The notes under the pieces were generated by a model. The model was not told the DNA's origin. It did not search any database and was given only the letters and a program-made list of their open reading frames with translations. A stretch of DNA of 64,000 nucleotides from a virus, in IMG/VR virus record IMGVR_UViG_3300043496_000014, positions 1-64,000 of that record. One strand, 5' to 3'. This document shows, piece after piece, positions 1-64,000 of the stretch. The position numbers and the translations under genes were made by a program. Position 1 is the stretch's first letter; every line of letters begins with the position of its first letter.

Positions 1-48
1 CTTACGGTTCTCCATTGCCTCTGCCGCATTAACAACCAAACCAGCCAT
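1..48 (-). CDS. Partial CDS at left edge, N-terminus only
   Basis: The first 16 codons of a minus-strand gene are visible, starting MAGLVVNAAEAMENRK. An AAGGAAC ribosome binding site lies just upstream, around 54-62. The gene continues beyond base 1. Too little is visible to assign a function. It follows the RecA-like ATPase gene in the direction of transcription, so a role in DNA metabolism is possible but only by position. Confidence 0.7.
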   Translation of the reverse strand, partial: MAGLVVNAAEAMENRK

Positions 49-256
49 GTTCTCTGTTCCTTATGGTGTATGTCAGTGTCAGTGTCAGTGTCAGTGGTCT
101 GGAAGAAGGTGCCAGGAGTTATGCGCACTCCTGGCAATCGCTCCTACACTACGTTGTGTGAAACGGCGGTGCACGTATTCGCATACATACCTTTGCTCTG
201 TTACTTGTCTGCTATGGGTACTGTAGCACAACAGCCCATAGCCGTCAAGCCTTATT
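49..256. other. Intergenic region with hairpin and TGTCAG tandem repeat
   Basis: About 208 bases without a convincing gene. They contain about four tandem copies of TGTCAG (71-95), a 9-bp perfect inverted repeat GCCAGGAGT/ACTCCTGGC (111-119 with 127-135, 7-base loop) and a 7-bp repeat CTATGGG/CCCATAG further right. The hairpin could end leftward transcription from the ATPase gene, but no T-run follows it. No good -35/-10 pair was seen for the edge gene. Confidence 0.5.
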
Positions 257-1210
257 TTAGTCTGAGTCTTCCTGTTCGTCTGTGGTTTGGGCACTAGTTG
301 TAGTGACACCTGTCATACCTGACATACCTGGACGTACCTTGCCTTTGGGACGTAGGTACAGGTGTGCAGGGAATGGTGCACCCTCGTATAGGGTACGCAA
401 CATGTCTGCTATGGGATTCTGGTCTGCACTGTAGTAGATGTCATCAGGTATGGGTGTAGATGCATCACCAGCACTACGCCTGAATTTGGCGTCAGTAAGG
501 GGTGAAGCAGCAAAGCTGAGTTTACGTGTATATAAAGGTGGGTTGTTCATAATGCTGATGTGACCAACGATGTTGGGCACTCCTGGCAGTCTGTTGGCTA
601 ACTTCTCTGTCAGTGCCACTGTTTGACGTGTGATGGACGTTAGCTTGTTTACCTTCACTTCCTGCCATGCAATCAGTACCGTGTTGATACCCCTGAAGCG
701 TGACAAGTCACGTACACGCCTAGCTAGACGCATCATGGTAGCTGTGTTGATACCGTAGTGCTGTATCTCCACAGGTGCACTACCAACCAGTGACTGTAAG
801 TGCATAGCCTGTAGCTCTGTCACATTGTCAAAACATACCGTGTGGTATTTTAGACTAGTGATGGGTGTACGCTCCAGGTGTAGCAGTACACGTTCCACAT
901 CTGACCACTTCTGTACCTGCACTACGTCTACATGGTCACGATGTGCCAATACTGAGGCACCACCCTCAGCATCTACGATCAACACGTCACGTGCACTAGG
1001 GTAGTCAGCAAACATACCTGCTATCGTCGTCTTCCCTACTCCAGGGTACGCATAGAACATGGCATTGAAGGCGTCTACCGTAAGCTGCTTAGCTGGAGTA
1101 ACTGTGAGTCCAGCTAACGTACTACCGTCTTCAGGATCAGGGATTAACGGTGTAGGCACCTGTAGGGTGTGTAGGTTGTTAGTGGATGGTAGGCTGTCAC
1201 GTGGTGGCAT
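257..1210 (-). CDS. RecA-like AAA ATPase (Sak4/AAA_24 type)
   Basis: 317 residues. A Walker A motif YPGVGKTT lies at about residues 55-62. It is followed by a strand with VDAEGG (about 80-85) and a Walker B-like VCFDN near residue 124. This P-loop layout is that of phage Sak4/RecA-like ATPases (AAA_24), which help anneal or recombine single-stranded DNA. The neighbours are a Cas4-like nuclease (1234-2277) and an SNF2-like helicase (2588-3931), all leftward, which fits a recombination/replication group. The exact subfamily is inferred from motifs only. Confidence 0.82.
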   Translation of the reverse strand: MPPRDSLPSTNNLHTLQVPTPLIPDPEDGSTLAGLTVTPAKQLTVDAFNAMFYAYPGVGKTTIAGMFADYPSARDVLIVDAEGGASVLAHRDHVDVVQVQKWSDVERVLLHLERTPITSLKYHTVCFDNVTELQAMHLQSLVGSAPVEIQHYGINTATMMRLARRVRDLSRFRGINTVLIAWQEVKVNKLTSITRQTVALTEKLANRLPGVPNIVGHISIMNNPPLYTRKLSFAASPLTDAKFRRSAGDASTPIPDDIYYSADQNPIADMLRTLYEGAPFPAHLYLRPKGKVRPGMSGMTGVTTTSAQTTDEQEDSD

Positions 1211-1223
1211 GGTTAGGTGGTGT

Positions 1224-1260
1224 CCTGTCAGTGTCAGTGTGTAGGTGTAGGTGTAGGTAT
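1224..1260. repeat. Short tandem repeats TGTCAG and GTGTAG
   Basis: Two TGTCAG units are followed by several GTGTAG units at the boundary between the ATPase and nuclease genes; the latter extend into the 3' end of the nuclease gene and encode a Pro-Thr tail (PTPTPTH). The same TGTCAG unit recurs at 71-95. These look like slippage repeats. Confidence 0.6.
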
Positions 1261-2277
1261 GGTAAGTTGGATCAATGGTTGCTCGTCTACTGCACGCACT
1301 ATGTCTGCTGTGTCTTCCTCCACACGCTTAGTATACTGCGTACGTAGCACGTAGTCAACGTCACCTGCCTGTGACTGCGTACGGCATAGTTGCTCGTAAC
1401 TACAATCCCAACAACCCTGCCATACACGGTTTTTGTAGATGTATGGTGTGTTGGCCATTTCCATAACTGTGTTGGTTAGCTCGCGTCCGTACTCATCTAC
1501 TTCATCCTGTGCTGGTGTAATGATACACCGTACAAACAAGTCTGATAGTTCTAGCTTCTTTGGTCGTTGTGGTGGTGCTGCACGCTTCCATAACCCATTG
1601 TAGGCTATGCCAATCACTGGTGGGTTATTGGGCATGTGCTTGGCTAGCTGTTGTGCACACCACACGTAACCAATGAACTGGTCACTTACTTCTAACAGGT
1701 TAATATCTGGTCGTTTGTCGTATGTCTTGTTCTCTACTACATACAGGTTACCCATAGTATCCTGTGCTAGTGCGTCTAAACGTGCCTTCAGGTAGTGCTG
1801 TGTCATACCATCATTACACTGTGTGCACCCTTTAGCACCACACTCAGCATGTAGGTGTTCTGTGTTGGGTATGGGTATCAACACTTCCTGTTCAGGTGAA
1901 CAAAACTGCAAGTGTGGTGGCAATGGTTCCTTGTAGTATTGCTGATAGTTACGCATCATAGATGCACCTAGTGTAATAGCATCCAACAGGGGTTCCATGT
2001 CCATTTCAGATGGGTGAGTATTAGTAGCACGTGTATAGTTGCTAACAACTGTAGCACGGTGCTGTGATGCAATGGTAAGGAACACTTCCTGTAGTGAAAT
2101 ACCATCTAGAGTAGGTTTCTGTATCCAATAGGCTAATGTCTTGTGTACCATCGTACCAAGATCAAGGTATGGCTTAGGTTGCATGATCGGTGACAACCCT
2201 TGCCTGTTAAATGACGAATAATCCCATTGTCGTCTACAACGCTTGTAGGTTTGTACTTCAGTGACACTAACGTACAT
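1234..2277 (-). CDS. Cas4/RecB-like PD-(D/E)XK nuclease with likely Fe-S cluster
   Basis: 347 residues. The nuclease core shows RLDAL with Asp near residue 168, then VVENKTY giving the E-x-K catalytic pair near 181-183. A Cys near residue 14 plus three C-terminal Cys (CWDCSYEQLC, about 289-298) match the 4Fe-4S arrangement of Cas4/AddB-type nucleases. A second Cys group (CGAKGCTQC) in the middle may bind zinc. The likely role is 5'-end or flap processing in recombination together with the neighbouring ATPase and helicase. Confidence 0.85.
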   Translation of the reverse strand: MYVSVTEVQTYKRCRRQWDYSSFNRQGLSPIMQPKPYLDLGTMVHKTLAYWIQKPTLDGISLQEVFLTIASQHRATVVSNYTRATNTHPSEMDMEPLLDAITLGASMMRNYQQYYKEPLPPHLQFCSPEQEVLIPIPNTEHLHAECGAKGCTQCNDGMTQHYLKARLDALAQDTMGNLYVVENKTYDKRPDINLLEVSDQFIGYVWCAQQLAKHMPNNPPVIGIAYNGLWKRAAPPQRPKKLELSDLFVRCIITPAQDEVDEYGRELTNTVMEMANTPYIYKNRVWQGCWDCSYEQLCRTQSQAGDVDYVLRTQYTKRVEEDTADIVRAVDEQPLIQLTIPTPTPTH

Positions 2278-2353
2278 GGCATACGTATCCTATGCAGGGT
2301 GTGGTGTGTAGGGTGTAGGGTGTAGTGTGATGAGGCAATAGCCACATCTATTC

Positions 2354-2385
2354 GTGATAGCTGTACGGTGTGGTACAGCTATCAC
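2354..2385. repeat. 12-bp perfect inverted repeat (hairpin)
   Basis: Arms GTGATAGCTGTA and TACAGCTATCAC are separated by 8 bases (CGGTGTGG). Outer arms of 8 bp at 2335-2342 and 2401-2408 are almost concentric with it. No T-run follows on either strand, so a simple terminator is unlikely. Confidence 0.8.
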
Positions 2386-2480
2386 TATCTAGTGGGCAAA
2401 GCTATTGCTACGTGCAGCATGGTTACCCAGTGCTGTGCCTCACCACAATGTGCTGGATCGCATTGGGAGGAAACCCAACA

Positions 2481-2509
2481 CCTGTACAGGATACCGTATC
2501 CAGTACAGG
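2481..2509. repeat. 29-bp near-perfect palindrome
   Basis: Arms CCTGTACAGGATAC and GTATCCAGTACAGG surround one central base; they match except for one position. It lies in the gap upstream of the Cas4-like gene and could be an operator or hairpin. Confidence 0.75.
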
Positions 2510-2587
2510 CAGTGCCAGTGACAGATGGTCACCCAAGGTTACAAGAGCATCACAGTGCAGTGTTGTTAGTGTGATAGGGTGACGCAC

Positions 2588-3931
2588 TTATGACAATGCT
2601 AATTGCCTAGCCAGTTCACGGTTACCAGCATTGCCACGTGACGTACGGATAACAGGTATGCGTACGTCAATCGTTTTCTTGGCACGTACATAGTACACGT
2701 TGACAGGCGTAGTGACAGGAGTGGACGTATCAGTTCTATCTCTATGTGCACGTGCTAATGCTTGTGTGTGCTTACCCTGTACATAGGTTTCTTCAGCATA
2801 CACAACATGATGTATGTGTGACAAATCTACACCCTCTGACAATGCCTCGATAGTAGCCACAATTACATGTGGTCGTTTCTTGACACGCTGTGTGTTTAGG
2901 AGGGTAGCACGCTGAGTAGGTGGTGTGTCACCTGTTAGTACTATGTTGGGTGTACCGTTCTTGGTAAGGTGCTTAGATACAGTGTTGGCACTCTCACGGT
3001 ACCACGTGTAAATCAAAGTGGTGTTTGGTGGAGGTATTGAGTCTACAATACCCTGTATGGCATCTAGCTTGGTGAGTGTCATGGTTAGTTGACGCAACAG
3101 GTAGTACACTTCACCTACACTCTCAATAGGCTGTCCAGCTAATTGCCAATCGTTCTTTAGTTTAGTGTATGCACGACGTACAGCAGTGGGCAACTCAATG
3201 GTAATGGGATGCTCAATCAGTGGTGGTAACTCCCTGTGCACGTCTGTGTAATCACGCATCAGCATGTATGGGGTGAGCATCTTATTGAAGTCTACACGCT
3301 TCTTTTCGGCGATACCGTAGATATGTGGTGCGTATGGTGCTTTCCAATTGACTGCATACCACTCTCTAATGAACGTCCAGTAACTGGTGAACGTATGTGG
3401 GTCTAGACAGTGCAACAGGTGCCATATATCCTCATCTGATTTGTAGTATGGTGTTGCTGTAAGCATGTATGTGTTGGGTGTGCGCCAAATCAACTGTCTA
3501 GCAGCAATGGACTGCTTGGCATCTTTGCCTCGTATATGGTGTGCTTCATCTATCACTAACGTGTTTACACTAGGCATGTCATACGTACGCAACATCTCTG
3601 TGTTGATGACACGCACATCAGCATACGTTAGCAACTCTGCTTGGCGCTTAGCGTGTGCACCTTCAGGTAAGCTGATTGAAGCAGTAGGCAAGAAGTCACA
3701 CAACGTATCAAACCATTGGTTGGTAAGGTACGTGGGACAGATGACTAAAGCAGGTAGATGATTGGCAATGGTAGCAATGGTAGTAGGTGTCTTACCTAAA
3801 CCGTATGCATCTGCTAGGATAGACTTAGGGTGTGCCATCTGGAACTGATGTGCCTCATGCTGATACCCACGTAACACACCAGTAAATGGTGTGGAACATG
3901 GGTGTTGATGATGGCTGTGTATAACGTCCAT
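2588..3931 (-). CDS. SNF2-like superfamily 2 DNA helicase
   Basis: 447 residues. Motif I is DAYGLGKT (about 41-48), motif II DEAH (about 127-130), motif III TATP (about 157) and motif VI ARAHRDR (about 393). The ADAYGLGKT form and the compact two-RecA-domain length fit phage SNF2/SSO653-like DNA translocases. It follows the 164-residue zinc gene with a gap of only a few bases and precedes the structured gap and the Cas4-like nuclease. A role in replication fork remodelling or recombination is likely. Confidence 0.88.
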   Translation of the reverse strand: MDVIHSHHQHPCSTPFTGVLRGYQHEAHQFQMAHPKSILADAYGLGKTPTTIATIANHLPALVICPTYLTNQWFDTLCDFLPTASISLPEGAHAKRQAELLTYADVRVINTEMLRTYDMPSVNTLVIDEAHHIRGKDAKQSIAARQLIWRTPNTYMLTATPYYKSDEDIWHLLHCLDPHTFTSYWTFIREWYAVNWKAPYAPHIYGIAEKKRVDFNKMLTPYMLMRDYTDVHRELPPLIEHPITIELPTAVRRAYTKLKNDWQLAGQPIESVGEVYYLLRQLTMTLTKLDAIQGIVDSIPPPNTTLIYTWYRESANTVSKHLTKNGTPNIVLTGDTPPTQRATLLNTQRVKKRPHVIVATIEALSEGVDLSHIHHVVYAEETYVQGKHTQALARAHRDRTDTSTPVTTPVNVYYVRAKKTIDVRIPVIRTSRGNAGNRELARQLALS

Positions 3932-3936
3932 TGCTG

Positions 3937-4431
3937 TTACCGTCCAGGTATGGTGAGTTTAGGCATAGGTGGTACGTTGGCAGTGGCACGTGCTTTAGCT
4001 TGCTGTGCTTGCTGATTTGCCTGCACTATAGCAGGTATCTGGCCTGCTGCTATCTCAGCACGTAACTCGTGTACAAAGTCAGCAAAACGGTAGTGTTTGC
4101 TAGGTACCCACAGCTTGTACAGTTGCTGTAGTAGCTGTATGGGTAAATCGTAGTCACGTGCTAAAGCTTCCCAGTGGTTGTCATCTGCACTCATATATGC
4201 ACTGACATTTTGGGAACCACACTGTGGACAATACTTATAGGCACCAATAGCAGTACTAGGTTCCACTCTGTATATACGCACCATCATGCCACATGCAGCA
4301 TGGCACTTAATGGTGATACGTGGTGGTGTTAGCTCGTGTAGCTTGACTGGTGGACTGTGATCTATAGCTACATCTACAGCTACAGCTATCTTGGTATCGT
4401 CACCGTCACCATCATTCGTCTTCAGCACCAT
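3937..4431 (-). CDS. Zinc-ribbon-like protein, function unknown
   Basis: 164 residues. A Cys set CHAAC (about 44-48) and CPQC (about 68-71) looks like a zinc ribbon. The C-terminal third is rich in Ala and Gln and probably helical. AAGGGA lies just upstream of the start. It overlaps the 31-residue membrane gene (4412-4507) and sits next to the SNF2-like helicase, so it may be a helicase partner; that is inference. Confidence 0.75.
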   Translation of the reverse strand: MVLKTNDGDGDDTKIAVAVDVAIDHSPPVKLHELTPPRITIKCHAACGMMVRIYRVEPSTAIGAYKYCPQCGSQNVSAYMSADDNHWEALARDYDLPIQLLQQLYKLWVPSKHYRFADFVHELRAEIAAGQIPAIVQANQQAQQAKARATANVPPMPKLTIPGR

Positions 4432-4507
4432 CGTAGTATCCCTTGTATAACCTGTACAGCAAGTAGCTAAACACTACTGCAATAATTAAGGTACCAATGT
4501 CAATCAT
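4412..4507 (-). CDS. 31-residue single-span membrane microprotein
   Basis: Reads MIDIGTLIIAVVFSYLLYRL then KGYYDGAEDE: a hydrophobic helix of about 16 residues followed by a charged tail. It starts 2 bases after the stop of the 4510-4743 gene and overlaps the next gene by 20 bases, so it fills the gap with translational coupling. That close fit and the clean membrane segment support a real gene. A second such gene lies at 12956-13054. Function unknown. Confidence 0.65.
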   Translation of the reverse strand: MIDIGTLIIAVVFSYLLYRLYKGYYDGAEDE

Positions 4508-4509
4508 GG

Positions 4510-4743
4510 TTATGCCCGTACCCACTTCCAGCATTGCCTACACCACAGTACGTCACCTTCAAATGACAGTGACTCAAAGGGTTGCAGTGGCCGCCATAGT
4601 GGGTGGTTCAGACACCTGTCTACTCCCATCACTTCCTCTGCTGACACTCCTATCCTTATAAGGATGTTCAGACGCACTCGAAACGGTAGCCTGTCTAAAG
4701 CAGCAGCTAGGCGTTCAGCCTGCTGTAACGAGGAAGTGGCCAT
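4510..4743 (-). CDS. Hypothetical protein with C-terminal CRQC
   Basis: 77 residues. The N-terminal half is helical and the C-terminus carries W-C-R-Q-C-W. It is the first gene of a leftward group divergent from the RHH gene at 4971. No family recognised. Confidence 0.65.
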   Translation of the reverse strand: MATSSLQQAERLAAALDRLPFRVRLNILIRIGVSAEEVMGVDRCLNHPLWRPLQPFESLSFEGDVLWCRQCWKWVRA

Positions 4744-4970
4744 ACTGCTGCACTCCAGAGTGTGGGGCCAGTGACTACCGTACCACGTGCAGGTACTGTA
4801 GCATGTGCAGCAGTGCGCGTCAACAAGTGGTGTGGACGAGTTTTTAGATTAGTGGTAAAAATGCCGTGTGAAGGGTTGCACGCTATACGTGTGCGTGCTA
4901 TAGTACTGGAACAAGGCAAGCACGGCAGCAGCACATAGCAAGCTGACCGTATAGGAAAGAAGGTTTTCTC
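4744..4970. other. Divergent intergenic region
   Basis: 227 bases between a leftward gene (4510-4743) and a rightward RHH regulator. It holds the strong rightward promoter at 4876-4904. A short A/T-rich inverted repeat TTTTTA/TAAAAA lies near 4840-4860. The regulator may bind its own promoter here. No clear leftward promoter was identified. Confidence 0.6.
4876..4904 (+). promoter_or_regulatory. Sigma-70 promoter for the RHH gene
   Basis: TTGCAC (4876-4881) and TATAGT (4899-4904) with a 17-base spacer. It lies about 67 bases upstream of the 4971 start codon, whose ribosome binding site AGGAAAGAAGG is very strong. Confidence 0.75.
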
Positions 4971-5501
4971 ATGGCTCGTCGTGATGATGGTACTGATGGT
5001 AACGTGGCAGTCCTGAATCGTCCTATTGGGGACATTGCAGGAACTGACACTGACACTGACAATGGTGTGGCTACAGGTGATGGCATGCATCCTGCATCGG
5101 ATGAGGCTAGTGGCACCAGTGGTGGCACTCGTAAGGCTAAGCGTAACTCTGATGAACTGCCTGATTCTGACATCATCTCCCTGAACGTGCGTGTGCCAAA
5201 TGGTCTGCGTAAGCAGATTGCTGTGACTGCTGTGGAACAGCAGACCAGTGTGCCACAGCTTGTGGCCAACATGCTGGCTAATGCCTACAGCTACGAATTG
5301 CCTACGCCTGCACGTGCACCACGAATCAAGAAGTACGGTAGCAAGGAGGAACGGCTGGCAGCACAGAAGGCTACTCAGCAGAGGAAGCGTGACGTGACTA
5401 AGGCTATCCTTGCAGCTATCGAGTCTGGTAAGCTTGATCTGGACGTGGACGCGCTGATGGCTGAAATGCAGACAGACACCGCCACTGAAGCTGCCAGCTA
5501 A
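4971..5501 (+). CDS. Ribbon-helix-helix DNA-binding protein
   Basis: 176 residues. The middle region (about 65-105) has the RHH pattern: a strand SLNVRVP followed by two helices (GLRKQIAVTAVEQQ and VPQLVANMLANAY). The N-terminus is acidic, Thr-Asp-rich and probably disordered; the C-terminus is basic and helical. It is a rightward gene inside a leftward block, with its own strong promoter, a strong ribosome binding site and a terminator after it (5600-5646). Codon use (CTG, ATC, AAC) is that of a well-expressed gene. Probably a transcription regulator or abundant DNA-binding protein; its targets are unknown. Confidence 0.78.
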   Translation: MARRDDGTDGNVAVLNRPIGDIAGTDTDTDNGVATGDGMHPASDEASGTSGGTRKAKRNSDELPDSDIISLNVRVPNGLRKQIAVTAVEQQTSVPQLVANMLANAYSYELPTPARAPRIKKYGSKEERLAAQKATQQRKRDVTKAILAAIESGKLDLDVDALMAEMQTDTATEAAS

Positions 5502-5599
5502 AGCACCCACGCACACGCACACGCACAGTGACCGTATAGCTAAGCAACGGATTGTTGCTGAATGGTGCACACCAAGCTAAACCTGTCACTAGCATGACT

Positions 5600-5646
5600 A
5601 TGGACACTGGTCTGTGCTGGCACACAGGCTAGTGTCCATTTGTTTG
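5600..5646 (+). terminator. Rho-independent terminator
   Basis: A long hairpin starts ATGGACACT and ends AGTGTCCAT (5600-5639). About 17 pairs form with two G-U pairs and a short loop, followed by TTGTTTG. It lies about 100 bases after the RHH gene stop. Confidence 0.75.
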
Positions 5647-5670
5647 TGAGAATAAAGGTAGAGTGGAGTA

Positions 5671-5895
5671 ATGGCTGAACAGACAGGTGTGCCACCTAAA
5701 GTGGCCCAAGATACACACATGGCTAAAGGTGAGTATGCTGAATTCTTTGCACGCAACAAACCAGGAATACAGTATGTCAACGTGGAGAATAAAACCTACT
5801 TTATCTCACGTCAGTGGAGACTACGTGGACCAATACCAAAGGGTGTGCGTATCGAGCACACTGGACTAGCCAGTAAACGAAAGCGTAGTAGGTAG
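5671..5895 (+). CDS. Hypothetical basic protein
   Basis: 74 residues with a basic C-terminus ending KRKRSR. AGAGTGGAG lies upstream of the start. It is a rightward gene between the terminator at 5600-5646 and the next small gene, forming an isolated plus-strand pocket. No family recognised. Confidence 0.7.
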   Translation: MAEQTGVPPKVAQDTHMAKGEYAEFFARNKPGIQYVNVENKTYFISRQWRLRGPIPKGVRIEHTGLASKRKRSR

Positions 5896-5907
5896 TAGGT
5901 GGATAGA

Positions 5908-6114
5908 ATGACGCATGTAGAGAAGTACACGGTTGATGACACCACGTGCTGTAAGCCTATGCGTATTGTGGGGGTGTCTAGTAGTGCAGTACATGACAAC
6001 ATATCAACTGTAGTGCTGTATGTCACGTTAGCCATGCAGTGCCATGAGTGTGGTGAGATACGGACTGTAACCAGTAAAACCAGAGCTAACACATGGCCAC
6101 TGGACAAGAGATAG
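5908..6114 (+). CDS. Small Cys-containing protein
   Basis: 68 residues from ATG 5908; GTG at 5899 is a possible earlier start. CC near the N-terminus and CHEC in the C-terminal half suggest metal binding. It begins about 12 bases after the previous gene, so the two are probably co-transcribed. It converges with the 6309-6998 gene; the hairpin at 6259-6285 lies between them. Confidence 0.65.
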   Translation: MTHVEKYTVDDTTCCKPMRIVGVSSSAVHDNISTVVLYVTLAMQCHECGEIRTVTSKTRANTWPLDKR

Positions 6115-6258
6115 TGCTGGTTGGCCAGAGGATTGATGTAGGACGCTTGTAGGGTGGTTTGGCTGTCCCTGTAGCCATGTTCCAGGAGAATGGGCCAGAA
6201 TCAACGCTCACAGCCTGTGACAGGGTACTACTCTGGTAGCAGGAAACAGGAAACAGAA

Positions 6259-6285
6259 AACCCCTGGTCTGTGTGACCAGGGGTT
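6259..6285. terminator. Bidirectional intrinsic terminator
   Basis: An 11-bp perfect stem AACCCCTGGTC/GACCAGGGGTT with a 5-base loop. On the minus strand it is followed by TTTTCTGTTT, so it ends the leftward 6309-6998 transcript. It may also stop the convergent rightward pocket. Confidence 0.85.
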
Positions 6286-6308
6286 GTGTGCGTGGTGTGT
6301 GGTGTGTG

Positions 6309-6998
6309 TTACTTGGCCGCACAGATGGGGCCAAGTCCACGTGCCACACTCTCAGGAGTGGTGAGCAGACGGTTGCATAGGTAGCACTTGCCACTGCGAA
6401 TGGCGTACTGGCGTCCACACTCGTCAATCTTGTCAGTGTTCTTCAAAAGGAACCGTGTGGCAGCCACAATGTCAGTGTACTTGCCAGTGTTCTTCTTGAA
6501 CAGGGTAATCTCGTTACCGTTCACGATGCCAATGCTGGTGTAATCACCCACGTTGTCAGAACCACTCAGGTAAGAAAGCCACTGCTTGACGGTACCCTTA
6601 CCGTTCGTGTCTTCAATGGTCTGAAGACGAATGGTGCGATGGCCACCCTTGGGACCAACGATGGTGTAGTAACCATCTGCAACGTACTGCTTGCTGTTAT
6701 CGTAGGTGACTGTGGTGGTGGTGATGGGTGCCTGCTGCTGTGAACGGTTGTACTCAGCAATCATGCAGTTCAGCACACCAGCAACCTGTGAGTCATTCAG
6801 GCCGTAACCCTTGTCAAGCTGAGTGTGCAGGCTCACCAGGAAGCTAAAGGTGCCAGTGTAGTTGGTGACGTACTCAGTAGCTGCCATGTAGACTGCGTTA
6901 CGGTTTATGCTGGCACTGATGTTGTCAGCGTTGACCTTACGACCGTTGGCAGCAGCAGCTAGGTCAGCGATGTTGAAAGCTACGGTGGTGGTGTTCAT
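6309..6998 (-). CDS. Early protein with C-terminal DUF6011-like zinc domain
   Basis: 229 residues from ATG 6998, chosen because AGGAG lies about 10 bases upstream. The C-terminus has CGRQ...GKCYLCNRLL...S.ARGLGPIC, the Cys pattern of the DUF6011-type zinc domain common in phage proteins. The N-terminal part is helical and the middle has beta-rich segments. It has its own near-consensus promoter and a strong terminator and uses CTG/ATC-type codons, so high expression is expected. Function unknown. Confidence 0.8.
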   Translation of the reverse strand: MNTTTVAFNIADLAAAANGRKVNADNISASINRNAVYMAATEYVTNYTGTFSFLVSLHTQLDKGYGLNDSQVAGVLNCMIAEYNRSQQQAPITTTTVTYDNSKQYVADGYYTIVGPKGGHRTIRLQTIEDTNGKGTVKQWLSYLSGSDNVGDYTSIGIVNGNEITLFKKNTGKYTDIVAATRFLLKNTDKIDECGRQYAIRSGKCYLCNRLLTTPESVARGLGPICAAK

Positions 6999-7045
6999 AA
7001 TGTTGACTCCTGTATGTTTGGGCGTTTCGTTCACCCTGTGTCTAT

Positions 7046-7074
7046 ATAATACACCCTCCACCGTATGGTGTCAA
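7046..7074 (-). promoter_or_regulatory. Sigma-70 promoter (early family)
   Basis: On the minus strand TTGACA (7074-7069), 17 bases, TATTAT (7051-7046). Upstream sequence AACAGCCATAAATGTA resembles that of other early promoters. It drives 6309-6998. Confidence 0.85.
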
Positions 7075-7154
7075 TACATTTATGGCTGTTTTCAAGGCAA
7101 TTTGTGAAACTGGTGAAAACTCGTTTAGGGTGTGTGGTGTGTGGCACATAGCAA

Positions 7155-7182
7155 AACACCCTGACTGGTGTGTCAGGGTGTT
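7155..7182 (-). terminator. Intrinsic terminator
   Basis: An 11-bp stem AACACCCTGAC/GTCAGGGTGTT with a 6-base loop. On the minus strand it runs into TTTTGC. It ends the 7190-7381 transcript. Confidence 0.75.
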
Positions 7183-7189
7183 GGGTGTT

Positions 7190-7381
7190 TTAGTGGCGAT
7201 AACGAGTGCCATCAGCGTAGCAGGTGTAGCGTGGGTACTCGAATGGTGCGCAAGCAAAGAGTTGATCGGCGCGGCGAACAGTGATGCCGTTACCAGCAGT
7301 GCCACCAGTGTGAACGATGTGAGCTACACCAGTGGTGCGTGCAGCTTTGGTGGCTGCAACGACTGCTTGTAGAATATTCAT
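7190..7381 (-). CDS. Hypothetical 63-residue protein
   Basis: Begins MNILQAVVAATKAART with AAAGG upstream. It has its own promoter (7423-7451) and terminator (7155-7182), so it is a single-gene unit. No family recognised; the sequence ends in a Tyr/Arg-rich segment. Confidence 0.75.
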   Translation of the reverse strand: MNILQAVVAATKAARTTGVAHIVHTGGTAGNGITVRRADQLFACAPFEYPRYTCYADGTRYRH

Positions 7382-7422
7382 TTGGTTTGCCTTTGTGCGG
7401 ATTCGTCATTGCTGACACTCAT

Positions 7423-7451
7423 ATAATAGCAGGGTGGTGTGGTGCGTGCAA
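7423..7451 (-). promoter_or_regulatory. Sigma-70 promoter (early family, variant B)
   Basis: TTGCAC (7451-7446), 17 bases, TATTAT (7428-7423) on the minus strand. The upstream sequence GGGTATGGATAATAC is nearly the same as upstream of the promoter at 17777-17805. Confidence 0.8.
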
Positions 7452-7516
7452 GTATTATCCATACCCAATATGGTGTGTTTTGAGCATAGTGTGATGGGTG
7501 TGTGCTAGCAGTGGTG

Positions 7517-7675
7517 CTAATCGTAGTCTGTCACCTGCCCACAGTAGCATGGTGGATCGTACTTATTACCAGACAGGTGGCGCATAGATTGGCATGGTCC
7601 CTGATGTCGTGAGTGTGGGCAATCGTCACATTCCTGTTCATCCTCTGGCACGTCTACAGGATCACTGTTTCTCAT
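7517..7675 (-). CDS. 52-residue Cys-rich protein
   Basis: Starts MRNSDPVDVPEDEQECDDC and carries five further Cys/His residues including CYCG near the end, consistent with a small zinc-binding fold. The start overlaps the upstream stop as ATGA (7672-7675). It is the last gene of a four-gene coupled group (8509 to 7517). Confidence 0.7.
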   Translation of the reverse strand: MRNSDPVDVPEDEQECDDCPHSRHQGPCQSMRHLSGNKYDPPCYCGQVTDYD

Positions 7676-7983
7676 GGCTTGTACTCTATAGGTGGTGATG
7701 TCTTGGCACGTGGTGGGGTGACTTCTTTACCGTCTAGTATCAGCCTGTTGCCATCATACTTAATGTCTACTCCCATAGGGTACTTACCTTCACGTCTAGC
7801 CTGTTCTTCATCCTGCTGTATTTCACGTGAACGTGCACTGTGCCCACGTATGTAGCCTCTACGGTATGCCATGTACAGCAGTGTACCTAGCTTCTGTTCT
7901 AGCAGATTGTCCATACCCTCGTGTTTGATACGGTTGTACTCGTCAATGAAGGCAGCTTCTATGCGTTCTTCCATGATGCTCAT
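7672..7983 (-). CDS. Hypothetical helical charged protein
   Basis: 103 residues from ATG 7983 (MSIMEERIEAAF). It overlaps the upstream 57-residue gene by ATGA and the downstream gene by ATGA. The N-terminal two-thirds is charged and helical and the C-terminus is short and Pro-rich. No family recognised. Confidence 0.72.
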   Translation of the reverse strand: MSIMEERIEAAFIDEYNRIKHEGMDNLLEQKLGTLLYMAYRRGYIRGHSARSREIQQDEEQARREGKYPMGVDIKYDGNRLILDGKEVTPPRAKTSPPIEYKP

Positions 7984-8153
7984 GAATCTGGACACTCCAC
8001 ATGGTGAAACTTCAGACTAGAAGGTGGGTCTTCTGTTACTAACTCACCATCCCTGAAGTCTAACCCACACTCTACACACCATGTTGCCTCATCAGGTAGA
8101 TGGCTAGCTGCCTTATCAGACCACGGTTTAGGTGCGTTACTGTTACTGCTCAT
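7980..8153 (-). CDS. 57-residue zinc-finger-like protein
   Basis: Has CVECG (about 29-33) and HHVEC near the C-terminus, a likely C2HC zinc site. It is joined by ATGA overlaps to both the 3D-domain gene upstream and the 7672-7983 gene downstream, which strongly supports it as real. Function unknown. Confidence 0.72.
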   Translation of the reverse strand: MSSNSNAPKPWSDKAASHLPDEATWCVECGLDFRDGELVTEDPPSSLKFHHVECPDS

Positions 8154-8509
8154 GACACTGGTTTCCTGAAACAGACATGACGTACTCCTGTCAGACTGTA
8201 GGCTTCACTGCGTGACCACACAGCTACGTCTATCCACGGCATTGGTGTACCGTTACCCAGTCTACCACGGTCAGCTACTCTAAAGGTACCTAGACCTTCA
8301 ATGGTAGCTAAAGAACCCATAACAACATCCCAACTAGCAGCTACTATTGGTTCACCACTCAGTATGTGTGTTCCATCGTAGGTGAACAAACTGAATTCTG
8401 TACGCACATACCCTGTGATCTTAGCATCACCACACCAGGGTGAGTAAGCAGGCATAGGCGTAGCTGTGGTGAGTGCAAGCATGGAAGCTGCTACTAGTAG
8501 ACGTGACAT
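8150..8509 (-). CDS. Exported 3D-domain (double-psi barrel) protein
   Basis: 119 residues. The N-terminus is a signal peptide (hydrophobic stretch LLVAASMLALTTA, likely cleavage near residues 18-22). The remainder has ITGYVRTEF, AASWDVVMGS, RVADRGR and WIDVAV, the pattern of the 3D (three-Asp) domain found in MltA-like and Rpf-like wall enzymes. It probably acts outside the membrane on peptidoglycan or related glycans. It lies in the early block far from the lysis genes and begins a coupled four-gene group. Confidence 0.75.
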   Translation of the reverse strand: MSRLLVAASMLALTTATPMPAYSPWCGDAKITGYVRTEFSLFTYDGTHILSGEPIVAASWDVVMGSLATIEGLGTFRVADRGRLGNGTPMPWIDVAVWSRSEAYSLTGVRHVCFRKPVS

Positions 8510-8528
8510 GCAGTGTATCTCCTAACGC

Positions 8529-9446
8529 CTATCGACGTACATCGTATACCTTCTCTACCATACCCAGCAACTTGTCACCACGTTCATAGGGTGCTATCCA
8601 TATGACATGGTGTGCACCCTCAGAAGGGTACCACTGTGCTTTGTGGTGTCCACTTACTACATGGTGACGTACTCCACTACTACCCTCATTAGTATCACGC
8701 ATACGTTCTATGCGTTCACGTACTTCTTTACGTAGTGCTACTACGTTAACGGTATCGTCCTGTGTATCACGGTATGTAGGATGTTTGGATACTTCTCTAC
8801 CTTCTCTACGTTCGGCTGTTTGTTTGTTGTCATGTGTATATGGTGAGTTAAGAAACGCCAGCATCTTCAGGATGCTACCAGCAGCATACGCTTGGCTATC
8901 GTTTGTGAAGTCTTCAGGGAACCGTGCACCAAATTGAATTATGCTTATGCTTATGTGAGACTCTTTGATACCTTCAGCAGTAGTCATGTCAATTGTTACT
9001 GTCATCATCCCTTCATCTTTACAGAGTACCATCCATGTAGACACATGTTCTTTGCCAGAAATGGAGTCACGCATTCTAACTGGTTGGGCAAATACGAATA
9101 GCATGACGTTGAATGGCATTATCTCACCACTAATGACGTGTGGCTTTAGTTCAGGTGCTGTAGCCATATCGTACATATCTTGCCTCCATAGATATAGCTG
9201 TGCATTTTCTTCTATATCCCTAGCTAAAGCATGGTTTACATACATGTTGTTTTCAGGTGTCATGTTCCACTCAGGACCAGCCAACACCGTGTACCCATTG
9301 TCACACAGCATTGCTAATGTATTGTATTTGATGGCTAATGCTTGCCATGCTTTGGTTAGTGGTCCCACGCCACTGTACCTACACCAATTCTCCAAACGTG
9401 CTACCAGTGGATGGTTGGCATGGTATGCTGCACGTGGGAACCACAT
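8529..9446 (-). CDS. Hypothetical protein with conserved C-terminal HHxxQWYPS motif
   Basis: 305 residues. The C-terminus has RHHVVSGHHKAQWYPS then HHVIWIAPYERG, a His-rich pattern seen at the C-terminus of uncharacterised phage and actinobacterial proteins. The body is mixed alpha/beta with a charged linker (ERREGREVS). Function unknown. It is followed within 3 bases by the preceding gene's stop, so it is in an operon with 9449-9775. Confidence 0.72.
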   Translation of the reverse strand: MWFPRAAYHANHPLVARLENWCRYSGVGPLTKAWQALAIKYNTLAMLCDNGYTVLAGPEWNMTPENNMYVNHALARDIEENAQLYLWRQDMYDMATAPELKPHVISGEIMPFNVMLFVFAQPVRMRDSISGKEHVSTWMVLCKDEGMMTVTIDMTTAEGIKESHISISIIQFGARFPEDFTNDSQAYAAGSILKMLAFLNSPYTHDNKQTAERREGREVSKHPTYRDTQDDTVNVVALRKEVRERIERMRDTNEGSSGVRHHVVSGHHKAQWYPSEGAHHVIWIAPYERGDKLLGMVEKVYDVRR

Positions 9447-9448
9447 AG

Positions 9449-9775
9449 TTAGTTTGCCTCCTGTTCCTGTTTGTGTGCTGACCAGTCGAATTCTGTACCC
9501 ACACGGTAGATGGCTCGCATTTCGTAGATGGTTGCCTGTGTCTGTGGGTCTTCAGGGGACTCTACCATAGTGTGGGCCATGCTGATGGCATCTTCCAGTT
9601 TACGTGGTGCCTTCTCATCCACGATGGCCCAACCTTCACTCCCTGGATACGTGGTGAAGTAGATAGGGTACGTGGTGGCGTAGTAGGCGTCACGCTGTTT
9701 CTTGGTAATGTGCTCTTTCCAGAACCGTTTTACTGGAAAGCCATTTTTGTATACCACCTGCTTACTGGTTGCCAT
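9449..9775 (-). CDS. Hypothetical protein
   Basis: 108 residues, rich in aromatic and charged residues (YYATTYPIYFTTYPG). It overlaps the upstream gene by 14 bases. No family recognised. Confidence 0.72.
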   Translation of the reverse strand: MATSKQVVYKNGFPVKRFWKEHITKKQRDAYYATTYPIYFTTYPGSEGWAIVDEKAPRKLEDAISMAHTMVESPEDPQTQATIYEMRAIYRVGTEFDWSAHKQEQEAN

Positions 9776-10016
9776 GTACCTGTTCCCTCTCCTGATTGAT
9801 ACGTTCAGCTAGGCTAAACAATGCCTGTGCCATACTCAGATGATGCTTAGCACGTAGGAAGGTACGTTGACCACTACCATCTGAGATTATCTTGCTTGTT
9901 TCTATGTACTCGTCTGCACGTGCTGCAAGGTAGCTGACCAATGCGTCTAGTGCATCAGGTGCACTATGCTGAATGAAGTACTGTAGCTCCAGGTTGACTG
10001 TGGGTGTGGTGGCCAT
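9762..10016 (-). CDS. Hypothetical helical protein
   Basis: 84 residues from ATG 10016 (MATTPTVNLELQYF); AAGGAG lies about 15 bases upstream. Almost entirely predicted helix. It follows the 54-residue zinc gene within 16 bases. No family recognised. Confidence 0.68.
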   Translation of the reverse strand: MATTPTVNLELQYFIQHSAPDALDALVSYLAARADEYIETSKIISDGSGQRTFLRAKHHLSMAQALFSLAERINQEREQVHGNQ

Positions 10017-10032
10017 ACGTACTATGTACTCC

Positions 10033-10197
10033 TTACTTACCGTGAACCATGACACGTAGGTGTGCCATAGCTCCACGTCTGATGTCACCTTCAAACTTGT
10101 GGTACTTACCCTGCTTGCCACAGGTACACTCGTAACGGAACATCTGCTGTCCGTACCTGAAGATTTTCTTTGTAGTGATCTTGTGTACGTTCATCAT
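10033..10197 (-). CDS. 54-residue protein with CxC motif
   Basis: Starts MMNVHKITTKKIFRYG with GGAGG upstream. It has YECTCGKQGKYHKF, a CxC with a nearby His that may bind metal, and a basic C-terminus. It follows 10199-10459 directly and probably shares its promoter. Confidence 0.7.
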   Translation of the reverse strand: MMNVHKITTKKIFRYGQQMFRYECTCGKQGKYHKFEGDIRRGAMAHLRVMVHGK

Positions 10198-10198
10198 G

Positions 10199-10459
10199 TT
10201 AGTTACTAGCCTCCAGTGGCTGCAATGGCTTGCAACCGTTCTCACACCACACGGCAGCATCTTGGGTGCTGCTAAGCACGGCACCATGACGCATCCAGAT
10301 TGTGCAGTACGTCACTGCACGTCCGTACTCATCAATCCGTCGCACACGATGCATGGTGTGCTTGTACTGGCCATTGGCGTTCAGGTGGTACACGGTGTCG
10401 TTGACCAGCAGGGTAACTTGCTCACCTGTGTGTGCGTTGAAAGCAATGGTGCGTGCCAT
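10199..10459 (-). CDS. Hypothetical small beta-rich protein
   Basis: 86 residues starting MARTIAFNAHTGEQVTLLVN with AGGAG upstream. Two Cys lie in WCENGC near the C-terminus. It has its own promoter at 10506-10535, whose -35 lies in the loop of a 10-bp inverted repeat. Function unknown. Confidence 0.75.
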   Translation of the reverse strand: MARTIAFNAHTGEQVTLLVNDTVYHLNANGQYKHTMHRVRRIDEYGRAVTYCTIWMRHGAVLSSTQDAAVWCENGCKPLQPLEASN

Positions 10460-10505
10460 GTTAGTAGTTCTCCTGGTTCTGTGTATTGGTGCGCTGTCTG
10501 TAGGT

Positions 10506-10535
10506 ATCTTAGCAGGTGCCTGTTATGGTTGTCAA
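10506..10535 (-). promoter_or_regulatory. Sigma-70 promoter (early family)
   Basis: TTGACA (10535-10530), 18 bases, TAAGAT (10511-10506) on the minus strand. Upstream ACAGCCTGTTATGGGTA is the shared early-promoter element. Confidence 0.75.
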
Positions 10536-10548
10536 TACCCATAACAGG
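10519..10548. repeat. 10-bp inverted repeat flanking a -35 box
   Basis: CCTGTTATGG (10519-10528) and CCATAACAGG (10539-10548) are perfect complements with a 10-base spacer that contains the -35 hexamer. An operator for a dimeric protein is plausible; a hairpin is the alternative. Confidence 0.7.
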
Positions 10549-10561
10549 CTGTTGTGGGAAG

Positions 10562-10717
10562 TTATTTGATTGGTGTAATTTTGGCCTTATGGCCATTGTT
10601 GGTATCCTCGCGGACACACTGTGAGCCACATGGCCCGCACACGCGACCCTTGAAGCCACGTGCGCTGGAAGTGGTGTAAATGTGGGTTGGGGTGGAAGCG
10701 TTGCAGATGATGCACAT
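10562..10717 (-). CDS. 51-residue double CxxC zinc protein
   Basis: Starts MCIICNAS with AGGAG upstream (start 10717). CIIC and CGPCGSQC form a probable four-Cys zinc site. It has its own promoter (10764-10792). Function unknown. Confidence 0.75.
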   Translation of the reverse strand: MCIICNASTPTHIYTTSSARGFKGRVCGPCGSQCVREDTNNGHKAKITPIK

Positions 10718-10763
10718 GTGGGTGACTCCTGTGTGTTGTGTGTCAGTGTTCCCTGACACCCTT

Positions 10764-10792
10764 AGTATGGCACACCTGATTGGTGGTGTCAA
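10764..10792 (-). promoter_or_regulatory. Sigma-70 promoter (early family)
   Basis: TTGACA (10792-10787), 17 bases, CATACT (10769-10764) on the minus strand, preceded by CCTATAATGTA. It drives 10562-10717. Confidence 0.75.
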
Positions 10793-10869
10793 TACATTAT
10801 AGGTCCGTTTCTACCAATAATGGGCACACCACATAAATTGGTGTGCCCATGTAGAGAGTGTGGTGGTGG

Positions 10870-11277
10870 CTAGCTAGGCGTTAGGGTAGCTGTCCACTTA
10901 ACCTGTGTACTCACCTTCAGGTAGTAGGTACCACGCTTGACCGCGTAGACGTGGGTACGTCCACCTGCTAGAGTGCTGGTGTTCACCAGTAGCTCACCAA
11001 AGCCTACCGTGTCATCTACTGACACCAGATTCATTGACACGTACTTCTGTGGTGTAACGGACCAGTCCAGTGTGTAGGCACCACCCTCCAGGGTAAATGG
11101 TGCAGTCTGTGTCAAGCCACTGCCATCAAAGACAATAGGTGCACCTGTTGCTGGTGGCTCACATACGTTAGTCTGTGCGTAGCTGGCATTGGCAGTGGTA
11201 GGTAGCAGCATCAGTGCACAGAGTGCAGTAATAATGATGCGTCGGCGATTGTTAGTTGGCACGGTAGGGTACTCCAT
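10870..11277 (-). CDS. Secreted beta-rich protein
   Basis: 135 residues. The N-terminus has NNRRR, a hydrophobic stretch IIITALCALMLLP and an ANA cleavage-like site. The mature part is about 105 residues of beta-rich sequence ending with a probable Ig-like or jelly-roll pattern. It overlaps the upstream zinc gene by 26 bases. An early exported protein could act at the cell surface; no family recognised. Confidence 0.72.
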   Translation of the reverse strand: MEYPTVPTNNRRRIIITALCALMLLPTTANASYAQTNVCEPPATGAPIVFDGSGLTQTAPFTLEGGAYTLDWSVTPQKYVSMNLVSVDDTVGFGELLVNTSTLAGGRTHVYAVKRGTYYLKVSTQVKWTATLTPS

Positions 11278-11497
11278 AGATGTGGGTGTATAGGTTAGTG
11301 GCTTTATCTAACCACTCTAAGGTGTCAATCCAACCAAAGGTTGTAGTGATGGCAGTACGCTCCACTTGGTAGCGCGTTTTGCAGCGTGGGCATTTCTTGT
11401 TGTATGTCTCACGTGGTAACAAGGTCATGGCGTCTATGATAGCTGGCCCACCACAGCATGGATACGTAGTCTTTAGGATGCGTATGTCCATTGGCAT
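11252..11497 (-). CDS. Zinc-ribbon-like protein
   Basis: 81 residues. CCGG motif at residues about 14-17 (protein letters) and CPRC near 36-39 suggest a zinc ribbon. It overlaps the secreted-protein gene. Start at 11497 or two codons later at a second Met. Function unknown. Confidence 0.72.
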   Translation of the reverse strand: MPMDIRILKTTYPCCGGPAIIDAMTLLPRETYNKKCPRCKTRYQVERTAITTTFGWIDTLEWLDKATNLYTHIYGVPYRAN

Positions 11498-11499
11498 GC

Positions 11500-11796
11500 C
11501 TATCCCACCAAACCAAGGTGGGACTTAGGCATGCGACGGAACAAGCTACAACCAATGCTGTAGCATGGCATAACCTTCACTGTCCATTCACTGTCACTAT
11601 CAACGAAACGCACACGCACGTCACGCGAGTCAACGGTGTACGTATAGCCACCACGTCCCTGCTGTATCTTGGTTGCTTCAGCCTGTGCATACCGCTCGGC
11701 TGTGGGTGCACTAGCAAAGCAAGTCTGTCCGTAGAAGCTGCCACTAGGCTCATTGCGCGTAACAACTGCGTGGTGCTGGCTATCTGACTTCATCAT
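11500..11796 (-). CDS. Hypothetical small protein
   Basis: 98 residues from ATG 11796 (MMKSDSQH) with AGGA upstream. An earlier start would lie upstream of the transcription start from the promoter at 11827-11856. Beta-rich. Function unknown. Confidence 0.72.
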   Translation of the reverse strand: MMKSDSQHHAVVTRNEPSGSFYGQTCFASAPTAERYAQAEATKIQQGRGGYTYTVDSRDVRVRFVDSDSEWTVKVMPCYSIGCSLFRRMPKSHLGLVG

Positions 11797-11826
11797 GGTT
11801 TGTATGTCCTGTGCCTTGATAAAAGG

Positions 11827-11856
11827 AGTATGACACACACCACACTGTGGTGTCAA
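11827..11856 (-). promoter_or_regulatory. Sigma-70 promoter (early family, variant C)
   Basis: TTGACA (11856-11851), 18 bases, CATACT (11832-11827) on the minus strand. Flanking AAATAAGTATTGACACCAC is nearly identical to the promoter at 12612-12641. Confidence 0.78.
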
Positions 11857-11868
11857 TACTTATTTCAG

Positions 11869-12294
11869 TCAATCGTAGCCAAAGCTGAAGTGCATGATGT
11901 CTGATGGCGGTATCAGGGTGGTTAGCAAGTCAGTGAAGGCACGTAGGGTGTACGGTGTATTACCCTGGAGTATCCACAGCTTGTTGTGTGTAATACCGTC
12001 ACGTCCGTACGTGTCAACGGTAGTTGTGGTGAACAGTTCCCTGACTGCTGTCATCAGTTGTGTGTCAGCTACTGTAGCAGGTAGCGTATCCCAATCCCAC
12101 ATGATGCTGATGGACGCATGCTTACTGGCCATTATGGTATCTGATCCCTGGTGTACAAATTCGTATTCCCGACGACCACACTTAGTGCCGAACCCTGGTG
12201 CACGGTCAATGCAGAAAGCACCTGCTGTACCATCTGACATGAATGGATGGAACGTTGACCACGATTTCACGTCACGCATTAGTTGCTCATGCAT
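11869..12294 (-). CDS. Hypothetical protein
   Basis: 141 residues, mixed alpha/beta, with WDWDTLPATV and a FSFGYD end. The start codon overlaps the region just after the stop of the upstream Cys-rich gene. No family recognised. Confidence 0.72.
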   Translation of the reverse strand: MHEQLMRDVKSWSTFHPFMSDGTAGAFCIDRAPGFGTKCGRREYEFVHQGSDTIMASKHASISIMWDWDTLPATVADTQLMTAVRELFTTTTVDTYGRDGITHNKLWILQGNTPYTLRAFTDLLTTLIPPSDIMHFSFGYD

Positions 12295-12584
12295 TAGTAG
12301 TTAGCTCCATGATTCTCACCTGAACAGGTGCACTCGCACACTGGTCCCTTGCTCGCACGACACTTGGCACCACAGGTAATCTTGTCAGAGTACTTACCCT
12401 GGACAGACTGACCGTACTTACCCTTGCCACACTCAGGACACGCCATCAACAGGAAACCACGAATACGGTACAGCTTGAAACCCTCTGGTGTGGTGGTGTC
12501 AGAAGTAGCCACACGTGTCACTGACTTGCACTCGTTGGTAGCCTTGTGACGGTAGATGATGTGACCACTGTTGTGTGCGTACAT
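12294..12584 (-). CDS. Cys-rich protein with CxCxCxGxNHG motif (copy 1)
   Basis: 96 residues from ATG 12584 with AGGAG upstream. A CPEC pair lies in the middle. The C-terminus reads CGAKCRASKGPVCECTCSG then ENHG, a multi-Cys/His motif also found at 20435-20617. This pattern recurs in uncharacterised phage proteins and probably binds zinc. It has its own promoter (12612-12641). Function unknown. Confidence 0.78.
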   Translation of the reverse strand: MYAHNSGHIIYRHKATNECKSVTRVATSDTTTPEGFKLYRIRGFLLMACPECGKGKYGQSVQGKYSDKITCGAKCRASKGPVCECTCSGENHGANY

Positions 12585-12611
12585 TGTGTGCTCCTGTGCT
12601 TTGATAATAGG

Positions 12612-12641
12612 AGTATAGCAAGCACCGTGTGGTGGTGTCAA
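12612..12641 (-). promoter_or_regulatory. Sigma-70 promoter (early family, variant C)
   Basis: TTGACA (12641-12636), 18 bases, TATACT (12617-12612) on the minus strand, preceded by AAATAAGTA. Confidence 0.8.
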
Positions 12642-12644
12642 TAC

Positions 12645-12959
12645 TTATTTTGGTGTGGGTGGTGGCCAGATAGCGTGACGTAAGCTGGTGTTGCTGTGTA
12701 GCTTAGCTACGTCTCTTTCAGCAAACAGTGGCCATACTGCACGTAGCTTCCTGATAGCCTCTTTTCTGGTAGCGTTGATACGTGCATAGCTCACCTGCAT
12801 ACTGGCAGCTATGTCTGTGGTGGACACCCTACGTACATAGTACTGGTACAGTATGTTGGCTGCACGCTCCATATCGTAATTACGATTATGCTTTGTAGCT
12901 TGTAGTAATCGTAGAAGGTCAGCTTTGGTTAGACCAGAGTGTGTAGGTGTAGGTGTCAT
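12645..12959 (-). CDS. Sigma-70 region 4-like helix-turn-helix protein
   Basis: 104 residues. The segment from about residue 30 to 75 (AANILYQYYVRRVSTTDIA then ASMQVSYARINATRKEAI) has the spacing of a sigma region 4 or LuxR-type HTH. It may redirect RNA polymerase or act as a DNA-binding regulator of phage promoters. It is coupled by ATGA to the 32-residue membrane gene upstream. A terminase small-subunit-like HTH is an alternative. Confidence 0.65.
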   Translation of the reverse strand: MTPTPTHSGLTKADLLRLLQATKHNRNYDMERAANILYQYYVRRVSTTDIAASMQVSYARINATRKEAIRKLRAVWPLFAERDVAKLHSNTSLRHAIWPPPTPK

Positions 12960-13054
12960 TGTTTACCTCGTGTGGCCATGATGATGATTAACAGGATCAG
13001 TATAATGTACAACGTCCACCACAGTAGAGTACTGTCACTGTAGGTTATGTCCAT
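12956..13054 (-). CDS. 32-residue single-span membrane microprotein
   Basis: Starts MDITYSDSTLLWW followed by TLYIILILLIIIM, a strong membrane span, then ATRGKQ. It overlaps the gene before it (stop at 13045) and the gene after it (ATGA at 12956-12959). The layout matches the microprotein at 4412-4507. Function unknown. Confidence 0.68.
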   Translation of the reverse strand: MDITYSDSTLLWWTLYIILILLIIIMATRGKQ

Positions 13055-13365
13055 TCAGTGTGTGCAAACCTGTGGTCTGTAGACATAGGGGTATGGGTAG
13101 GAGTAGGGGTATGCTCACTTAGTGGTTTGGCACACACATCACAGGGTAGCGTACAGCACCACTCTATGCATATGGGTATATGTTGGTAGGGTTGTGCAGC
13201 AGCATCTACGTACTGTAGCAGCAGCTTACCTAGTGCAGCTACCTGTGTAGGTGCGTCCACTGTAGTCATCAGTAGTGGTGGGTCAGGATCAGTAGGCTTG
13301 TGTGGTGCGTCACGATGCACCCACACTCTGCCACTCCTGTACAGGTACACGGTGTATTCAGGCAT
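13045..13365 (-). CDS. Hypothetical protein with CC/CDVC
   Basis: 106 residues from ATG 13365 (MPEYTVYLYRSGRVWV); GGAG lies 10 bases upstream. The C-terminal half has WCCTLPCDVCAKP, a likely metal site, followed by a Thr-Pro repeat. It overlaps the upstream gene by 8 bases. Confidence 0.7.
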   Translation of the reverse strand: MPEYTVYLYRSGRVWVHRDAPHKPTDPDPPLLMTTVDAPTQVAALGKLLLQYVDAAAQPYQHIPICIEWCCTLPCDVCAKPLSEHTPTPTHTPMSTDHRFAHTEWT

Positions 13366-13621
13366 GCTGTGTGCACTCCTGGCAGTCAAGATACCATGTG
13401 CTACGGAAAAACCTACGTGTAGACGTTGGGTGACGAAACGTGACATTGGGGTTAGGGTACTGGTACGTTAGTCCACACTGTGTCTCTACTGTGTACACCT
13501 TAGTTTGCTGTTCGTTCACACGATGCCACACTGGGTTATAAGCATCAGTGTTGATAACGTACCTGTCACTGGTAGTGTTTGGGTCACGATGTATGGTCAT
13601 GTTAGACACAACTTTCTTCAT
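13358..13621 (-). CDS. Hypothetical protein with C-terminal CQEC
   Basis: 87 residues. C at about 49 and a terminal CQECTQH. It overlaps neighbours on both sides, so it is in the same leftward operon. No family recognised. Confidence 0.7.
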   Translation of the reverse strand: MKKVVSNMTIHRDPNTTSDRYVINTDAYNPVWHRVNEQQTKVYTVETQCGLTYQYPNPNVTFRHPTSTRRFFRSTWYLDCQECTQHA

Positions 13622-13862
13622 ACTGATACTGCTGGTACTCTGGACTGTACTCTGCTATGGCTTGCATACGGTCCCATAGTCCTGTACCGTCACTTCCACA
13701 TGGGTGGTCTGTTACCCAACCTGCTGGACATCCTGGTTCCCAGTAGCTGCCAGATTCACCAGGATCGTACTCCATGATGGCAGGTTGTAAACAGTGTGGA
13801 CACGGTATGGTGACCATAGGAGGGGTAACAGGATAGTCACGCTGATACGAGTGCATGGTCAT
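13602..13862 (-). CDS. Zinc-ribbon-like protein
   Basis: 86 residues. CPHC at about 21-24 and two further Cys (PGCPAGW, HPCGSDG) form a probable zinc ribbon. The C-terminus is Tyr/Gln-rich. Operon with 13358-13621 and 13870-14049. Confidence 0.72.
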   Translation of the reverse strand: MTMHSYQRDYPVTPPMVTIPCPHCLQPAIMEYDPGESGSYWEPGCPAGWVTDHPCGSDGTGLWDRMQAIAEYSPEYQQYQYEESCV

Positions 13863-13869
13863 GGCTGTG

Positions 13870-14049
13870 TTACTTCCTTGCTACACGTTGTACAGCTATG
13901 GACAGATGGCTACCACACGTGTAGATTGGTCCGTTACCATCAAACACGTTGTATTTGGCACGGTACCCTTCTGATGGATAGCAAATCTCACACTTATGTG
14001 TGTGGTTGCCTTCTAAGATTTCAACTGAGGCTGTTTTGTAGTCAGACAT
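13870..14049 (-). CDS. 59-residue small zinc protein
   Basis: Starts MSDYKTASVEILEG with AGGAG upstream. CEIC near the middle, a later CGSH and basic C-terminus suggest a small zinc fold. The ribosome binding site is next to two overlapping hairpins (14063-14096). Confidence 0.74.
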   Translation of the reverse strand: MSDYKTASVEILEGNHTHKCEICYPSEGYRAKYNVFDGNGPIYTCGSHLSIAVQRVARK

Positions 14050-14062
14050 GATGGTTACTCCT

Positions 14063-14096
14063 GGAGTAGTAGCTACTCCCTCAAATGAGGGAGTAG
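14063..14096 (-). promoter_or_regulatory. Mutually exclusive hairpins before a ribosome binding site
   Basis: GGAGTAG/CTACTCC (14063-14079) and CTACTCCCTC/GAGGGAGTAG (14073-14096) share the middle CTACTCC segment. They lie between the 14081-14344 stop and the AGGAG of the 13870-14049 gene. The arrangement could couple or attenuate translation of the downstream gene. Confidence 0.5.
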
Positions 14097-14344
14097 AACC
14101 GTACTGGCCCAACACCGTCACGCTGAATGCGTGCAGTGGGAGTGTGCCCACGCTCACCCTCGTTGGTGGTGTCGAACACGTACACCACGGTATCAGGGTA
14201 GCTGGCACAATCACGTGCCTTGTCAATGGCAGCAGTGATGCTGTCAGAGAAGTACTCACCCTTGGTGTCACCAAGCAGGTTGACAACCAACAGTGCAACA
14301 CGTGCACCAGCAAACGGACCTAGTGAGAGTGGCTGTGCGTTCAT
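14081..14344 (-). CDS. Hypothetical small protein
   Basis: 87 residues from ATG 14344 (MNAQPLSLGPFAG) with GGAG 8 bases upstream. Contains a hydrophobic strand RVALLVVNLLG and later VVYVFDT, suggesting an alpha/beta fold. Own promoter at 14397-14426. Function unknown. Confidence 0.74.
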   Translation of the reverse strand: MNAQPLSLGPFAGARVALLVVNLLGDTKGEYFSDSITAAIDKARDCASYPDTVVYVFDTTNEGERGHTPTARIQRDGVGPVRFYSLI

Positions 14345-14396
14345 AGGAGTGTGCTCCATGCGCCAGTTTTGTGGTGCTTCACCACTGCGCACCACT

Positions 14397-14426
14397 ACTA
14401 TAGCAAGCACAGGCACAGCGTGTCAA
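14397..14426 (-). promoter_or_regulatory. Sigma-70 promoter (early family, variant A)
   Basis: TTGACA (14426-14421), 18 bases, TATAGT (14402-14397) on the minus strand. Upstream CAAAACAGCCTATAATGGGTA is the clearest example of the shared element. The -35 lies in the 3' end of 14423-14620. Confidence 0.8.
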
Positions 14427-14620
14427 TACCCATTATAGGCTGTTTTGTGCATTGTAGGTGTCCAGTCACAGGTGCACTGAGGAACTAGACAGGCACGTCT
14501 AGCATTGTGCAACACATCTAGGTGCTTGCACACAGTACAGACTGTGGACTGTAGCAGGTACTGCTGTTCGTCTGGTTCTAGCCTGTACCACCAATCCAGT
14601 ATGTAGGTATTATGTGTCAT
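14423..14620 (-). CDS. Small Cys-rich protein
   Basis: 65 residues with CTVCKH and CLVPQCTC. The start overlaps the upstream stop as ATGA. Its 3' end carries the promoter element of the next gene. Zinc binding is likely. Confidence 0.7.
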   Translation of the reverse strand: MTHNTYILDWWYRLEPDEQQYLLQSTVCTVCKHLDVLHNARRACLVPQCTCDWTPTMHKTAYNGY

Positions 14621-14988
14621 GGCAGAGCTACCCTACGCACCACTAGCTTAGTCTCTTTGTCTGTAAGCACCTTGTGGTGGTAGAACACGGTATCTGTGTT
14701 GGTCCGTAGCATGGCATACGTGTTGATGGCACGTGCTACGATGTCCTGATGTGTGGTGTTCAGCAACTTGGCCATACGATCCAGGGTGATATCTAGCGTG
14801 CTACCTGGAGCATGCATGGGTGGTTGCTTCTGGAGTAGGGCAGCTTCAATGGCTTTAGCGTTACTGGTTGCTGTTACAAGGTATGTAGCACGTGCACCAA
14901 GCAAGGTTGGATCAAGTGGCCAACCTGCCAACACTTCTACGGTGTTATCGTCACGTACTACAACTGTGCGTTGCACTATGTTAGGCAT
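14617..14988 (-). CDS. Hypothetical protein, possible RHH region
   Basis: 123 residues from ATG 14988 (MPNIVQRTVVV) with AAGGAAA upstream. The segment LDITLDRMAKLLNTTHQ then DIVARAINTYAML has a strand plus two helices, as in RHH proteins. It could be another small DNA-binding protein. No stronger assignment. Confidence 0.65.
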   Translation of the reverse strand: MPNIVQRTVVVRDDNTVEVLAGWPLDPTLLGARATYLVTATSNAKAIEAALLQKQPPMHAPGSTLDITLDRMAKLLNTTHQDIVARAINTYAMLRTNTDTVFYHHKVLTDKETKLVVRRVALP

Positions 14989-15061
14989 GTTTTCCTTGCT
15001 CTGCACAGGGGTTCTTAGTCCACAGGGTGGGTTAGGTGTGTCTACAGGTAGTGTAGGTGTG

Positions 15062-15505
15062 TTAGTCTGGTGCTTGTATGTAGGTTGTTAGGTGGTGTGC
15101 TAGTTTGGCAATATGTTGGGCTATGTTTGGGTCATACTTGTTAGCCTGCTGTGCCTGTACAGTGTAGTGTTGCATGCTGGCCAGCAACATATGTGCTATG
15201 TGTGCTGCACATGCTCGTTGGTATCCTGGCATCATAATGGCAGGTTGGGTGCACTTAGGTGTGTCGTTATGTGCTGTGTACTCACAAGTAGTGTAGTTGT
15301 GTGCAGGTGTTGGTGTGCCTGTTGCACCTACATGTTGGTACGTTGGTTGCTCACCTGTAGCTGGATTACCAGCAGTACGTTGTATGTACTTAGGCAGTGT
15401 AGGTGCCAACTGTGTGTTGCTAGGTGGTAGTTGGTGTGGCCTGTTGCTGTGTGTAGGTGGGCTGAAGGTAGGTGGGGGTGTGTTGTTGCTGTCATGGGTT
15501 GTCAA
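15062..15505 (-). CDS. Pro/Thr-rich protein with Cys pair
   Basis: 147 residues. The first 70 residues are Pro/Thr/Gln-rich and probably disordered. The rest has CEYTAHNDTPKC, a further CAAHIAHM and a helical C-terminus. It overlaps the 15492-15971 gene by 14 bases. Function unknown. Confidence 0.68.
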   Translation of the reverse strand: MTTHDSNNTPPPTFSPPTHSNRPHQLPPSNTQLAPTLPKYIQRTAGNPATGEQPTYQHVGATGTPTPAHNYTTCEYTAHNDTPKCTQPAIMMPGYQRACAAHIAHMLLASMQHYTVQAQQANKYDPNIAQHIAKLAHHLTTYIQAPD

Positions 15506-15971
15506 CGTAAATATACCTTCCTGTCACAGGATGCTTTATGCGTGTACGTTTGGCTTGCTGCTCGCGTACTTCCCTCATTTCTTCAGGTGTACGTTTCTTA
15601 CGTGGTTGTGCAGGTACTTCAGCCATATGTACGGCTATTGCACGCATACGTATACGGTTGGCACGTGTCCATTGGTGTGCTGTTATCTGTTGCCAATGGC
15701 TGTTGTGCTTCTCACGTTTGGCATTCATACGTGCACGTGTCATGATGTTTTTGGCACGCTTTACCAGTATGTCCCATTTGTTGGCATGCTGGTTGGTAGC
15801 TTGGTGCTTGTGATATATGGACAGTGCACTGTAGTATGCACGCTGTGCACGTAGTATGTTGGTGTGTGTATCGTTGGTAGGTTGCTGTGCATATGCACGG
15901 TCACATGCAACCAAGTGTTGGTGTAACTGTACTATGTGGTTGAGGGTTGGTGGTGGGTTGAAGGTGGGCAT
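15492..15971 (-). CDS. Basic helical protein
   Basis: 159 residues, very basic in the second half (KKRTPEEMREVREQQAKRT). ACAGGAG lies upstream of the start. A short conserved-looking end (HPVTGRYIYVDNP) follows. It may bind nucleic acid. It is the first gene left of the large palindrome, whose left arm overlaps its promoter. Confidence 0.7.
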   Translation of the reverse strand: MPTFNPPPTLNHIVQLHQHLVACDRAYAQQPTNDTHTNILRAQRAYYSALSIYHKHQATNQHANKWDILVKRAKNIMTRARMNAKREKHNSHWQQITAHQWTRANRIRMRAIAVHMAEVPAQPRKKRTPEEMREVREQQAKRTRIKHPVTGRYIYVDNP

Positions 15972-16002
15972 GGCTAGTAGGGTTCTCCTGTGGACTGATG
16001 CC

Positions 16003-16031
16003 AGTATACCACATAACAGGCAGTAAAGAAT
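16003..16031 (-). promoter_or_regulatory. Extended -10 promoter overlapping palindrome arm
   Basis: On the minus strand TGGTATACT (extended -10; hexamer TATACT at 16008-16003) with only a weak -35 (ATTCTT at 17 bases). It would drive 15492-15971. Its upstream part lies within the left arm of the 153-bp palindrome. Confidence 0.5.
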
Positions 16032-16167
16032 ATCCCTGCATCTAAGTAACCATATATCCTTTTATATGAATTGTATGTATGTTTAGTAAATTTTACTAAA
16101 CCTATATACTTTTGCTATAAAAGGGTATGAGGTATGTTAGATGCAGGTGTATTCTTTATTGCCTGTT
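16015..16167. repeat. 153-bp concentric imperfect palindrome (ori/ncRNA/MITE-like)
   Basis: Outer arms of 31 bases (16015-16045 and 16137-16167) are complementary with 3 mismatches. The core is a perfect 10+1+10 palindrome (16081-16101). Both share the centre 16091. The two 35-base segments between them are also complementary at about 23 of 35 positions with no length offset. The segment is A/T-rich and no gene is seen in it. It lies between two leftward genes. Possible roles: replication origin, structured RNA, hairpin-telomere or recombinase site, or a miniature mobile element. Confidence 0.85.
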
Positions 16168-16425
16168 TCAGACAGTACCATTCCCTAGATTCTCGATATA
16201 TCCAGTGATGAGCATGGAACATCGGTCACAAAAATGTTCCTTCAGGTAAATTTTGCCTAGCTTACCAATATTCTTTGGTTTAGATGGTGGTCTAATGCCT
16301 ACAGGCAAACGTGCGTCCCTCACGATACTACGTACCTTCCAGAAGGCATTATTAACATGTGTGGGTATGCCACATCCAGCACACTCCACAGTACCACTCT
16401 GTACTGTGCTCTGTTCTGGTTCCAT
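16168..16425 (-). CDS. Double CxxC zinc protein
   Basis: 85 residues. CAGCG near 15-19 and CDRC near 66-69 form a likely four-Cys zinc site, separated by a basic segment (PPSKPKNIGKLGKIYLK). The stop lies directly next to the right arm of the large palindrome. It follows 16428-16721 by 2 bases. Function unknown; DNA binding is possible. Confidence 0.73.
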   Translation of the reverse strand: MEPEQSTVQSGTVECAGCGIPTHVNNAFWKVRSIVRDARLPVGIRPPSKPKNIGKLGKIYLKEHFCDRCSMLITGYIENLGNGTV

Positions 16426-16427
16426 TA

Positions 16428-16721
16428 TTACTCCACCTTCCTTCCTTCCATTACTACTGACACATACTTATGGGTGCTAACGCTCACCAGATTGTCACAC
16501 ACAATCTTGTGAGTCAGCATGGTAGCAAACGTGGCCCACTGGTCACTCTCTACCTTACCAGTGACTTCATACTCCCATTCAGTAGGCTTTCTCTTTTCCT
16601 GCATAAACTTAGGGGTAACCACTCGCACATTCACGTTGGTAACCCCTGACACCTTAGTTAGTGCCACACGGTTAGCCGCGTCCACTCCACACACTGTTAC
16701 TGCCACATACTGTGCAAACAT
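16428..16721 (-). CDS. Hypothetical beta-rich protein
   Basis: 97 residues starting MFAQYVAVTVCGVD; GAGGAT lies upstream. Alternating hydrophobic strands suggest a beta fold. It has a promoter (16782-16811) with the TCAACTNAGTTGA operator just after the -10. Function unknown. Confidence 0.75.
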   Translation of the reverse strand: MFAQYVAVTVCGVDAANRVALTKVSGVTNVNVRVVTPKFMQEKRKPTEWEYEVTGKVESDQWATFATMLTHKIVCDNLVSVSTHKYVSVVMEGRKVE

Positions 16722-16769
16722 GGTTTGTATCCTCGTACCGTAGTCCGTTGCTGTGCTGTGTTGCTGTGT

Positions 16770-16782
16770 TCAACTAAGTTGA
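16770..16782. promoter_or_regulatory. Operator-like palindrome TCAACTAAGTTGA
   Basis: Perfect 6+1+6 palindrome directly downstream of the -10 of the promoter at 16782-16811. The same sequence, differing only in the central base, is at the same place at 17120-17132. Confidence 0.75.
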
Positions 16783-16811
16783 TTGTACCAAGTAAAGTGC
16801 ACCACGTGCAA
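16782..16811 (-). promoter_or_regulatory. Sigma-70 promoter with downstream operator
   Basis: TTGCAC (16811-16806), 18 bases, TACAAT (16787-16782) on the minus strand. Drives 16428-16721 and probably 16168-16425. Confidence 0.75.
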
Positions 16812-16813
16812 CC

Positions 16814-17086
16814 TTACTTAGCACGCTTCATTGTATAAATACGTGTGCACTCGTAACGGTTGTCCCATGTGCTCTGCACTATGTCACTCACCTGCACACC
16901 CTCCAGCATCTTGTAACCACGCTTGGCAGCTAGCACGTTAGCACGTCCCTCAGCAATTTCGGCGATGTCATGCCACCAACGTGCAGACATGTGCACGAAA
17001 AGGTGACCCTTGTGCTCACCCCACTTACGTAGATGTGCACTAATCTCCACACCTGTCATGTCAACCTGCTGCTGCTTGCGTGCCAT
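16814..17086 (-). CDS. Hypothetical basic protein
   Basis: 90 residues starting MARKQQQVDMTGVEI. Mixed alpha/beta with a basic C-terminus (YTMKRAK). Own promoter at 17132-17161 with the TCAACTNAGTTGA operator. No family recognised. Confidence 0.73.
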   Translation of the reverse strand: MARKQQQVDMTGVEISAHLRKWGEHKGHLFVHMSARWWHDIAEIAEGRANVLAAKRGYKMLEGVQVSDIVQSTWDNRYECTRIYTMKRAK

Positions 17087-17119
17087 TGTGTTGTACCGTC
17101 CAGTTCCTTGTTTCTGTGC

Positions 17120-17132
17120 TCAACTGAGTTGA
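17120..17132. promoter_or_regulatory. Operator-like palindrome TCAACTGAGTTGA
   Basis: Second copy of the palindrome, again touching the downstream edge of a -10 hexamer (TATAAT, 17137-17132). Confidence 0.75.
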
Positions 17133-17161
17133 TTATAGCAAGCTGTGGTGTGTGCACACAA
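17132..17161 (-). promoter_or_regulatory. Sigma-70 promoter with downstream operator
   Basis: TTGTGT (17161-17156), 18 bases, consensus TATAAT (17137-17132) on the minus strand. Drives 16814-17086. Confidence 0.72.
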
Positions 17162-17164
17162 CAA

Positions 17165-17392
17165 TTAGTGCACACACCTTTTAGCGTAGTCTAGCTTCAG
17201 CTTATCGAGGCATGGTGCACAGATACCGTGTAGCATGCTGTGTCTTACGTACACCTTACCACCATTACCACGCACCACATACTGCCACGTAAACAGCTTA
17301 GGCATGCCACCTAGCCACTGTGTGCCACACTCCACACACAGCACACCCTTTAGTGTGCTGTGTGTCTGCGAGCTACCATACTTACTCAACAT
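17165..17392 (-). CDS. Double CxxC zinc protein
   Basis: 75 residues. CVEC near 19-22 and CAPC near 58-61 with a His nearby suggest a zinc ribbon. The start overlaps the 3' end of 17382-17729, so it is in that operon. Function unknown. Confidence 0.73.
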   Translation of the reverse strand: MLSKYGSSQTHSTLKGVLCVECGTQWLGGMPKLFTWQYVVRGNGGKVYVRHSMLHGICAPCLDKLKLDYAKRCVH

Positions 17393-17729
17393 GGCTCATG
17401 CACTTCACGCACATGCTATCAGGTAGCGCGTCTGCGTTGATAGGCTCACTACGTGGTGTGGCGTACACGCGCGTCTGACGTTGGATGCACAGCACACGCG
17501 ACTCAGCAAGTGCAGCACGATAGTTGCGCTCGTACTGCTTGTAGGCAGCACTCTGGAAATGCGCGCGTAGTTCCTCCGAGTCATCTTCCTTGGTTCGCAC
17601 GTACTCTGGCTTGGCGTTGCGTGCTGCAATGATCCGTTCAGCATGCTTAGCGTTCATCAGGTGGTTCTTACCAGTAGCGTATGCAGGGTAGAAGGTCTGT
17701 GTGCGAAGGTTGACTACTAGGCGTGCCAT
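17382..17729 (-). CDS. Basic protein with C-terminal CVKC
   Basis: 115 residues from ATG 17729 (MARLVVNLRTQTFYP) with GGGA upstream. Highly charged helical middle and CVKCMSH near the end. Own promoter at 17777-17805. Codon use is of the optimised type. Function unknown. Confidence 0.75.
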   Translation of the reverse strand: MARLVVNLRTQTFYPAYATGKNHLMNAKHAERIIAARNAKPEYVRTKEDDSEELRAHFQSAAYKQYERNYRAALAESRVLCIQRQTRVYATPRSEPINADALPDSMCVKCMSHVE

Positions 17730-17776
17730 GTTGTTGTCCCTGTGTGGTTTGGTGTGGTGTTTCGTTCCACACTCAT

Positions 17777-17805
17777 ATAATAGCACGCACCCACACACCA
17801 CGCAA
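17777..17805 (-). promoter_or_regulatory. Sigma-70 promoter (early family, variant B)
   Basis: TTGCGT (17805-17800), 17 bases, TATTAT (17782-17777) on the minus strand. Upstream AATGGGTATAGATAATTA resembles the element at 7423-7451. Confidence 0.78.
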
Positions 17806-17841
17806 TAATTATCTATACCCATTACACGTGTTACGTGCACA

Positions 17842-18027
17842 CTAGCTGTGGCTCATGTCAGCCAGCATGGTCTGTGCACGTTCTACTAGCTTTCGGTACA
17901 CCCGTATGTCATTGCTCTGTACACTGGGTGCTACTACCTGTAGTATCTTCTCTAGCATGTCTGCTGCATCCTCCAGGTTGCCTGCAAGGTCTTCTATCAA
18001 GTCGTGTAGTTCTTCTGTGTTAGTCAT
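17842..18027 (-). CDS. Small acidic helical protein
   Basis: 61 residues (MTNTEELHDLIEDLAGN start), chosen because ATGA at 18024-18027 overlaps the upstream stop. All-helical with heptad-like Leu/Ile spacing; possibly a dimer-forming coiled coil. Function unknown. Confidence 0.7.
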   Translation of the reverse strand: MTNTEELHDLIEDLAGNLEDAADMLEKILQVVAPSVQSNDIRVYRKLVERAQTMLADMSHS

Positions 18028-18347
18028 GGTGTGTACTTCCATTTCCTACGCCTGTTCACTCTATCGGTCATGGCAGCTATCTGACTGAATAGTCTGTTGT
18101 CCATAGGCTGTGCCTCTATATGGGTACTAGCTACCACGTACCCTTTATTGCCTCCACCCAACACAAATTCCCTACCATCTGCATGGCTAAGTATGGCACG
18201 TATGGTATTGCCTTTGAGTCCAGTTACAGCAGCTATGGTGCCTACTGTTATGGGTACTCTAGTTGCACGCACCAGTGCACACACTATGTTGTATTCGTAT
18301 GGTTTCCAGTTAGTTTTACCTGTTCCATGTATCCCTTGTGTTTCCAT
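18024..18347 (-). CDS. Possible winged-helix/HTH protein
   Basis: 107 residues. The segment IVCALVRATRVPITVGTIAA and then VTGLKGNTIRAILSHADG resembles a winged-helix unit (helix, recognition helix, basic wing with GGGNKGYVV). The C-terminus is basic. Likely a small DNA-binding regulator. Confidence 0.62.
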   Translation of the reverse strand: METQGIHGTGKTNWKPYEYNIVCALVRATRVPITVGTIAAVTGLKGNTIRAILSHADGREFVLGGGNKGYVVASTHIEAQPMDNRLFSQIAAMTDRVNRRRKWKYTP

Positions 18348-18475
18348 GCTGTGCTAAGCTGCCTCTTTCCTCAAACCTGTGTCAGAGTAGACTAAGGTCA
18401 GTGTAGTTGTAACTAACGGCTAACGCACTGCATGTAGAACCCTGTGCAGTTCCGAGAAAATCTGCCAATACAGTG

Positions 18476-19000
18476 TTACGCATAGCTGTTTAAGAAGTCC
18501 CATGCACGTTTGTTCCAATGTGCATCAGCTAATGCGTTATGCTCATCTTTACCTTCAGCAGGTAGCTTTGGGTTACCAAGCATGTCTGCCCATTGTTTAA
18601 TGTCACGACAATACATGGGCCATCCTCTTGGTAGCTGCATCATAGTGCCAAATAGCTGGCACAACACTACCCAGTCATAATCAGCATAGTAACCCCAAAA
18701 CTCTGGCCAACCGTATAGCTGTGCGTCACAGAAGCGTATTAGCTCACGTGCTATCTGTGTACGTGTCAGTAAGCCACCTGTACCACCATCACGTATCCAT
18801 CTGTTTGCATCACGTTTGTCTGCTTGTCGTGACCATAGTTTAGTTACTACATTCTCACGTACCCACTCGTTAGCTCTGGACAGATTAGCTTCACTATTCT
18901 CAGCATAAAACTCTCTACCATCCTCACACACCATACCAATGCTCACTAACTCAATAGTGTGTCCATCCTCGATAAACTCTGTGTCAATCCAGTACTTCAT
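18476..19000 (-). CDS. DEDDh 3'-5' exoribonuclease-like protein (Rv2179c type)
   Basis: 174 residues. Motif I DTE at residues 6-8, motif II in YADYDW (Asp near 108) and motif III HNALADA (His near 151, Asp near 156) are the DEDDh catalytic residues. Length and the WIDTEFIEDG start match the Rv2179c-like RNase AS domain, a 3'-5' RNA exonuclease. It may degrade host or phage RNA early in infection. It overlaps the preceding gene by ATGA. Confidence 0.82.
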   Translation of the reverse strand: MKYWIDTEFIEDGHTIELVSIGMVCEDGREFYAENSEANLSRANEWVRENVVTKLWSRQADKRDANRWIRDGGTGGLLTRTQIARELIRFCDAQLYGWPEFWGYYADYDWVVLCQLFGTMMQLPRGWPMYCRDIKQWADMLGNPKLPAEGKDEHNALADAHWNKRAWDFLNSYA

Positions 19001-19332
19001 GAGTCATCATCCTCCTGTGTGTTACCTTCTAATTCGTCCCATTCGTCTGCTGTCCATTGCAGAGGGAACAGAATAGCGTGTATGGCTTTCTCGTGTCTTC
19101 TACCCATTTCCTCTGGTGTTGCATCTAGTGTTCTATCGTGTATCCAACGAGACATGTAGTCTCCAACTACATCAGGTTTAGACATACCTGCACGTATGCC
19201 CAACACAAATGCCAAGTGTATAGCAGCATGTATATTGAGCACCTTACCCTTGTACGTTACTTGGTGGCAGTTGCTAATAGCTGTGTACTCCACACGCCTA
19301 TCAACATCTTCTCTCTGTTTACTACTGACCAT
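18997..19332 (-). CDS. Hypothetical protein
   Basis: 111 residues with an acidic C-terminus (NTQEDDDS). Coupled to the exonuclease gene by ATGA and to the membrane protein gene upstream. No family recognised. Confidence 0.7.
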   Translation of the reverse strand: MVSSKQREDVDRRVEYTAISNCHQVTYKGKVLNIHAAIHLAFVLGIRAGMSKPDVVGDYMSRWIHDRTLDATPEEMGRRHEKAIHAILFPLQWTADEWDELEGNTQEDDDS

Positions 19333-19768
19333 TCGTTATGCCTATATTCCACATAAGTACCATACCAACCATGATACCAACAGCAGCAGTGCTTAGTAGC
19401 AATACAAATACCAGTGCAGTACCTACACGTGTATTGGCATGCTCCACAAGGTGTGTTAGCTCATCCTTACGTACTAACACACAGTCCCTGATATGCAGGT
19501 TCTGTGACAGTACATTGAAGATGTGTGCATCGTTACGTGCTTCAACGCTAACGGTATTGGTATGTGTGGTCTGCTGGTCATGAAGCCAAGCTGCATAGAA
19601 TGCCCAAAATGCAGCTTTGTTCCATATGTCATCCGAATCTTTTAGGTGTGCAAACTTCTCGAAGGGTACAGGTGTGGTTGGGTTAGGCAAGTCCAGGTGT
19701 TTCACCAATTCGCCGACGGATTCCAAACCATTCACTGAGTTGTCAGCATCTTTAGGCATACCAACCAC
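19322..19768 (-). CDS. Tail-anchored membrane protein
   Basis: 148 residues. A soluble N-terminal domain is followed by a single hydrophobic span (ALVFVLLLSTAAVGIMVGMV, about 117-138) at the C-terminus. The soluble part would face the cytoplasm. Function unknown; an early membrane protein could block superinfection or host processes. Confidence 0.7.
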   Translation of the reverse strand: MVGMPKDADNSVNGLESVGELVKHLDLPNPTTPVPFEKFAHLKDSDDIWNKAAFWAFYAAWLHDQQTTHTNTVSVEARNDAHIFNVLSQNLHIRDCVLVRKDELTHLVEHANTRVGTALVFVLLLSTAAVGIMVGMVLMWNIGITNGQ

Positions 19769-19771
19769 CCC

Positions 19772-20149
19772 CTATCCTACTCTAGTCACAACAACGTTGC
19801 CACTATCTACCCACATTACGTGGTAGATGGCAACACCGTTAGGATGGCACACGTTCCAGAATCGTTCAACATCCTTAGCTGCTTCAGCTTCAATGCAAGC
19901 AACACCTAGAGTGAACGACAAGCCACCATTACTGTACATTACATGATTCACATGTGAATCAGTAATGATGTGCTTACCACTCTCTGGTGTGTTGCCAACG
20001 ATACGCACCACTGCTTGCTCAGGTACCACGCTCATGCCACTCTCCATGCGTGCTATGACTCGTGACACTTCCTCATGGGTTAGTGCACGATCCTGTATGG
20101 TGTGCCAACCGTACGTTGCTATCTGTTCCCTACTAGGTATACGTCTCAT
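19772..20149 (-). CDS. Hypothetical protein
   Basis: 125 residues, mixed alpha/beta. It overlaps the SWIM zinc gene upstream by 17 bases. No family recognised. Confidence 0.7.
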   Translation of the reverse strand: MRRIPSREQIATYGWHTIQDRALTHEEVSRVIARMESGMSVVPEQAVVRIVGNTPESGKHIITDSHVNHVMYSNGGLSFTLGVACIEAEAAKDVERFWNVCHPNGVAIYHVMWVDSGNVVVTRVG

Positions 20150-20438
20150 CTTGCAGTGCTTCCTGCTTTACTCGTTTGTCTTCACGATCCATCACCCTTT
20201 GCACATGCTTACAACGAGTCTTCAGGTTGTTTGCCTGACAGGTACACTCCCATGCTTCACGTAGGGTGTTGAACCACACAGTGTAGTGCACATGCTTATC
20301 CAGGTTATACACCGTGTAATATCCAGCTTCACGCACTACTCCACGTACTCTGTCAAATGTAGGTGCGTGGTAGATTGCACGTAGTCTACTGCTGGTAGCA
20401 CGCACACGTGCACGTTCACTAGCTGTTGCTGTTTTCAT
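20133..20438 (-). CDS. SWIM zinc-finger protein
   Basis: 101 residues. WECTCQ...TRCKHVQRV matches the SWIM pattern CxCx(n)CxH. SWIM domains bind DNA or proteins. The N-terminus is very basic. It is coupled by ATGA-like overlap with the adjacent Cys-motif gene. Confidence 0.78.
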   Translation of the reverse strand: MKTATASERARVRATSSRLRAIYHAPTFDRVRGVVREAGYYTVYNLDKHVHYTVWFNTLREAWECTCQANNLKTRCKHVQRVMDREDKRVKQEALQDETYT

Positions 20439-20617
20439 ATTGCCTTTGCCTTTGTTGGTTTCTGCTTACGCCACCATGTAGCGTACTGTCTTAGCCAGTC
20501 ACCATGATTCTTACCAGCACATTCACACTGACATGCACTGCTATCAGTGTGCGCCTGTAGGCAGTTAGCAGTGCAGTAGTTGGGTACGTCACGTATTGTG
20601 AACGGTGTATGGCTCAC
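20435..20617 (-). CDS. CxCxCxGxNHG zinc protein (copy 2)
   Basis: 60 residues from GTG 20617 with AGGAAC 7 bases upstream; a longer start would overlap the previous gene. CTANCLQAHTDSSACQCECAG followed by KNHG repeats the motif of 12294-12584. A basic tail follows. It overlaps the SWIM gene start. Function unknown. Confidence 0.74.
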   Translation of the reverse strand: MSHTPFTIRDVPNYCTANCLQAHTDSSACQCECAGKNHGDWLRQYATWWRKQKPTKAKAI

Positions 20618-20627
20618 TTGTTTGTTC

Positions 20628-20816
20628 CTATTCCTGCTTTGCAATGAGGCATTCCTTGCAGTTAGGTTCCAGCATACTTTTGTTCTGTAAGTGTGGGTTA
20701 CCAAACACTGACACTACAAACAGTGTTAGGTATTCACCACACCATGCTACTCTGGTCTGTTCATCCCTAATGGCATGCTTGGTGCTCTTAGCACCAACGT
20801 ATCCATACAGTGCCAT
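20628..20816 (-). CDS. Small protein with CKEC
   Basis: 62 residues; starts MALYGYVGAKSTKH and ends with CKECLIAKQE. It begins 2 bases before the stop region of 20819-21055. Metal binding possible. Confidence 0.68.
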   Translation of the reverse strand: MALYGYVGAKSTKHAIRDEQTRVAWCGEYLTLFVVSVFGNPHLQNKSMLEPNCKECLIAKQE

Positions 20817-20818
20817 GC

Positions 20819-21055
20819 TTAGTTAGCCTCCACCCATACACGTGCATCCTGGTACACACCACTCATGGTGACCTTCAGATTGGTCATGGGGCCAAACTTG
20901 GTACTGTTGTGCATCAACCGTGCACCACGATCCATTTCCTCGATAACCACACTGCGCGAGCCGTCCGTACGAATCATGCTAGTGATGTAGTTGTAAGTAC
21001 CCTCGATACGCTCGCGTGTGACGGTAACCTGTGGAGTGCTGGTGAATGGCGACAT
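20819..21055 (-). CDS. Hypothetical small protein
   Basis: 78 residues from ATG 21055 with AGGAC upstream. Beta-rich. It has its own promoter (21094-21122) and optimised codons. No family recognised. Confidence 0.74.
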   Translation of the reverse strand: MSPFTSTPQVTVTRERIEGTYNYITSMIRTDGSRSVVIEEMDRGARLMHNSTKFGPMTNLKVTMSGVYQDARVWVEAN

Positions 21056-21093
21056 GGTGTGTGTCCTGTCTCTGTGTTTGGTGCGCTGAAGCA

Positions 21094-21122
21094 ATGATAG
21101 CACACACCACCCCTTATTGCAA
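21094..21122 (-). promoter_or_regulatory. Sigma-70 promoter (early family, variant A)
   Basis: TTGCAA (21122-21117), 17 bases, TATCAT (21099-21094) on the minus strand, with upstream CAAAACAGACTAAAATGGGTA. Confidence 0.75.
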
Positions 21123-21130
21123 TACCCATT

Positions 21131-21436
21131 TTAGTCTGTTTTGGGCACTGTACGTCTAGAACCTGTACGTGGTTGTGGTTTGTAGCGTGAAGGTTCAGGC
21201 AAGTCAGGACAACGCATGCTCCAGGTGATATCAGGCACAAGTGCACCCAGTATGAACACTAGACCACATTTACACGGTGCTTGACTGCATACCATACGTC
21301 CATCACTACCATGATGCCAGTGTCCCTTACGTTGTAGCTCACAGTCCAGTGTATGTGTGCAGTACTTAAAGAACTGTTTAGCTAGTTCCTTAAACTCTGC
21401 ATGCCATTCATTTTCACTGTTGTACGGTTGCTGCAT
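21131..21436 (-). CDS. Cys-rich protein
   Basis: 101 residues. CTHTLDC, CSQAPCKCG and a later Cys suggest a zinc cluster. The C-terminus is Pro/Arg-rich. First of several Cys-rich genes up to 22424. Function unknown. Confidence 0.7.
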   Translation of the reverse strand: MQQPYNSENEWHAEFKELAKQFFKYCTHTLDCELQRKGHWHHGSDGRMVCSQAPCKCGLVFILGALVPDITWSMRCPDLPEPSRYKPQPRTGSRRTVPKTD

Positions 21437-21441
21437 GCTGT

Positions 21442-21663
21442 CTACGCTACCTGCTTTATGGGAGTAGGGTTGTCCATAGGAGGAAGGCTACCAGAGGCTG
21501 TGAGCGTCGATTCTAGGGCACTCCTTTGCAGGGCAGCTATGGAGAGGCTACTAGCACCCTTGACCCACGCCACGAGGCACCCACGAGCAGCTAGGCACAC
21601 CCACGCACCCTGGACCCTTACCAAGTCCCTGCTAGGCAGTGCCTGACCACAGATGACACACAT
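21442..21663 (-). CDS. Small protein with CVICG and CLAARGC
   Basis: 73 residues; four Cys at both ends of the first half fit a treble-clef-like zinc site. AAGG lies upstream of the start. The local base composition is richer in GC than the neighbours. Function unknown. Confidence 0.68.
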   Translation of the reverse strand: MCVICGQALPSRDLVRVQGAWVCLAARGCLVAWVKGASSLSIAALQRSALESTLTASGSLPPMDNPTPIKQVA

Positions 21664-21667
21664 ACTG

Positions 21668-21886
21668 TTAATCCTTACCTGTAGTAGGTGCGTAGTTCTC
21701 TACATGTTCATCTAGTGCAGACTCGTAGATAGGCATGATCTGTCCTATGGGTGTGTTTACTATCCAACGTGTGAGACACATACGCCTGTTCTTACAGACT
21801 CGTTGGTTTACACGCACAACTAGGTTTGCTGCATAGTCCCATGTAAACCCACACAGGAAGCACTGTGTTGCTTGTGTTGTGCTCAT
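21668..21886 (-). CDS. Small zinc protein
   Basis: 72 residues from ATG 21886, chosen for its ATGA overlap with the upstream stop. CFLCG and CKNRRMC form a likely zinc site like that of the next gene downstream. Function unknown. Confidence 0.72.
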   Translation of the reverse strand: MSTTQATQCFLCGFTWDYAANLVVRVNQRVCKNRRMCLTRWIVNTPIGQIMPIYESALDEHVENYAPTTGKD

Positions 21887-22137
21887 GTTGTTACCACCAG
21901 TCTTGTGTGCCATACACGTGCCTGTTGTATACAGTCAAACATGGCAAAGGTGTTTAGTTCGTCACGTCCAAGTACAGCAGCTACAGCCTGTGCCATTTGT
22001 TCGATAACATCAGTGTAGCTCAGGTGTTCCTGTGGTGGTGCGTGTGACTGCCAACGTGCACACCTGGATATGTCACCCTCCTGTGTCTGTCCTACAAACG
22101 CACACCTTGGCTGTGGTGCCATCTGGCTAGGTTTCAT
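21883..22137 (-). CDS. Small Cys-containing helical protein
   Basis: 84 residues. Two Cys in the N-terminal third and one later. Helical C-terminal part. Coupled by ATGA overlaps on both sides. Confidence 0.7.
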   Translation of the reverse strand: MKPSQMAPQPRCAFVGQTQEGDISRCARWQSHAPPQEHLSYTDVIEQMAQAVAAVLGRDELNTFAMFDCIQQARVWHTRLVVTT

Positions 22138-22424
22138 TGTTCCTCGTGTCCAAACCCAAATCCACTACCAAATGGTGAGTCTATTACGCTGACCTTGGCA
22201 TACGTACCACAGAAGTCACAGCTAACGGTACAAGCCACAAACAACGTGCTATTGTCTTCACCCTCAATAACAGATATGCAAGCAAAGCTGCTTGTGTTGG
22301 CAGATATACCGCACCACAAACACACATGTGCACGCATATTGCCTGCTAGTGTAGCTAGAAACCACTTAGATATGGATGGTGGAAACTCTACTGCTTGTCC
22401 ATCAGTCATGCGTGACAGTGGCAT
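22134..22424 (-). CDS. Double CxxC zinc protein
   Basis: 96 residues; CLWC and CDFC about 35 residues apart form a likely zinc ribbon with the Gly/Phe-rich C-terminus. Coupled by ATGA to the next gene. Confidence 0.72.
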   Translation of the reverse strand: MPLSRMTDGQAVEFPPSISKWFLATLAGNMRAHVCLWCGISANTSSFACISVIEGEDNSTLFVACTVSCDFCGTYAKVSVIDSPFGSGFGFGHEEQ

Positions 22425-22444
22425 GGTACTTAGCTACCCTTCTT

Positions 22445-22672
22445 TTACTCTATGCGAGTTTCGGCTAAGAACGTGTTGAATTCTTCCACGAAATTACGTC
22501 CACTCTGTCCCTGTTCTACACGCCACTCTCTGTACTCGTTAGTATCAGTTGGGCCACAAGTTGCACGCCAATACTGCAACTCTAGCCATGCGCTATACAT
22601 CACTGCAAGCTGCATTTCGTCCAATAGGTGCATGGTATGTGCGTGGGGCCAGTACTTGTGTACTAGCCCCAC
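22445..22672 (-). CDS. Hypothetical helical protein
   Basis: 75 residues if a GTG start at 22672 is used; that GTG touches the AGGAGG, so a start about 13 codons later (MHLLDEMQ) is also possible. All-helical. Located directly after the UvrD-like helicase gene. Function unknown. Confidence 0.58.
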   Translation of the reverse strand: MGLVHKYWPHAHTMHLLDEMQLAVMYSAWLELQYWRATCGPTDTNEYREWRVEQGQSGRNFVEEFNTFLAETRIE

Positions 22673-22693
22673 CCTCCTGTGTGATGTGTGCTG

Positions 22694-24202
22694 CTACTGG
22701 ATAACCACACTCTCTACAAAGTAGAGGGTATCCAGGCTACGGGTGACTGCCACGTACTTCAGGTTGGTTTCTTGCACCTGCTGCCAGGGCTGTGTAGCGT
22801 ACTTGGATGGCATCAGGTGTCCGTCCAGGATGTAGACGGTATGTGCCTCCATCCCTTTTGCTCTGTGAATGGTGCTCAACGTTGTGCGGTGTCCGTTGCC
22901 ATCATCGGTGAACAGTGAACGGATGACACCAATCACACTAAACACGCTTCTGTCATCCTCTGGCAGTCCATCAATGATGGCCAGAATACTTTCATACTGA
23001 TCCATCAGTCGTTCAGCCTTGGACTCGTTACGCTTGGCCATTGCTGCTTGCACTTCACGCTGAGTGTAGGTGTCTAGCTTGTCGGCTAGTTCCTCCAGGT
23101 TTGCAGCACGCATTTTCTGAACCAGTGACACAAGCTGTTCACCAATGTCACGTCCCATAACCTTCACTGCCTTGTGTGCCTTCAAGAAACGGTAGGCCAG
23201 TGTGACCAGTGGAGCGGTGTTACGGCACAGCACAAGGTCCAGGGTGGTAAAGCTAGCCAGTTCCATCGTGTCTAGCTTCTTGACGGTACCTTCTGGTGCG
23301 TTCTCACGTGCTTCAATGTCAGGCACAATGCGCTGTGCCAGAGCAACCACCTTACGTGGGCAACGGTACGAAATACTGAGTGGGAACCGTGCACACTTGA
23401 AGTCATCCTGGATAGCTTGCATGGCACTGGAATCCGCACCACGAAATGCGTAGATAGCCTGTGCCTCATCACCAACAAACACCGCACGTGCGTCCCTACC
23501 CAACATTCGAGCAATCAACAGGCGTTGAATCTTGTTGGTATCCTGTGCTTCATCCACCATCAGGTGACTGTACTTGATAAGTGGAGCGTTCAGTAGCCAG
23601 CACAGGTACAGCATGTCATCAAAGTCAATGGAGTCAAGGGTGTCATTGTTGATGGCCAGTGCTTCACGTGCAATCTTCAGTGCCACGTGGGTGTTGTCAG
23701 TGTTTTGGCCATCCTCTGAGAATTCGATGTCGTATCGCTCAACGAGTGCCAACAACTCTGATTCGTCACACTCTGGCATCAGTGCGTTAGCCTTCATCAG
23801 CCCAACAAGCTGACGCACACCCTTACGCACTGCCTCAATGGTAGTGGCACCGTACGTGTTGTGCATGGAGTCCAGGATGTTGTGCACCTTGTTGCTCTGC
23901 ACCCACCCTCGTGAATTGGCGTACTGTGCACAGGCAGGGTGGCGACGTAGTGCCTGCATGCACACACTGTGGAACGTAGCTGCCTGCACGTGCTTAGGCA
24001 ATCGGCGCTGTAGCTCAGTAGCAATTGCCTTGTTGAAGGCAAGGAAGGCAGCACGTGTGCCCACAGGTGAAATCTCGTCACTGAGCATGCACAGGGTGCT
24101 GGTCTTACCACTCCCTGCCTTGGCGCTAACAATCGCGTTGCCAGTGTCGTTGCGCAACCAGTCAATGATTGCCTGCTGGTAGATGCTTGGTGCCATTGCC
24201 AC
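22694..24202 (-). CDS. UvrD/PcrA-like superfamily 1A helicase
   Basis: 502 residues from GTG 24202, chosen because AGGAG is 7 bases upstream; ATG 24196 is the alternative. Motif I AGSGKTST (about 29-36), motif II DEAQD (about 215), motif III GDEAQAIYAFRGA, motif IV YRCPRK (about 280), motif V TIHRAKG (about 443) and motif VI VAVTRS (about 483) are all present. It unwinds DNA during replication or repair. It has its own early-family promoter and CTG/ATC-type codons, so strong expression is expected. Confidence 0.92.
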   Translation of the reverse strand: MAMAPSIYQQAIIDWLRNDTGNAIVSAKAGSGKTSTLCMLSDEISPVGTRAAFLAFNKAIATELQRRLPKHVQAATFHSVCMQALRRHPACAQYANSRGWVQSNKVHNILDSMHNTYGATTIEAVRKGVRQLVGLMKANALMPECDESELLALVERYDIEFSEDGQNTDNTHVALKIAREALAINNDTLDSIDFDDMLYLCWLLNAPLIKYSHLMVDEAQDTNKIQRLLIARMLGRDARAVFVGDEAQAIYAFRGADSSAMQAIQDDFKCARFPLSISYRCPRKVVALAQRIVPDIEARENAPEGTVKKLDTMELASFTTLDLVLCRNTAPLVTLAYRFLKAHKAVKVMGRDIGEQLVSLVQKMRAANLEELADKLDTYTQREVQAAMAKRNESKAERLMDQYESILAIIDGLPEDDRSVFSVIGVIRSLFTDDGNGHRTTLSTIHRAKGMEAHTVYILDGHLMPSKYATQPWQQVQETNLKYVAVTRSLDTLYFVESVVIQ

Positions 24203-24245
24203 GTTGTTTCTCCTGTGGGCTGTCTCTGCTAGCCCCCACACACAT

Positions 24246-24275
24246 AGTATGCCTGATGCAGGCACCCAGTGTCAA
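24246..24275 (-). promoter_or_regulatory. Sigma-70 promoter (early family, variant A)
   Basis: TTGACA (24275-24270), 18 bases, CATACT (24251-24246) on the minus strand, upstream CAAAACGTCCATAATGGGTA. Confidence 0.75.
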
Positions 24276-24301
24276 TACCCATTATGGACGTTTTGAGCAC
24301 T

Positions 24302-24718
24302 CTACCCTATGCACTCTTGTTTGCTACACGGTTCAAAGCAAATACCGTGTTGTAGGGAAGCCTCCAGCATGGTAGTGACACCTAGTCCTGCTAGGTACGT
24401 ATTGCACTGTGCTTCACTAACAATAATGTACGGACCAGAATTTGGGTTGTGTGGTTCCCATGCGTGTACGTGTGGTGTCTCCTGTACCTGTTTCTGCTTG
24501 TGCTGACCAATGTGCCACACGTTAGTAATCATGATGGTGCTGATAGCCATGTTGTATCCAGCTATCTCACCAGTCATTTCAATGTACGTGTGGGAACGTG
24601 GTGCATGCTTTGCACGCTTTTGTTTCAATTCATCCACGTTACCTTGGTACACATGCACCAATGCCTGGAGCACACTATACGGTGTCTGCTCACCATCACT
24701 ATCAAGAATCAACATCAC
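24302..24718 (-). CDS. Hypothetical protein with C-terminal Cys
   Basis: 138 residues starting MMLILDSDGEQTPYSV. Helical N-terminal part, and CFEPCSKQEC at the end. Coupled to the upstream gene by TGATG. No family recognised. Confidence 0.7.
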   Translation of the reverse strand: MMLILDSDGEQTPYSVLQALVHVYQGNVDELKQKRAKHAPRSHTYIEMTGEIAGYNMAISTIMITNVWHIGQHKQKQVQETPHVHAWEPHNPNSGPYIIVSEAQCNTYLAGLGVTTMLEASLQHGICFEPCSKQECIG

Positions 24719-25095
24719 TCGTTACTCCATTCCTGTTGAACCGTGAACGTGAACGGTACGGACTCACGTGCATCACAACTACCCACACATACACGTGCAT
24801 GCGTGCATGTGGTCATGTACCCTTGCATGTGGTGCATCATGTCTGCCAGTGGATCAGTTGTACCAGACGCATTTCTACTTGACGTATGCACTAGTTCACC
24901 ATCCACATACATTTCAACAGTATATGGACGACCACTAATCAACGCACTATGCATTACTAGATGCACCTTGCGTACTCGTGTACCCATTGCACTAGACACC
25001 GTATCTGTGCCTCCCACCATCAGACTGAAAACAGTGTAGCACCAACCAGCAGATACTGTCAATACAAGGTGTGCTGTCCGTTTAGGGTGCTGCAT
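24715..25095 (-). CDS. Hypothetical beta-rich protein
   Basis: 126 residues from ATG 25095 (MQHPKRTAHLVLTVSAG) with AGGAGG upstream. Mostly beta with CTHARVCVGSC near the C-terminus. First leftward gene left of the control region. Function unknown. Confidence 0.72.
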   Translation of the reverse strand: MQHPKRTAHLVLTVSAGWCYTVFSLMVGGTDTVSSAMGTRVRKVHLVMHSALISGRPYTVEMYVDGELVHTSSRNASGTTDPLADMMHHMQGYMTTCTHARVCVGSCDARESVPFTFTVQQEWSNE

Positions 25096-25248
25096 TATTG
25101 CCTCCTGGGTACAAGGTGTGCTAAGCTGTGCGTAGTGGCCTAGTGGTACAGGTGGGCAGGAAAGCCGCATTAGGAGACGTTGACATCGGCTGCCGCCTCC
25201 TAGGAACCCCTGTGCAAGGCAAGGAAATTACGAGGATTGGTGCAACAC
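25096..25248. other. Control region, divergent leaders
   Basis: Gap of 153 bases between the leftward 24715-25095 gene and the rightward RHH gene. A GC-richer segment (25155-25202) can fold with interlocking stems: AGCCG (25163-25167) with CGGCT (25187-25191), and TAGGAG (25171-25176) with CTCCTA (25197-25202). That is the layout of an H-type pseudoknot. No convincing promoter hexamers were found. Confidence 0.5.
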
Positions 25249-25620
25249 ATGACAAGCGTACTTATGGTGAAGGTTTCACCAGAATTCAAGGCAGCTATCG
25301 AGGAAGCTGCCAATGTAGATGCAGATGCAGACGGTAACCTGAGTGAATTTATCAGGGAATGTGTAGCCACGTCCATTGGCTACGATTTGAGCAGTGATAC
25401 TGCAATGGATGGACGTGGTAGACCACGTACGTACGAAACAGATGAACAGCGTATGCAGGCTAGGCGTGAAGCTGAACGTGCACGGCAGCTACACCGTAAG
25501 CAGGTGGTAGAAGCCATCATGAAACAGAACCGACTAGAAAGCATAGATGCTCTGGAGGCATGGCTAGCACAACGAGGTATCAGTGTTACAGACGACGTGG
25601 AATTAGCTCAGTCGGCGTAA
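25249..25620 (+). CDS. RHH-like DNA-binding regulator
   Basis: 123 residues (start ATG 25249; GTG 25240 possible). The N-terminus has LMVKVSPEFKAAIEEAANVD then LSEFIRECVATSIG, an RHH strand-helix-helix. A basic helical C-terminus follows. It resembles the RHH gene at 4971 in layout (RHH then basic helices, with DPLS-like linkers). It runs toward the leftward 25586-25885 gene and overlaps it by 35 bases tail to tail. Confidence 0.74.
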   Translation: MTSVLMVKVSPEFKAAIEEAANVDADADGNLSEFIRECVATSIGYDLSSDTAMDGRGRPRTYETDEQRMQARREAERARQLHRKQVVEAIMKQNRLESIDALEAWLAQRGISVTDDVELAQSA

Positions 25621-25885
25621 CTACCACCATACCTGTGCCGATTGCTTCCAGTAGCAATGACACGTTACCCTGGTTTGCATGCGTGTAGCCTAGCTGTGCT
25701 GCTACACGCTGCAAGCCTATGTGTGCGTTAACAGATAACCGTGCACTAATCAGGCGTTTAGGTGCATCAGTTTTAGGTGGCCTAAGTGCATGTCCATTCA
25801 AGTGTTTCTTGATAATCTCTACAGCTTGTGCATCATCTTCATACACATAGTGTGGTCGTTCGTTGTTGCTATTACCATCACTCAT
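25586..25885 (-). CDS. RHH-like protein, paralogous domain
   Basis: 99 residues. RLISARLSVNAHIGLQRVAAQL followed by VSLLLEAIGTGMVVV suggests a strand and two helices. The C-terminal LLEAIGTG matches VLEAVGTG of the next gene, so both share a domain. Coupled to 25878-26324 by an 8-base overlap. Confidence 0.68.
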   Translation of the reverse strand: MSDGNSNNERPHYVYEDDAQAVEIIKKHLNGHALRPPKTDAPKRLISARLSVNAHIGLQRVAAQLGYTHANQGNVSLLLEAIGTGMVVVTPTELIPRRL

Positions 25886-26324
25886 CTGTTTGTTCCTCCA
25901 CTTTAATCCAACCTGTACCTACTGCTTCGAGTACTGCTGCCATACACTGTGGGCCATCAACGTAGGTAGGTGCACCTACTATGCGTCTACTTGGTACGTA
26001 CGCTATGCCTAGAAGCATGGCCCACTTACTGGCATCAACCAATGCGTCACGTGTCAGTGTCACCTTACGTCGTCTGCGTGGTGAGTACAAACGCCACTCA
26101 GGTGACATACCTGCTTCTAACATCTCATGGTCATACTCGCGTATCTCTGGTGGTCTGTTGTCCACTAACTGTTGTCTCACTATCCATTCAAAGTAGTGGT
26201 GTATGCCTTTGGCATTGTCCCTACCATGTTGGAACCCTAGCCTACGTCCTACATCAACAAGTACGTCATATGCTTCATCTGTGATGTACAGGACACAGCT
26301 TACTGTCTGACTCAAATCGTTCAT
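25878..26324 (-). CDS. Putative two-module DNA-binding repressor
   Basis: 148 residues. Two similar modules: VSCVLYITDEAYDVLVDVGRRL near the N-terminus and VTLTRDALVDASKWAMLLGI then AVLEAVGTGWIKV at the C-terminus. The second module is shared with 25586-25885. The promoter at 26342-26371 lies so close that the leader is only about 11 bases, as with near-leaderless repressor transcripts. Its position divergent from the late operon suggests a switch protein; this is inference. Confidence 0.65.
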   Translation of the reverse strand: MNDLSQTVSCVLYITDEAYDVLVDVGRRLGFQHGRDNAKGIHHYFEWIVRQQLVDNRPPEIREYDHEMLEAGMSPEWRLYSPRRRRKVTLTRDALVDASKWAMLLGIAYVPSRRIVGAPTYVDGPQCMAAVLEAVGTGWIKVEEQTDE

Positions 26325-26341
26325 AGGTCACCCATTCCTGT

Positions 26342-26371
26342 AGTATATACAGTCTTCCCTCTCCGAGTCAA
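26342..26371 (-). promoter_or_regulatory. Strong leftward promoter of control region
   Basis: TTGACT (26371-26366), 18 bases, TATACT (26347-26342) on the minus strand. Predicted start about 26335, only about 11 bases before the ATG at 26324. Confidence 0.78.
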
Positions 26372-26382
26372 GGTGGCCAACT

Positions 26383-26430
26383 GGTACCTGTTCTTAGCTG
26401 CTTACCTATGGTAAGATGGCAGTAGGTACC
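26383..26430. promoter_or_regulatory. Nested inverted repeats at start of late operon
   Basis: GGTACCT (26383-26389) and AGGTACC (26424-26430) surround CTTACC-TAT-GGTAAG (26401-26415), a perfect inner palindrome with almost the same centre. TAAGAT at 26411-26416 may be a rightward -10, so a bound protein would block late transcription. The -35 is poor, suggesting activation. Confidence 0.55.
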
Positions 26431-26432
26431 CT

Positions 26433-26561
26433 ATGACTACCGTAACACCTGTACAACACACATGTGTCTACTGTAAGGTACGTCTCACTATTAAAGTGAA
26501 GACAACAGATGGCTATGTGTGTCCTGAGTGTTACCATACACGAGTCATGACACAAAGATGA
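26433..26561 (+). CDS. 42-residue zinc-ribbon protein, first late gene
   Basis: CVYC (about 11-14) and CPEC (about 31-34) form a clear zinc ribbon. The stop overlaps the TerS start as ATGA (26558-26561). Reading starts at ATG 26433 just after the nested inverted repeats. Such small zinc proteins often precede terminase genes; function unknown. Confidence 0.72.
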   Translation: MTTVTPVQHTCVYCKVRLTIKVKTTDGYVCPECYHTRVMTQR

Positions 26562-27112
26562 CTGACCACGATTCTGGTGCCAACTACCCACGTATCAGGC
26601 TTGTGCGTCCACAAGGAAGTGACGTACGCACACCTGAAGAAATACGTGAAGGTGTAGTACCTCCACCAAGTGGAGAACGACCAACAGATGAGCAGGTGTT
26701 GCAGTCACTGATTGCTAACAACTGCATACCTGTACGTGTGAGTGCGTGTCTAGGGATAACTGAAGAATACGTACTGGCAGTAGCCATACGTAATACACGT
26801 GCACTTAGCACCATGATGCGTGCACGGTTGATGATGAGTAGCTTTACTACCCTTATCAAAATGGATGCTGTGATGCAAGTAGCTATGGAGGATATGCCTG
26901 CTGATGCTTTGGGACGCACCTACGCTGCAACACTCACAGCATTCACCAATCTTGCTGGACAGTTTGAGGAAAAGATTACAGACAATGACACTGATGATGC
27001 TGCTGCTGCTAAGGATAGTATGCTGGAACGCCTAGAGAAAATGGGTAAACGTGAAGCTGCACAGCAGGCATTGTATAACGACAATGAATCTGTTGGTGGT
27101 ACTGCATCGTGA
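26558..27112 (+). CDS. Putative terminase small subunit
   Basis: 184 residues (MTDHDSGANYPRIRL start). Assigned mainly by position directly before TerL, with which it shares a 4-base overlap. A short HTH-like segment (VLQSLIANNCIPVRVSACLGI) is followed by long helices. An acidic helical C-terminus is typical of oligomerising TerS. No sequence-level family match was recognised. Confidence 0.65.
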   Translation: MTDHDSGANYPRIRLVRPQGSDVRTPEEIREGVVPPPSGERPTDEQVLQSLIANNCIPVRVSACLGITEEYVLAVAIRNTRALSTMMRARLMMSSFTTLIKMDAVMQVAMEDMPADALGRTYAATLTAFTNLAGQFEEKITDNDTDDAAAAKDSMLERLEKMGKREAAQQALYNDNESVGGTAS

Positions 27113-28485
27113 CAGTATCAATCGGCGAAACGATTGCACGTAAGCTTACGTTCCATGATCTACGTAAGTTTATGACCCTTACAGAAATTGCTGACATGAT
27201 ACGTTCACTTGATATGTCTGAAGCATACAAGTTGAAGTATGACTATGATTTTTGGGCACGTCCTACACAGAGAATGCCTAAAGGTACGTGGCGGTGTTGG
27301 TTCCAGAAGGGTGGCAGAGGATCAGGTAAAACGTGGACAGGTGCTAACGTAGTTAAGAAGTGGGCTAAAGACTTTGAGCGTATATTAATCATAGGTAGAA
27401 CAGCATACGATGTCAGAGACACTATGATAGAAGGTCAGTCAGGTATATTGTCAGTTAGTCCAAAGCAGTGGCGTCCTGAATACGAGCCTAGCAAGCGTAG
27501 GTTGACATGGCCCAATGGTGCACAGGCACTGTTGCGTTCGGCAGATGAACCAGACAGTGTACGTGGGCCACAGTTCCATAAAGCATGGGGTGATGAACTA
27601 GCTAGTTGGCGATACGGTAAAGAAACGTGGGACAACGTAATGTTGGCACTACGTTTAGGTGATGATCCACAGATTGTGGTGACTACCACACCAAGACCAA
27701 CAAAGCTTGTAAAAGATATACTAGCCCTTAACACCACAATAGTTACTACTGATTCCACATACGCTAACGTAGAGAATCTAGCTGAATCATGGGCCAATGA
27801 CATCATTAGAATGTACCGTGGTACCAGAACAGGACTACAGGAGCTAGAGGGTAGAGTACTAGACGATAATCCTTACTCACTATGGACACGTGCTAAGCTA
27901 GATGAAACACGAGTCTATCGTACACCTGATCTAGATGAAATAGTAATTGCAGTAGACCCAATGGTAGCTGATCTAACAGCTAAGGAAATACGTAACGAGG
28001 GTAGACTAGAATACGATACAGAGCAATCTGAAACAGGCATTGTAGTAGTGGGACGTGCAGGTATAAAGGGTGACCTAGAATCAGAAGGTTATACCCTGGA
28101 TGACATGTCCATGCGTGGTACTCCATTGCAGTGGTGTACACAGGCAGTGACTGCATACTACAGGTATGGTGCTGATTCTATAGTTGCTGAAGCTAACCAG
28201 GGTGGTGCATTGGTGAAAGCAGCTATACATGCTGTTGACCCTAATGTACCTGTAGTGTTGGTGCATGCATCAAAAGGTAAGAAGACACGTGCAGAGCCTG
28301 TTAGCAACATCTTTGCACAAGGTAGAGGGCACCATATGGGGTTGTTCCCACAGTTGGAAGACCAGTTGTGCGAGTGGCAACCAGGAATGCCTAGCCCTGA
28401 CAGGTTAGATGCTGAAGTATGGGGTTATACGTACCTGATGGTTGATCCTGAAGTGCAACGTATTGCAGTGATGGGTGACGACTAA
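27109..28485 (+). CDS. terL: Terminase large subunit (TerL)
   Basis: 458 residues from GTG 27109. Walker A GGRGSGKT (about 68-75), Walker B with WGDELAS (about 159-165) and a coupling TTTP motif form the ATPase. The nuclease has AVDPM (Asp near 283), VAEANQGG (about 360) and DRLDAEVWG near the C-terminus. It cuts concatemers and pumps DNA into the prohead. Start codon overlaps the TerS stop. Confidence 0.93.
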   Translation: MTVSIGETIARKLTFHDLRKFMTLTEIADMIRSLDMSEAYKLKYDYDFWARPTQRMPKGTWRCWFQKGGRGSGKTWTGANVVKKWAKDFERILIIGRTAYDVRDTMIEGQSGILSVSPKQWRPEYEPSKRRLTWPNGAQALLRSADEPDSVRGPQFHKAWGDELASWRYGKETWDNVMLALRLGDDPQIVVTTTPRPTKLVKDILALNTTIVTTDSTYANVENLAESWANDIIRMYRGTRTGLQELEGRVLDDNPYSLWTRAKLDETRVYRTPDLDEIVIAVDPMVADLTAKEIRNEGRLEYDTEQSETGIVVVGRAGIKGDLESEGYTLDDMSMRGTPLQWCTQAVTAYYRYGADSIVAEANQGGALVKAAIHAVDPNVPVVLVHASKGKKTRAEPVSNIFAQGRGHHMGLFPQLEDQLCEWQPGMPSPDRLDAEVWGYTYLMVDPEVQRIAVMGDD

Positions 28486-28679
28486 TGAGCACCAACCTTA
28501 ACACAGACAAAGTGGTGTACTACAAGTGTGGTACATGTGGCACAAAGTTTGGTGAGTTCCCTAATGCTACTGTGGTAAACGAACATTTCAAAACATGCAC
28601 TGCGTATCTAGGTAGTGATGCAGTAAAGAAGGAACGACCACTAGTCTTCTATCAAGCAGACAGAGGCAGTGAACAATGA
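28485..28679 (+). CDS. Small C2HC zinc-finger protein
   Basis: 64 residues. CGTCG (about 15-19), then His and Cys in VNEHFKTC form a C2HC finger. It lies between TerL and the portal and overlaps the portal start by 4 bases. Function unknown. Confidence 0.74.
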   Translation: MSTNLNTDKVVYYKCGTCGTKFGEFPNATVVNEHFKTCTAYLGSDAVKKERPLVFYQADRGSEQ

Positions 28680-30853
28680 TTAGTAAAGACACACTTAATT
28701 ATAAGAAGCGTGACAAGGTGGAGCGTATCTACCTTGGTAAACGTACATGGTTGCAAAGGGTAGCACAAAGATTCAAGCAGCTTACTTCCATCAACTTTGG
28801 ACGCACTACTACATGGTCGTATGACCGTTCGTACTCATCACGTGACGGTACGATAAACTACCGTGAGTTAGCTGGAGAGGGTAGGAACAACGCTATTGTG
28901 TATGCAGCTATGGACTTGTTGGCTACCACGTTTGCACAGTCACCTATAGTGGTGAAACAGTTGTCTGGTGACCAGGAAGTTATCGTACCGAATCATGAAA
29001 TGGTGCAACGTATTAGGCGTCCTAATGATTACTACTCTGGTCAGTTGCTATGGAAAGCAACCATGATAGATTACGCATTTGGTAACGCATACTGGTTGAA
29101 GGTGCGTAGTGGTGCAGGTAAGCCAGTACAGTTCTACTGGGTACCGTCACACACTATCACACCTATGTGGCCTAATGACAACACTACGGTGTTTATATCC
29201 CATTACGAATACACACCTAATGGTACTGTGATAAACGTTGCACCTGAAGATGTGTTGCACTTCCGTAATGGACTGGACCCTAAGAATATACGTAAAGGTT
29301 TGTCACCACTAGGTGCGTTGCTACGTGAGATAGTGACAGATGAGGAAGCAGCAGAGTTTACACACACTATCCTACGTAACTTAGGTGTGACAGGTATGAT
29401 AATCAGCCCTTCTAACGAGAAGGGAAAGATTACACAAGCTGATGCAGACAAGATCAAGGCTAGTGTGATGAACCGTACACAAGGTGACAGGCGTGGTGAA
29501 CCACTGGTGATAGGTGGTTCCATCAAAGTAGACCAGATGGCTACTGATGTTACCAAGCTAGACTTGTCAGCCATCAGGCACATACCAGAGGAACGTATCA
29601 CAGCAATCTTTGGTACGCCTGCTATCCTGCTAGGGTTGGGTACAGGACTGGAAAACGCTACATACTCCAATGTAGATGGATTGCGACGTATCTTCTATGA
29701 GAACAAAGTGATACCTATTCAAAACTTCATTGCTGCTGACTTGCACACACAGTTGATGAGTGACTATGTATCAAATGTTGATGCATTTACCATTGAATTT
29801 GACAATGAAAACGTTAGGGTGCTCAAAGAAGACGAGACACAGCAAGTTGACCGCCTACTAAAAGAACTAGAGAGTGGTGCACTAACTGTCAACGAGTACC
29901 GTGCTGAACGTGACAGGGAACCGTACCCTACAGACATGTACATGTTGGCTAGCCGTATCATACCTGTAGCAGTAGATGACATCGTAAAGAAGGCTACGGT
30001 ACAGGATCAACCAGAAGCACTAGCAGCAGGTAACCAGGGTGCATTGCCTCCAGGTGATGGTAACGACACTACTACCACTACCAACGCTGACGGTAGCACA
30101 GTTACCAGTAGCAGTACCAGTAGTGCAGGTAAAGCACGTACCACTACCACTAGCACTAAAGACATTAGTGACAGTGTTGATAGGATACGTGCCAGGATGA
30201 TTGGTCAGTGTGCCAATGATGTGCACGCATATCTGAACGAACAACGTGCATTTGTTGTGGCACAGATTGAAGACCAATCCAAAGCACGTAAGATACGTAT
30301 AAACTGGCCACGTGTGCAGCAGGACTATGACACGCTCAAAGGCGTGTTGGAACCGTGGTACAAGCGTACGCTAACAGCAGTGCATGATGTGGTACAGGAC
30401 ATACTTGATACTAGGTACGAGTTGACTGGTACAGATGAGCGTACGTACCTGAAGGCAGCAGCACTGAACATTAAGGGAATAAACGAATATACACGCACCA
30501 GTGTTGCCAAGGCTATTGCCACCAGTGTTGAACTAGATGAAACAGTGGAAGAACTAGCCATGCGTATCAATGATTTGTACGTGTTCTCTGAGTCACGTGC
30601 ACTAGAGATAGCACGTACAGAATTAGCACAGGCTACCAATCTATCACAGATTGAATCGTACAAAGCATCGGACGTTGTGGTGGGTGTACGGATCACTGAT
30701 GGTGACCAGGATTCAGTGTGTGCAGCATTGAACGGTAGACGTGTCAAGATTGCTGAAGCACGTAGCATTCCACCGTTGGGACACCCTAACTGTGTGCGTA
30801 GATTCTGGCACATCTTAGATGCAGCAGAGCTAGCAGAAAGTGAGGCAGCGTAA
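28676..30853 (+). CDS. Portal protein fused to MuF-like head morphogenesis domain
   Basis: 725 residues. The first 420 or so have HK97-type portal features (AAMDLLATTFAQSPIVVK near 80-100, LKVRSGAGKPVQFYWVPS, ITAIFGTPAILLG). A low-complexity linker (TTTTTNADGSTVTSSST, about 460-490) follows. The last 230 residues have the Mu F/SPP1 gp7-like pattern ending SIPPLGHPNCVRRFW. Normally these are separate genes. The fusion puts one MuF domain on each portal subunit, probably pointing into the capsid. Confidence 0.9.
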   Translation: MISKDTLNYKKRDKVERIYLGKRTWLQRVAQRFKQLTSINFGRTTTWSYDRSYSSRDGTINYRELAGEGRNNAIVYAAMDLLATTFAQSPIVVKQLSGDQEVIVPNHEMVQRIRRPNDYYSGQLLWKATMIDYAFGNAYWLKVRSGAGKPVQFYWVPSHTITPMWPNDNTTVFISHYEYTPNGTVINVAPEDVLHFRNGLDPKNIRKGLSPLGALLREIVTDEEAAEFTHTILRNLGVTGMIISPSNEKGKITQADADKIKASVMNRTQGDRRGEPLVIGGSIKVDQMATDVTKLDLSAIRHIPEERITAIFGTPAILLGLGTGLENATYSNVDGLRRIFYENKVIPIQNFIAADLHTQLMSDYVSNVDAFTIEFDNENVRVLKEDETQQVDRLLKELESGALTVNEYRAERDREPYPTDMYMLASRIIPVAVDDIVKKATVQDQPEALAAGNQGALPPGDGNDTTTTTNADGSTVTSSSTSSAGKARTTTTSTKDISDSVDRIRARMIGQCANDVHAYLNEQRAFVVAQIEDQSKARKIRINWPRVQQDYDTLKGVLEPWYKRTLTAVHDVVQDILDTRYELTGTDERTYLKAAALNIKGINEYTRTSVAKAIATSVELDETVEELAMRINDLYVFSESRALEIARTELAQATNLSQIESYKASDVVVGVRITDGDQDSVCAALNGRRVKIAEARSIPPLGHPNCVRRFWHILDAAELAESEAA

Positions 30854-30854
30854 C

Positions 30855-32009
30855 ATGAAGTACGCACGTAAGGTGTTGCCAGCAATTGGTGCAAAGGTGT
30901 TGCAGGATGCTGGCGGACAAGGCTTGGTAGAGGCTTACTGTAGTGTCTTCAATAACGTTGATTATGCTGGTGAGATAATCAGACCAGGATTCTTTGCAGA
31001 CACCATTGCACAGTCCACTACACAGGGTAAAACGCTACCTAAGATATTGTGGTCACACAACATGTATGAACAGCCAATAGGTGTGACACGTGAAGCTGAG
31101 GAAGTGTTGCCATATGACGCGCGTCTGCCTGCTGTTATACAGCAGCTAGGTGGGTTGCGAGTTGTTGGGCAATTCAATATGGACACGCAACTAGGTAGAG
31201 ACACTTTCAGTAACATAAAGATGGGTGCTCTGGATAAGTACTCCATTGGATACTACGTGTTGGTTGACTCGTATGACCGTGAATCGGGCATTGTGGAGTT
31301 GCTAAAGGGTGAGTGGCTAGAGTGGTCACCTGTCAACTTTGCAGCCAACGATGCAACACTGACCGTAGATGCAAAGAACGGTGTAGGAGGAAACGGTACC
31401 AAGACAGAGCACCTGTACATAGTACGTAGTCCAGCAGAATTTGTTGATGGTTCATTCAAACGTGACGTGCACAAGCATGAGACGCTTGGATTGGAGTACA
31501 CCGTAGTCACTGGTAAGCTACGTGCTACTGGTGATACAGAGGCAGCTAACGTACGCTTTGATGCAGACGCATGGGATGCATCAGACGCACAGACACTCTG
31601 TACTGACTACGGACGTGGTACCTTTGAACCAGCAACCAACACTAACACCACTGGCAGCATGGAGGGATTCAAGGAACGTTTAGCAGATCATGGTGCACGC
31701 ATGGTTGCACAAATGTCTGCATACCTGGACAGAGTAGAACACGTAGCTAAGCTACGAATAGCTGAAGGCAAAGCTGGACGTGTTCTCTCTGAGGCTAACC
31801 GTACGATCCTGGCAGGATTGCTACCAGACCTTACCTCAGTATCTGACCGTGTACAGAAGTTGTTAGATGACACTTCAGTGTCAACTGATGATGCTGGTAA
31901 GGCAGCAGGTGCTAGTGTGGTTGTGGTGCGTGATTCTGCTGAGATTAGACGGATGTTGGGACGTATGCACGTCCTGAATGCAGAGCTAGTAGCAGCAACC
32001 GTTGATTAG
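30855..32009 (+). CDS. HK97-type prohead protease with helical C-terminal extension
   Basis: 384 residues from ATG 30855. The S78 protease region has LPKILWSHN (His 68) and DKYSIGYYV (Ser 129). The C-terminal 150 or so residues are helical and charged (KERLADHGARMVAQMSAY and KLRIAEGKAGRVL), as in scaffolding proteins. A combined protease-scaffold is plausible, since no separate scaffold gene is seen. Confidence 0.88.
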   Translation: MKYARKVLPAIGAKVLQDAGGQGLVEAYCSVFNNVDYAGEIIRPGFFADTIAQSTTQGKTLPKILWSHNMYEQPIGVTREAEEVLPYDARLPAVIQQLGGLRVVGQFNMDTQLGRDTFSNIKMGALDKYSIGYYVLVDSYDRESGIVELLKGEWLEWSPVNFAANDATLTVDAKNGVGGNGTKTEHLYIVRSPAEFVDGSFKRDVHKHETLGLEYTVVTGKLRATGDTEAANVRFDADAWDASDAQTLCTDYGRGTFEPATNTNTTGSMEGFKERLADHGARMVAQMSAYLDRVEHVAKLRIAEGKAGRVLSEANRTILAGLLPDLTSVSDRVQKLLDDTSVSTDDAGKAAGASVVVVRDSAEIRRMLGRMHVLNAELVAATVD

Positions 32010-32027
32010 CGAATGGGGGTGTGTGTC

Positions 32028-33398
32028 ATGAAGACTGCTGAGATACGTGCACGAATGGCCAACCTGATGCAGGAAAGCAAAGGGTTGATTGAGCAGTACC
32101 CTGACTTCAGTTTTCCTGATGATGTGTACGAGCGTGTCAAGTCCATTGATTCAGAACTAGGTGATTTGAAGGGTAAGCTGGACAATGCCAACCGTTCCAA
32201 GGAAATAGTGGAACGGATGAGCAGCTTTGACAGCTACCTGAATGAGCCTGCTGCCAACAGCAATGGCACTACACATGCTGGTGACAGTGGCGGTGCTGGT
32301 AAGGCACGTGGCAGTGATGATGGTGCACAGCACCAGCACCAGCAGCACCGTAAGGCTGTTAGTCAGATTGTGCTTGGTGATGGTGAGTACAGTGACTGGC
32401 TAAAGAAGGTTGCACCAAGTGGCAACTTCTCTGAGAAGGTGCGTGTTGCCTCACCACAGGTGCAGATTCCTGGTGGTTTGAAGGCACTGGTTACTGGTGC
32501 ATCGGACTCGTCTGCTGGTGCATTTGTCTTTACAGATGTTCAGCGTAACTTGGATCAGTTCATTCTGCGTCGTCCACTTGTCATGCGAGACATCATTACG
32601 ATTGGTCGTACTGAGTCTGACATGGTGGAGTACGTACGTCAGGTTTCAGAAACCAACAATGCTGCAATGGTGCCTGAAGCAACCAGTAGCGCACCTATTG
32701 GTGATGGTACTGGTGGTACAGTGCTTCCTGCTGCTGGTGGTTTGAAGCCACAGTCAGCAATGGTGTTTGAACGGGTTACCACACCTGTTCGTACCGTTGC
32801 ACACTGGATGCCAGCTACCAAGCGTGCACTGTCTGATGCAGGACAGATGGAGACTCTGATTGACAACTTCCTTCGATATGGTGTGGAGGAAGAACTAGAA
32901 GATCAGATGGTCATTGGTGATGGTACTGGTGAGAATTTCTATGGACTCGCCAACATCACTAACCTGACTGCACAGAACTGGGACACCAACCTGATGGTGA
33001 CCACTCGACGTGCCAAGACTAAGGTGCGTACGGTTGGGCGCATGTCACCTACTGCGTACCTGCTGAATCCCTACGATTGGGAGAGTATCCAGCTACTGCG
33101 TACAGAGGATGGTGGTGCAAACACTGGTCAGTTCTTCTTTGGTGGGCCAGCAGCAGTGGAAGTGCCTACCCTGTGGAACCTGCCTGTTGTTGAGTCTGAG
33201 TCTGTGCCAGTGGGTACAGGGTATGTGGGTAACTTCAAAACCCTGATCCTGTGGGACCGTGAACAGGCAGGCGTGCAGATGACTGACTCGCATAACGATT
33301 TCTTTGTGCGTAACCTTGTTGCCATTCTTGCTGAGGCACGTGCAGCGTTTGGTTGCCTACGTCCCTCTGCCATTGTCGAAATGGACCTTACTGCGTAG
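32028..33398 (+). CDS. Major capsid protein (HK97 fold)
   Basis: 456 residues from ATG 32028 (GGGG 8 bases upstream). The N-terminal 100 residues are a charged helix (delta domain-like). The HK97 core starts near GGLKALVTGASDSSAGAFV and includes the loop-type VATEE-like EATSSAPIGDG and C-terminal region with DSHNDFFVRNL. Codons are highly optimised (CTG, ATT, AAC), as expected for the most abundant protein. Confidence 0.9.
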   Translation: MKTAEIRARMANLMQESKGLIEQYPDFSFPDDVYERVKSIDSELGDLKGKLDNANRSKEIVERMSSFDSYLNEPAANSNGTTHAGDSGGAGKARGSDDGAQHQHQQHRKAVSQIVLGDGEYSDWLKKVAPSGNFSEKVRVASPQVQIPGGLKALVTGASDSSAGAFVFTDVQRNLDQFILRRPLVMRDIITIGRTESDMVEYVRQVSETNNAAMVPEATSSAPIGDGTGGTVLPAAGGLKPQSAMVFERVTTPVRTVAHWMPATKRALSDAGQMETLIDNFLRYGVEEELEDQMVIGDGTGENFYGLANITNLTAQNWDTNLMVTTRRAKTKVRTVGRMSPTAYLLNPYDWESIQLLRTEDGGANTGQFFFGGPAAVEVPTLWNLPVVESESVPVGTGYVGNFKTLILWDREQAGVQMTDSHNDFFVRNLVAILAEARAAFGCLRPSAIVEMDLTA

Positions 33399-33439
33399 TA
33401 GCACGTAGTAATGCGTGCATTGTGTGGAGTGTAGGTACC

Positions 33440-34093
33440 GTGCCAAAACGTTGCATCATATGTGGGGCCATTGGTGCAACGTGTGGCACACCTACCAGAG
33501 TGCTACCTGTAGATCAGGTAGTTACAGGATACATAGTAGCTGGAGACAAGCTGTTGCCACATATACCACAACCACCATCTGACATGTCAGATGAGGAACG
33601 TGAAGAATACGAGTTGATGGCTGTGGCAATGAACAAGCGTAGTCTACGCACACAGCTACGTGAAAGGGAGGAACAGGCAATGTCTGAGGGTAAAGCAGCA
33701 CACACATCCCTTAGTTACGTTGATCGTGGTGACGGTATCCTAGTCAAGATGGCACCTGATGTGGCCAAGCAGTATGTGGACACAGTAGAAGGTGCCAGCA
33801 TTGTCAAGGAAGGTGCACTGCCACAGCCTAAAGAGGGTGAAGTAATTGGTGCTACCAAGGCACGTGTTGGTGAAGTGTTCAACGAGGATGGCACACAGAA
33901 GGATGACATACAGCCAATGACCAGTCGCATGTTCAATGCGGACATGCGTACCAGGAATGAGGCTGTACCTGCTGTAGACAAGGCAGTGCCTAACTCCACT
34001 GGCACACCTTCTGAAACCACTGAAACCATCACACCCTCACCCACTGGTAGCACCACCAGTGAACCTACCCTGAAGCAGCCACCACGTAAGTAG
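33440..34093 (+). CDS. Head-region protein, possible decoration/accessory
   Basis: 217 residues from GTG 33440 (GGAG upstream). Four N-terminal Cys (CIICGAIGATCG) suggest a zinc site. The middle is acidic and helical and the last 60 residues are Thr/Ser/Pro-rich. Its place right after the capsid gene is common for decoration or connector accessories. No family recognised. Confidence 0.65.
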   Translation: MPKRCIICGAIGATCGTPTRVLPVDQVVTGYIVAGDKLLPHIPQPPSDMSDEEREEYELMAVAMNKRSLRTQLREREEQAMSEGKAAHTSLSYVDRGDGILVKMAPDVAKQYVDTVEGASIVKEGALPQPKEGEVIGATKARVGEVFNEDGTQKDDIQPMTSRMFNADMRTRNEAVPAVDKAVPNSTGTPSETTETITPSPTGSTTSEPTLKQPPRK

Positions 34094-34120
34094 GCACGCA
34101 CGCACGCATAGGTGTTGTAG

Positions 34121-34720
34121 ATGGCTACCAGTATCAAGGGATACACCACAGTAGAAAACGTACAGGCACAGCTTGGACGTACGTTGACTGCTGCACAGGT
34201 AACGTACCTGGAAGAAAGCATTATGCCTGCTGCTGAAGCATGGGTAGATGCTACAGGTGGACGTGCCTATGGTGAAGGTGTTGTAGTTGCTGAACAACTG
34301 ACAATGCAACCTGCTGGATACACGTGGTTGTCTACAGCACCTGTGGTGAGTGTTGAAGGTGTACGTGGTTGGTTGTGGGGCCAAACAGTAGAACAGATAC
34401 AGCTACTGCCACCAGAGTATTACGCACTGATTGATGATGTTAGTGGACAACTGTACATACCTAGTTACGCTAACTATGCGTACCTGGAAGCTGACTACAC
34501 ACCTGATAGTACGGTACCTGCTGCAATAGGGTTGGCTACGTCCATACTATGTGGGTACTACATGAGAACGGTAGTGCACCCTGAAACAGAATGGCTGACT
34601 GATTACTCCAGTGGACAGGACATACGTATAAAATTTAGAGAGTTGACGATACCACAGATGGTGTATGACCTAATTGAGAGTGCTTCAGGTAGTGTGTCAG
34701 GTGGCTACGTCATTGCATGA
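34121..34720 (+). CDS. Head-tail connector (adaptor)
   Basis: 199 residues. Pattern of a gp6/gp15-type connector: helical N-terminus (TAAQVTYLEESIMPAAEAWVD), a beta insert (WLSTAPVVSVEGVRG), then a helix with PAAIGLATSILCGYYMR. It would bind the portal ring. Position between the capsid and tail genes supports this. Confidence 0.78.
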   Translation: MATSIKGYTTVENVQAQLGRTLTAAQVTYLEESIMPAAEAWVDATGGRAYGEGVVVAEQLTMQPAGYTWLSTAPVVSVEGVRGWLWGQTVEQIQLLPPEYYALIDDVSGQLYIPSYANYAYLEADYTPDSTVPAAIGLATSILCGYYMRTVVHPETEWLTDYSSGQDIRIKFRELTIPQMVYDLIESASGSVSGGYVIA

Positions 34721-34757
34721 CATAGCTACAAGCACAACACACATGGGAGGAAGTAAC

Positions 34758-35216
34758 GTGGCAGAGAACCAGAGTGCACAGGCTGACAGTGGTGATGCAC
34801 TGGTGCGTATCCAGAGTGAAGATGGCACCAAGCAGTACAGTGTGACTGAGGATGCTTACCACAGCACAGCAATGGCTAGCCTTGACGGACAGACGTACGA
34901 GGAAGCTGGCTACACCATTGTGAGCTACGAGGATGGCACACCATACGGTACTGATGCTGAACCTACTAAGTGGGCCAAGAACAAGAATGCTGGTGCACCA
35001 GCAATAGGTGCAGATGCTACCAGTGTGACCAACATTGATGGTGAGCCAGCAACAGAAGACCAGATAGCTGCTGCTGGTCTGTCTGCACAGCCCACACAGC
35101 CCACACCGTCTGCACAGCCTGCACCACCACCAACGGCAGCAGTACCACCAACAGCACCTGCACTTACACCACAGCCTGCACCTGTTGTGACGCCACCTAC
35201 GCCACCAGCACCGTAA
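34758..35216 (+). CDS. Pro/Ala-rich structural-region protein
   Basis: 152 residues from GTG 34758, preceded by a very strong GGAGGAAG. The N-terminal half is a small beta-rich domain (QYSVTEDAYHSTAM then YTIVSYEDGTP); the C-terminal half is a Pro/Ala/Thr repeat, disordered. Could decorate the head or connector. No family recognised. Confidence 0.65.
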   Translation: MAENQSAQADSGDALVRIQSEDGTKQYSVTEDAYHSTAMASLDGQTYEEAGYTIVSYEDGTPYGTDAEPTKWAKNKNAGAPAIGADATSVTNIDGEPATEDQIAAAGLSAQPTQPTPSAQPAPPPTAAVPPTAPALTPQPAPVVTPPTPPAP

Positions 35217-35237
35217 CTGAATGGGTAACTGACTGAC

Positions 35238-35627
35238 ATGTTGGCACCTGAAGAACTGGTCAGCTTACGTGGAGTGGCACTAGCCTCGTTGCAGGGTGAG
35301 TGTGACATTACACGTAAAACACGCATGCGTCAACCAAACGGTAGCTGGAAAGATGTAGCAGCAGTGGTTGCATCCAGCGTGCGGTGTCGTAAGGTGCCAA
35401 CAGGTCAGACACCAGAGGAACGTGCCATATTAGGTGGCACAACGTTGGCAGAGCAAGGTGTGTCAACGTTCATACTGAGTGGAGAACAGCCTATCTACAA
35501 AGATGATGTAATAGTGTACCCACCAGGAGGCAAAGGTTACGGTGTAATTGGTGTGTATTCGCGCACAGATGGTGAGTACGTACGTGCAATGGTGTACGAT
35601 GATTCATCCTCACCTAGTGAGCCATAA
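35238..35627 (+). CDS. Head closure (stopper) protein
   Basis: 129 residues. Beta-rich sequence with CDITRKTRMRQPNGSW and IYKDDVIVYPPGGKGYGVIG fits head-closure proteins of the Hc1/gp16 type. It lies between the adaptor and the HK97 gp10-like gene, the standard position. Confidence 0.72.
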   Translation: MLAPEELVSLRGVALASLQGECDITRKTRMRQPNGSWKDVAAVVASSVRCRKVPTGQTPEERAILGGTTLAEQGVSTFILSGEQPIYKDDVIVYPPGGKGYGVIGVYSRTDGEYVRAMVYDDSSSPSEP

Positions 35628-35636
35628 GTAACAACC

Positions 35637-35990
35637 ATGCAGATGAGACTGACAGCACAATGGGCCAGTAGGGTTGCCACGTATCGTGCACGTGTCAACA
35701 AAGATACTGGTACGGAAGTGCGTGATAGGCTGATTAGGATTAGGGACAGATGGTCCACAGATGTACGTGTGGATACTGGCCATTACAGGGATACAGTAGC
35801 AGGCACAGAACCTGAGATGCAAACCAGCACACAGGGACGAATACAACCACCACATGAAGACTATTTCGTATTCAACGAATACGGTACTAGTCGTATGTCA
35901 GCTAGACCTTCAATGCGCCAAGCGATAGCAGCAGAGCAACGCGACTTTAGTAACACTATCAGTAACATACTGAAAGACATAGGGCTGTAG
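35637..35990 (+). CDS. HK97 gp10-like neck/tail protein
   Basis: 117 residues. YFVFNEYGTSRMSARPSMRQAI is the conserved C-terminal signature of HK97 gp10-type proteins (EYGT then P..R.A). It acts at the head-tail joint or tail tube completion. It precedes the tail terminator gene. Confidence 0.85.
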   Translation: MQMRLTAQWASRVATYRARVNKDTGTEVRDRLIRIRDRWSTDVRVDTGHYRDTVAGTEPEMQTSTQGRIQPPHEDYFVFNEYGTSRMSARPSMRQAIAAEQRDFSNTISNILKDIGL

Positions 35991-35998
35991 GTAGTGAT

Positions 35999-36454
35999 AT
36001 GACATTCAGTTTGAGTGGTATGTCTCCAGTACTGATGACAGAGATAGTAGATGAGATAGTGACTGAATTGCAGAGTGATGCAGAGTTGATGGGCACACCA
36101 TTAAATGGAAACATCTATCCAGACATCGAACCTGGACATGATTACCCTGTGTTGGTAGTGTTGGGTGTGATTGGTGAAGTTACACGTACACTCAATGCTC
36201 AGCACGTGTGGCGTGATGCTGAGATACAAGTGACAGCTAGAGACAAAGGAGGAACTGACAAAGGTTCCCTTGTATTGATAATGCGTAGGGTTAGCATCGT
36301 ATTGGAGGGACTACGTATACAGCGTAATGGCTTGTACATTGGTCCCATACATGAGATACGAGAACGTCCACGTGGGCCAGATAGAGTTAACGACGATTTG
36401 TACCCACAAATTGTAGTGGAGTACGATTGTAAAGCCTACAGACATAGTGTGTAG
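35999..36454 (+). CDS. Tail terminator protein
   Basis: 151 residues. Alpha/beta sequence (TEIVDEIVTELQ start, then DYPVLVVLGV and SLVLIMRRVSIVLEGL) and position before the major tail protein match tail-terminator/tail-completion proteins that end tube polymerisation. Family-level detail is inferred. Confidence 0.75.
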   Translation: MTFSLSGMSPVLMTEIVDEIVTELQSDAELMGTPLNGNIYPDIEPGHDYPVLVVLGVIGEVTRTLNAQHVWRDAEIQVTARDKGGTDKGSLVLIMRRVSIVLEGLRIQRNGLYIGPIHEIRERPRGPDRVNDDLYPQIVVEYDCKAYRHSV

Positions 36455-36483
36455 GTGTTGGTGAATGGTGAGGGGGTGGTGTC

Positions 36484-37506
36484 ATGCCAATTGAACGAGC
36501 GATAGCCACAAGTATCGTACAGATAGCACCAGAGGCTACGCCTGGTGTGCCACTGCCTGCTACTAAGCGTTTGAGCAGTATGTCTGTCTCGTTGGCACCT
36601 GATGCTGATGTGGCGTTCCAGGGACCAACAGGTTACCTGTTTGACACTACTAGTGTGGTGAACCGTGAGTGGTCCACCAGTGATGTGAGTGGACTGCCAG
36701 CATACAGTGAACTACAGTATCCCTTGTCTAGCCTTATGGGTACTGCTGTGATTAGCACACCAGCCACTGCTGTGTTGGCACGTGACTGGGTGTTCAACAT
36801 CGTGCACAATCGGCAGGGTATACCTAAGACGTACACCATTGAACAGGGTGACGTTGATGCAGGTACAGCAGAGCGTGCAGGGTACTGTTTCTTCAATGCG
36901 CTGGATATGTCGTTCAGCCGTGAAGGTGGTACTGACCTTGGTGGCAGTGTGATGGGTCAGATCATTGACTATGATTTCACACTGACTGATCCACTCACGG
37001 TAACTGGTGTGCCACAAGTACCGATTCAGCCTAATGAAGTGAACGTCTACCTTGATCTGGACAGTGCAGATTTGGGTATGACACAGTGGGTGGATGCGTT
37101 TACGGTTGGCTGGTCTATTGCTGACCGTTGGAACGTTGGTTACCCATTGAATCGTAGCAAACCATCCTTTGATCGCCACTACGCTACTAAGCCTGATCCT
37201 ACCATGACGTTCTCAGTAGCCAACAACGCTGTGGGACGTGAACTGATTGGGTATTTCAGGCAGCGTACAGCAGTGTTCATCCGTATTGATGGTCTTGGTC
37301 CGTTGATTGAGACTGTTGGTACTGCACCAGGAGTGGATTTCAACTACATGTATCAGATGGACATGGCTGTACAGCTTAGTGCAGCATTCAGTCCTGCTGA
37401 TATCAATGGACTTGCCACACTGGATTGGACTGGCCGTATTGTCTACGATTCCACGTGGGATAAGGCAATGTCAGCCAAGATACGTAACGCACAGGCTGCA
37501 CTGTAA
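36484..37506 (+). CDS. Major tail protein
   Basis: 340 residues, beta-rich, following the tail terminator and preceding frameshifted chaperones and tape measure. Contains GPTGYLFDTTSVVNREWS and a Gly-rich DLGGSVMGQ. Codons are of the optimised type, in keeping with abundance. The family is longer than usual, so an extra Ig-like domain may be present. Confidence 0.82.
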   Translation: MPIERAIATSIVQIAPEATPGVPLPATKRLSSMSVSLAPDADVAFQGPTGYLFDTTSVVNREWSTSDVSGLPAYSELQYPLSSLMGTAVISTPATAVLARDWVFNIVHNRQGIPKTYTIEQGDVDAGTAERAGYCFFNALDMSFSREGGTDLGGSVMGQIIDYDFTLTDPLTVTGVPQVPIQPNEVNVYLDLDSADLGMTQWVDAFTVGWSIADRWNVGYPLNRSKPSFDRHYATKPDPTMTFSVANNAVGRELIGYFRQRTAVFIRIDGLGPLIETVGTAPGVDFNYMYQMDMAVQLSAAFSPADINGLATLDWTGRIVYDSTWDKAMSAKIRNAQAAL

Positions 37507-37532
37507 CAACAACAGTGTAGGCGTGCATGCAT

Positions 37533-37560
37533 GTGTGTGGGTGCATTGGTACCCACACAC
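37533..37560 (+). terminator. 10-bp stem-loop between major tail protein and chaperone genes
   Basis: GTGTGTGGGT (37533-37542) pairs with ACCCACACAC (37551-37560), 8-base loop. It may slow transcription or protect the abundant upstream mRNA. No T-run follows, so it is probably a partial attenuator or mRNA stabiliser. It covers an upstream ATG (37531), arguing against that start for the chaperone. Confidence 0.6.
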
Positions 37561-37575
37561 GCAGTGGAGTATAGC

Positions 37576-37983
37576 GTGGATTTGGCAGCACTTAGGAACA
37601 AGTCGGTTACCATTCGTATTGACTTTGATGGTGAGCTACTTACCATCACATACAACCCACATATGTATGATGATGATTGCCAGCGTATTCTGAATGACTT
37701 GACGAATCAGCCTGACAACACTGGTTTGGCTGGTATCTTCGAGCGTTTGCTTACGTCATGGGATTTGAAGGATTCTGGTGTACAGGTTCCTTGCACGTAT
37801 GAATCGTTCACGATGTTGCCACCATTCCTACGCACTAAGATTCTGAATGCTGTGATTGAGGATGAGATGGAGCGGGGAAAGTTGAGAAGCTCAGACAATG
37901 GCTCGAATCAAGCGGTAACTCGTCGCTCGGCTCTTGTCCCGATTGGTTCATCTGCATCAGCGACTTCAAATGGGCAGGAGTAG
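37576..37983 (+). CDS. Tail assembly chaperone (G form)
   Basis: 135 residues from GTG 37576 (GGAG 6 bases upstream; the upstream ATG 37531 lies in a hairpin). DLAALRNKSVTIRIDFDGELL begins the conserved part. Ends at TAG 37981-37983. A slippery heptamer at 37875-37881 allows a minority of ribosomes to continue as the G-T form. Confidence 0.8.
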   Translation: MDLAALRNKSVTIRIDFDGELLTITYNPHMYDDDCQRILNDLTNQPDNTGLAGIFERLLTSWDLKDSGVQVPCTYESFTMLPPFLRTKILNAVIEDEMERGKLRSSDNGSNQAVTRRSALVPIGSSASATSNGQE

Positions 37984-38156
37984 TTGGTGATTGGTGTCAC
38001 CTACTTGACTTGCCATGTACACCGTTAGTACACAAGTACTTACGACGTTGGATTAACTGGTCTAAAGTGGCAGAGATACAGGCACAACGTACAGTGGACA
38101 AAAAGAACAGAGACAGACAGGCACGTCGTGGTGCTGCTGCACGTAGGGGTAGATAG
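37576..38156 (+). CDS. Tail assembly chaperone, -1 frameshift (G-T form)
   Basis: Joined reading: 37576-37881 then -1 to 37881-38156, about 193 residues. The slip site is GGGAAAG (37875-37881) in the X-XXY-YYZ register, the same heptamer as used in lambda. The extension reads VEKLRQWLESSGNSSLGSC and later WFICISDFKWAGVVGDW, ending basic (ARRGAAARRGR). Its Trp/Asp-rich then basic character is typical of T domains that bind the tape measure. Confidence 0.85.
37875..37881 (+). promoter_or_regulatory. -1 ribosomal frameshift site GGGAAAG
   Basis: Zero-frame codons are CGG GGA AAG. After a one-base backward slip the next codon is GTT at 37881. The -1 frame is open from a TGA shortly upstream to TAG 38154-38156. 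Confidence 0.85.
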
Positions 38157-38165
38157 GGAGAACTG

Positions 38166-41100
38166 ATGGCTGCTGTTGGTGCCAACGGTGGACTGATGGT
38201 GAATGTAGGTGTAAACCTACAGCAGTTCAATGCTGGCATGCAACAGGTTGAACAGCGTGGACAACAAGCTGCTGCAAACCTGAACAAAGTAGGCAGTGCA
38301 CTAACTTCAGGTGCTGCTATGGGTGCAGGGTTTGCAGCAGCTACCACAGCGTTATCGGGCATTGTGGGTGTGGCACAGCAAGCAGGCAGTGCCATCATTG
38401 GACTGAACAGCACACTGGAACAGGCACGTATTGGATTCACTGCCTTTACAGGTAGTGCACAGAAGTCTAATGACTTTATAAAGCAGCTACAACAGTTTGC
38501 TGCTACCACTACCTTTGAGTTTCCTGGTCTGTTGCAAGCAGCTAGGCAGCTTACTGGTATGGGTGTGCAAGCTGAGTTAGTCATACCTATCCTAAAGGAT
38601 GTTGGTGCTGCTGTAATGGCAGTAGGTGGGGGTGAAGAACAGATAAAGGGAGTGAACCGTGCACTAACACAGATGATGGCAGCAGGTAAAGTTAATGCAC
38701 AGGATATGAACCAGTTAGCACAAGCAGGCATACCAGCATGGAAAATGCTTGCTGATTCAATGGGCATGACTATTGGGCAAGTTAGAAAGATGAGTGAAGA
38801 AGGTAAGATATCAGCAGAACAGATGCTACAGGCGTTCCATAACTTTGTACAGAATAATAACCTTGGTGATGTAGCTACTAAAGCAGGGCAGACATGGCAA
38901 GCAGCTACCAGCAACATTATTGATGGTTTGCGTAACATTGGTGCTGAAGGATTAGAACCGTTATTTGGTTTGTTGCGTGACGGTGCAGTAGCTATGGCTA
39001 ACTTCCTTGTATCAGATCAAGCTGCACAGTTTGGTGCAGACTTGAAGGCTACGATACAAGAAATCATAGATATGGCCAAACCGTTGCAGGATGCCTTTGC
39101 ACGTGCATTTGAGGCATTCAAGACTGATGGTATTACAGGTGCAATAGGTAGCATAATAACTGACATTGGTAACTTTGCTAGTTCAATGGGTAGTGCAGGG
39201 TTTCAGTTAGTATCGGAATTTGCATCAGGCATGCTGAGTGGTGCTGCATCGCTGATTACTGATGCAGCTACAGCAGTAGCTGACATCATCTCATCTTTCC
39301 TGATTGGTCAGTCACCACCACCACAGGGACCACTCTCTGCAATCACAGAGGGTGGTACTGCGTTGATGGAAGCCTATGTACAGGGTATGATGGGTGGTGT
39401 GCAACAGGTTACTGATGTTGCAGAGGAAGTAGCAGACGCATTCGGTAACGTATCTAAAGCTATGACACTGGCAGAGGGTGCAGCAGCATTCAAGGCAGCA
39501 GCAGGTGATGCTGATGCATTGAAGGCAGCACTAGATGATGTAGAAGGTGTACTACGTACAGTAGATGCCAACATACAGGCTAACTCACGTTCACTCCAGG
39601 ATATGAGGAATGCTGCTGAAGACATCAATGATGCTTACGATGCTGCTATAGAACCACTACAAGCACAGGTTGATGCACTCAAAGAAACTAACGATCTAGC
39701 ACAGAAACAGGCTGATATACAGTCCAAAATACAGATGGCACAGCTTAAAGGTAAGCTACAAGAGGCACAGGGTGATCCTGTTAGACGTGCACAGTTGGAA
39801 ACCAGACTAGATGAACTAGATGCTGCACAGAAGCAGCTACAGTTCCAGGAGAAACAAATATCCCTTGATTCACAGTCTGCTTCAATTGCTGCTAAAGCAC
39901 GTGGTGAGAAGGTAAACGATACTAAGAATGATGCTGCACGTAATGCACTAGCACAACAACGTCTAGGGTTGGAAAAAGAAGAAAACGGTATACGTCAAGA
40001 ACTAGATGGTATGGTGAACAAGGGTGTTGTTGCACAGACAAAGCAACAGATAGCCATAGCACAAGCTGCTAACGACCAGCGCAACCTAAACGGTGAAATT
40101 GCTGACCTACAACGACAACTAGCAGCAGCACCACTAGAAGCACAGATAGCTGAATTAAAGAAGCAGCAAGATGGACTGTTGAAGCCTATACAGGACCGTA
40201 TCAAAGAATTGGAGCGTGAAGGACAGCAGCTACGTGAACAGAAACAGGATTGGCAGGACATTAAGAGTGGTATACAGGACACACTAGCTGCACAGCGTGC
40301 TGCTGCTGCTGAAGCTAAGAAAGCTACAGCAGATGCTGCTAAGGCAGCTAAGGATGCTGCCACAAACAAGCCTATGGACCTTACCAAGATATTTGACCCT
40401 GAAGAAATTAAAGCTGCTGCTACAAAGGTTGGCACGTCATGGGTTGCAGGTATTAGGGACTATCTCAACACCAATGGTGCTGGTCTGGTTGGTGGTGCTA
40501 TAGGTTCCATACTAGGTGGTGCAGCGTTTGGGCCACTGGGTGCTGTTGCTGGTGGACTGTTCGGTAAGTCATTCATGGAACGCATGCAGCAAAACTTTGG
40601 TACCCTGGATGGGTTCCTTAAATCAGTCGCCGAAAAGATTGCTGGTGCACTAAAAATAGACATATCTGGTGCTGAGAGTACAGGTGAAGCTTTCGGTAAG
40701 ATATTCGATACGATGAAGGAACGTGCTACTACTGCAATGGAAGCTGTACGTAGCACCATAGCTGAGAAGTTGCAGGGTGCACAGGATGTTATGGCCACTG
40801 TACAGGGTAAGTGGCAAGAGATGTTTGGTAGTGAATCAGCAGGTTCTAAAGCAGGTATTGCTGCTATTGATGGCATCAACAAAGCATTCCAGGCACTACA
40901 ACTGTTGATGAGTGGTGACGTACAGGGTGCAATAGATACATTACAGCAATCGTTTGACCAGTTTGGTATAGCAGGTAGTGAATCGGTCAAACAGATAACC
41001 ACGTCATTCAATGACTTGAAAGCAGTACTAGAACCATTGGTACCTGTGGTTGCTGGTATTGCTGTTGCGTTTGCTACATTCCGTACACTTACGGTTGTAG

Positions 41101-44100
41101 CTGCTGGTGTAGCTGCATTGGCAGCAGCATGGACTAGTATGAGTGCTACGTTTGCTACTGGTGGCACTATACTTGGTGGCATCATCGCTCTACTAGGTGG
41201 GCCAGTTACAGCAGCTATCATCGCAGTATCTGCTGTAGTTGGTCTGCTTGCAGCAGCATGGATTGGTAACTGGGGTGACATACAGGGTGTCACTGCAACA
41301 GTGGTTGAAGCCATTAAGACTGGCTATGCTGCACTAAGTGAATTCCTGAGCACTACCACTGCTACCATATGGGCAGCTATGCAGAGTGCATGGGAAACAG
41401 GTACCACAGCTATACAAGCTGTATGGACAACTGTTACCACTGCTATACCTAACCTGCTTACAGCTATGTGGAATTTACTTACACCAGAGAATCAGGCTAA
41501 GCTGCTGGAACTACAAACGTTGATGCAGGAAGCATGGACGGTTATACAAGCACTGTGGACAACAGCTACCACAGCTATTACTACTACTGCTACTGCATGG
41601 TGGGCCACACTAACAGCAGGCTTCCAGAAGTTGTGGGAAGATATCCAACTGTACTGGAACAGTGGTATAGAGGGTATACAGAAGGCAATTACACCAGCAT
41701 ACGAAAGTATACAGACAGCTACCACTACGTTCTTCACGACGATTAGTGGCTACTGGGAAACAGCTAAAACAACATTAGGTAATCTAGCTAAACAGCTAGG
41801 TGAGACTATTATGACTGCACTGACTGGTGCATTGAATGCTGGTGTAGGTATGATGGTGGATACCGTCATAGCAGGTGTCAAGAAAGCACTAGAAGCTGCC
41901 AAGGGGTTGTTAGCTGGATTGGGTGGTGGTGCTGGTGGTATGCAAACCATGTCCAGTAAGGTGACTGGTGGCAGTAAAGCTAATCCAGAGATACAGGCTA
42001 TTTTGAATGCTGTAGCTGAGAAGTACAAGCTAGACGCAAAACTGTTCACTGCACAGATACAACACGAGTCTGCTGGATTTGATCCTAATGTGATTAGTGG
42101 TGTACGTAAGGGTAGTAGTGGTGAGCTAGGGTTAGGGCAATTTATGCCTGATACCCTAAAGGCTATGCTACAGAAGAACAACCTTACTATGCAGCAGTAT
42201 CTAGGTGATGCACAGGTACAGATTGAACTAGCTGGCCAGCATATGGCAGAGCTAGTTACTACCTTTGGTGACTATGACAAAGCACTACAAGCATACAACG
42301 GTGGTGCTGGTGGTGTAGGTAGTGCTGCAACCACAAAGTACGCACAGATAGTACATGAAGTTGCATCAGGCTTACAATCAGTCAATACGAGCCAGAATAT
42401 TACTGCACAGAAGATGTCAATGAATGTTGACCAGATTACTGCTGGTAGGCAAGCTGGCTTGTCTATGGAGGAAGCACAGGCTATCTGTGGGCCATATGCT
42501 GCTGTGTTGTTTGCACAGGCTACAGGGAAAACACCATCCTTATCAGAAGCTAAAGAGCTAGCACAGGCTACAGGGTGGAGTGCTGCTAAGGGTATGGGTG
42601 GTACTGGCAACTTTATGGGGTTGCTAGGAAAAATGGGTATCAATGCAGTACGTCAAGCTGCAACACCAGAGAATGTGAATGCTGCACTTGGTGCTGGTAA
42701 ACCTGTAGCGTTCAGTACTAACAGACATTACTTTGTTGGGTCGGGTGGCACTGCTGAGGGTGGTATTAACGTTGGTGCCACAGGTACTGTGATGTCAAAG
42801 TACGGTGGTAAAGCTATCATGACTCTAGCCGAAATAGAGTCTGTTGGTAACGGTATGAATGATCTTATTGTACTGACAGATAAGTTAGCAGCAAGTGGCC
42901 AACAGTCATTCAATGAGTTGACAGCAAGTGCAACACAGTTCGGTGATGCAATGGCTACAGGTAATGAAGGTATACAAGCAGGCATAGAACAGACATCTGC
43001 TACTACATCAGATACTGCTACAGCTATAACTGCATCCACACAGACACTAACACAGAGTATCCAGGGTGGATTGGTACCTGCTGGACTTGCTGCACGTGAT
43101 GCTGTTGGTGCTATGGCAATGGGTATACAGCCACTTATTAGCACATGGGCACAAGGTGGCATGACTTCCAATCAGTTGGCAGAGTCTATCGTACAGTTAG
43201 CAGCACAGTCAGGACTAGCTACAGCACCGTTGGCACAGTTTGCAGCAGGTAACGCTACTGTAGGTGAAGCACTACGGCAGGTTATGGGTTCACTAGCTGC
43301 TGCTGATCCTGCCTTTGCTCAAATACAGGAAGCAATGGGTAGTGCACAGGTAAGCACAGAACAGCTTGCTGATGTGCTGCTACGTGGCTTGTCTAACGTA
43401 ACTGGTGTCATTGGGCCAGCTATGAGCCAGATAGCTGTGAGTGCCAAACCAATAGAAACAGCGTTTGCCACTGGTGCTATCAGTAGTGAACAGTTTGTGC
43501 AGTCCGTAGTTGAACTAGCAGCTACTTCAGGACTCACACAGGCACCACTGCGCATGATGCAGGATGGTGTGCTAACCACTAACCAAGCATTGGCAGCAGT
43601 GGTAGCTACAGCAGCAGAGGTAAACCCTGCATTCACTGACATGGCTGCATCCATCACAGACTTGCCTGAACCTGCTACTGAAGCTGCACAAGCTTTTATT
43701 GACTGGTCACAGTCATTGGCAGACTCAGCTACTGCTACCACTGACAACGTACAGGTTATTCAGGACTTGCCTACTGCTGTAACTGACATACAGCAACCTA
43801 TGCAGGATGCATCCACTACTACGATGCAGGTACTACCTGATGCAACAAGTACTGCATTAGATTCCACCATATCAGCCATACAGAATGCAGTGGGGCCAGC
43901 AACGAATGCAGCTACTGATGTTGGTAATGCTATTGTTGAGGGTATTAGATCGGCTGTGGAAGCTGGTGCAGAGTCCATAGCTGATGCAGCAGTAGCTATT
44001 GTAGAGAAGGCACTAGAAGCAGCTAAGAAGGCAGCAGATAAGGTAAAGGAATCAGCTAAAAAGGATGGTGGTGATAAGGGTGATGACAGTGATTCAAAGG

Positions 44101-46544
44101 CTACTGGTGGACGCTTGTCTAGTGGCATGTGGACACTGGTTGGTGAGAATGGGCCAGAACTAATTGATCCGAGTGGCTATGTGTACACTGCTGAAGAAAC
44201 AGCAGGTATGGCATCTGATGCACTCAATAGTGGCTTAGTATCACTACAAGCGTTTGCTAGTGGTGGTGCTATGAAAAGTAGCAGTAAGAAAAAGAAGACA
44301 TCTAAGAAGAAGGATAAGGATAGTGGTGGTGGCAGTAATACACCACCAGAGAAGCCACCAGCACCACCAAAGGCACCTGTGAGTGATGCTGAGTATGCAC
44401 TAGAAGTAAGCATACTAAAGCTGACACAGCAACGTGACGAGCAACTAGTAAAGATGTTGCCTATTACTGAGGCACTACGTAAGGAGGAACGTGCACAGGA
44501 GGAAGCAGCTAAGGGTACGTTGGAACAGCAGATAGCTGTTGGCTATGCTAAGCATGTGATTGCTGATGTGGATGTCATCATAGCTAAGAAGCGTTTTGAA
44601 GAATTGAAGGATGGTCAAACACTTCAGTTCCAAGAGGGACGCTTGAAAGAACTACAGGAAGAACAGGCTATTATTGCTAAGGGTAGTCTCGAAACACAGC
44701 TAAAGATGAATGAGCTAGATGGTATCAGGCTGAAGAATGAAGCAAAGATAGCTGAGCTACAGTTAGCTGCACTGCCTGCACAGCAGGAACTGGCTAACGT
44801 GCAGGCTAAGATAGCTGAGATACAGAAGGGTAGCGTAGAAGACCAGATTAAGACAGCCAACATACAAGCACAGCAGCATAAAAACCAGTTCCAGATTAAT
44901 GAGCTAAACATTGCTGCTGCACCACTACATAAGGAGGAAGCACAGCTACAAGCTGAGATACAGAAGACACTAGAAGGTACTACTGAACAGAAGAAACAAC
45001 AGGCACAGTACCAGACACAATTGGCTACACTAGAACTAGCCTCATTGAAGAATCAGGAGGCTATGCTACCTATACAGCATCAGATATCACAGGTACAGAA
45101 GCAGATAGATGATGTGGCACGTGGGACACTAGAAGACCAGTATGCAGCTATTGATGCTACAAGGGAAGATGCTAAGCTACGTATGGAAGAAATCAATATT
45201 AACTCTCAGCTACGTAAGATCAATGCTGGTACACTGGAGATGTCACAGGAACAGATTAATGCACTACACAAGCAGCTAGAAGTTATTAACGACCAGAAGG
45301 CAGACATTGGTGACCAGAACGAACTGAAGCAGCTACAGGCTACCATCAACAACACTGATGCACAGAAGCAGCTAGCAGCACTCCAGGCACAGGAACGGCA
45401 GCATCAGAATGTAGCTGATGATCTGGACTACCAGAAGTCCGTTATAGAAAATCAGACTGGTCAGATTGGTGCACAGAATCAAGTATCTGCTGCTGGCCAA
45501 CAGGAACGACTAGCAGCAGTACAAGCACAGCTAACTGTGTATACAGCACAGATTACTGAGCTACAGGCACAGAACGATGTACTGGGTCTACAAGTTGACA
45601 ACATAGCACTAGGTAACCAGATACGGGCTGATGCACTTGCTGCACAGCAGATCAAGCTAGAAGCACAGGTAGGTGAGTACAACAAACAGATCACTGCTGT
45701 ACAGCAACAGAACGCACTAGTGTCTGCACAAAGTGCACTGCTTAGTGCAAACAATGCCGTAGCAGCACAGGGTAGCCAAGCACAGATACTTGGCCTACAG
45801 AATTCCATTGCACTACGTCAGGTAGAAATTACACACCTTGGTAATGAACGTGACTTGCTCCAGGGACAGATTACGCTCATCAACACACAGACTACTGCTA
45901 GTGCTGCTATGCACAACGAGAATATCACCAGACTGGAGAACCAGAAGCATCTACAGGATAATATCCTAGAAGACATCAACGCACAGCTTGGTTCACTGAA
46001 CGCACAGAAGAAAGTATACGAGGATATCAGAGCACTAGCTGATGCCATTGCAGCTAGGCCAGTTAGCCCACCAGGGACTACTTCACCTAGTGGTGGGCCA
46101 CCAGGAACTGTAGCAGCTACAGCTACCAAGAGTGGTGCACAGACACTGTATCTTAGCAGAGGTACAGGTACAGATGGCTGGTACACATCTAGTGGACAGT
46201 TGATAGTACAGGGTGGTTCAGCCAATCCACCTAGTGGCTATCAGGTAAAGTGGCTGGCTAGTGGTGGTACGTGGCATGCTGGTGAAGTTGCTGTACTAGG
46301 TGAGAATGGGCCAGAGATAGCCATAGCTAAGTCTGACATGCACGTGTTCCCTAACGAACAGTCACAGCGCATTGCACGTGCCTTTGGTGGTGGCACACGT
46401 AGTGGTAGTGGTAGTGGCAGTGGTGCAGCACAGAAGAATGTGACCGTAAATGTGGAATACCATAGGCACTCTGGTACTGACTACGGTGAAGGCACTTTGC
46501 CACAGATTGTGCGTGAAGCAGTAAACGTAGCACTGAGAAGTTAG
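38166..46544 (+). CDS. Tape measure protein with SLT and C39-like peptidase domains
   Basis: 2792 residues, the longest gene. The N-terminal region (about 1-330) has the TMP pattern including TGSAQKSNDFIKQLQQFA and KVNAQDMNQLAQAGIPAW. Hydrophobic membrane-like stretches occur near 955-1040. A soluble lytic transglycosylase domain has the catalytic Glu in IQHESAG (about 1301) and GLGQFMP. Next, CGPYAAVLFA (Cys about 1441) and NRHYFVGSG (His about 1521) fit a C39-like cysteine peptidase. Coiled coil fills about 2000-2620. Two GENGPE repeats lie near 1990 and 2715. Known scaling of about 0.15 nm per residue predicts a tail near 420 nm. Confidence 0.93.
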   Translation: MAAVGANGGLMVNVGVNLQQFNAGMQQVEQRGQQAAANLNKVGSALTSGAAMGAGFAAATTALSGIVGVAQQAGSAIIGLNSTLEQARIGFTAFTGSAQKSNDFIKQLQQFAATTTFEFPGLLQAARQLTGMGVQAELVIPILKDVGAAVMAVGGGEEQIKGVNRALTQMMAAGKVNAQDMNQLAQAGIPAWKMLADSMGMTIGQVRKMSEEGKISAEQMLQAFHNFVQNNNLGDVATKAGQTWQAATSNIIDGLRNIGAEGLEPLFGLLRDGAVAMANFLVSDQAAQFGADLKATIQEIIDMAKPLQDAFARAFEAFKTDGITGAIGSIITDIGNFASSMGSAGFQLVSEFASGMLSGAASLITDAATAVADIISSFLIGQSPPPQGPLSAITEGGTALMEAYVQGMMGGVQQVTDVAEEVADAFGNVSKAMTLAEGAAAFKAAAGDADALKAALDDVEGVLRTVDANIQANSRSLQDMRNAAEDINDAYDAAIEPLQAQVDALKETNDLAQKQADIQSKIQMAQLKGKLQEAQGDPVRRAQLETRLDELDAAQKQLQFQEKQISLDSQSASIAAKARGEKVNDTKNDAARNALAQQRLGLEKEENGIRQELDGMVNKGVVAQTKQQIAIAQAANDQRNLNGEIADLQRQLAAAPLEAQIAELKKQQDGLLKPIQDRIKELEREGQQLREQKQDWQDIKSGIQDTLAAQRAAAAEAKKATADAAKAAKDAATNKPMDLTKIFDPEEIKAAATKVGTSWVAGIRDYLNTNGAGLVGGAIGSILGGAAFGPLGAVAGGLFGKSFMERMQQNFGTLDGFLKSVAEKIAGALKIDISGAESTGEAFGKIFDTMKERATTAMEAVRSTIAEKLQGAQDVMATVQGKWQEMFGSESAGSKAGIAAIDGINKAFQALQLLMSGDVQGAIDTLQQSFDQFGIAGSESVKQITTSFNDLKAVLEPLVPVVAGIAVAFATFRTLTVVAAGVAALAAAWTSMSATFATGGTILGGIIALLGGPVTAAIIAVSAVVGLLAAAWIGNWGDIQGVTATVVEAIKTGYAALSEFLSTTTATIWAAMQSAWETGTTAIQAVWTTVTTAIPNLLTAMWNLLTPENQAKLLELQTLMQEAWTVIQALWTTATTAITTTATAWWATLTAGFQKLWEDIQLYWNSGIEGIQKAITPAYESIQTATTTFFTTISGYWETAKTTLGNLAKQLGETIMTALTGALNAGVGMMVDTVIAGVKKALEAAKGLLAGLGGGAGGMQTMSSKVTGGSKANPEIQAILNAVAEKYKLDAKLFTAQIQHESAGFDPNVISGVRKGSSGELGLGQFMPDTLKAMLQKNNLTMQQYLGDAQVQIELAGQHMAELVTTFGDYDKALQAYNGGAGGVGSAATTKYAQIVHEVASGLQSVNTSQNITAQKMSMNVDQITAGRQAGLSMEEAQAICGPYAAVLFAQATGKTPSLSEAKELAQATGWSAAKGMGGTGNFMGLLGKMGINAVRQAATPENVNAALGAGKPVAFSTNRHYFVGSGGTAEGGINVGATGTVMSKYGGKAIMTLAEIESVGNGMNDLIVLTDKLAASGQQSFNELTASATQFGDAMATGNEGIQAGIEQTSATTSDTATAITASTQTLTQSIQGGLVPAGLAARDAVGAMAMGIQPLISTWAQGGMTSNQLAESIVQLAAQSGLATAPLAQFAAGNATVGEALRQVMGSLAAADPAFAQIQEAMGSAQVSTEQLADVLLRGLSNVTGVIGPAMSQIAVSAKPIETAFATGAISSEQFVQSVVELAATSGLTQAPLRMMQDGVLTTNQALAAVVATAAEVNPAFTDMAASITDLPEPATEAAQAFIDWSQSLADSATATTDNVQVIQDLPTAVTDIQQPMQDASTTTMQVLPDATSTALDSTISAIQNAVGPATNAATDVGNAIVEGIRSAVEAGAESIADAAVAIVEKALEAAKKAADKVKESAKKDGGDKGDDSDSKATGGRLSSGMWTLVGENGPELIDPSGYVYTAEETAGMASDALNSGLVSLQAFASGGAMKSSSKKKKTSKKKDKDSGGGSNTPPEKPPAPPKAPVSDAEYALEVSILKLTQQRDEQLVKMLPITEALRKEERAQEEAAKGTLEQQIAVGYAKHVIADVDVIIAKKRFEELKDGQTLQFQEGRLKELQEEQAIIAKGSLETQLKMNELDGIRLKNEAKIAELQLAALPAQQELANVQAKIAEIQKGSVEDQIKTANIQAQQHKNQFQINELNIAAAPLHKEEAQLQAEIQKTLEGTTEQKKQQAQYQTQLATLELASLKNQEAMLPIQHQISQVQKQIDDVARGTLEDQYAAIDATREDAKLRMEEININSQLRKINAGTLEMSQEQINALHKQLEVINDQKADIGDQNELKQLQATINNTDAQKQLAALQAQERQHQNVADDLDYQKSVIENQTGQIGAQNQVSAAGQQERLAAVQAQLTVYTAQITELQAQNDVLGLQVDNIALGNQIRADALAAQQIKLEAQVGEYNKQITAVQQQNALVSAQSALLSANNAVAAQGSQAQILGLQNSIALRQVEITHLGNERDLLQGQITLINTQTTASAAMHNENITRLENQKHLQDNILEDINAQLGSLNAQKKVYEDIRALADAIAARPVSPPGTTSPSGGPPGTVAATATKSGAQTLYLSRGTGTDGWYTSSGQLIVQGGSANPPSGYQVKWLASGGTWHAGEVAVLGENGPEIAIAKSDMHVFPNEQSQRIARAFGGGTRSGSGSGSGAAQKNVTVNVEYHRHSGTDYGEGTLPQIVREAVNVALRS

Positions 46545-46560
46545 GGTAGGGGTAAGGTAG

Positions 46561-47463
46561 ATGGCTAACGGTTGGCCAGATTATCCAGGTGGTTCACCAT
46601 CATACGATGTCATATGTTACAAGCGTCCAGATAACGTTGTGATAAATCTATCGTCACCACCATATCAGTTGCACTCGTATGAAGGGTTCGGTATATCTGA
46701 ATTCCAGCACACAACCGTTGCACCACCACAGACACATGGTGAGTATTGGTACGATGTCAGGATGGATGCTAAGGTACTGACAGTGGAGTTTAGCTACACT
46801 GGTGGTGGTGTACCAGAGGAACAGTCCAGTAGACGTGCAGTGGTCAGAGCCTTCAATCCGTTGATGGGACCAGGAACACTACGTATAGATCAAGCTAATG
46901 GTGTGTCACGTGAGATACGTTGCATACTGGCAGAATCACTACCACTGCCTAAAGACGACACAGAAGCACCAGGACATTACAGGACAGTGGTACGGTTCAA
47001 ATCGCATGGCATACCAGCGTTTATTGATCCTGTGATACAAACGTTTACACTCAACTTCAACTTGAATCCAGGTAACTTCCTGTTTCCCTGGACGTTTCCA
47101 CGTATCTTTGCACAGTCAGGGTTTGCTAGCAGTCCTATCATCATCAATGATGGTGACATTGAAACACCTGTGCATATAGATTTGTATGGACCATTTTCTG
47201 ATCCAGTGTTCAAGAACACTACATCTGGCAAGTCATTGTCCCTTATTGGTTTAAACTGTATTGCAGGACAACACTTAGTGATAGATACAGACCCTGAACG
47301 ATACGTCATACAGTTGGATGGTAACGACGTGTGGCAGTACGTGGTTGATGCAGACATGTGGGGTTTGGTTGCTGGTAACAACCAGTTAGTGTTTGACATA
47401 GGTAGTACTACCGTTGTTACAGCAGGTACCGTTCAGTGGTACAACAGGTATTTGGGACAGTAG
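46561..47463 (+). CDS. Distal tail (Dit-like) protein
   Basis: 300 residues, beta-rich, directly after the tape measure. FGISEFQHTTVAPPQTHGEYW and VEFSYTG fit the N-terminal Dit/tail family (SPP1 gp19.1-like); the second half would be a galectin-like domain (TPVHIDLYGPFSDPVFK). It forms the hub at the tail tip. Confidence 0.8.
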   Translation: MANGWPDYPGGSPSYDVICYKRPDNVVINLSSPPYQLHSYEGFGISEFQHTTVAPPQTHGEYWYDVRMDAKVLTVEFSYTGGGVPEEQSSRRAVVRAFNPLMGPGTLRIDQANGVSREIRCILAESLPLPKDDTEAPGHYRTVVRFKSHGIPAFIDPVIQTFTLNFNLNPGNFLFPWTFPRIFAQSGFASSPIIINDGDIETPVHIDLYGPFSDPVFKNTTSGKSLSLIGLNCIAGQHLVIDTDPERYVIQLDGNDVWQYVVDADMWGLVAGNNQLVFDIGSTTVVTAGTVQWYNRYLGQ

Positions 47464-47479
47464 GACAGGTAGGCATAAC

Positions 47480-48466
47480 ATGGCACAAACAGTACGTTTC
47501 GTAGATAGTATCTCGTACACTGAAGCAGATCAGGCTGACTTTAATATGCGTATGATGCGCCCACAGGGTGTCATACCTGAATCTGTGTTAGGTACACTGA
47601 TAGTTAGCGCCATAGGTAGCATGGCAGTGCGTGTTGGTCCAGGGGAAGCCTTTGTACAGGGTTTCCAGTATAAGAATGATGCTAACCTTGACTTGGGTAT
47701 AAGCAGCAATACTAGCGGTAGCACACGCATTGACTACGTAATACTACGTTTGAACCGTACTGCCAATACGTTGATACTGGCTATCCTCCAGGGTGTTTCA
47801 GGTGCTGGAGCACCAACGTTGACACAAGTAGTTGGTGGTACATGGGAATTCCCACTGGCACAGGTTATGGTAGTGAACAATGCCAGTACCATTACTGCTG
47901 GCAACATTGGTGACTACCGTGTACTGAGTAGGTGGCCACTGTCTTCAATAGATGGTGCGATGGCTACTGATGCTGAACTAGCTGCTGAAGCTAGTGCACG
48001 TTCCAGTGCAGATAGTGCTGAAGTTACCGCACGCACCAATGCAGACGCGGCACTGAACACTGCGATAAACAACGAGTCTGCCTCTCGTGCCAACACTGAC
48101 AATACACTGAACGCTGCAATAAATGCGGAGGCTACTACTCGTTCCAATGAAGACATTGCACTCAGTAACAGAATTAGTCCATTGGAATCCATAAAGCCTA
48201 CTATGGTCATATCTCTATCTTCTGGTGGCGGTGTGTACACTGCAAAAGGTAATATTTATAGTATTAACCACGATTACACTGGAGCATATAGAATAAACTT
48301 TGCTACGCCGTATTACTCAACTACGTCGTATGCTGTATTTGCTATGGCATTCAACGTACAGGCTGTAGCCTACGTTATTGATAGACAGACTACATACGTA
48401 ACTGTACAGTACAGGACCATAGGTAACGTGGACGTGAATTGTGATAACTACATTCTCATATTCTAG
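47480..48466 (+). CDS. Tail fibre/baseplate paralog 1
   Basis: 328 residues from ATG 47480. The N-terminal module (DSISYTEADQADFNMRM, VGPGEAFVQGFQYKND, DYVILRLNRTANTL) is shared with 48476-49810 and 50404-51927. A coiled-coil region (repeated TRSNEDIALSNRIS, NNESASRANTDN) joins a compact C-terminal beta domain. Probably trimeric receptor-binding fibre. Confidence 0.78.
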   Translation: MAQTVRFVDSISYTEADQADFNMRMMRPQGVIPESVLGTLIVSAIGSMAVRVGPGEAFVQGFQYKNDANLDLGISSNTSGSTRIDYVILRLNRTANTLILAILQGVSGAGAPTLTQVVGGTWEFPLAQVMVVNNASTITAGNIGDYRVLSRWPLSSIDGAMATDAELAAEASARSSADSAEVTARTNADAALNTAINNESASRANTDNTLNAAINAEATTRSNEDIALSNRISPLESIKPTMVISLSSGGGVYTAKGNIYSINHDYTGAYRINFATPYYSTTSYAVFAMAFNVQAVAYVIDRQTTYVTVQYRTIGNVDVNCDNYILIF

Positions 48467-48475
48467 GGAAATGGT

Positions 48476-49810
48476 ATGACAGAAGTTGCACGCTTCTTTG
48501 ATTCACAGTCATACGGTGAAAGTGACCAAGCTGAAGTCACTGCACGTATGGTGCGTGATGGCATATGTATTGGTGTTGGTAGTGAGTTAGCCGTTACGAG
48601 TGGTGTTGCTGGTTTCGTATCAGTAAACACTGGTGAAGCATTCGTACAGGGATTCTGGTACAAGAATACGGCTGTAAAGACTCTAGCTGTTAGTAGTAAC
48701 GTTACGGCTATAACACGTGTAGATGTAGTGGTATTACGCCTTGACCGTACTGGTAATGCATTAGTAGCTGCTGTACATGAGGGTACTCCTGGTGGTGGTG
48801 TGCCACCTTTAACACAAGTAGTAGGTGGTATATGGGAGATGCCACTAGCAAACCTTAGCACTACATCAGGTGTCACTACTATTGCTGATGCTCGTGTATG
48901 GCAAAGCAATATGTACAACCCAATGACCACTGCTGGAGACATCGTTGTAGCTGATGCACGTGGTGTAGCACAGCGTAAAGCAAAGGGTGCTAACGGTAGC
49001 TATCTTGGTGTGGACGGTGCAGGCAATCTAAACTACAGTGTACCTATTGGCTTTGCTAACCCTATGGCAGCAGCAGGTGACATCATCGTTGGTGGTGCTG
49101 GTGGTGCTGCTGGTCGTGCTCCTATAGGTGCTGGTAACAGTATCTTTGGTGTCAATGCAGCAGGTGTGCTTGGTTATTACACTGATCCTAACGCAGTGAT
49201 TCCTGCTGGTACACTACATCCTGGTAGACTAACATCCTGGTCAGGTGCCACGTATACTAACCATGTGTTGTATGACTACGGTAGTGGTATCAGTGTAGCT
49301 AAGGTGCAAGATATACTGTGTGCAGTAAACTCTATTGGTGGTGACAAAATATCGGATAACACGATACATGGTGGTAACAAGATAATAGATGGTACCGTTG
49401 GTACAGTTGAACTAGCAGGCCGTAGCATATCTAATGTCTTCTTTGCACAAGGTGCTGCTACTGGTGGCATCGGTTCAGGATCGTGGCAGAATGCATCATT
49501 CAATATTGGTGCAACTGGTCTACGTATTAATGAAACACTCATGGTGGTTGCCTTACAGTTTACTGCCTCGTATGCTTCCGTTGGGCAATTAGGTGGTGTA
49601 GGTATTGGCCTAGATACAATTGGTGGCCCATCATGGTACGCACACTTCCACATCCCGATTGCTGGTCTTATTTCTACAACCATTATAGGGTATCATTTGG
49701 CGGGTGCAGTCAATCACAATTATTACGCACTGAACTACACGAGTGCTGGTGGTAGTACCGTGAACGGTGGTTGGCCAGGACAGTTCGTAGCCATTGCGCT
49801 GAACCGATAG
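48476..49810 (+). CDS. Tail fibre/baseplate paralog 2
   Basis: 444 residues. Same N-terminal module (TEVARFFDSQSYGESDQAEV; GEAFVQGFWYKN), then Gly/Ala-rich repeats (NPMTTAGDIVVAD, NPMAAAGDIIVGG) like phage fibre repeats, and a C-terminal beta domain. Receptor binding. Confidence 0.78.
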   Translation: MTEVARFFDSQSYGESDQAEVTARMVRDGICIGVGSELAVTSGVAGFVSVNTGEAFVQGFWYKNTAVKTLAVSSNVTAITRVDVVVLRLDRTGNALVAAVHEGTPGGGVPPLTQVVGGIWEMPLANLSTTSGVTTIADARVWQSNMYNPMTTAGDIVVADARGVAQRKAKGANGSYLGVDGAGNLNYSVPIGFANPMAAAGDIIVGGAGGAAGRAPIGAGNSIFGVNAAGVLGYYTDPNAVIPAGTLHPGRLTSWSGATYTNHVLYDYGSGISVAKVQDILCAVNSIGGDKISDNTIHGGNKIIDGTVGTVELAGRSISNVFFAQGAATGGIGSGSWQNASFNIGATGLRINETLMVVALQFTASYASVGQLGGVGIGLDTIGGPSWYAHFHIPIAGLISTTIIGYHLAGAVNHNYYALNYTSAGGSTVNGGWPGQFVAIALNR

Positions 49811-49823
49811 GAGATAAGTAACC

Positions 49824-50399
49824 ATGAAGATCAATAAGGCAGTGAACATTGAGCTACTACAGAAAGAGCTACGTGATGCTGGTGTACCGTTTAGGGGTAT
49901 AACTGCGTGGTTTACTGATGTTGATGGTGAGATAGATATATTCGATCATGATAAGAATGGAGTACAGATTGATCCGTCACCAGCAGCTATTGCCATAATA
50001 GAAGCACACAATGCTCCACCAGAACCACCAACACCTGACTTTGGTAATGATGAACCTGACTCAAACTTTCGTGCACAAGCAGCAACAGCAGTAGCAGGGC
50101 TACGTAACTATATGAACCTGGAGACTGCACCCACACCAGCACAACGTATAGCATGGGAGCGTCTAGTGTGTCGTATCCTCCTATTCTTGATACGATACGT
50201 CATAGCTCCACCACCAGTATCTGTACCTATACCTGCACCTATGCAGTTTACACCACCTTCAATAGAACCACTGTTGTTACCTGGAGACGATATAGTAGCA
50301 AACATGATTGCTAGGGGTGAATTTGCTGGTGCTGGTGGTAGTGCAACAACTGATGTGCCACTGAAGCCTGTGCCACCACCAGAAGGATTGGGAGATTAG
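49824..50399 (+). CDS. Hypothetical baseplate-region protein
   Basis: 191 residues. N-terminal small domain (ELLQKELRDAGVPFRGITAW; DGEIDIFDHDKN), a short helix (LVCRILLFLIRYVI), and a Pro-rich C-terminus. Between two fibre genes; maybe a fibre-associated chaperone or linker. Confidence 0.65.
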   Translation: MKINKAVNIELLQKELRDAGVPFRGITAWFTDVDGEIDIFDHDKNGVQIDPSPAAIAIIEAHNAPPEPPTPDFGNDEPDSNFRAQAATAVAGLRNYMNLETAPTPAQRIAWERLVCRILLFLIRYVIAPPPVSVPIPAPMQFTPPSIEPLLLPGDDIVANMIARGEFAGAGGSATTDVPLKPVPPPEGLGD

Positions 50400-50403
50400 T
50401 GAC

Positions 50404-51927
50404 GTGACAGAAGTAGCACGTTTCTTTGATGCGCAGTCATATAGTGAAGGGGATCAGGCTGAAGTACAAGCACGGTTCCGTTCTACAGGTGTACTAATTG
50501 ACGTAGCTAGCAGGCTTGTGGTGAGTGCTCCAGGTGGTATGTTTGTGTCCATTGCTCCAGGTGAAGCAATGGTAGAAGGGTTCTGGTACAAGAATACTGC
50601 TGCACTACAACTGGCTGTTGGCAACAACACAAGTGGTAGCACGCGCTATGACAGAGTAGTGTTGCGTCTAAGCCGTACAGGTAACACACTGAATGCAGCA
50701 GTAGTAGTAGGCACTGTTGGCGCTGGAGCACCACCAGCACTGACGCAGATAGTGGGTGGTATATGGGAACTACCACTGGCTGTCATTACGGTGCCTACTG
50801 GTGTAGGTGCCATACTACCAAACATGATAACCAATAACCCTGTGTATACAAACATGCTTGTAGATGCACGTCCTAACTTGTTTGATAACCCTACGTTTAG
50901 AGTCAATCAGCGTAGTATTGTTGCACTTAGTACTACTGGATATGCTGCTGATAGATGGATTACAGGACTAACGAATAATACAGGAGGCTTTGTTGTACAA
51001 TCTGTAGCTGCATATCCACCTAATATGGGATTCTTTGAGACGCAACCAGTAAAATCACTTCTTGTGTCACGTGGCAACGCTGTAGCAATTGCTGCTGATA
51101 CACTCATTGGTCCACAGCAATCACTAGAAGGTATCAAGGCTACACCGCTCTTTGGTCAAACAGCGTGTGTATCATGGTGGTCTTTCTGTAACAAGGTAGG
51201 TACCTTTAGCTTTAACTATGAGCAATTTGGTGGTAACTGGAGATACATTGCTAGCTGGACACATGGTCTAGCTAACACATGGCAGTTTAACTACGTAGTG
51301 ATACCGTGGAACGTTGGTGCTGGTTGGATAGATACTAGTGCTGGTTCCCTGACGTGTAGATGGTTAGCAGTATGTGGTGACAACTACAGACATACCGTTA
51401 CCAACCAGTGGGTGAATGTTAATGGTAAGTATATCGGACCAGACCATGATAACCCACTCACTGCTACTGCTGATGTGCTGTGGATTTATCAGCCTAAACT
51501 AGAGGTAGGTAGTTACCCCACACGCTTTGAAGTGCCTGATCCTACATTGGAACGTATACAGTGCTACAGGCAACTGTACGTGGAACGTGAACAAATAACA
51601 GGTTGGGTTGGGAGTAATGCTGTTGCGCTAGAAGCCACACAGTATTTACCTGTACAAATGAGAGTGATACCAGCATTCTCTGTGCCTGTTGTACCATCAT
51701 TTGCTCAAGGTGCTGCACCAACTGCTAATCAAATAGGCGTTCTATGTCAATCGTCATGGATTACCAACTTTACATACAGCAGTTGGGTAGCATGGGTGAA
51801 TATAGGTGCTAAAACACATGGTTCATTCATAACTTCTAGTACAGTAGGAACTGGTATAGGTGCAGGACAAGCAGCATCCATTGTGTTGGGTAGCAACATA
51901 CAAGTAGTATACAGTTCGGAGTTGTAG
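50404..51927 (+). CDS. Tail fibre/baseplate paralog 3
   Basis: 507 residues from GTG 50404. N-terminal module as in the other two (TEVARFFDAQSYSEGDQAEV; GEAMVEGFWYKN). The C-terminal 320 residues have a carbohydrate-binding-like beta region (FDNPTFRVNQRS near the join, then WWSFCNKVGTFSFNYEQF). Different C-terminal domains suggest different receptors. Confidence 0.78.
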   Translation: MTEVARFFDAQSYSEGDQAEVQARFRSTGVLIDVASRLVVSAPGGMFVSIAPGEAMVEGFWYKNTAALQLAVGNNTSGSTRYDRVVLRLSRTGNTLNAAVVVGTVGAGAPPALTQIVGGIWELPLAVITVPTGVGAILPNMITNNPVYTNMLVDARPNLFDNPTFRVNQRSIVALSTTGYAADRWITGLTNNTGGFVVQSVAAYPPNMGFFETQPVKSLLVSRGNAVAIAADTLIGPQQSLEGIKATPLFGQTACVSWWSFCNKVGTFSFNYEQFGGNWRYIASWTHGLANTWQFNYVVIPWNVGAGWIDTSAGSLTCRWLAVCGDNYRHTVTNQWVNVNGKYIGPDHDNPLTATADVLWIYQPKLEVGSYPTRFEVPDPTLERIQCYRQLYVEREQITGWVGSNAVALEATQYLPVQMRVIPAFSVPVVPSFAQGAAPTANQIGVLCQSSWITNFTYSSWVAWVNIGAKTHGSFITSSTVGTGIGAGQAASIVLGSNIQVVYSSEL

Positions 51928-51937
51928 GTAACATAAC

Positions 51938-52549
51938 ATGCCAGCCAGATACAAGCGTGTGACACCATTGCACGATGAACTGTGGATTGATACAGAAACA
52001 GGTACATCGTTTGGTAACTCTGAAACCAAAGAGTACCTAGCATACCAGGAGTGGCTAGCACAAGGTGGCATACCTGATGATGCAAACCCACTTCCTGTAA
52101 ACTACAGTGACAACGAACGACACACAGCACAGGTGCTAACTACTAATAGTGCACCACAGGAATTATGGAGGTACACCACAACGAACAAGACAGGGTATGA
52201 CATCGTAATCAGGATTATTGCCGTAGACAAAGGTAATGGTGCCATAAAGAAGCAAAGTGTAGATGCTACTGTCTCTAGGATAGGTGCTACACCTAATCTA
52301 GTAGGACGTACAGATCAGGTGTCACACACTACAGGTGGTACACGTGGCAATGATGCACACATCAGTGAATGGCAACTCAATCCGTCATTTGATGGCTATG
52401 ACCTTGTGCTGAGTGTAGTAGGTGCAGATCAACGTAACATAGACTGGCATGCCACTATCAGCATGGTTAAGTTTGCACCTGATGGCATTGTTACAGCACC
52501 AGTAATAGCATTGGCACAAGCGCACCTACAGACACAGGCACTTGACTAA
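51938..52549 (+). CDS. Hypothetical tail-region protein
   Basis: 203 residues. N-terminal short motif YLAYQEWLAQGGIP is frequent in phage fibre or chaperone proteins; the rest is beta-rich. Overlaps the next gene start by 1 base. Probably a tail tip component. Confidence 0.65.
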   Translation: MPARYKRVTPLHDELWIDTETGTSFGNSETKEYLAYQEWLAQGGIPDDANPLPVNYSDNERHTAQVLTTNSAPQELWRYTTTNKTGYDIVIRIIAVDKGNGAIKKQSVDATVSRIGATPNLVGRTDQVSHTTGGTRGNDAHISEWQLNPSFDGYDLVLSVVGADQRNIDWHATISMVKFAPDGIVTAPVIALAQAHLQTQALD

Positions 52550-53712
52550 TGGCTATAAACCAGTATGCCATAAACGTGTTCAGTGCAAACGGTGTACGTC
52601 TGCGCATCCTGAACATTATACAATCGGCGAGGTATCGTAAGGCAGAGAATGAAACAGGTGATTGGGAGTTAACACTGGCATACGGTGATGGTAGTATACC
52701 TGAGTTGCTGTCACCACCTAACACGGTGGAATTCTGGAGAGATGGTAAGTATCAATTTGGTGGATTGATACGACACCAACGAGTGTTCCAGGATGGACGT
52801 GTACCGTTCTATACCGTGAGTGGGCCAGGATACCTACAGTGGCTAGCTGATTGTCGTATGCGTCCTGCAACAGGCACAGGTGACATTACGTATGCTGCTG
52901 ATAACCTAGACGATATTATGAAACGTATAGTACGTGAACAGGTATTGGACTTCAATACTCGTATAGTAGTGGCTGCTGACAGTGGACTGTGTGCAGTAAG
53001 TGAACAATATGTAGCTACAGCATATGAACATGTATTAGAGACACTACAGAATATTGCTGAACGTGCCAAGGATACAACCTTTGATGTGATACGTGATACT
53101 GATGGTGCACTACGGTTCCGTACCTACACACCTAGTCGTGGGCCAGATAGAAGCAAGGGTACAGCTAGTCCTGTGTTGTTTGATTTGCGTGGTGGTAACC
53201 TGATAGATGCTGAATGGATCAGGGATGGTAATGCTGTAGTGAATGCGCTATGGGCAGGTGGGCCAGGAGACAAGGCTTCGAGATACATCTATCCACCTAC
53301 GTATGCACTCACTAACTCACAGAGCATACTTGATTGGGGACGTATAGAAGGATTCTTTGATGCAGGTAGTGAAGGTACAGTAGCTACTGATAAGAAGTGC
53401 CAAGAAGAACTAGATAAACAGTCTGTTGGTGAAGAATCGGTCAGCTTTAAGGTGTCACCCTTTGGTAGATACATACTTGGACGTGACTTTGATTTTGGTA
53501 CCAAAGTCACTGTGGTATGGGAAGACGTACTAGAGTTTTCTGATACCATTAAGGGGTTGGAAGTACGCCTAGACAGTGGTTCAGGTGTAGCACAGGTAGA
53601 CATCAATGTGGGTGACACACTGACAGGTGACACACAGACACGTGCCAGTATCATCCTAGGTAAGTTTCTGCGTAGACTACGCCAAACCATTGGCGTACAG
53701 ACAAGGCACTGA
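52549..53712 (+). CDS. Gp37-like tail protein (Siphovirus ReqiPepy6 type)
   Basis: 387 residues. The sequence GDWELTLAYGDGSIPELLSP, GLIRHQRVFQDG, SGPGYLQWLADCR and VTVVWEDVLEFSDTI fits the ReqiPepy6 Gp37-like tail family (hub/tail lysin adaptor). Unusually it is after the fibre genes. Confidence 0.8.
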   Translation: MAINQYAINVFSANGVRLRILNIIQSARYRKAENETGDWELTLAYGDGSIPELLSPPNTVEFWRDGKYQFGGLIRHQRVFQDGRVPFYTVSGPGYLQWLADCRMRPATGTGDITYAADNLDDIMKRIVREQVLDFNTRIVVAADSGLCAVSEQYVATAYEHVLETLQNIAERAKDTTFDVIRDTDGALRFRTYTPSRGPDRSKGTASPVLFDLRGGNLIDAEWIRDGNAVVNALWAGGPGDKASRYIYPPTYALTNSQSILDWGRIEGFFDAGSEGTVATDKKCQEELDKQSVGEESVSFKVSPFGRYILGRDFDFGTKVTVVWEDVLEFSDTIKGLEVRLDSGSGVAQVDINVGDTLTGDTQTRASIILGKFLRRLRQTIGVQTRH

Positions 53713-53718
53713 CAACAC

Positions 53719-54120
53719 ATGGCCAAACAGCAACTGGAACGTGCGTTTACCATAGTCAGTCCTGATGCTGTAGACACTAACACTGGCACTGACACAAACA
53801 CAGAACAGGTTAGTGTTGATGGGCAAACAAATGGTAAACGTATTGTAGTCATACCAATGGCTGAATGGTTCCAGTGTTTGCAGCGTGCTGTGCGTACATG
53901 GATACAAGCGTTTATCTTCATGATTGGTGGTGGCACTATCTACCAGATACTCACAGGGTTAGGCATACCACCAGCAAGTGCAGAGAACCTACCCAGTACA
54001 GGCTATGTTGTGTACGATGCCATACTGTATTCCCTGGTGTTGGCCATAGTTGTGTTTATATGGAATGCGTGTGAATTTGCTCTGGACATCGACATCAAAG
54101 CACCACGTTGGAGGGCGTAA
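53719..54120 (+). CDS. Two-span membrane protein, holin candidate
   Basis: 133 residues. Soluble Thr-rich N-terminus (about 1-50), a hydrophobic span (IQAFIFMIGGGTIYQIL, about 62-80) and a second (ILYSLVLAIVVFIWNA, about 102-118). Located directly before two wall-degrading enzymes, so a holin is likely. Charges at both ends fit class II or III. Confidence 0.68.
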   Translation: MAKQQLERAFTIVSPDAVDTNTGTDTNTEQVSVDGQTNGKRIVVIPMAEWFQCLQRAVRTWIQAFIFMIGGGTIYQILTGLGIPPASAENLPSTGYVVYDAILYSLVLAIVVFIWNACEFALDIDIKAPRWRA

Positions 54121-54123
54121 CAC

Positions 54124-55362
54124 ATGCTAGCCAAACGATTTGGTATTGCAGGTAACGTGCATACTGGTTACCCTGACCTTGTGTATTCACGTACCGTCAA
54201 GCTAGGGTGGTTGCGTTCACTGGTGCTTGACTTTGGATCGTGGGAAGCTATGCTACAACAGGTACCTAATGACACCTGTGTAGCTGCTGTAGTGACAGGA
54301 CAGACACAAGGTCTGAACAATGACTTTTGGTCTGAAGGTTGGAAAGAGCGATATGAAGCATGCATTACTGAACTATGTGAACGTAGTTACAAGAAACTGC
54401 GTCTGATTGAATTCACCAATGAATGGGATTTTTGGGACAACGAGGATAGGGCACAGAAAGCAGCAGAGTTAGCCATGATTGGCACCAACATATGCAAACG
54501 GTATGGCATATTAGGTGTGTTGGGTAGTGTGGCTAGTGCTGACTGGAAAGCACAACTAGCTAGTGCATTTGCAGTAATAGATCGTGTGGAGTCTGAGTTA
54601 GGGTATGAAGTAGTACATGGGTTTGCGTTCCATCCGTATGTTTCGTACGTTGAACGTGAAGGTGATGGTGGGTTTAGGGTACCTGCTGATCCTGGTGAAG
54701 ATTGGGAACGTCTATCAGACAAGATACGTGTTGCTATTGACATTGCTGGTGGTAGACCAGTGGCTATTACTGAAGGTGGTATTAAAGTAGAGGATGCTGG
54801 TGGACTGGACGAACAACAGTTGTACGTGCATGGATTCTTCCAGGATGAACTATCGCAATTTGATCCTGATGAACTACTGATGGCTACATACTTCTGTTGG
54901 TGTGACCAAAATGGTGCTCCAGGTGAACAGGGTATGCAGGGGTTCGGTCTGATTAACGAGAACGGTAGGCTACGTCCAGCATACAATGCAGCTACGTATC
55001 AGTTCCAGAACGCACCTGTAGTCAACATACCTGTACAGAGACTGATTGCAAACAGCTACCCTGAAGTGGAACAGCCACCTGTGGTGCCTGAACCACCTAT
55101 CCAGCCACCTGTGCAGATCCCTACACGTACCGTTACCGTCCAGGAAGCCATGAGCATACGCTGGCGTGCTCTGGTGCCCACAGCCGTCTATAACCATGAC
55201 TTTGGCTTTGAACGCCACTGGCGTGCTCCTGAGAACGCATGGTGGGGTAGTCCACTTACGGAAAGTGAGCTACTACTAGAAGATGAGCGACCAGTACGTA
55301 TCTTTGCCAACGCAGTGATAGCGTACAACGGTAGTGATGACACCGTAGAAGTGTTGAGTTAG
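54124..55362 (+). CDS. Clan GH-A type glycoside hydrolase (TIM barrel)
   Basis: 412 residues. FTNEWDFW (acid/base Glu near 100) and AITEGG (nucleophile Glu near 217) are the signatures of clan A TIM barrels (GH5/39/53-like). A Pro-rich linker near 318-340 joins a C-terminal beta domain. Probably attacks a cell-wall or capsule glycan during lysis or entry. Starts 4 bases after the membrane protein gene. Confidence 0.8.
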   Translation: MLAKRFGIAGNVHTGYPDLVYSRTVKLGWLRSLVLDFGSWEAMLQQVPNDTCVAAVVTGQTQGLNNDFWSEGWKERYEACITELCERSYKKLRLIEFTNEWDFWDNEDRAQKAAELAMIGTNICKRYGILGVLGSVASADWKAQLASAFAVIDRVESELGYEVVHGFAFHPYVSYVEREGDGGFRVPADPGEDWERLSDKIRVAIDIAGGRPVAITEGGIKVEDAGGLDEQQLYVHGFFQDELSQFDPDELLMATYFCWCDQNGAPGEQGMQGFGLINENGRLRPAYNAATYQFQNAPVVNIPVQRLIANSYPEVEQPPVVPEPPIQPPVQIPTRTVTVQEAMSIRWRALVPTAVYNHDFGFERHWRAPENAWWGSPLTESELLLEDERPVRIFANAVIAYNGSDDTVEVLS

Positions 55363-55368
55363 TAGCGC

Positions 55369-56364
55369 ATGACACGTGCAGTACTGCTAGCACAACAACA
55401 GGGTAACGTAAAGAGCAAGCACACCATACTACAACCTGTAGGTGGTGCATGGCAGTGGTGGTCACCAGAGATTATTTCGATGGTGACTAACTCACCACTA
55501 GAGAATGTTGTGTCTGACTGGCCCAAAGTGTACGGTGCACTGGAGTTGTATGGAATAGCTGACTACAACACATGTAGGGCAGCTATTGCCACTATTGCTA
55601 TTGAAACTGCACACAGGTTTGTACCTGTACGTGAAGCCTACTGGTTAGATGATGCATACGGCTATGAATTAGGTGAACAGTGGCGTGCAAACAACTTACG
55701 TTACTACCCATATTATGGACGTGGACACATACAGCTAACATGGGAGGATAACTACAAATACTACGGTTGGCGTATTGGCGCAGACTTAGTTACGTTCCCT
55801 GATAAAGCACTGGTTGGTATAGTTAGTGCTAATGTGTTTGGTTTGTATTACTATGAGAAGGGTGTGTACCTAGCAGCACAGCGTGAAGACTGGTACGAGT
55901 GTAGAAGACTAGTACAGGGTGCGTATGCAGGTATAGAAGAATTTGTAGCTATCATTGATTCACTGGGTATGTATAGACTTGAAGTACCCTACACGCTATC
56001 ACGAGTATTAGAGTTAGGGTACTCCAGGATAGGTGACCCATACGTATGGGATGGTGAGATACCAGGATCGTTTGATTGTAGTGGCTTTATCAAGTGGACG
56101 TATGATGGACGTGTACCTAGCTACACTGATGATATCTATGGTGTGACATACCCATGTCCTGATCCCAATGGTGGTGATGTGGTGCTATATGAATATCATG
56201 ACGTGAATCAGCCCAACACAAGATTTCCTCATGTTGGGCTGTGGTTGAATGACCATGAAACGTTGGATGCACGTTACGGTTATGGTGTTGGTGTACACCC
56301 TCATCTTCTTGGAGCTAAGCTTTATACTAGGAGGGTTCCTGGTGTTGTGGTGGATACGTTGTGA
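55369..56364 (+). CDS. Endolysin with GH19-like and NlpC/P60 domains
   Basis: 331 residues. The N-terminal domain has ATIAIETAHRFVPV (Glu near 80) and YYGRGHIQLTWEDNYKYYG (about 115-133), as in GH19-type lysozymes. The C-terminal domain has FDCSGF (Cys near 237) and PHVGLW (His near 288), the NlpC/P60 endopeptidase pair. It cuts both sugar and peptide bonds. The 3' end overlaps the convergent ThyX gene by 38 bases. Confidence 0.9.
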   Translation: MTRAVLLAQQQGNVKSKHTILQPVGGAWQWWSPEIISMVTNSPLENVVSDWPKVYGALELYGIADYNTCRAAIATIAIETAHRFVPVREAYWLDDAYGYELGEQWRANNLRYYPYYGRGHIQLTWEDNYKYYGWRIGADLVTFPDKALVGIVSANVFGLYYYEKGVYLAAQREDWYECRRLVQGAYAGIEEFVAIIDSLGMYRLEVPYTLSRVLELGYSRIGDPYVWDGEIPGSFDCSGFIKWTYDGRVPSYTDDIYGVTYPCPDPNGGDVVLYEYHDVNQPNTRFPHVGLWLNDHETLDARYGYGVGVHPHLLGAKLYTRRVPGVVVDTL

Positions 56365-57250
56365 CAATGCTGTCTGCATTGTCAGTATGCCGTAGTTGAT
56401 CGTAGCCTAACAGGGTACCACTTATGTGTGTAGGATCAGGGTGTACCTGTGCCTGATGCTCTTTTGGGCCAGCATGTTCAGGCTTCTGTGGTACTAGTCT
56501 GTTGTACAAGGCTATGTCTTCATCTATTGGTCTGAATCCAGCAATACTAATCATGTCTGAGTGTGACTTAGCGTAACTGGTACGTGCACACCGTGCAACA
56601 CTCAGTGCAATGCATGTGGACTGTGGCAGCAACAGGCGTTCCCTTGGTGACACAAACGGTAGGTGCCACTCGTTTGTGTGTAGGAACGTTGGCGTACTAG
56701 CACGGTAGGCTGTGTGTGCCAGTCCAGCAACCTGCTGCACTTCATCCTGTGCTGTATGATGTGTCCGTAGTTCAAAGAAATGCAGCCACCATACGTCGAT
56801 AGCTGTACACACCAATGTGGTGTACTGCCATGTAGCTAGTGGCCTATTAGCTATTTGTTTGTGTACACCAATGCCCATAAGTGCCAGTGACTCTAGCAGT
56901 GACACATAACGTGTCTTTAACCATATGTGTCTAGCTAGTTGGTGTCTCCAACCAGTGTGGTAACCTTTTGATGAATGCATACTGACTGCACGCTTAGGGA
57001 ACCGTGTAGGTACAAATGGATTATTGAGTACGTCCCTCAGTATCTGTTTGGTAGGCTTAGCACGGTTGCTGTTGGTGGACTTGTTACTGTCCACTTCTAT
57101 GGCTATCTTGTCAGAAGCTTGCTGTGACTTGTAGATAGTACGGTGCGTCAATATGTCCTGATGAATAATGCTAGGGTACGTAAGCAGCATGGTTGTTAGC
57201 CGTATACCATGTGGTGCTATGCTGTCTGCAACTACAGTGGCTTGTATCAT
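56327..57250 (-). CDS. thyX: ThyX-like flavin-dependent thymidylate synthase
   Basis: 307 residues. ILTHRTIYKSQQASDK resembles the ThyX signature RHR-x7-S, with a His replaced in order; the central helix motif ANRPLATWQYTTLV and HFFELR...DEVQQVAGLA fit ThyX. It would make dTMP with FAD, NADPH and folate. Start overlaps dCTP deaminase stop as ATGA. The divergent signature means activity is likely but not proven. Confidence 0.75.
   Translation of the reverse strand: MIQATVVADSIAPHGIRLTTMLLTYPSIIHQDILTHRTIYKSQQASDKIAIEVDSNKSTNSNRAKPTKQILRDVLNNPFVPTRFPKRAVSMHSSKGYHTGWRHQLARHIWLKTRYVSLLESLALMGIGVHKQIANRPLATWQYTTLVCTAIDVWWLHFFELRTHHTAQDEVQQVAGLAHTAYRASTPTFLHTNEWHLPFVSPRERLLLPQSTCIALSVARCARTSYAKSHSDMISIAGFRPIDEDIALYNRLVPQKPEHAGPKEHQAQVHPDPTHISGTLLGYDQLRHTDNADSIVTTYPPQHQEPS
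56363..56383. terminator. Possible terminator hairpin at convergent gene ends
   Basis: GACAATGC/GCATTGTC, 8-bp stem with 5-base loop, directly at the stop of the endolysin gene and inside the 3' end of thyX. No T-run. It could halt the late operon transcript. Confidence 0.45.
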
Positions 57251-57801
57251 GGCTTGTACCTGCTTTCTACTGGTCCTGTGCTGTTGTAGTAATGGCCCAC
57301 AACGTTGTATGGACGTGTTGACATGGTGTTCATTCGATAGAACCTAAGTTGCGCTATACGCATACCCTCCCACAGGCGTAGCCACCAGGGTGAAGCATTG
57401 AACAGTTCCAGGGTGAGTTGTCCTGACCAACCAGGATCAATGAAACCCGCTGTCATGTGCACAGCTAACCACCATCTGCCCAACGAGGAACACCCTGCTA
57501 TGTCTGCTGCTATCGTAGCATCAGGGTGTAATGTGAGTATTTCTTGTGTGTGTCCTAGTGCTACACCGTGTGGTGGTAACCAATACTGGTATCCACTGTC
57601 ATAGGGATACAACTTGTCCTGTAGTAATGGCTGTTCATCTGATGCAGGATCAAACCTAGCAGGACCGTCCAGGTTAGGTATCAGTAGCTTGCCACCTAAA
57701 TGCACATCATAGGAAGCAGGCTTGATGTCATCAAAGTTGTATGGATTAAGTATGATGTTCTGTAGGTTTATTTCCTCCATGATATCGTAATCACTCAACA
57801 T
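57247..57801 (-). CDS. dcd: dCTP deaminase / dUTPase-like
   Basis: 184 residues from MLSDYDIM (start 57801). AGCSSLGRWWLAVHMTAG then FIDPGWSGQLTLELFN is the family signature (catalytic Glu in TLELFN near 130). It converts dCTP to dUTP or directly to dUMP, feeding ThyX, which is the next gene. ATGA overlap with thyX. Confidence 0.9.
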   Translation of the reverse strand: MLSDYDIMEEINLQNIILNPYNFDDIKPASYDVHLGGKLLIPNLDGPARFDPASDEQPLLQDKLYPYDSGYQYWLPPHGVALGHTQEILTLHPDATIAADIAGCSSLGRWWLAVHMTAGFIDPGWSGQLTLELFNASPWWLRLWEGMRIAQLRFYRMNTMSTRPYNVVGHYYNSTGPVESRYKP

Positions 57802-58426
57802 CTTTAGCATCCACTATGCGTTGTAGACACAGGAAGTACCCTATACCATCTACTCTGTTCTCTCTGTTGGGACGGAATGATTCACGTGATATCTTTAGTT
57901 GTATCAACATCAGTGCTACATCTTCAGGTGTAATGTGAACGTCTACCTTTAGTTTCCTGAGCAGTGTACCTGTCCACATGTGTGCTATCTTCTCAAAGTT
58001 TACGTTAGGATCGTCATACGCCTGTTCACGGTCACCATACACTATAGCTCTGGCTTCCTCATCAATGGTGGGTTGTTGTTGCTGTACAGTGAATGGAGGG
58101 TTATTAAACATATTGGAACGTTCATCTGTAGGTTGTTCTGGTTTGTATGGGTGTGCAGTCACTGTAGTGTTGTCTCCTGTCTGCTTGTGTGCTGGTGCGT
58201 CTTTTTGTCCTGAACAATGGCCACATATTTCTACGTTCCAACGCTGTGTCATTATGGGCCAGAATTTGTGTTGGTTGCTAGCTGATCTAATATGGTCTTC
58301 ATAAGCATGTATGGTGTGTGCTTCAGCTTGTAGGCATATACAACAGATTGTAGTACCATTACTTCTGTATCTATGTACTGAGTGTAGCTCGAATGTGTCT
58401 GCAAATGTACGGTATGTAGTGGTCAT
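57791..58426 (-). CDS. Zinc N-terminal domain fused to DUF6378-like domain
   Basis: 211 residues. N-terminal Cys pairs CCICL and CGHC (about 28-32 and 69-72) suggest a zinc site. The C-terminal 100 residues have AIVYGDREQAYDDPNVNFEK and LMLIQLKISRESF, the DUF6378 pattern common next to phage nucleotide genes. Overlaps dCTP deaminase gene start. Function unknown. Confidence 0.78.
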   Translation of the reverse strand: MTTTYRTFADTFELHSVHRYRSNGTTICCICLQAEAHTIHAYEDHIRSASNQHKFWPIMTQRWNVEICGHCSGQKDAPAHKQTGDNTTVTAHPYKPEQPTDERSNMFNNPPFTVQQQQPTIDEEARAIVYGDREQAYDDPNVNFEKIAHMWTGTLLRKLKVDVHITPEDVALMLIQLKISRESFRPNRENRVDGIGYFLCLQRIVDAKDVE

Positions 58427-58899
58427 GGGTCACTTGGTACCTGTAGCGTGGTAAGTAGCTGCCTGACAAACAGGTAGCGTATCACGTGTGCCATTGCATC
58501 AACTTCATGTCGTTGGTCATGCTTGGTGTTGCCATCGTGTGCTGTTGGTAGTGCTATCTTGGTACGTGCGTACGATAGGTACGCCTTACGTTGCTGTGGT
58601 GTGTCTTCTACTAACTGTATCTCATGCTCTGCACACAATGCCTGCACACCACCAATGATCCTGACAGTGTGCAATCCATACTTACTAATAAGTTGAGCAT
58701 TGAAACGTTCCATGATTACCACGTCTACTGGTGGACGTATGTATGCCCACACCTGTTCAGGTTCAGTACAGGTAGCACTAAAGTAGTTGTAGTGCAGTGT
58801 GCGTGTACCACTGGTGTTGTCCCACAGTGTAGCTATAGCTATGCCAGTAGAGACACCTGGATCAAGTCCTAAAATTGTCGTTGGTTGTATGTTCATCAT
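58423..58899 (-). CDS. RuvC-like Holliday junction resolvase
   Basis: 158 residues. Acidic residues lie in ILGLDPG (Asp near 13), VVIMERF (Glu near 62) and EVDAMAH (Asp near 132), the RuvC/RNase H fold set. It cuts branched DNA before packaging. Coupled by ATGA to the downstream gene (57791-58426) and to the homing endonuclease gene upstream. Confidence 0.87.
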   Translation of the reverse strand: MMNIQPTTILGLDPGVSTGIAIATLWDNTSGTRTLHYNYFSATCTEPEQVWAYIRPPVDVVIMERFNAQLISKYGLHTVRIIGGVQALCAEHEIQLVEDTPQQRKAYLSYARTKIALPTAHDGNTKHDQRHEVDAMAHVIRYLFVRQLLTTLQVPSDP

Positions 58900-59390
58900 A
58901 TGCCTAAAGCCTTTGCTAACTTTCTTTCCAGTTTCCTTGTTTCGTTATGTTCCAGTTGCCACGATGTTGTACACTCTTTACACTGTTTGTCACCTTCAAC
59001 TCTTTTATGTAATCTTTTCTTACACAATCCCAATTCTATATACGAACCTAGCTGTATGTATTCTTTTATAGCATTCATAAACTGTTCCTCCTTTACTTCA
59101 TCTAGATACTCACTTAGTAGTGAATACACCACTTCTACATCATGTATCGTTTGTACACTCCAAGCGTATCGCGGCTTGTATTGCTCAGCAGTAGACTTCT
59201 TGTATATGTTACCAATTCCAACGATACGCTGAAATCTGGCTAATACGGTTGGCACATCGTCAGTGTACGATGATTGTGTTATAGAACACGAAATTGATCT
59301 ACAATTATCTCTGGCACGTTGACTGCAACCAACGTAACCCTCACCATCAAAGAAACCTGCTGCCCATGCTAGTTCTGTTTCTGTACTCAT
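58896..59390 (-). CDS. LAGLIDADG homing endonuclease, free-standing
   Basis: 164 residues from ATG 59390 (ATGA overlap with the polymerase stop). AWAAGFFDGEGYVG (about 8-21) is one LAGLIDADG motif, with catalytic Asp/Glu; a single copy means a dimer. C-terminal KQCKEC may bind metal. Base composition is more A/T-rich than neighbours (for example TTTCTTTCC runs), a sign of recent transfer. It sits precisely between polymerase and resolvase genes. Confidence 0.85.
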   Translation of the reverse strand: MSTETELAWAAGFFDGEGYVGCSQRARDNCRSISCSITQSSYTDDVPTVLARFQRIVGIGNIYKKSTAEQYKPRYAWSVQTIHDVEVVYSLLSEYLDEVKEEQFMNAIKEYIQLGSYIELGLCKKRLHKRVEGDKQCKECTTSWQLEHNETRKLERKLAKALGI

Positions 59391-61792
59391 GCTATGTTCC
59401 TGATGTCTGATGTGTTCTTCAGCTTTGTTGCATGGCCCCATGATTTGCCTATGTATTGCTCTGTAGGTATGCATGGGAAGTCTGGTGCTAGTTCAGGGAA
59501 TGGTGGTGCCTCCATGACATGCTTGATAAGCTGCATAGCCTCGTATGCGTGTTTCTTTGATATCTCAAACACTATAGCATCGTGTACGTCAAACAGGATG
59601 TATGAGTCCAATGGTTTGAGTAGTGGATGCAGCTTGATAACTGCACTCAGTGTCACGTCACCTGCTGTGCTCTGTATAGGGAAGTTTACTGCCTGCTTCA
59701 GTATACGTGGGTTAGGTTCCAACATAACAAATCGTCGTTTGCGTCCAGTAATAGACTGTATCTCACCTGTACGTTCTAGAGTTTGTAGGGTGTTTCGGTA
59801 CCATGCGTTGTAGCGCGTGTTACTCCTGAAGAATCCATTAATGTATGCCTGTGCTTCTGACACACTGATTTGTGCTGTTTGTGATAGTGAGTAAGCCTCC
59901 ATACCATAGAAGATACCAAACGTCACTACCTTGGCTATACGTCGCATTTCCTCACGGTAGTTGTCGTCAGCAGCCATCATTGCTCTGGACTTGTGCATCA
60001 CATTGACTGCTGTTTCTAGGTGGTAATCCTTCTGGAGTGCTTCCCACATGACAGGATCGTGTGAGTACCCATATGCTGTGTATATTTCTGCACGTGAGTA
60101 GTCAGCATACGCTATCAGGTAGTTATCGTTGGTTGGTATGATGGCTTGACGTAGCTTACCGTACTTGTCAGCTTGATTAGAAGGTCTAGGGATAGTCTGT
60201 ACAGCAGGCTTAGCATAGGAACGTCTACCTGTAGCTGTACCATGTAGGTTGATGTCAGGATGTATACGTCCATGTCCAGGAGAATGCTTACTAATGTGAC
60301 GTACCCAACCGTCCACGTAAATGGAATAGTTGTGCTCCAGGTGTCTGTACTCTAGCAATGCATCAACAAATGGGTGTCGTCCACTTAGTGTCTCCAGAAC
60401 AGCCTTTTTCGTAGATGGGCCACCAGACAACCCAATGATGCCGTACAACAGCTTGCCTAGCTGTTGCCATGAATTCAAGTTGATTGGGTCGGCATCATTG
60501 GGCCATCCTGCATCGTAGGCTATCTGCTGCATACGCTCCTGTTCGGAGTCCTTTTCATCACCCCATTCCTGTTCTAGCTGTGTCAGCAGGTGTGTGTCCA
60601 CACGTGCACCACGTGCCTTTACCTCTTTGAGCACGTTGGCAGCAGGTATCAGGAGATTCGTGTACACACTACGGGTGCCTTCTGACAGTTGCCAGTCACG
60701 TAGCTTACCTGTACACAGCCTAGCAGTGTATGCAGCATCCTTAGCATTGTATTCCATAAGCTGTGCCAAACCTAGTGTGCGTGTATCTTCATAGAATCCT
60801 GCACCCTCATACTCTCTGGCTAGTGGCTTCAAGGAATGATACCCTGGTCGTTCATCACAGGTGTAGGACTGCAATAGGGTATCCTCGTATATCTGTAGCC
60901 ATACACCCAAATCACGGTGAATGATGGCAGTATCAAACATAGAGTAGTGGAACGTGTACTGCACATCTTCTGGCCACACACAGCCTTTGAAGACATGTGC
61001 TTCACCTACCCATGTACGTACACCATCTGATATGGCTAGACATACCAGAGCATCCTTACGTATGTTGATGATGTCCACAAAGCCACTATTGGTTTCTACA
61101 TCCACAGCTACAGGTATGTTACGAGGAAGGCTGTCTAGTATCTGCTGTGCTTCCTGTGTGTTGGTGATGGTGTGGTAGGGTACGTGCCACTTGCTACCAT
61201 CTGTTGGCCATGTGAGTATTTCAGGTATCTTACGTAAGTCACGTACGATATCGTATGCTACGTTGGATACACGGTCAGACTCTGTATTGTTAGTGGACAT
61301 AGTATCGTGGAACAATGCAGCAGGCTGAATCATAGGCATGATCCAACAGGAATACTGTGGTGACCACAATACGGAACCACGTGCTTGATTGATCGTGTGG
61401 TCAGTCCAGTACTGGCATACCTCTGAACCTAACAGGATGATAAGTTTAGGACGTATGGCCATTATCTCCTGATGCACACGTCCAAAACACTTATTCATAT
61501 GTGCTCGTGTTATCTTGCCTTCCTGGTACCAACACAGCATGTTCGTTACATACATGTTGCTACGTGGAAAGCCACACGCATTAGTCAAGTTATTAAACAG
61601 CTTACCTGTTGGTCCAGTCAGTGGCTTGCCTGTCTTTAGTTCTTCCTTACCTGGAGCAACACCAATCACCATGATGCCATGTTGGATGTTACCCATACCC
61701 TGTACACATGGTGAATGACACACTGGCCCCAACACCGTGTTGTCATCTATGGTCAGTAGTACGGGTGTGGGTGCAATGAGTGCTGCTGTCAT
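59387..61792 (-). CDS. Family A DNA polymerase with N-terminal UDG-like domain
   Basis: 801 residues. The first 200 are uracil-DNA glycosylase-like (family 4 type): GVAPGKEELKTGKPLTGPTG (about 44-63) and a QPAALFH motif near 157. The 3'-5' exonuclease follows: VDVETN (about 230), FHYSMFD and NAKDAAY (about 346). The polymerase has motif A DYSRAEIY (about 562), motif B RIAKVVTFGIFYG (about 616-628) and motif C FDVHDA (about 731). There is no 5'-3' exonuclease. The Asp of the classical UDG active site could not be confirmed. It replicates the phage genome. Confidence 0.92.
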   Translation of the reverse strand: MTAALIAPTPVLLTIDDNTVLGPVCHSPCVQGMGNIQHGIMVIGVAPGKEELKTGKPLTGPTGKLFNNLTNACGFPRSNMYVTNMLCWYQEGKITRAHMNKCFGRVHQEIMAIRPKLIILLGSEVCQYWTDHTINQARGSVLWSPQYSCWIMPMIQPAALFHDTMSTNNTESDRVSNVAYDIVRDLRKIPEILTWPTDGSKWHVPYHTITNTQEAQQILDSLPRNIPVAVDVETNSGFVDIINIRKDALVCLAISDGVRTWVGEAHVFKGCVWPEDVQYTFHYSMFDTAIIHRDLGVWLQIYEDTLLQSYTCDERPGYHSLKPLAREYEGAGFYEDTRTLGLAQLMEYNAKDAAYTARLCTGKLRDWQLSEGTRSVYTNLLIPAANVLKEVKARGARVDTHLLTQLEQEWGDEKDSEQERMQQIAYDAGWPNDADPINLNSWQQLGKLLYGIIGLSGGPSTKKAVLETLSGRHPFVDALLEYRHLEHNYSIYVDGWVRHISKHSPGHGRIHPDINLHGTATGRRSYAKPAVQTIPRPSNQADKYGKLRQAIIPTNDNYLIAYADYSRAEIYTAYGYSHDPVMWEALQKDYHLETAVNVMHKSRAMMAADDNYREEMRRIAKVVTFGIFYGMEAYSLSQTAQISVSEAQAYINGFFRSNTRYNAWYRNTLQTLERTGEIQSITGRKRRFVMLEPNPRILKQAVNFPIQSTAGDVTLSAVIKLHPLLKPLDSYILFDVHDAIVFEISKKHAYEAMQLIKHVMEAPPFPELAPDFPCIPTEQYIGKSWGHATKLKNTSDIRNIA

Positions 61793-62022
61793 GTACCCTC
61801 ATGCTGTTGGTTGATGCTGCTAGGTATGGCGTATGGGCACCATGTGTACGCTGCTTCACCTGTACCTATACCGTGGTACCAACGTAGTGTAGCGTTACAC
61901 AGGGTGCATCGTGCAAACACTCCTGGTGCACATGGTGTAGAACCTATGTCTACCATTTCATGCCCATGTGACAGAGCTACACTGGTCAGTGCTCGCATTC
62001 TACCTAACTCGTGACTGTCCAT
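61789..62022 (-). CDS. Cys-containing protein upstream of polymerase
   Basis: 77 residues from ATG 62022 (overlap with the upstream stop). HGHEMVDIGSTPCAPGVFARC and CNATLRW suggest a zinc site. Its stop overlaps the polymerase start as ATGA. Function unknown. Confidence 0.72.
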   Translation of the reverse strand: MDSHELGRMRALTSVALSHGHEMVDIGSTPCAPGVFARCTLCNATLRWYHGIGTGEAAYTWCPYAIPSSINQQHEGT

Positions 62023-62023
62023 C

Positions 62024-62314
62024 TCACTCAAACACCATACCTGTTCCATTGCACTGTGTACAAGTAGCGTGTGGTGCAGGTTGTTGGCAAGGTTGGCCCC
62101 AACCTGTACTCTGTACTGGTGTGTACGCTTGGTGCACACACCTACCACCCTCGTTAGACTGTAAGCACATGTAGCACGTTGGACGGCCACAAGACTTACA
62201 CTTGTAGGCCACATTCACATGACACCAGTCACATAGTGTCACGTTCACAATGAGTGACTGGTGACCGTTAGTAGTGGTGGGCTGAAGGCGTGTGCCTTTT
62301 GGGTATGGTGGCAT
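62024..62314 (-). CDS. Multi-zinc protein (B-box/DnaJ-like Cys pattern)
   Basis: 96 residues. CDWC, CKSCGRPTCYMC, C and CTQCNGTGMV. At least four CxxC pairs, the last resembling a DnaJ-type CxxCxGxG. Partner protein or nucleic acid binding. Coupled to the gene after it. Confidence 0.75.
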   Translation of the reverse strand: MPPYPKGTRLQPTTTNGHQSLIVNVTLCDWCHVNVAYKCKSCGRPTCYMCLQSNEGGRCVHQAYTPVQSTGWGQPCQQPAPHATCTQCNGTGMVFE

Positions 62315-62322
62315 GGTGTCAG

Positions 62323-62511
62323 CTAACTGGCCATAGCCATGTCAGCTATCATACGGTCAGTCAGCAAGCCACGTTCACGTAGGTCATTAATAATCAGCAT
62401 ACGGGTGTATAGGCTCATTGACATACCAAGCTTTGGTGCAAGGTCTTTCACTTGCTGGTACACAGGTGGTTCTAGATTTACCTGTATGTCTTCACTTCTC
62501 ATTTGTCGCAT
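62323..62511 (-). CDS. RHH-type DNA-binding protein
   Basis: 62 residues from ATG 62511 (AGGAG upstream). DIQVNLEPPVYQQVKDLAPKL then SLYTRMLIINDLRERG is a typical CopG/Arc RHH unit. Directly after the primase/helicase gene. Could control its transcription. Confidence 0.8.
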   Translation of the reverse strand: MRQMRSEDIQVNLEPPVYQQVKDLAPKLGMSMSLYTRMLIINDLRERGLLTDRMIADMAMAS

Positions 62512-62515
62512 ATTG

Positions 62516-64000
62516 TTACTCCTGTGGTGGTGGCAGTGTGGGTGCTGTGTTGGTGGTTGGCATAAATCGCCATACACGTGTCTTCTGGTTGGAATCGAAT
62601 TTCCATTCTACCAGGAAACGTTGTTTCAAGGCGTCCTGCATGGCCCACAGCTTACGGCCAAGCTTCACTGAGTTACCGTACTGCTTCGAGAAGCCTACAT
62701 TAGAACCACCCAGTACGTCAAATATACCCCATAGCTTAGCAGGCGTCTGGAATACGTCATTACGGTATCTGGTGCTCTGTATGTAGGCTTCTATGATGCT
62801 GACCAGCATACCATCCTCATCTAGGACAAAACCTTTTTGCTGGTCTACTATCTTCTGTATGGCACTGTAGAAGGCAGTTGGGTAGCCTAACGCATTGGCA
62901 ATACGTTGGCCTATCTCTGAGAAGTCCTGTACACGAAACTGCGCCACATGTGTTGGTGGTGGTTCGGCTAGTACACGTTGTACATCCCTTGCTATTTGGC
63001 CCCAATACTTAGCTCGATTGTCCCTCACATTCTTAATGATGGCTGTCTCGTTGTGCCAGTTCTCGATACGTTCAAACGTAATCATCAGCAGTCTGTCTAC
63101 AACGTCTTCCCTACCAAACTTAGGGTTGTGCGCTGTTACACCTAACACTGCCTGTAGACGTAGTGTCACTACATCTAGGTCAGTGTACAGTTTACGCTTG
63201 GTTATCTCTGATATACCTGCTGCACGTGCAATACGGTCAGGCAACCAACGTTCCCATGTATCTACGTTGTCAATGACATGCAGTGGATCAGTAGCCATTG
63301 CATAGTCAAAGTCTTGTGGTGTGGTAATGCCAGATACTGCCTTATGTGGACCGTAGAGTATGGCGTATACACGCTTAAATAGCGTGGACTTACCACTACC
63401 CTTCTGTCCAAATATGGCAAGGATAGGTCTGCTAGAAATAGCCGTACGCATGAGGATAAAGATAAACCAGGAACGTAGTATAGCCATAGCTTGTTCAGCG
63501 TTTACACCTTCATCTGCTAGGTGCTCCATTGACATACCAAACATGGCATTAAACCATGTGTCTGTAGTTGAATCGTTGTATTCGGTATCTAGCTCTGGTG
63601 TTACTGGGTAATCGTTCCAGAGAAACACTATGTCATTGTACCCATTGATTACAGTATCAATGGTGGTAGGTGTTATGCGTAGTATGTCTTTGGTACCAGC
63701 ATGTAGTAACATGGTAGGTGGTGTATCGGTGTCTATGGACTCTGGTGTGTAGTGTGACAGAGTTGCCATCTCACCTGTTGCCTGGAGTCCTGCTGTATGG
63801 TTAATCAGTGCGTTGACTACGAACAGGTGTTCAGGCTCTGCTGCATTTAGACCAAACATCTTGTCTAGCAGTACGTTCAGTTCAGTGGACACATGTGTAA
63901 TGGGTATAGGCTTACCACTCTCATCTAGTATGTACCAGAGGGAACCACCACGTGCATGGATGAATTTACCATGTGTCATCATCTGGTTACGAGCAAGGTC
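62516..64000 (-). CDS. Replicative primase-helicase C-terminal part (cut by window edge)
   Basis: Reading frame is open to base 64000 (NH2 side DLARNQ precedes the first Met at 63982), so the gene continues outside. FGQKGSGKST (Walker A, about residue 190 from Met) and PLHVIDNVD (Walker B) plus GVTAHNPKFGREDVVDRLLM fit the AAA/SF3-like helicase domain of phage primase-helicases. Long helical C-terminus follows. Unwinds DNA at the fork. Confidence 0.82.
   Translation of the reverse strand, partial: DLARNQMMTHGKFIHARGGSLWYILDESGKPIPITHVSTELNVLLDKMFGLNAAEPEHLFVVNALINHTAGLQATGEMATLSHYTPESIDTDTPPTMLLHAGTKDILRITPTTIDTVINGYNDIVFLWNDYPVTPELDTEYNDSTTDTWFNAMFGMSMEHLADEGVNAEQAMAILRSWFIFILMRTAISSRPILAIFGQKGSGKSTLFKRVYAILYGPHKAVSGITTPQDFDYAMATDPLHVIDNVDTWERWLPDRIARAAGISEITKRKLYTDLDVVTLRLQAVLGVTAHNPKFGREDVVDRLLMITFERIENWHNETAIIKNVRDNRAKYWGQIARDVQRVLAEPPPTHVAQFRVQDFSEIGQRIANALGYPTAFYSAIQKIVDQQKGFVLDEDGMLVSIIEAYIQSTRYRNDVFQTPAKLWGIFDVLGGSNVGFSKQYGNSVKLGRKLWAMQDALKQRFLVEWKFDSNQKTRVWRFMPTTNTAPTLPPPQE

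Follow-up and report, generated by a model that had tools for sequence, protein, structure and literature searches.

A so far unique 153-bp palindrome at a strand-composition switch in a freshwater phage genome, a candidate boundary element

The early region of the phage genome studied here contains a 153-bp palindrome. This long inverted repeat is real, exceptional and, so far, unique, and none of the tested families claims it. At this site the GC skew of the genome changes sign while gene direction remains constant, and it flips back at ~26.4 kb. We tentatively prefer the reading that the palindrome acts as a DNA-level boundary element of genome replication where forks may meet, with low to moderate confidence in the mechanism. 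We rank this reading first since, of the independent signals, only the skew flip without a change in gene direction is both strong and linked to the palindrome.

The phage is a freshwater bacterial virus known from environmental DNA. The window, i.e., the whole stretch of 64,000 bases that was analysed, comprises bases 1-64000 of a source record of 66,244 bases. The record ends overlap by ~210 bases at 92% identity, indicating that the genome is complete or nearly complete. Terminase, portal, head protease and major head protein genes are located on the + strand from 27 kb, and the major head protein is closest to those of Arthrobacter and Gordonia phages (up to 52%). The early gene set lies mostly on the − strand. 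This set encodes helicases (UvrD and an SNF2-type enzyme), RNase H and an exonuclease, together with primase, Sak4 and a uracil-DNA-glycosylase/DNA-polymerase-A fusion; thymidylate synthase, dCTP deaminase and a Holliday-junction resolvase also belong to it. Judging by gene content, this is apparently a lytic tailed phage. The glycosylase-polymerase fusion (window 59387-61792) has a 73% relative on the 14 kb contig L114.

The palindrome comprises the following parts:

16015..16167, no strand: palindrome, 153 bp, centre 16091, ungapped
16015..16045, + strand: outer left arm, 31 nt, differing from the right arm at 3 positions
16081..16101, no strand: perfect core, 21 nt, GTTTAGTAAATTTTACTAAAC
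16137..16167, − strand: outer right arm, 31 nt, pairs with the left arm

The dimensions reported by the initial annotation were all re-derived. The arms (16015-16090 and 16092-16167) are complementary at 61 of 76 positions, with 15 mismatches, zero offset and no indel. The outer arms differ at columns 9, 19 and 20, the middle 35-base segments match at 23 positions, and the outer left arm contains a G+C-richer stretch, CCTGCATCTAA. Mismatches are unevenly distributed, with 3/41 in the outer arms and core versus 12/35 in the middle (p = 0.004, for a split chosen post hoc); this patchiness fits either constraint or patchy template-switch correction. At local composition, the chance of at least 61 matches is 1.5e-20 per centre and 2e-15 over all centres, which bears out the view of the palindrome as exceptional. 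The second-ranked ungapped palindrome of the window scores 12, versus 46 for this one. Across ~1.5 Mb of UvrD-related phage loci, a single other element came near in score (45). It is a further inverted repeat, imperfect and very long, between divergent genes of the distantly related G004 (L045:7092-7327).

The palindrome is non-coding and single-copy and, in line with the initial annotation, no other 150 bp of the genome is as AT-rich (29% GC); these properties favour a replication boundary. Folding of both strands, a check proposed by the initial annotation, yielded −72.8 kcal/mol (z −14) for + strand RNA and −56.2 kcal/mol (z −10.9) for − strand RNA. Folded as DNA, the two strands were near-equal (−33.2 and −31.7).

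Searches of viral contigs, named phages, plasmids and bacterial genomes revealed no relative of the palindrome except in the near-identical phage G001 (IMGVR_UViG_3300009148_000011), which carries it without any difference. No copy of the outer-arm pattern was found in GTDB genomes. A core scan for orthologous palindromes returned nothing beyond the identical relative, the six other matches of an arm-hairpin scan were at chance level, and scans with both neighbouring proteins detected no further orthologous locus. Contig L114 is too short to reach the palindrome site. The suggested search for the arms in related phages was thus productive only to the extent of one identical copy, which leaves zero pair changes to count for covariation. 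An assembly chimera is an unlikely source of the palindrome, since the two arms share no more than 80% identity, and it recurs unchanged in a second contig. Compared with the window, G001 has an insertion of ~430 bases near 12.3 kb (12294-12308), and register is lost from 19.74 kb (19737). No description of such an element was found in a literature search.

The surroundings of the palindrome contain the following features:

15492..15971, − strand: downstream neighbour gene, 159 aa, without a family match
15964..16386, no strand: GC-skew change point, best 16161; gene direction same on both sides
16003..16008, − strand: possible −10 box TATACT for the 15492-15971 gene, just outside the palindrome, proposed from sequence only
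16168..16425, − strand: upstream neighbour gene, 85 aa, rich in Cys, with a weak hint of a zinc finger
16168..26324, − strand: leftward early block, ends at the palindrome; + strand C-rich
18476..19000, − strand: RNase H, in the leftward early block
22694..24265, − strand: UvrD helicase, in the leftward early block
26325..26527, no strand: divergent early/late gap; skew flips back, and forks would diverge here

According to codon usage, start sites and ribosome-binding sites, the genes on both sides of the palindrome are coded on the − strand, so a + strand RNA would be antisense to its neighbours, as the initial annotation had noted. The stop codon of the 16168-16425 gene abuts the palindrome end, and the start codon of the 15492-15971 gene is 44 bases away. 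The candidate TATACT box at 16003..16008 has no good −35. Well-formed promoter-like sites that point leftward (ATTGACA, spacing 17-18, TATACT-like) occur on the − strand throughout 7-26.4 kb, and this spread suggests that the blocks on either side of the palindrome are both probably transcribed leftward. Near-identical ATTGACA-N17/18-(TG)TATACT sites on the − strand were located at window positions 7074, 10535, 10792, 11856, 12641, 14426, 24275, 25062 and 26371, and this promoter-like set is confined to the early region. The sequence TCAACTnAGTTGA is present in two copies, at window positions 16770-16782 and 17120-17132, each shortly before the start of a leftward gene. The pair is a possible operator, although with two mismatches permitted its count does not exceed chance.

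GC skew turns from + to − at 16161 (near-best range 15964-16386). The contrast at this change point was tested by 500 block shuffles, and the observed value was reached in 0/500. When only fourfold-degenerate sites were counted and gene strand was kept fixed, coding-strand skew was −0.117 on the left versus +0.124 on the right (p = 1e-4). Two early genes beside the palindrome (window 15062-15971) are oddly composed, with fourfold-site coding-strand GC skew of −0.54 and −0.68; the left-side value was also obtained at 6-12 kb, away from them. AT skew shows no flip at the palindrome. Strand asymmetry thus switches here independently of gene direction, as expected at a terminus or site of fork convergence, whereas the reversion at ~26.4 kb coincides with a change in gene direction. 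Segment inversion was considered as a cause of the flip and is unsupported, because the two genes with G003 homologues, 20133-20438 and UvrD, are flipped relative to G003 but retain their order.

By the usual convention, a change from + to − at 16.1 kb has the sign of fork convergence and not that of an origin. The GC-skew mapping advised by the initial annotation therefore located a switch close to the palindrome and supported a role in replication, but not the replication origin that had been offered as one option. A G-rich leading strand is a general convention, uncalibrated for this phage; if it holds, the forks part near 26.4 kb and come together at 16.1 kb. We infer the following course of events. 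Forks would start near the early/late divergence at ~26.4 kb, one moving rightward round the genome and the other leftward through 26-16 kb, and would meet at 16.1 kb. At the meeting point, the AT-rich inverted repeat could extrude as a hairpin or cruciform, which might pause or end fork movement. In RNA, the same structure may help to end the leftward transcript of the adjoining 16168-16425 gene. Replication and transcription boundaries are compatible functions, as the palindrome could be the place where leftward and rightward traffic meet. If fork convergence is true, a lytic phage fixes where its replication ends; to our knowledge, a fixed terminus is not usual in lytic phages. It is unlikely that the palindrome is a built-in terminus in the stronger sense of stopping the shorter-way fork and so fixing the meeting point 10 kb from the start site.

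Two distant relatives were compared. The window and G003 (63,982 bases, with a terminal repeat of 127) have terminase (51%), UvrD (40%), PolA (37-40%) and a large part of the early set in common; for G002 this holds only for UvrD and PolA. In both, the strongest hairpins lie at a local cumulative GC-skew maximum (41.2-41.8 kb in G003 and 47.6-48.1 kb in G002), which agrees with a replication boundary. However, these hairpins are unrelated in sequence to the window palindrome and are located at convergent gene junctions, where gene direction alone explains the skew. A further 26 UvrD loci showed no general association, which counts against a replication boundary, and they did not support hairpins as a general mark of the UvrD block end. 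G003 also contains, at 45.9-47.0 kb (L105:5900-7000), an AT-rich non-coding stretch of ~1 kb in which a 46-nt repeat occurs four times alongside a hairpin with 39-nt arms; it looks like a replication origin of that phage. The only motif common to this region and the palindrome was an 11-mer, at chance level. No comparable palindrome was present in the Queuovirinae phages NP1 and 9g (first 50 kb only) or in Sphingomonas phage MMDA13. Phage 9g has a 1-kb non-coding gap (L022:24867-25903) that is 86-93% conserved in Nonagvirus and contains long inverted repeats of a weak kind; the words non-coding, hairpin and palindrome do not occur in the 9g paper (PMC4276943).

Among other explanations, a transcription boundary was ranked a close second, given that a stop codon abuts the palindrome and that two relatives have analogous hairpins. 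Where the leftward UvrD/RNase H block has its 3′ end, an RNA hairpin would serve in termination or protection or be cut in RNase III-like fashion, and it would also separate this block from the next leftward unit. We regard this as possible but somewhat doubtful. The palindrome begins right at the stop codon of the 16168-16425 gene, in the ~1.5 Mb of UvrD-bearing loci long hairpins are denser in convergent gaps (4.3 per 10 kb) than inside genes (0.32), and G002 and G003 have long hairpins where the leftward UvrD block ends. However, the palindrome is placed between co-directional genes, its stem is more stable in the antisense (+) RNA, and there is no compact G+C-rich stem with a U-tract behind it. 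An intrinsic-terminator scan did not list the site, the T-rich bases of which fall within the stem, and the phage has ordinary terminator-like hairpins elsewhere, e.g., at 5600-5639 (+) and 6285-6259 (−). A transcription boundary alone does not explain the skew flip, and as an operon-end hairpin the palindrome would be unusually large. A small or double-stranded RNA from the + strand, antisense to the flanking leftward units, has a slim chance of being the function. Its stronger fold and the mismatches speak for it: the 5:0 G-U bias described in the initial annotation is real, all five transition-type mismatches being G-U on the + strand (5 G-T, zero A-C). The selected RNA hairpin deduced from this bias follows less well. 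The bias has p = 0.06, G or T on the + strand accounts for 23/30 of the mismatched bases, and the stretch beside the palindrome is itself G/T-rich on that strand; strand-biased mutation can thus give much of the G-U excess. In addition, no convincing + promoter adjoins the palindrome, and the sole Rfam matches were far under gathering scores (best 33 bits versus 190). Late antisense read-through ending at the palindrome was considered possible and set aside, since strong + strand terminator-like sites (5600-5639 and 7155-7182) intervene.

The remaining explanations concern DNA. Replication starting at the palindrome, with the usual skew sign reversed, would suit an AT-richest non-coding palindrome at the skew switch; it is nevertheless improbable, given a sign of convergence rather than divergence, the lack of iterons beside the palindrome, and a second flip at 26.4 kb that it leaves unexplained. 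Slightly less credit is due to a functionless quasi-palindrome kept near-perfect by template-switch correction, or to what is left of an inverted-repeat insertion. Quasipalindromes are an established setting for template switching (PMC7202029). Such switching would suit the patchy identity described above, and the failure to find a relative in any collection searched agrees with a functionless element. Coincidence with the skew flip argues otherwise. The flanks, CACAT and TCAGA, differ, so there is no target-site duplication, and no copies were found elsewhere except in the near-identical phage; both points also count against a relic, and the single-copy palindrome is accordingly disfavoured as the miniature inverted-repeat or scattered mobile element that had been envisaged. 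Near-perfect palindromes of ~150 bp tend toward instability and loss in bacteria, which also speaks against a functionless one, and here one persists in a compact genome within ~200 bp of a strand-composition switch; persistence together with this coincidence makes the element worth testing. A hairpin telomere or recombinase target, also listed among the original options, is very improbable. Palindrome shape would suit it, and a skew maximum is also expected at a chromosome end. However, domain searches of the genome found no protelomerase (PF16684, no match at E ≤ 1, while controls matched), tyrosine integrase (PF00589) or serine recombinase (PF00239), which leaves such a site unsupported; gene content is that of a lytic phage, and the palindrome is ~3 times the length of the N15 telRL site, which is roughly 50 bp.

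Compared with known systems, the palindrome combines familiar and unfamiliar traits. It resembles telRL of N15-type telomere phages as a single long palindrome at a skew maximum, but is much longer and belongs to a genome in which no protelomerase domain or lysogeny genes were found. Like phage and plasmid origins with inverted repeats, it is AT-rich, non-coding, palindromic and placed at a composition switch; unlike them, it has the skew sign of convergence and no iterons alongside. With bacterial quasipalindromes that act as template-switch hotspots it shares an imperfect inverted repeat, a perfect core and patchy identity, but it is located at a composition boundary and is far longer than typical mutational quasipalindromes. 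Phage terminator hairpins at convergent junctions are likewise non-coding inverted repeats directly after a stop codon, whereas the palindrome lies between co-directional genes, has 76-nt arms, lacks a U-tract and is AT-rich. We rate it as an unusual variant of the boundary hairpins known in phages, with a candidate function.
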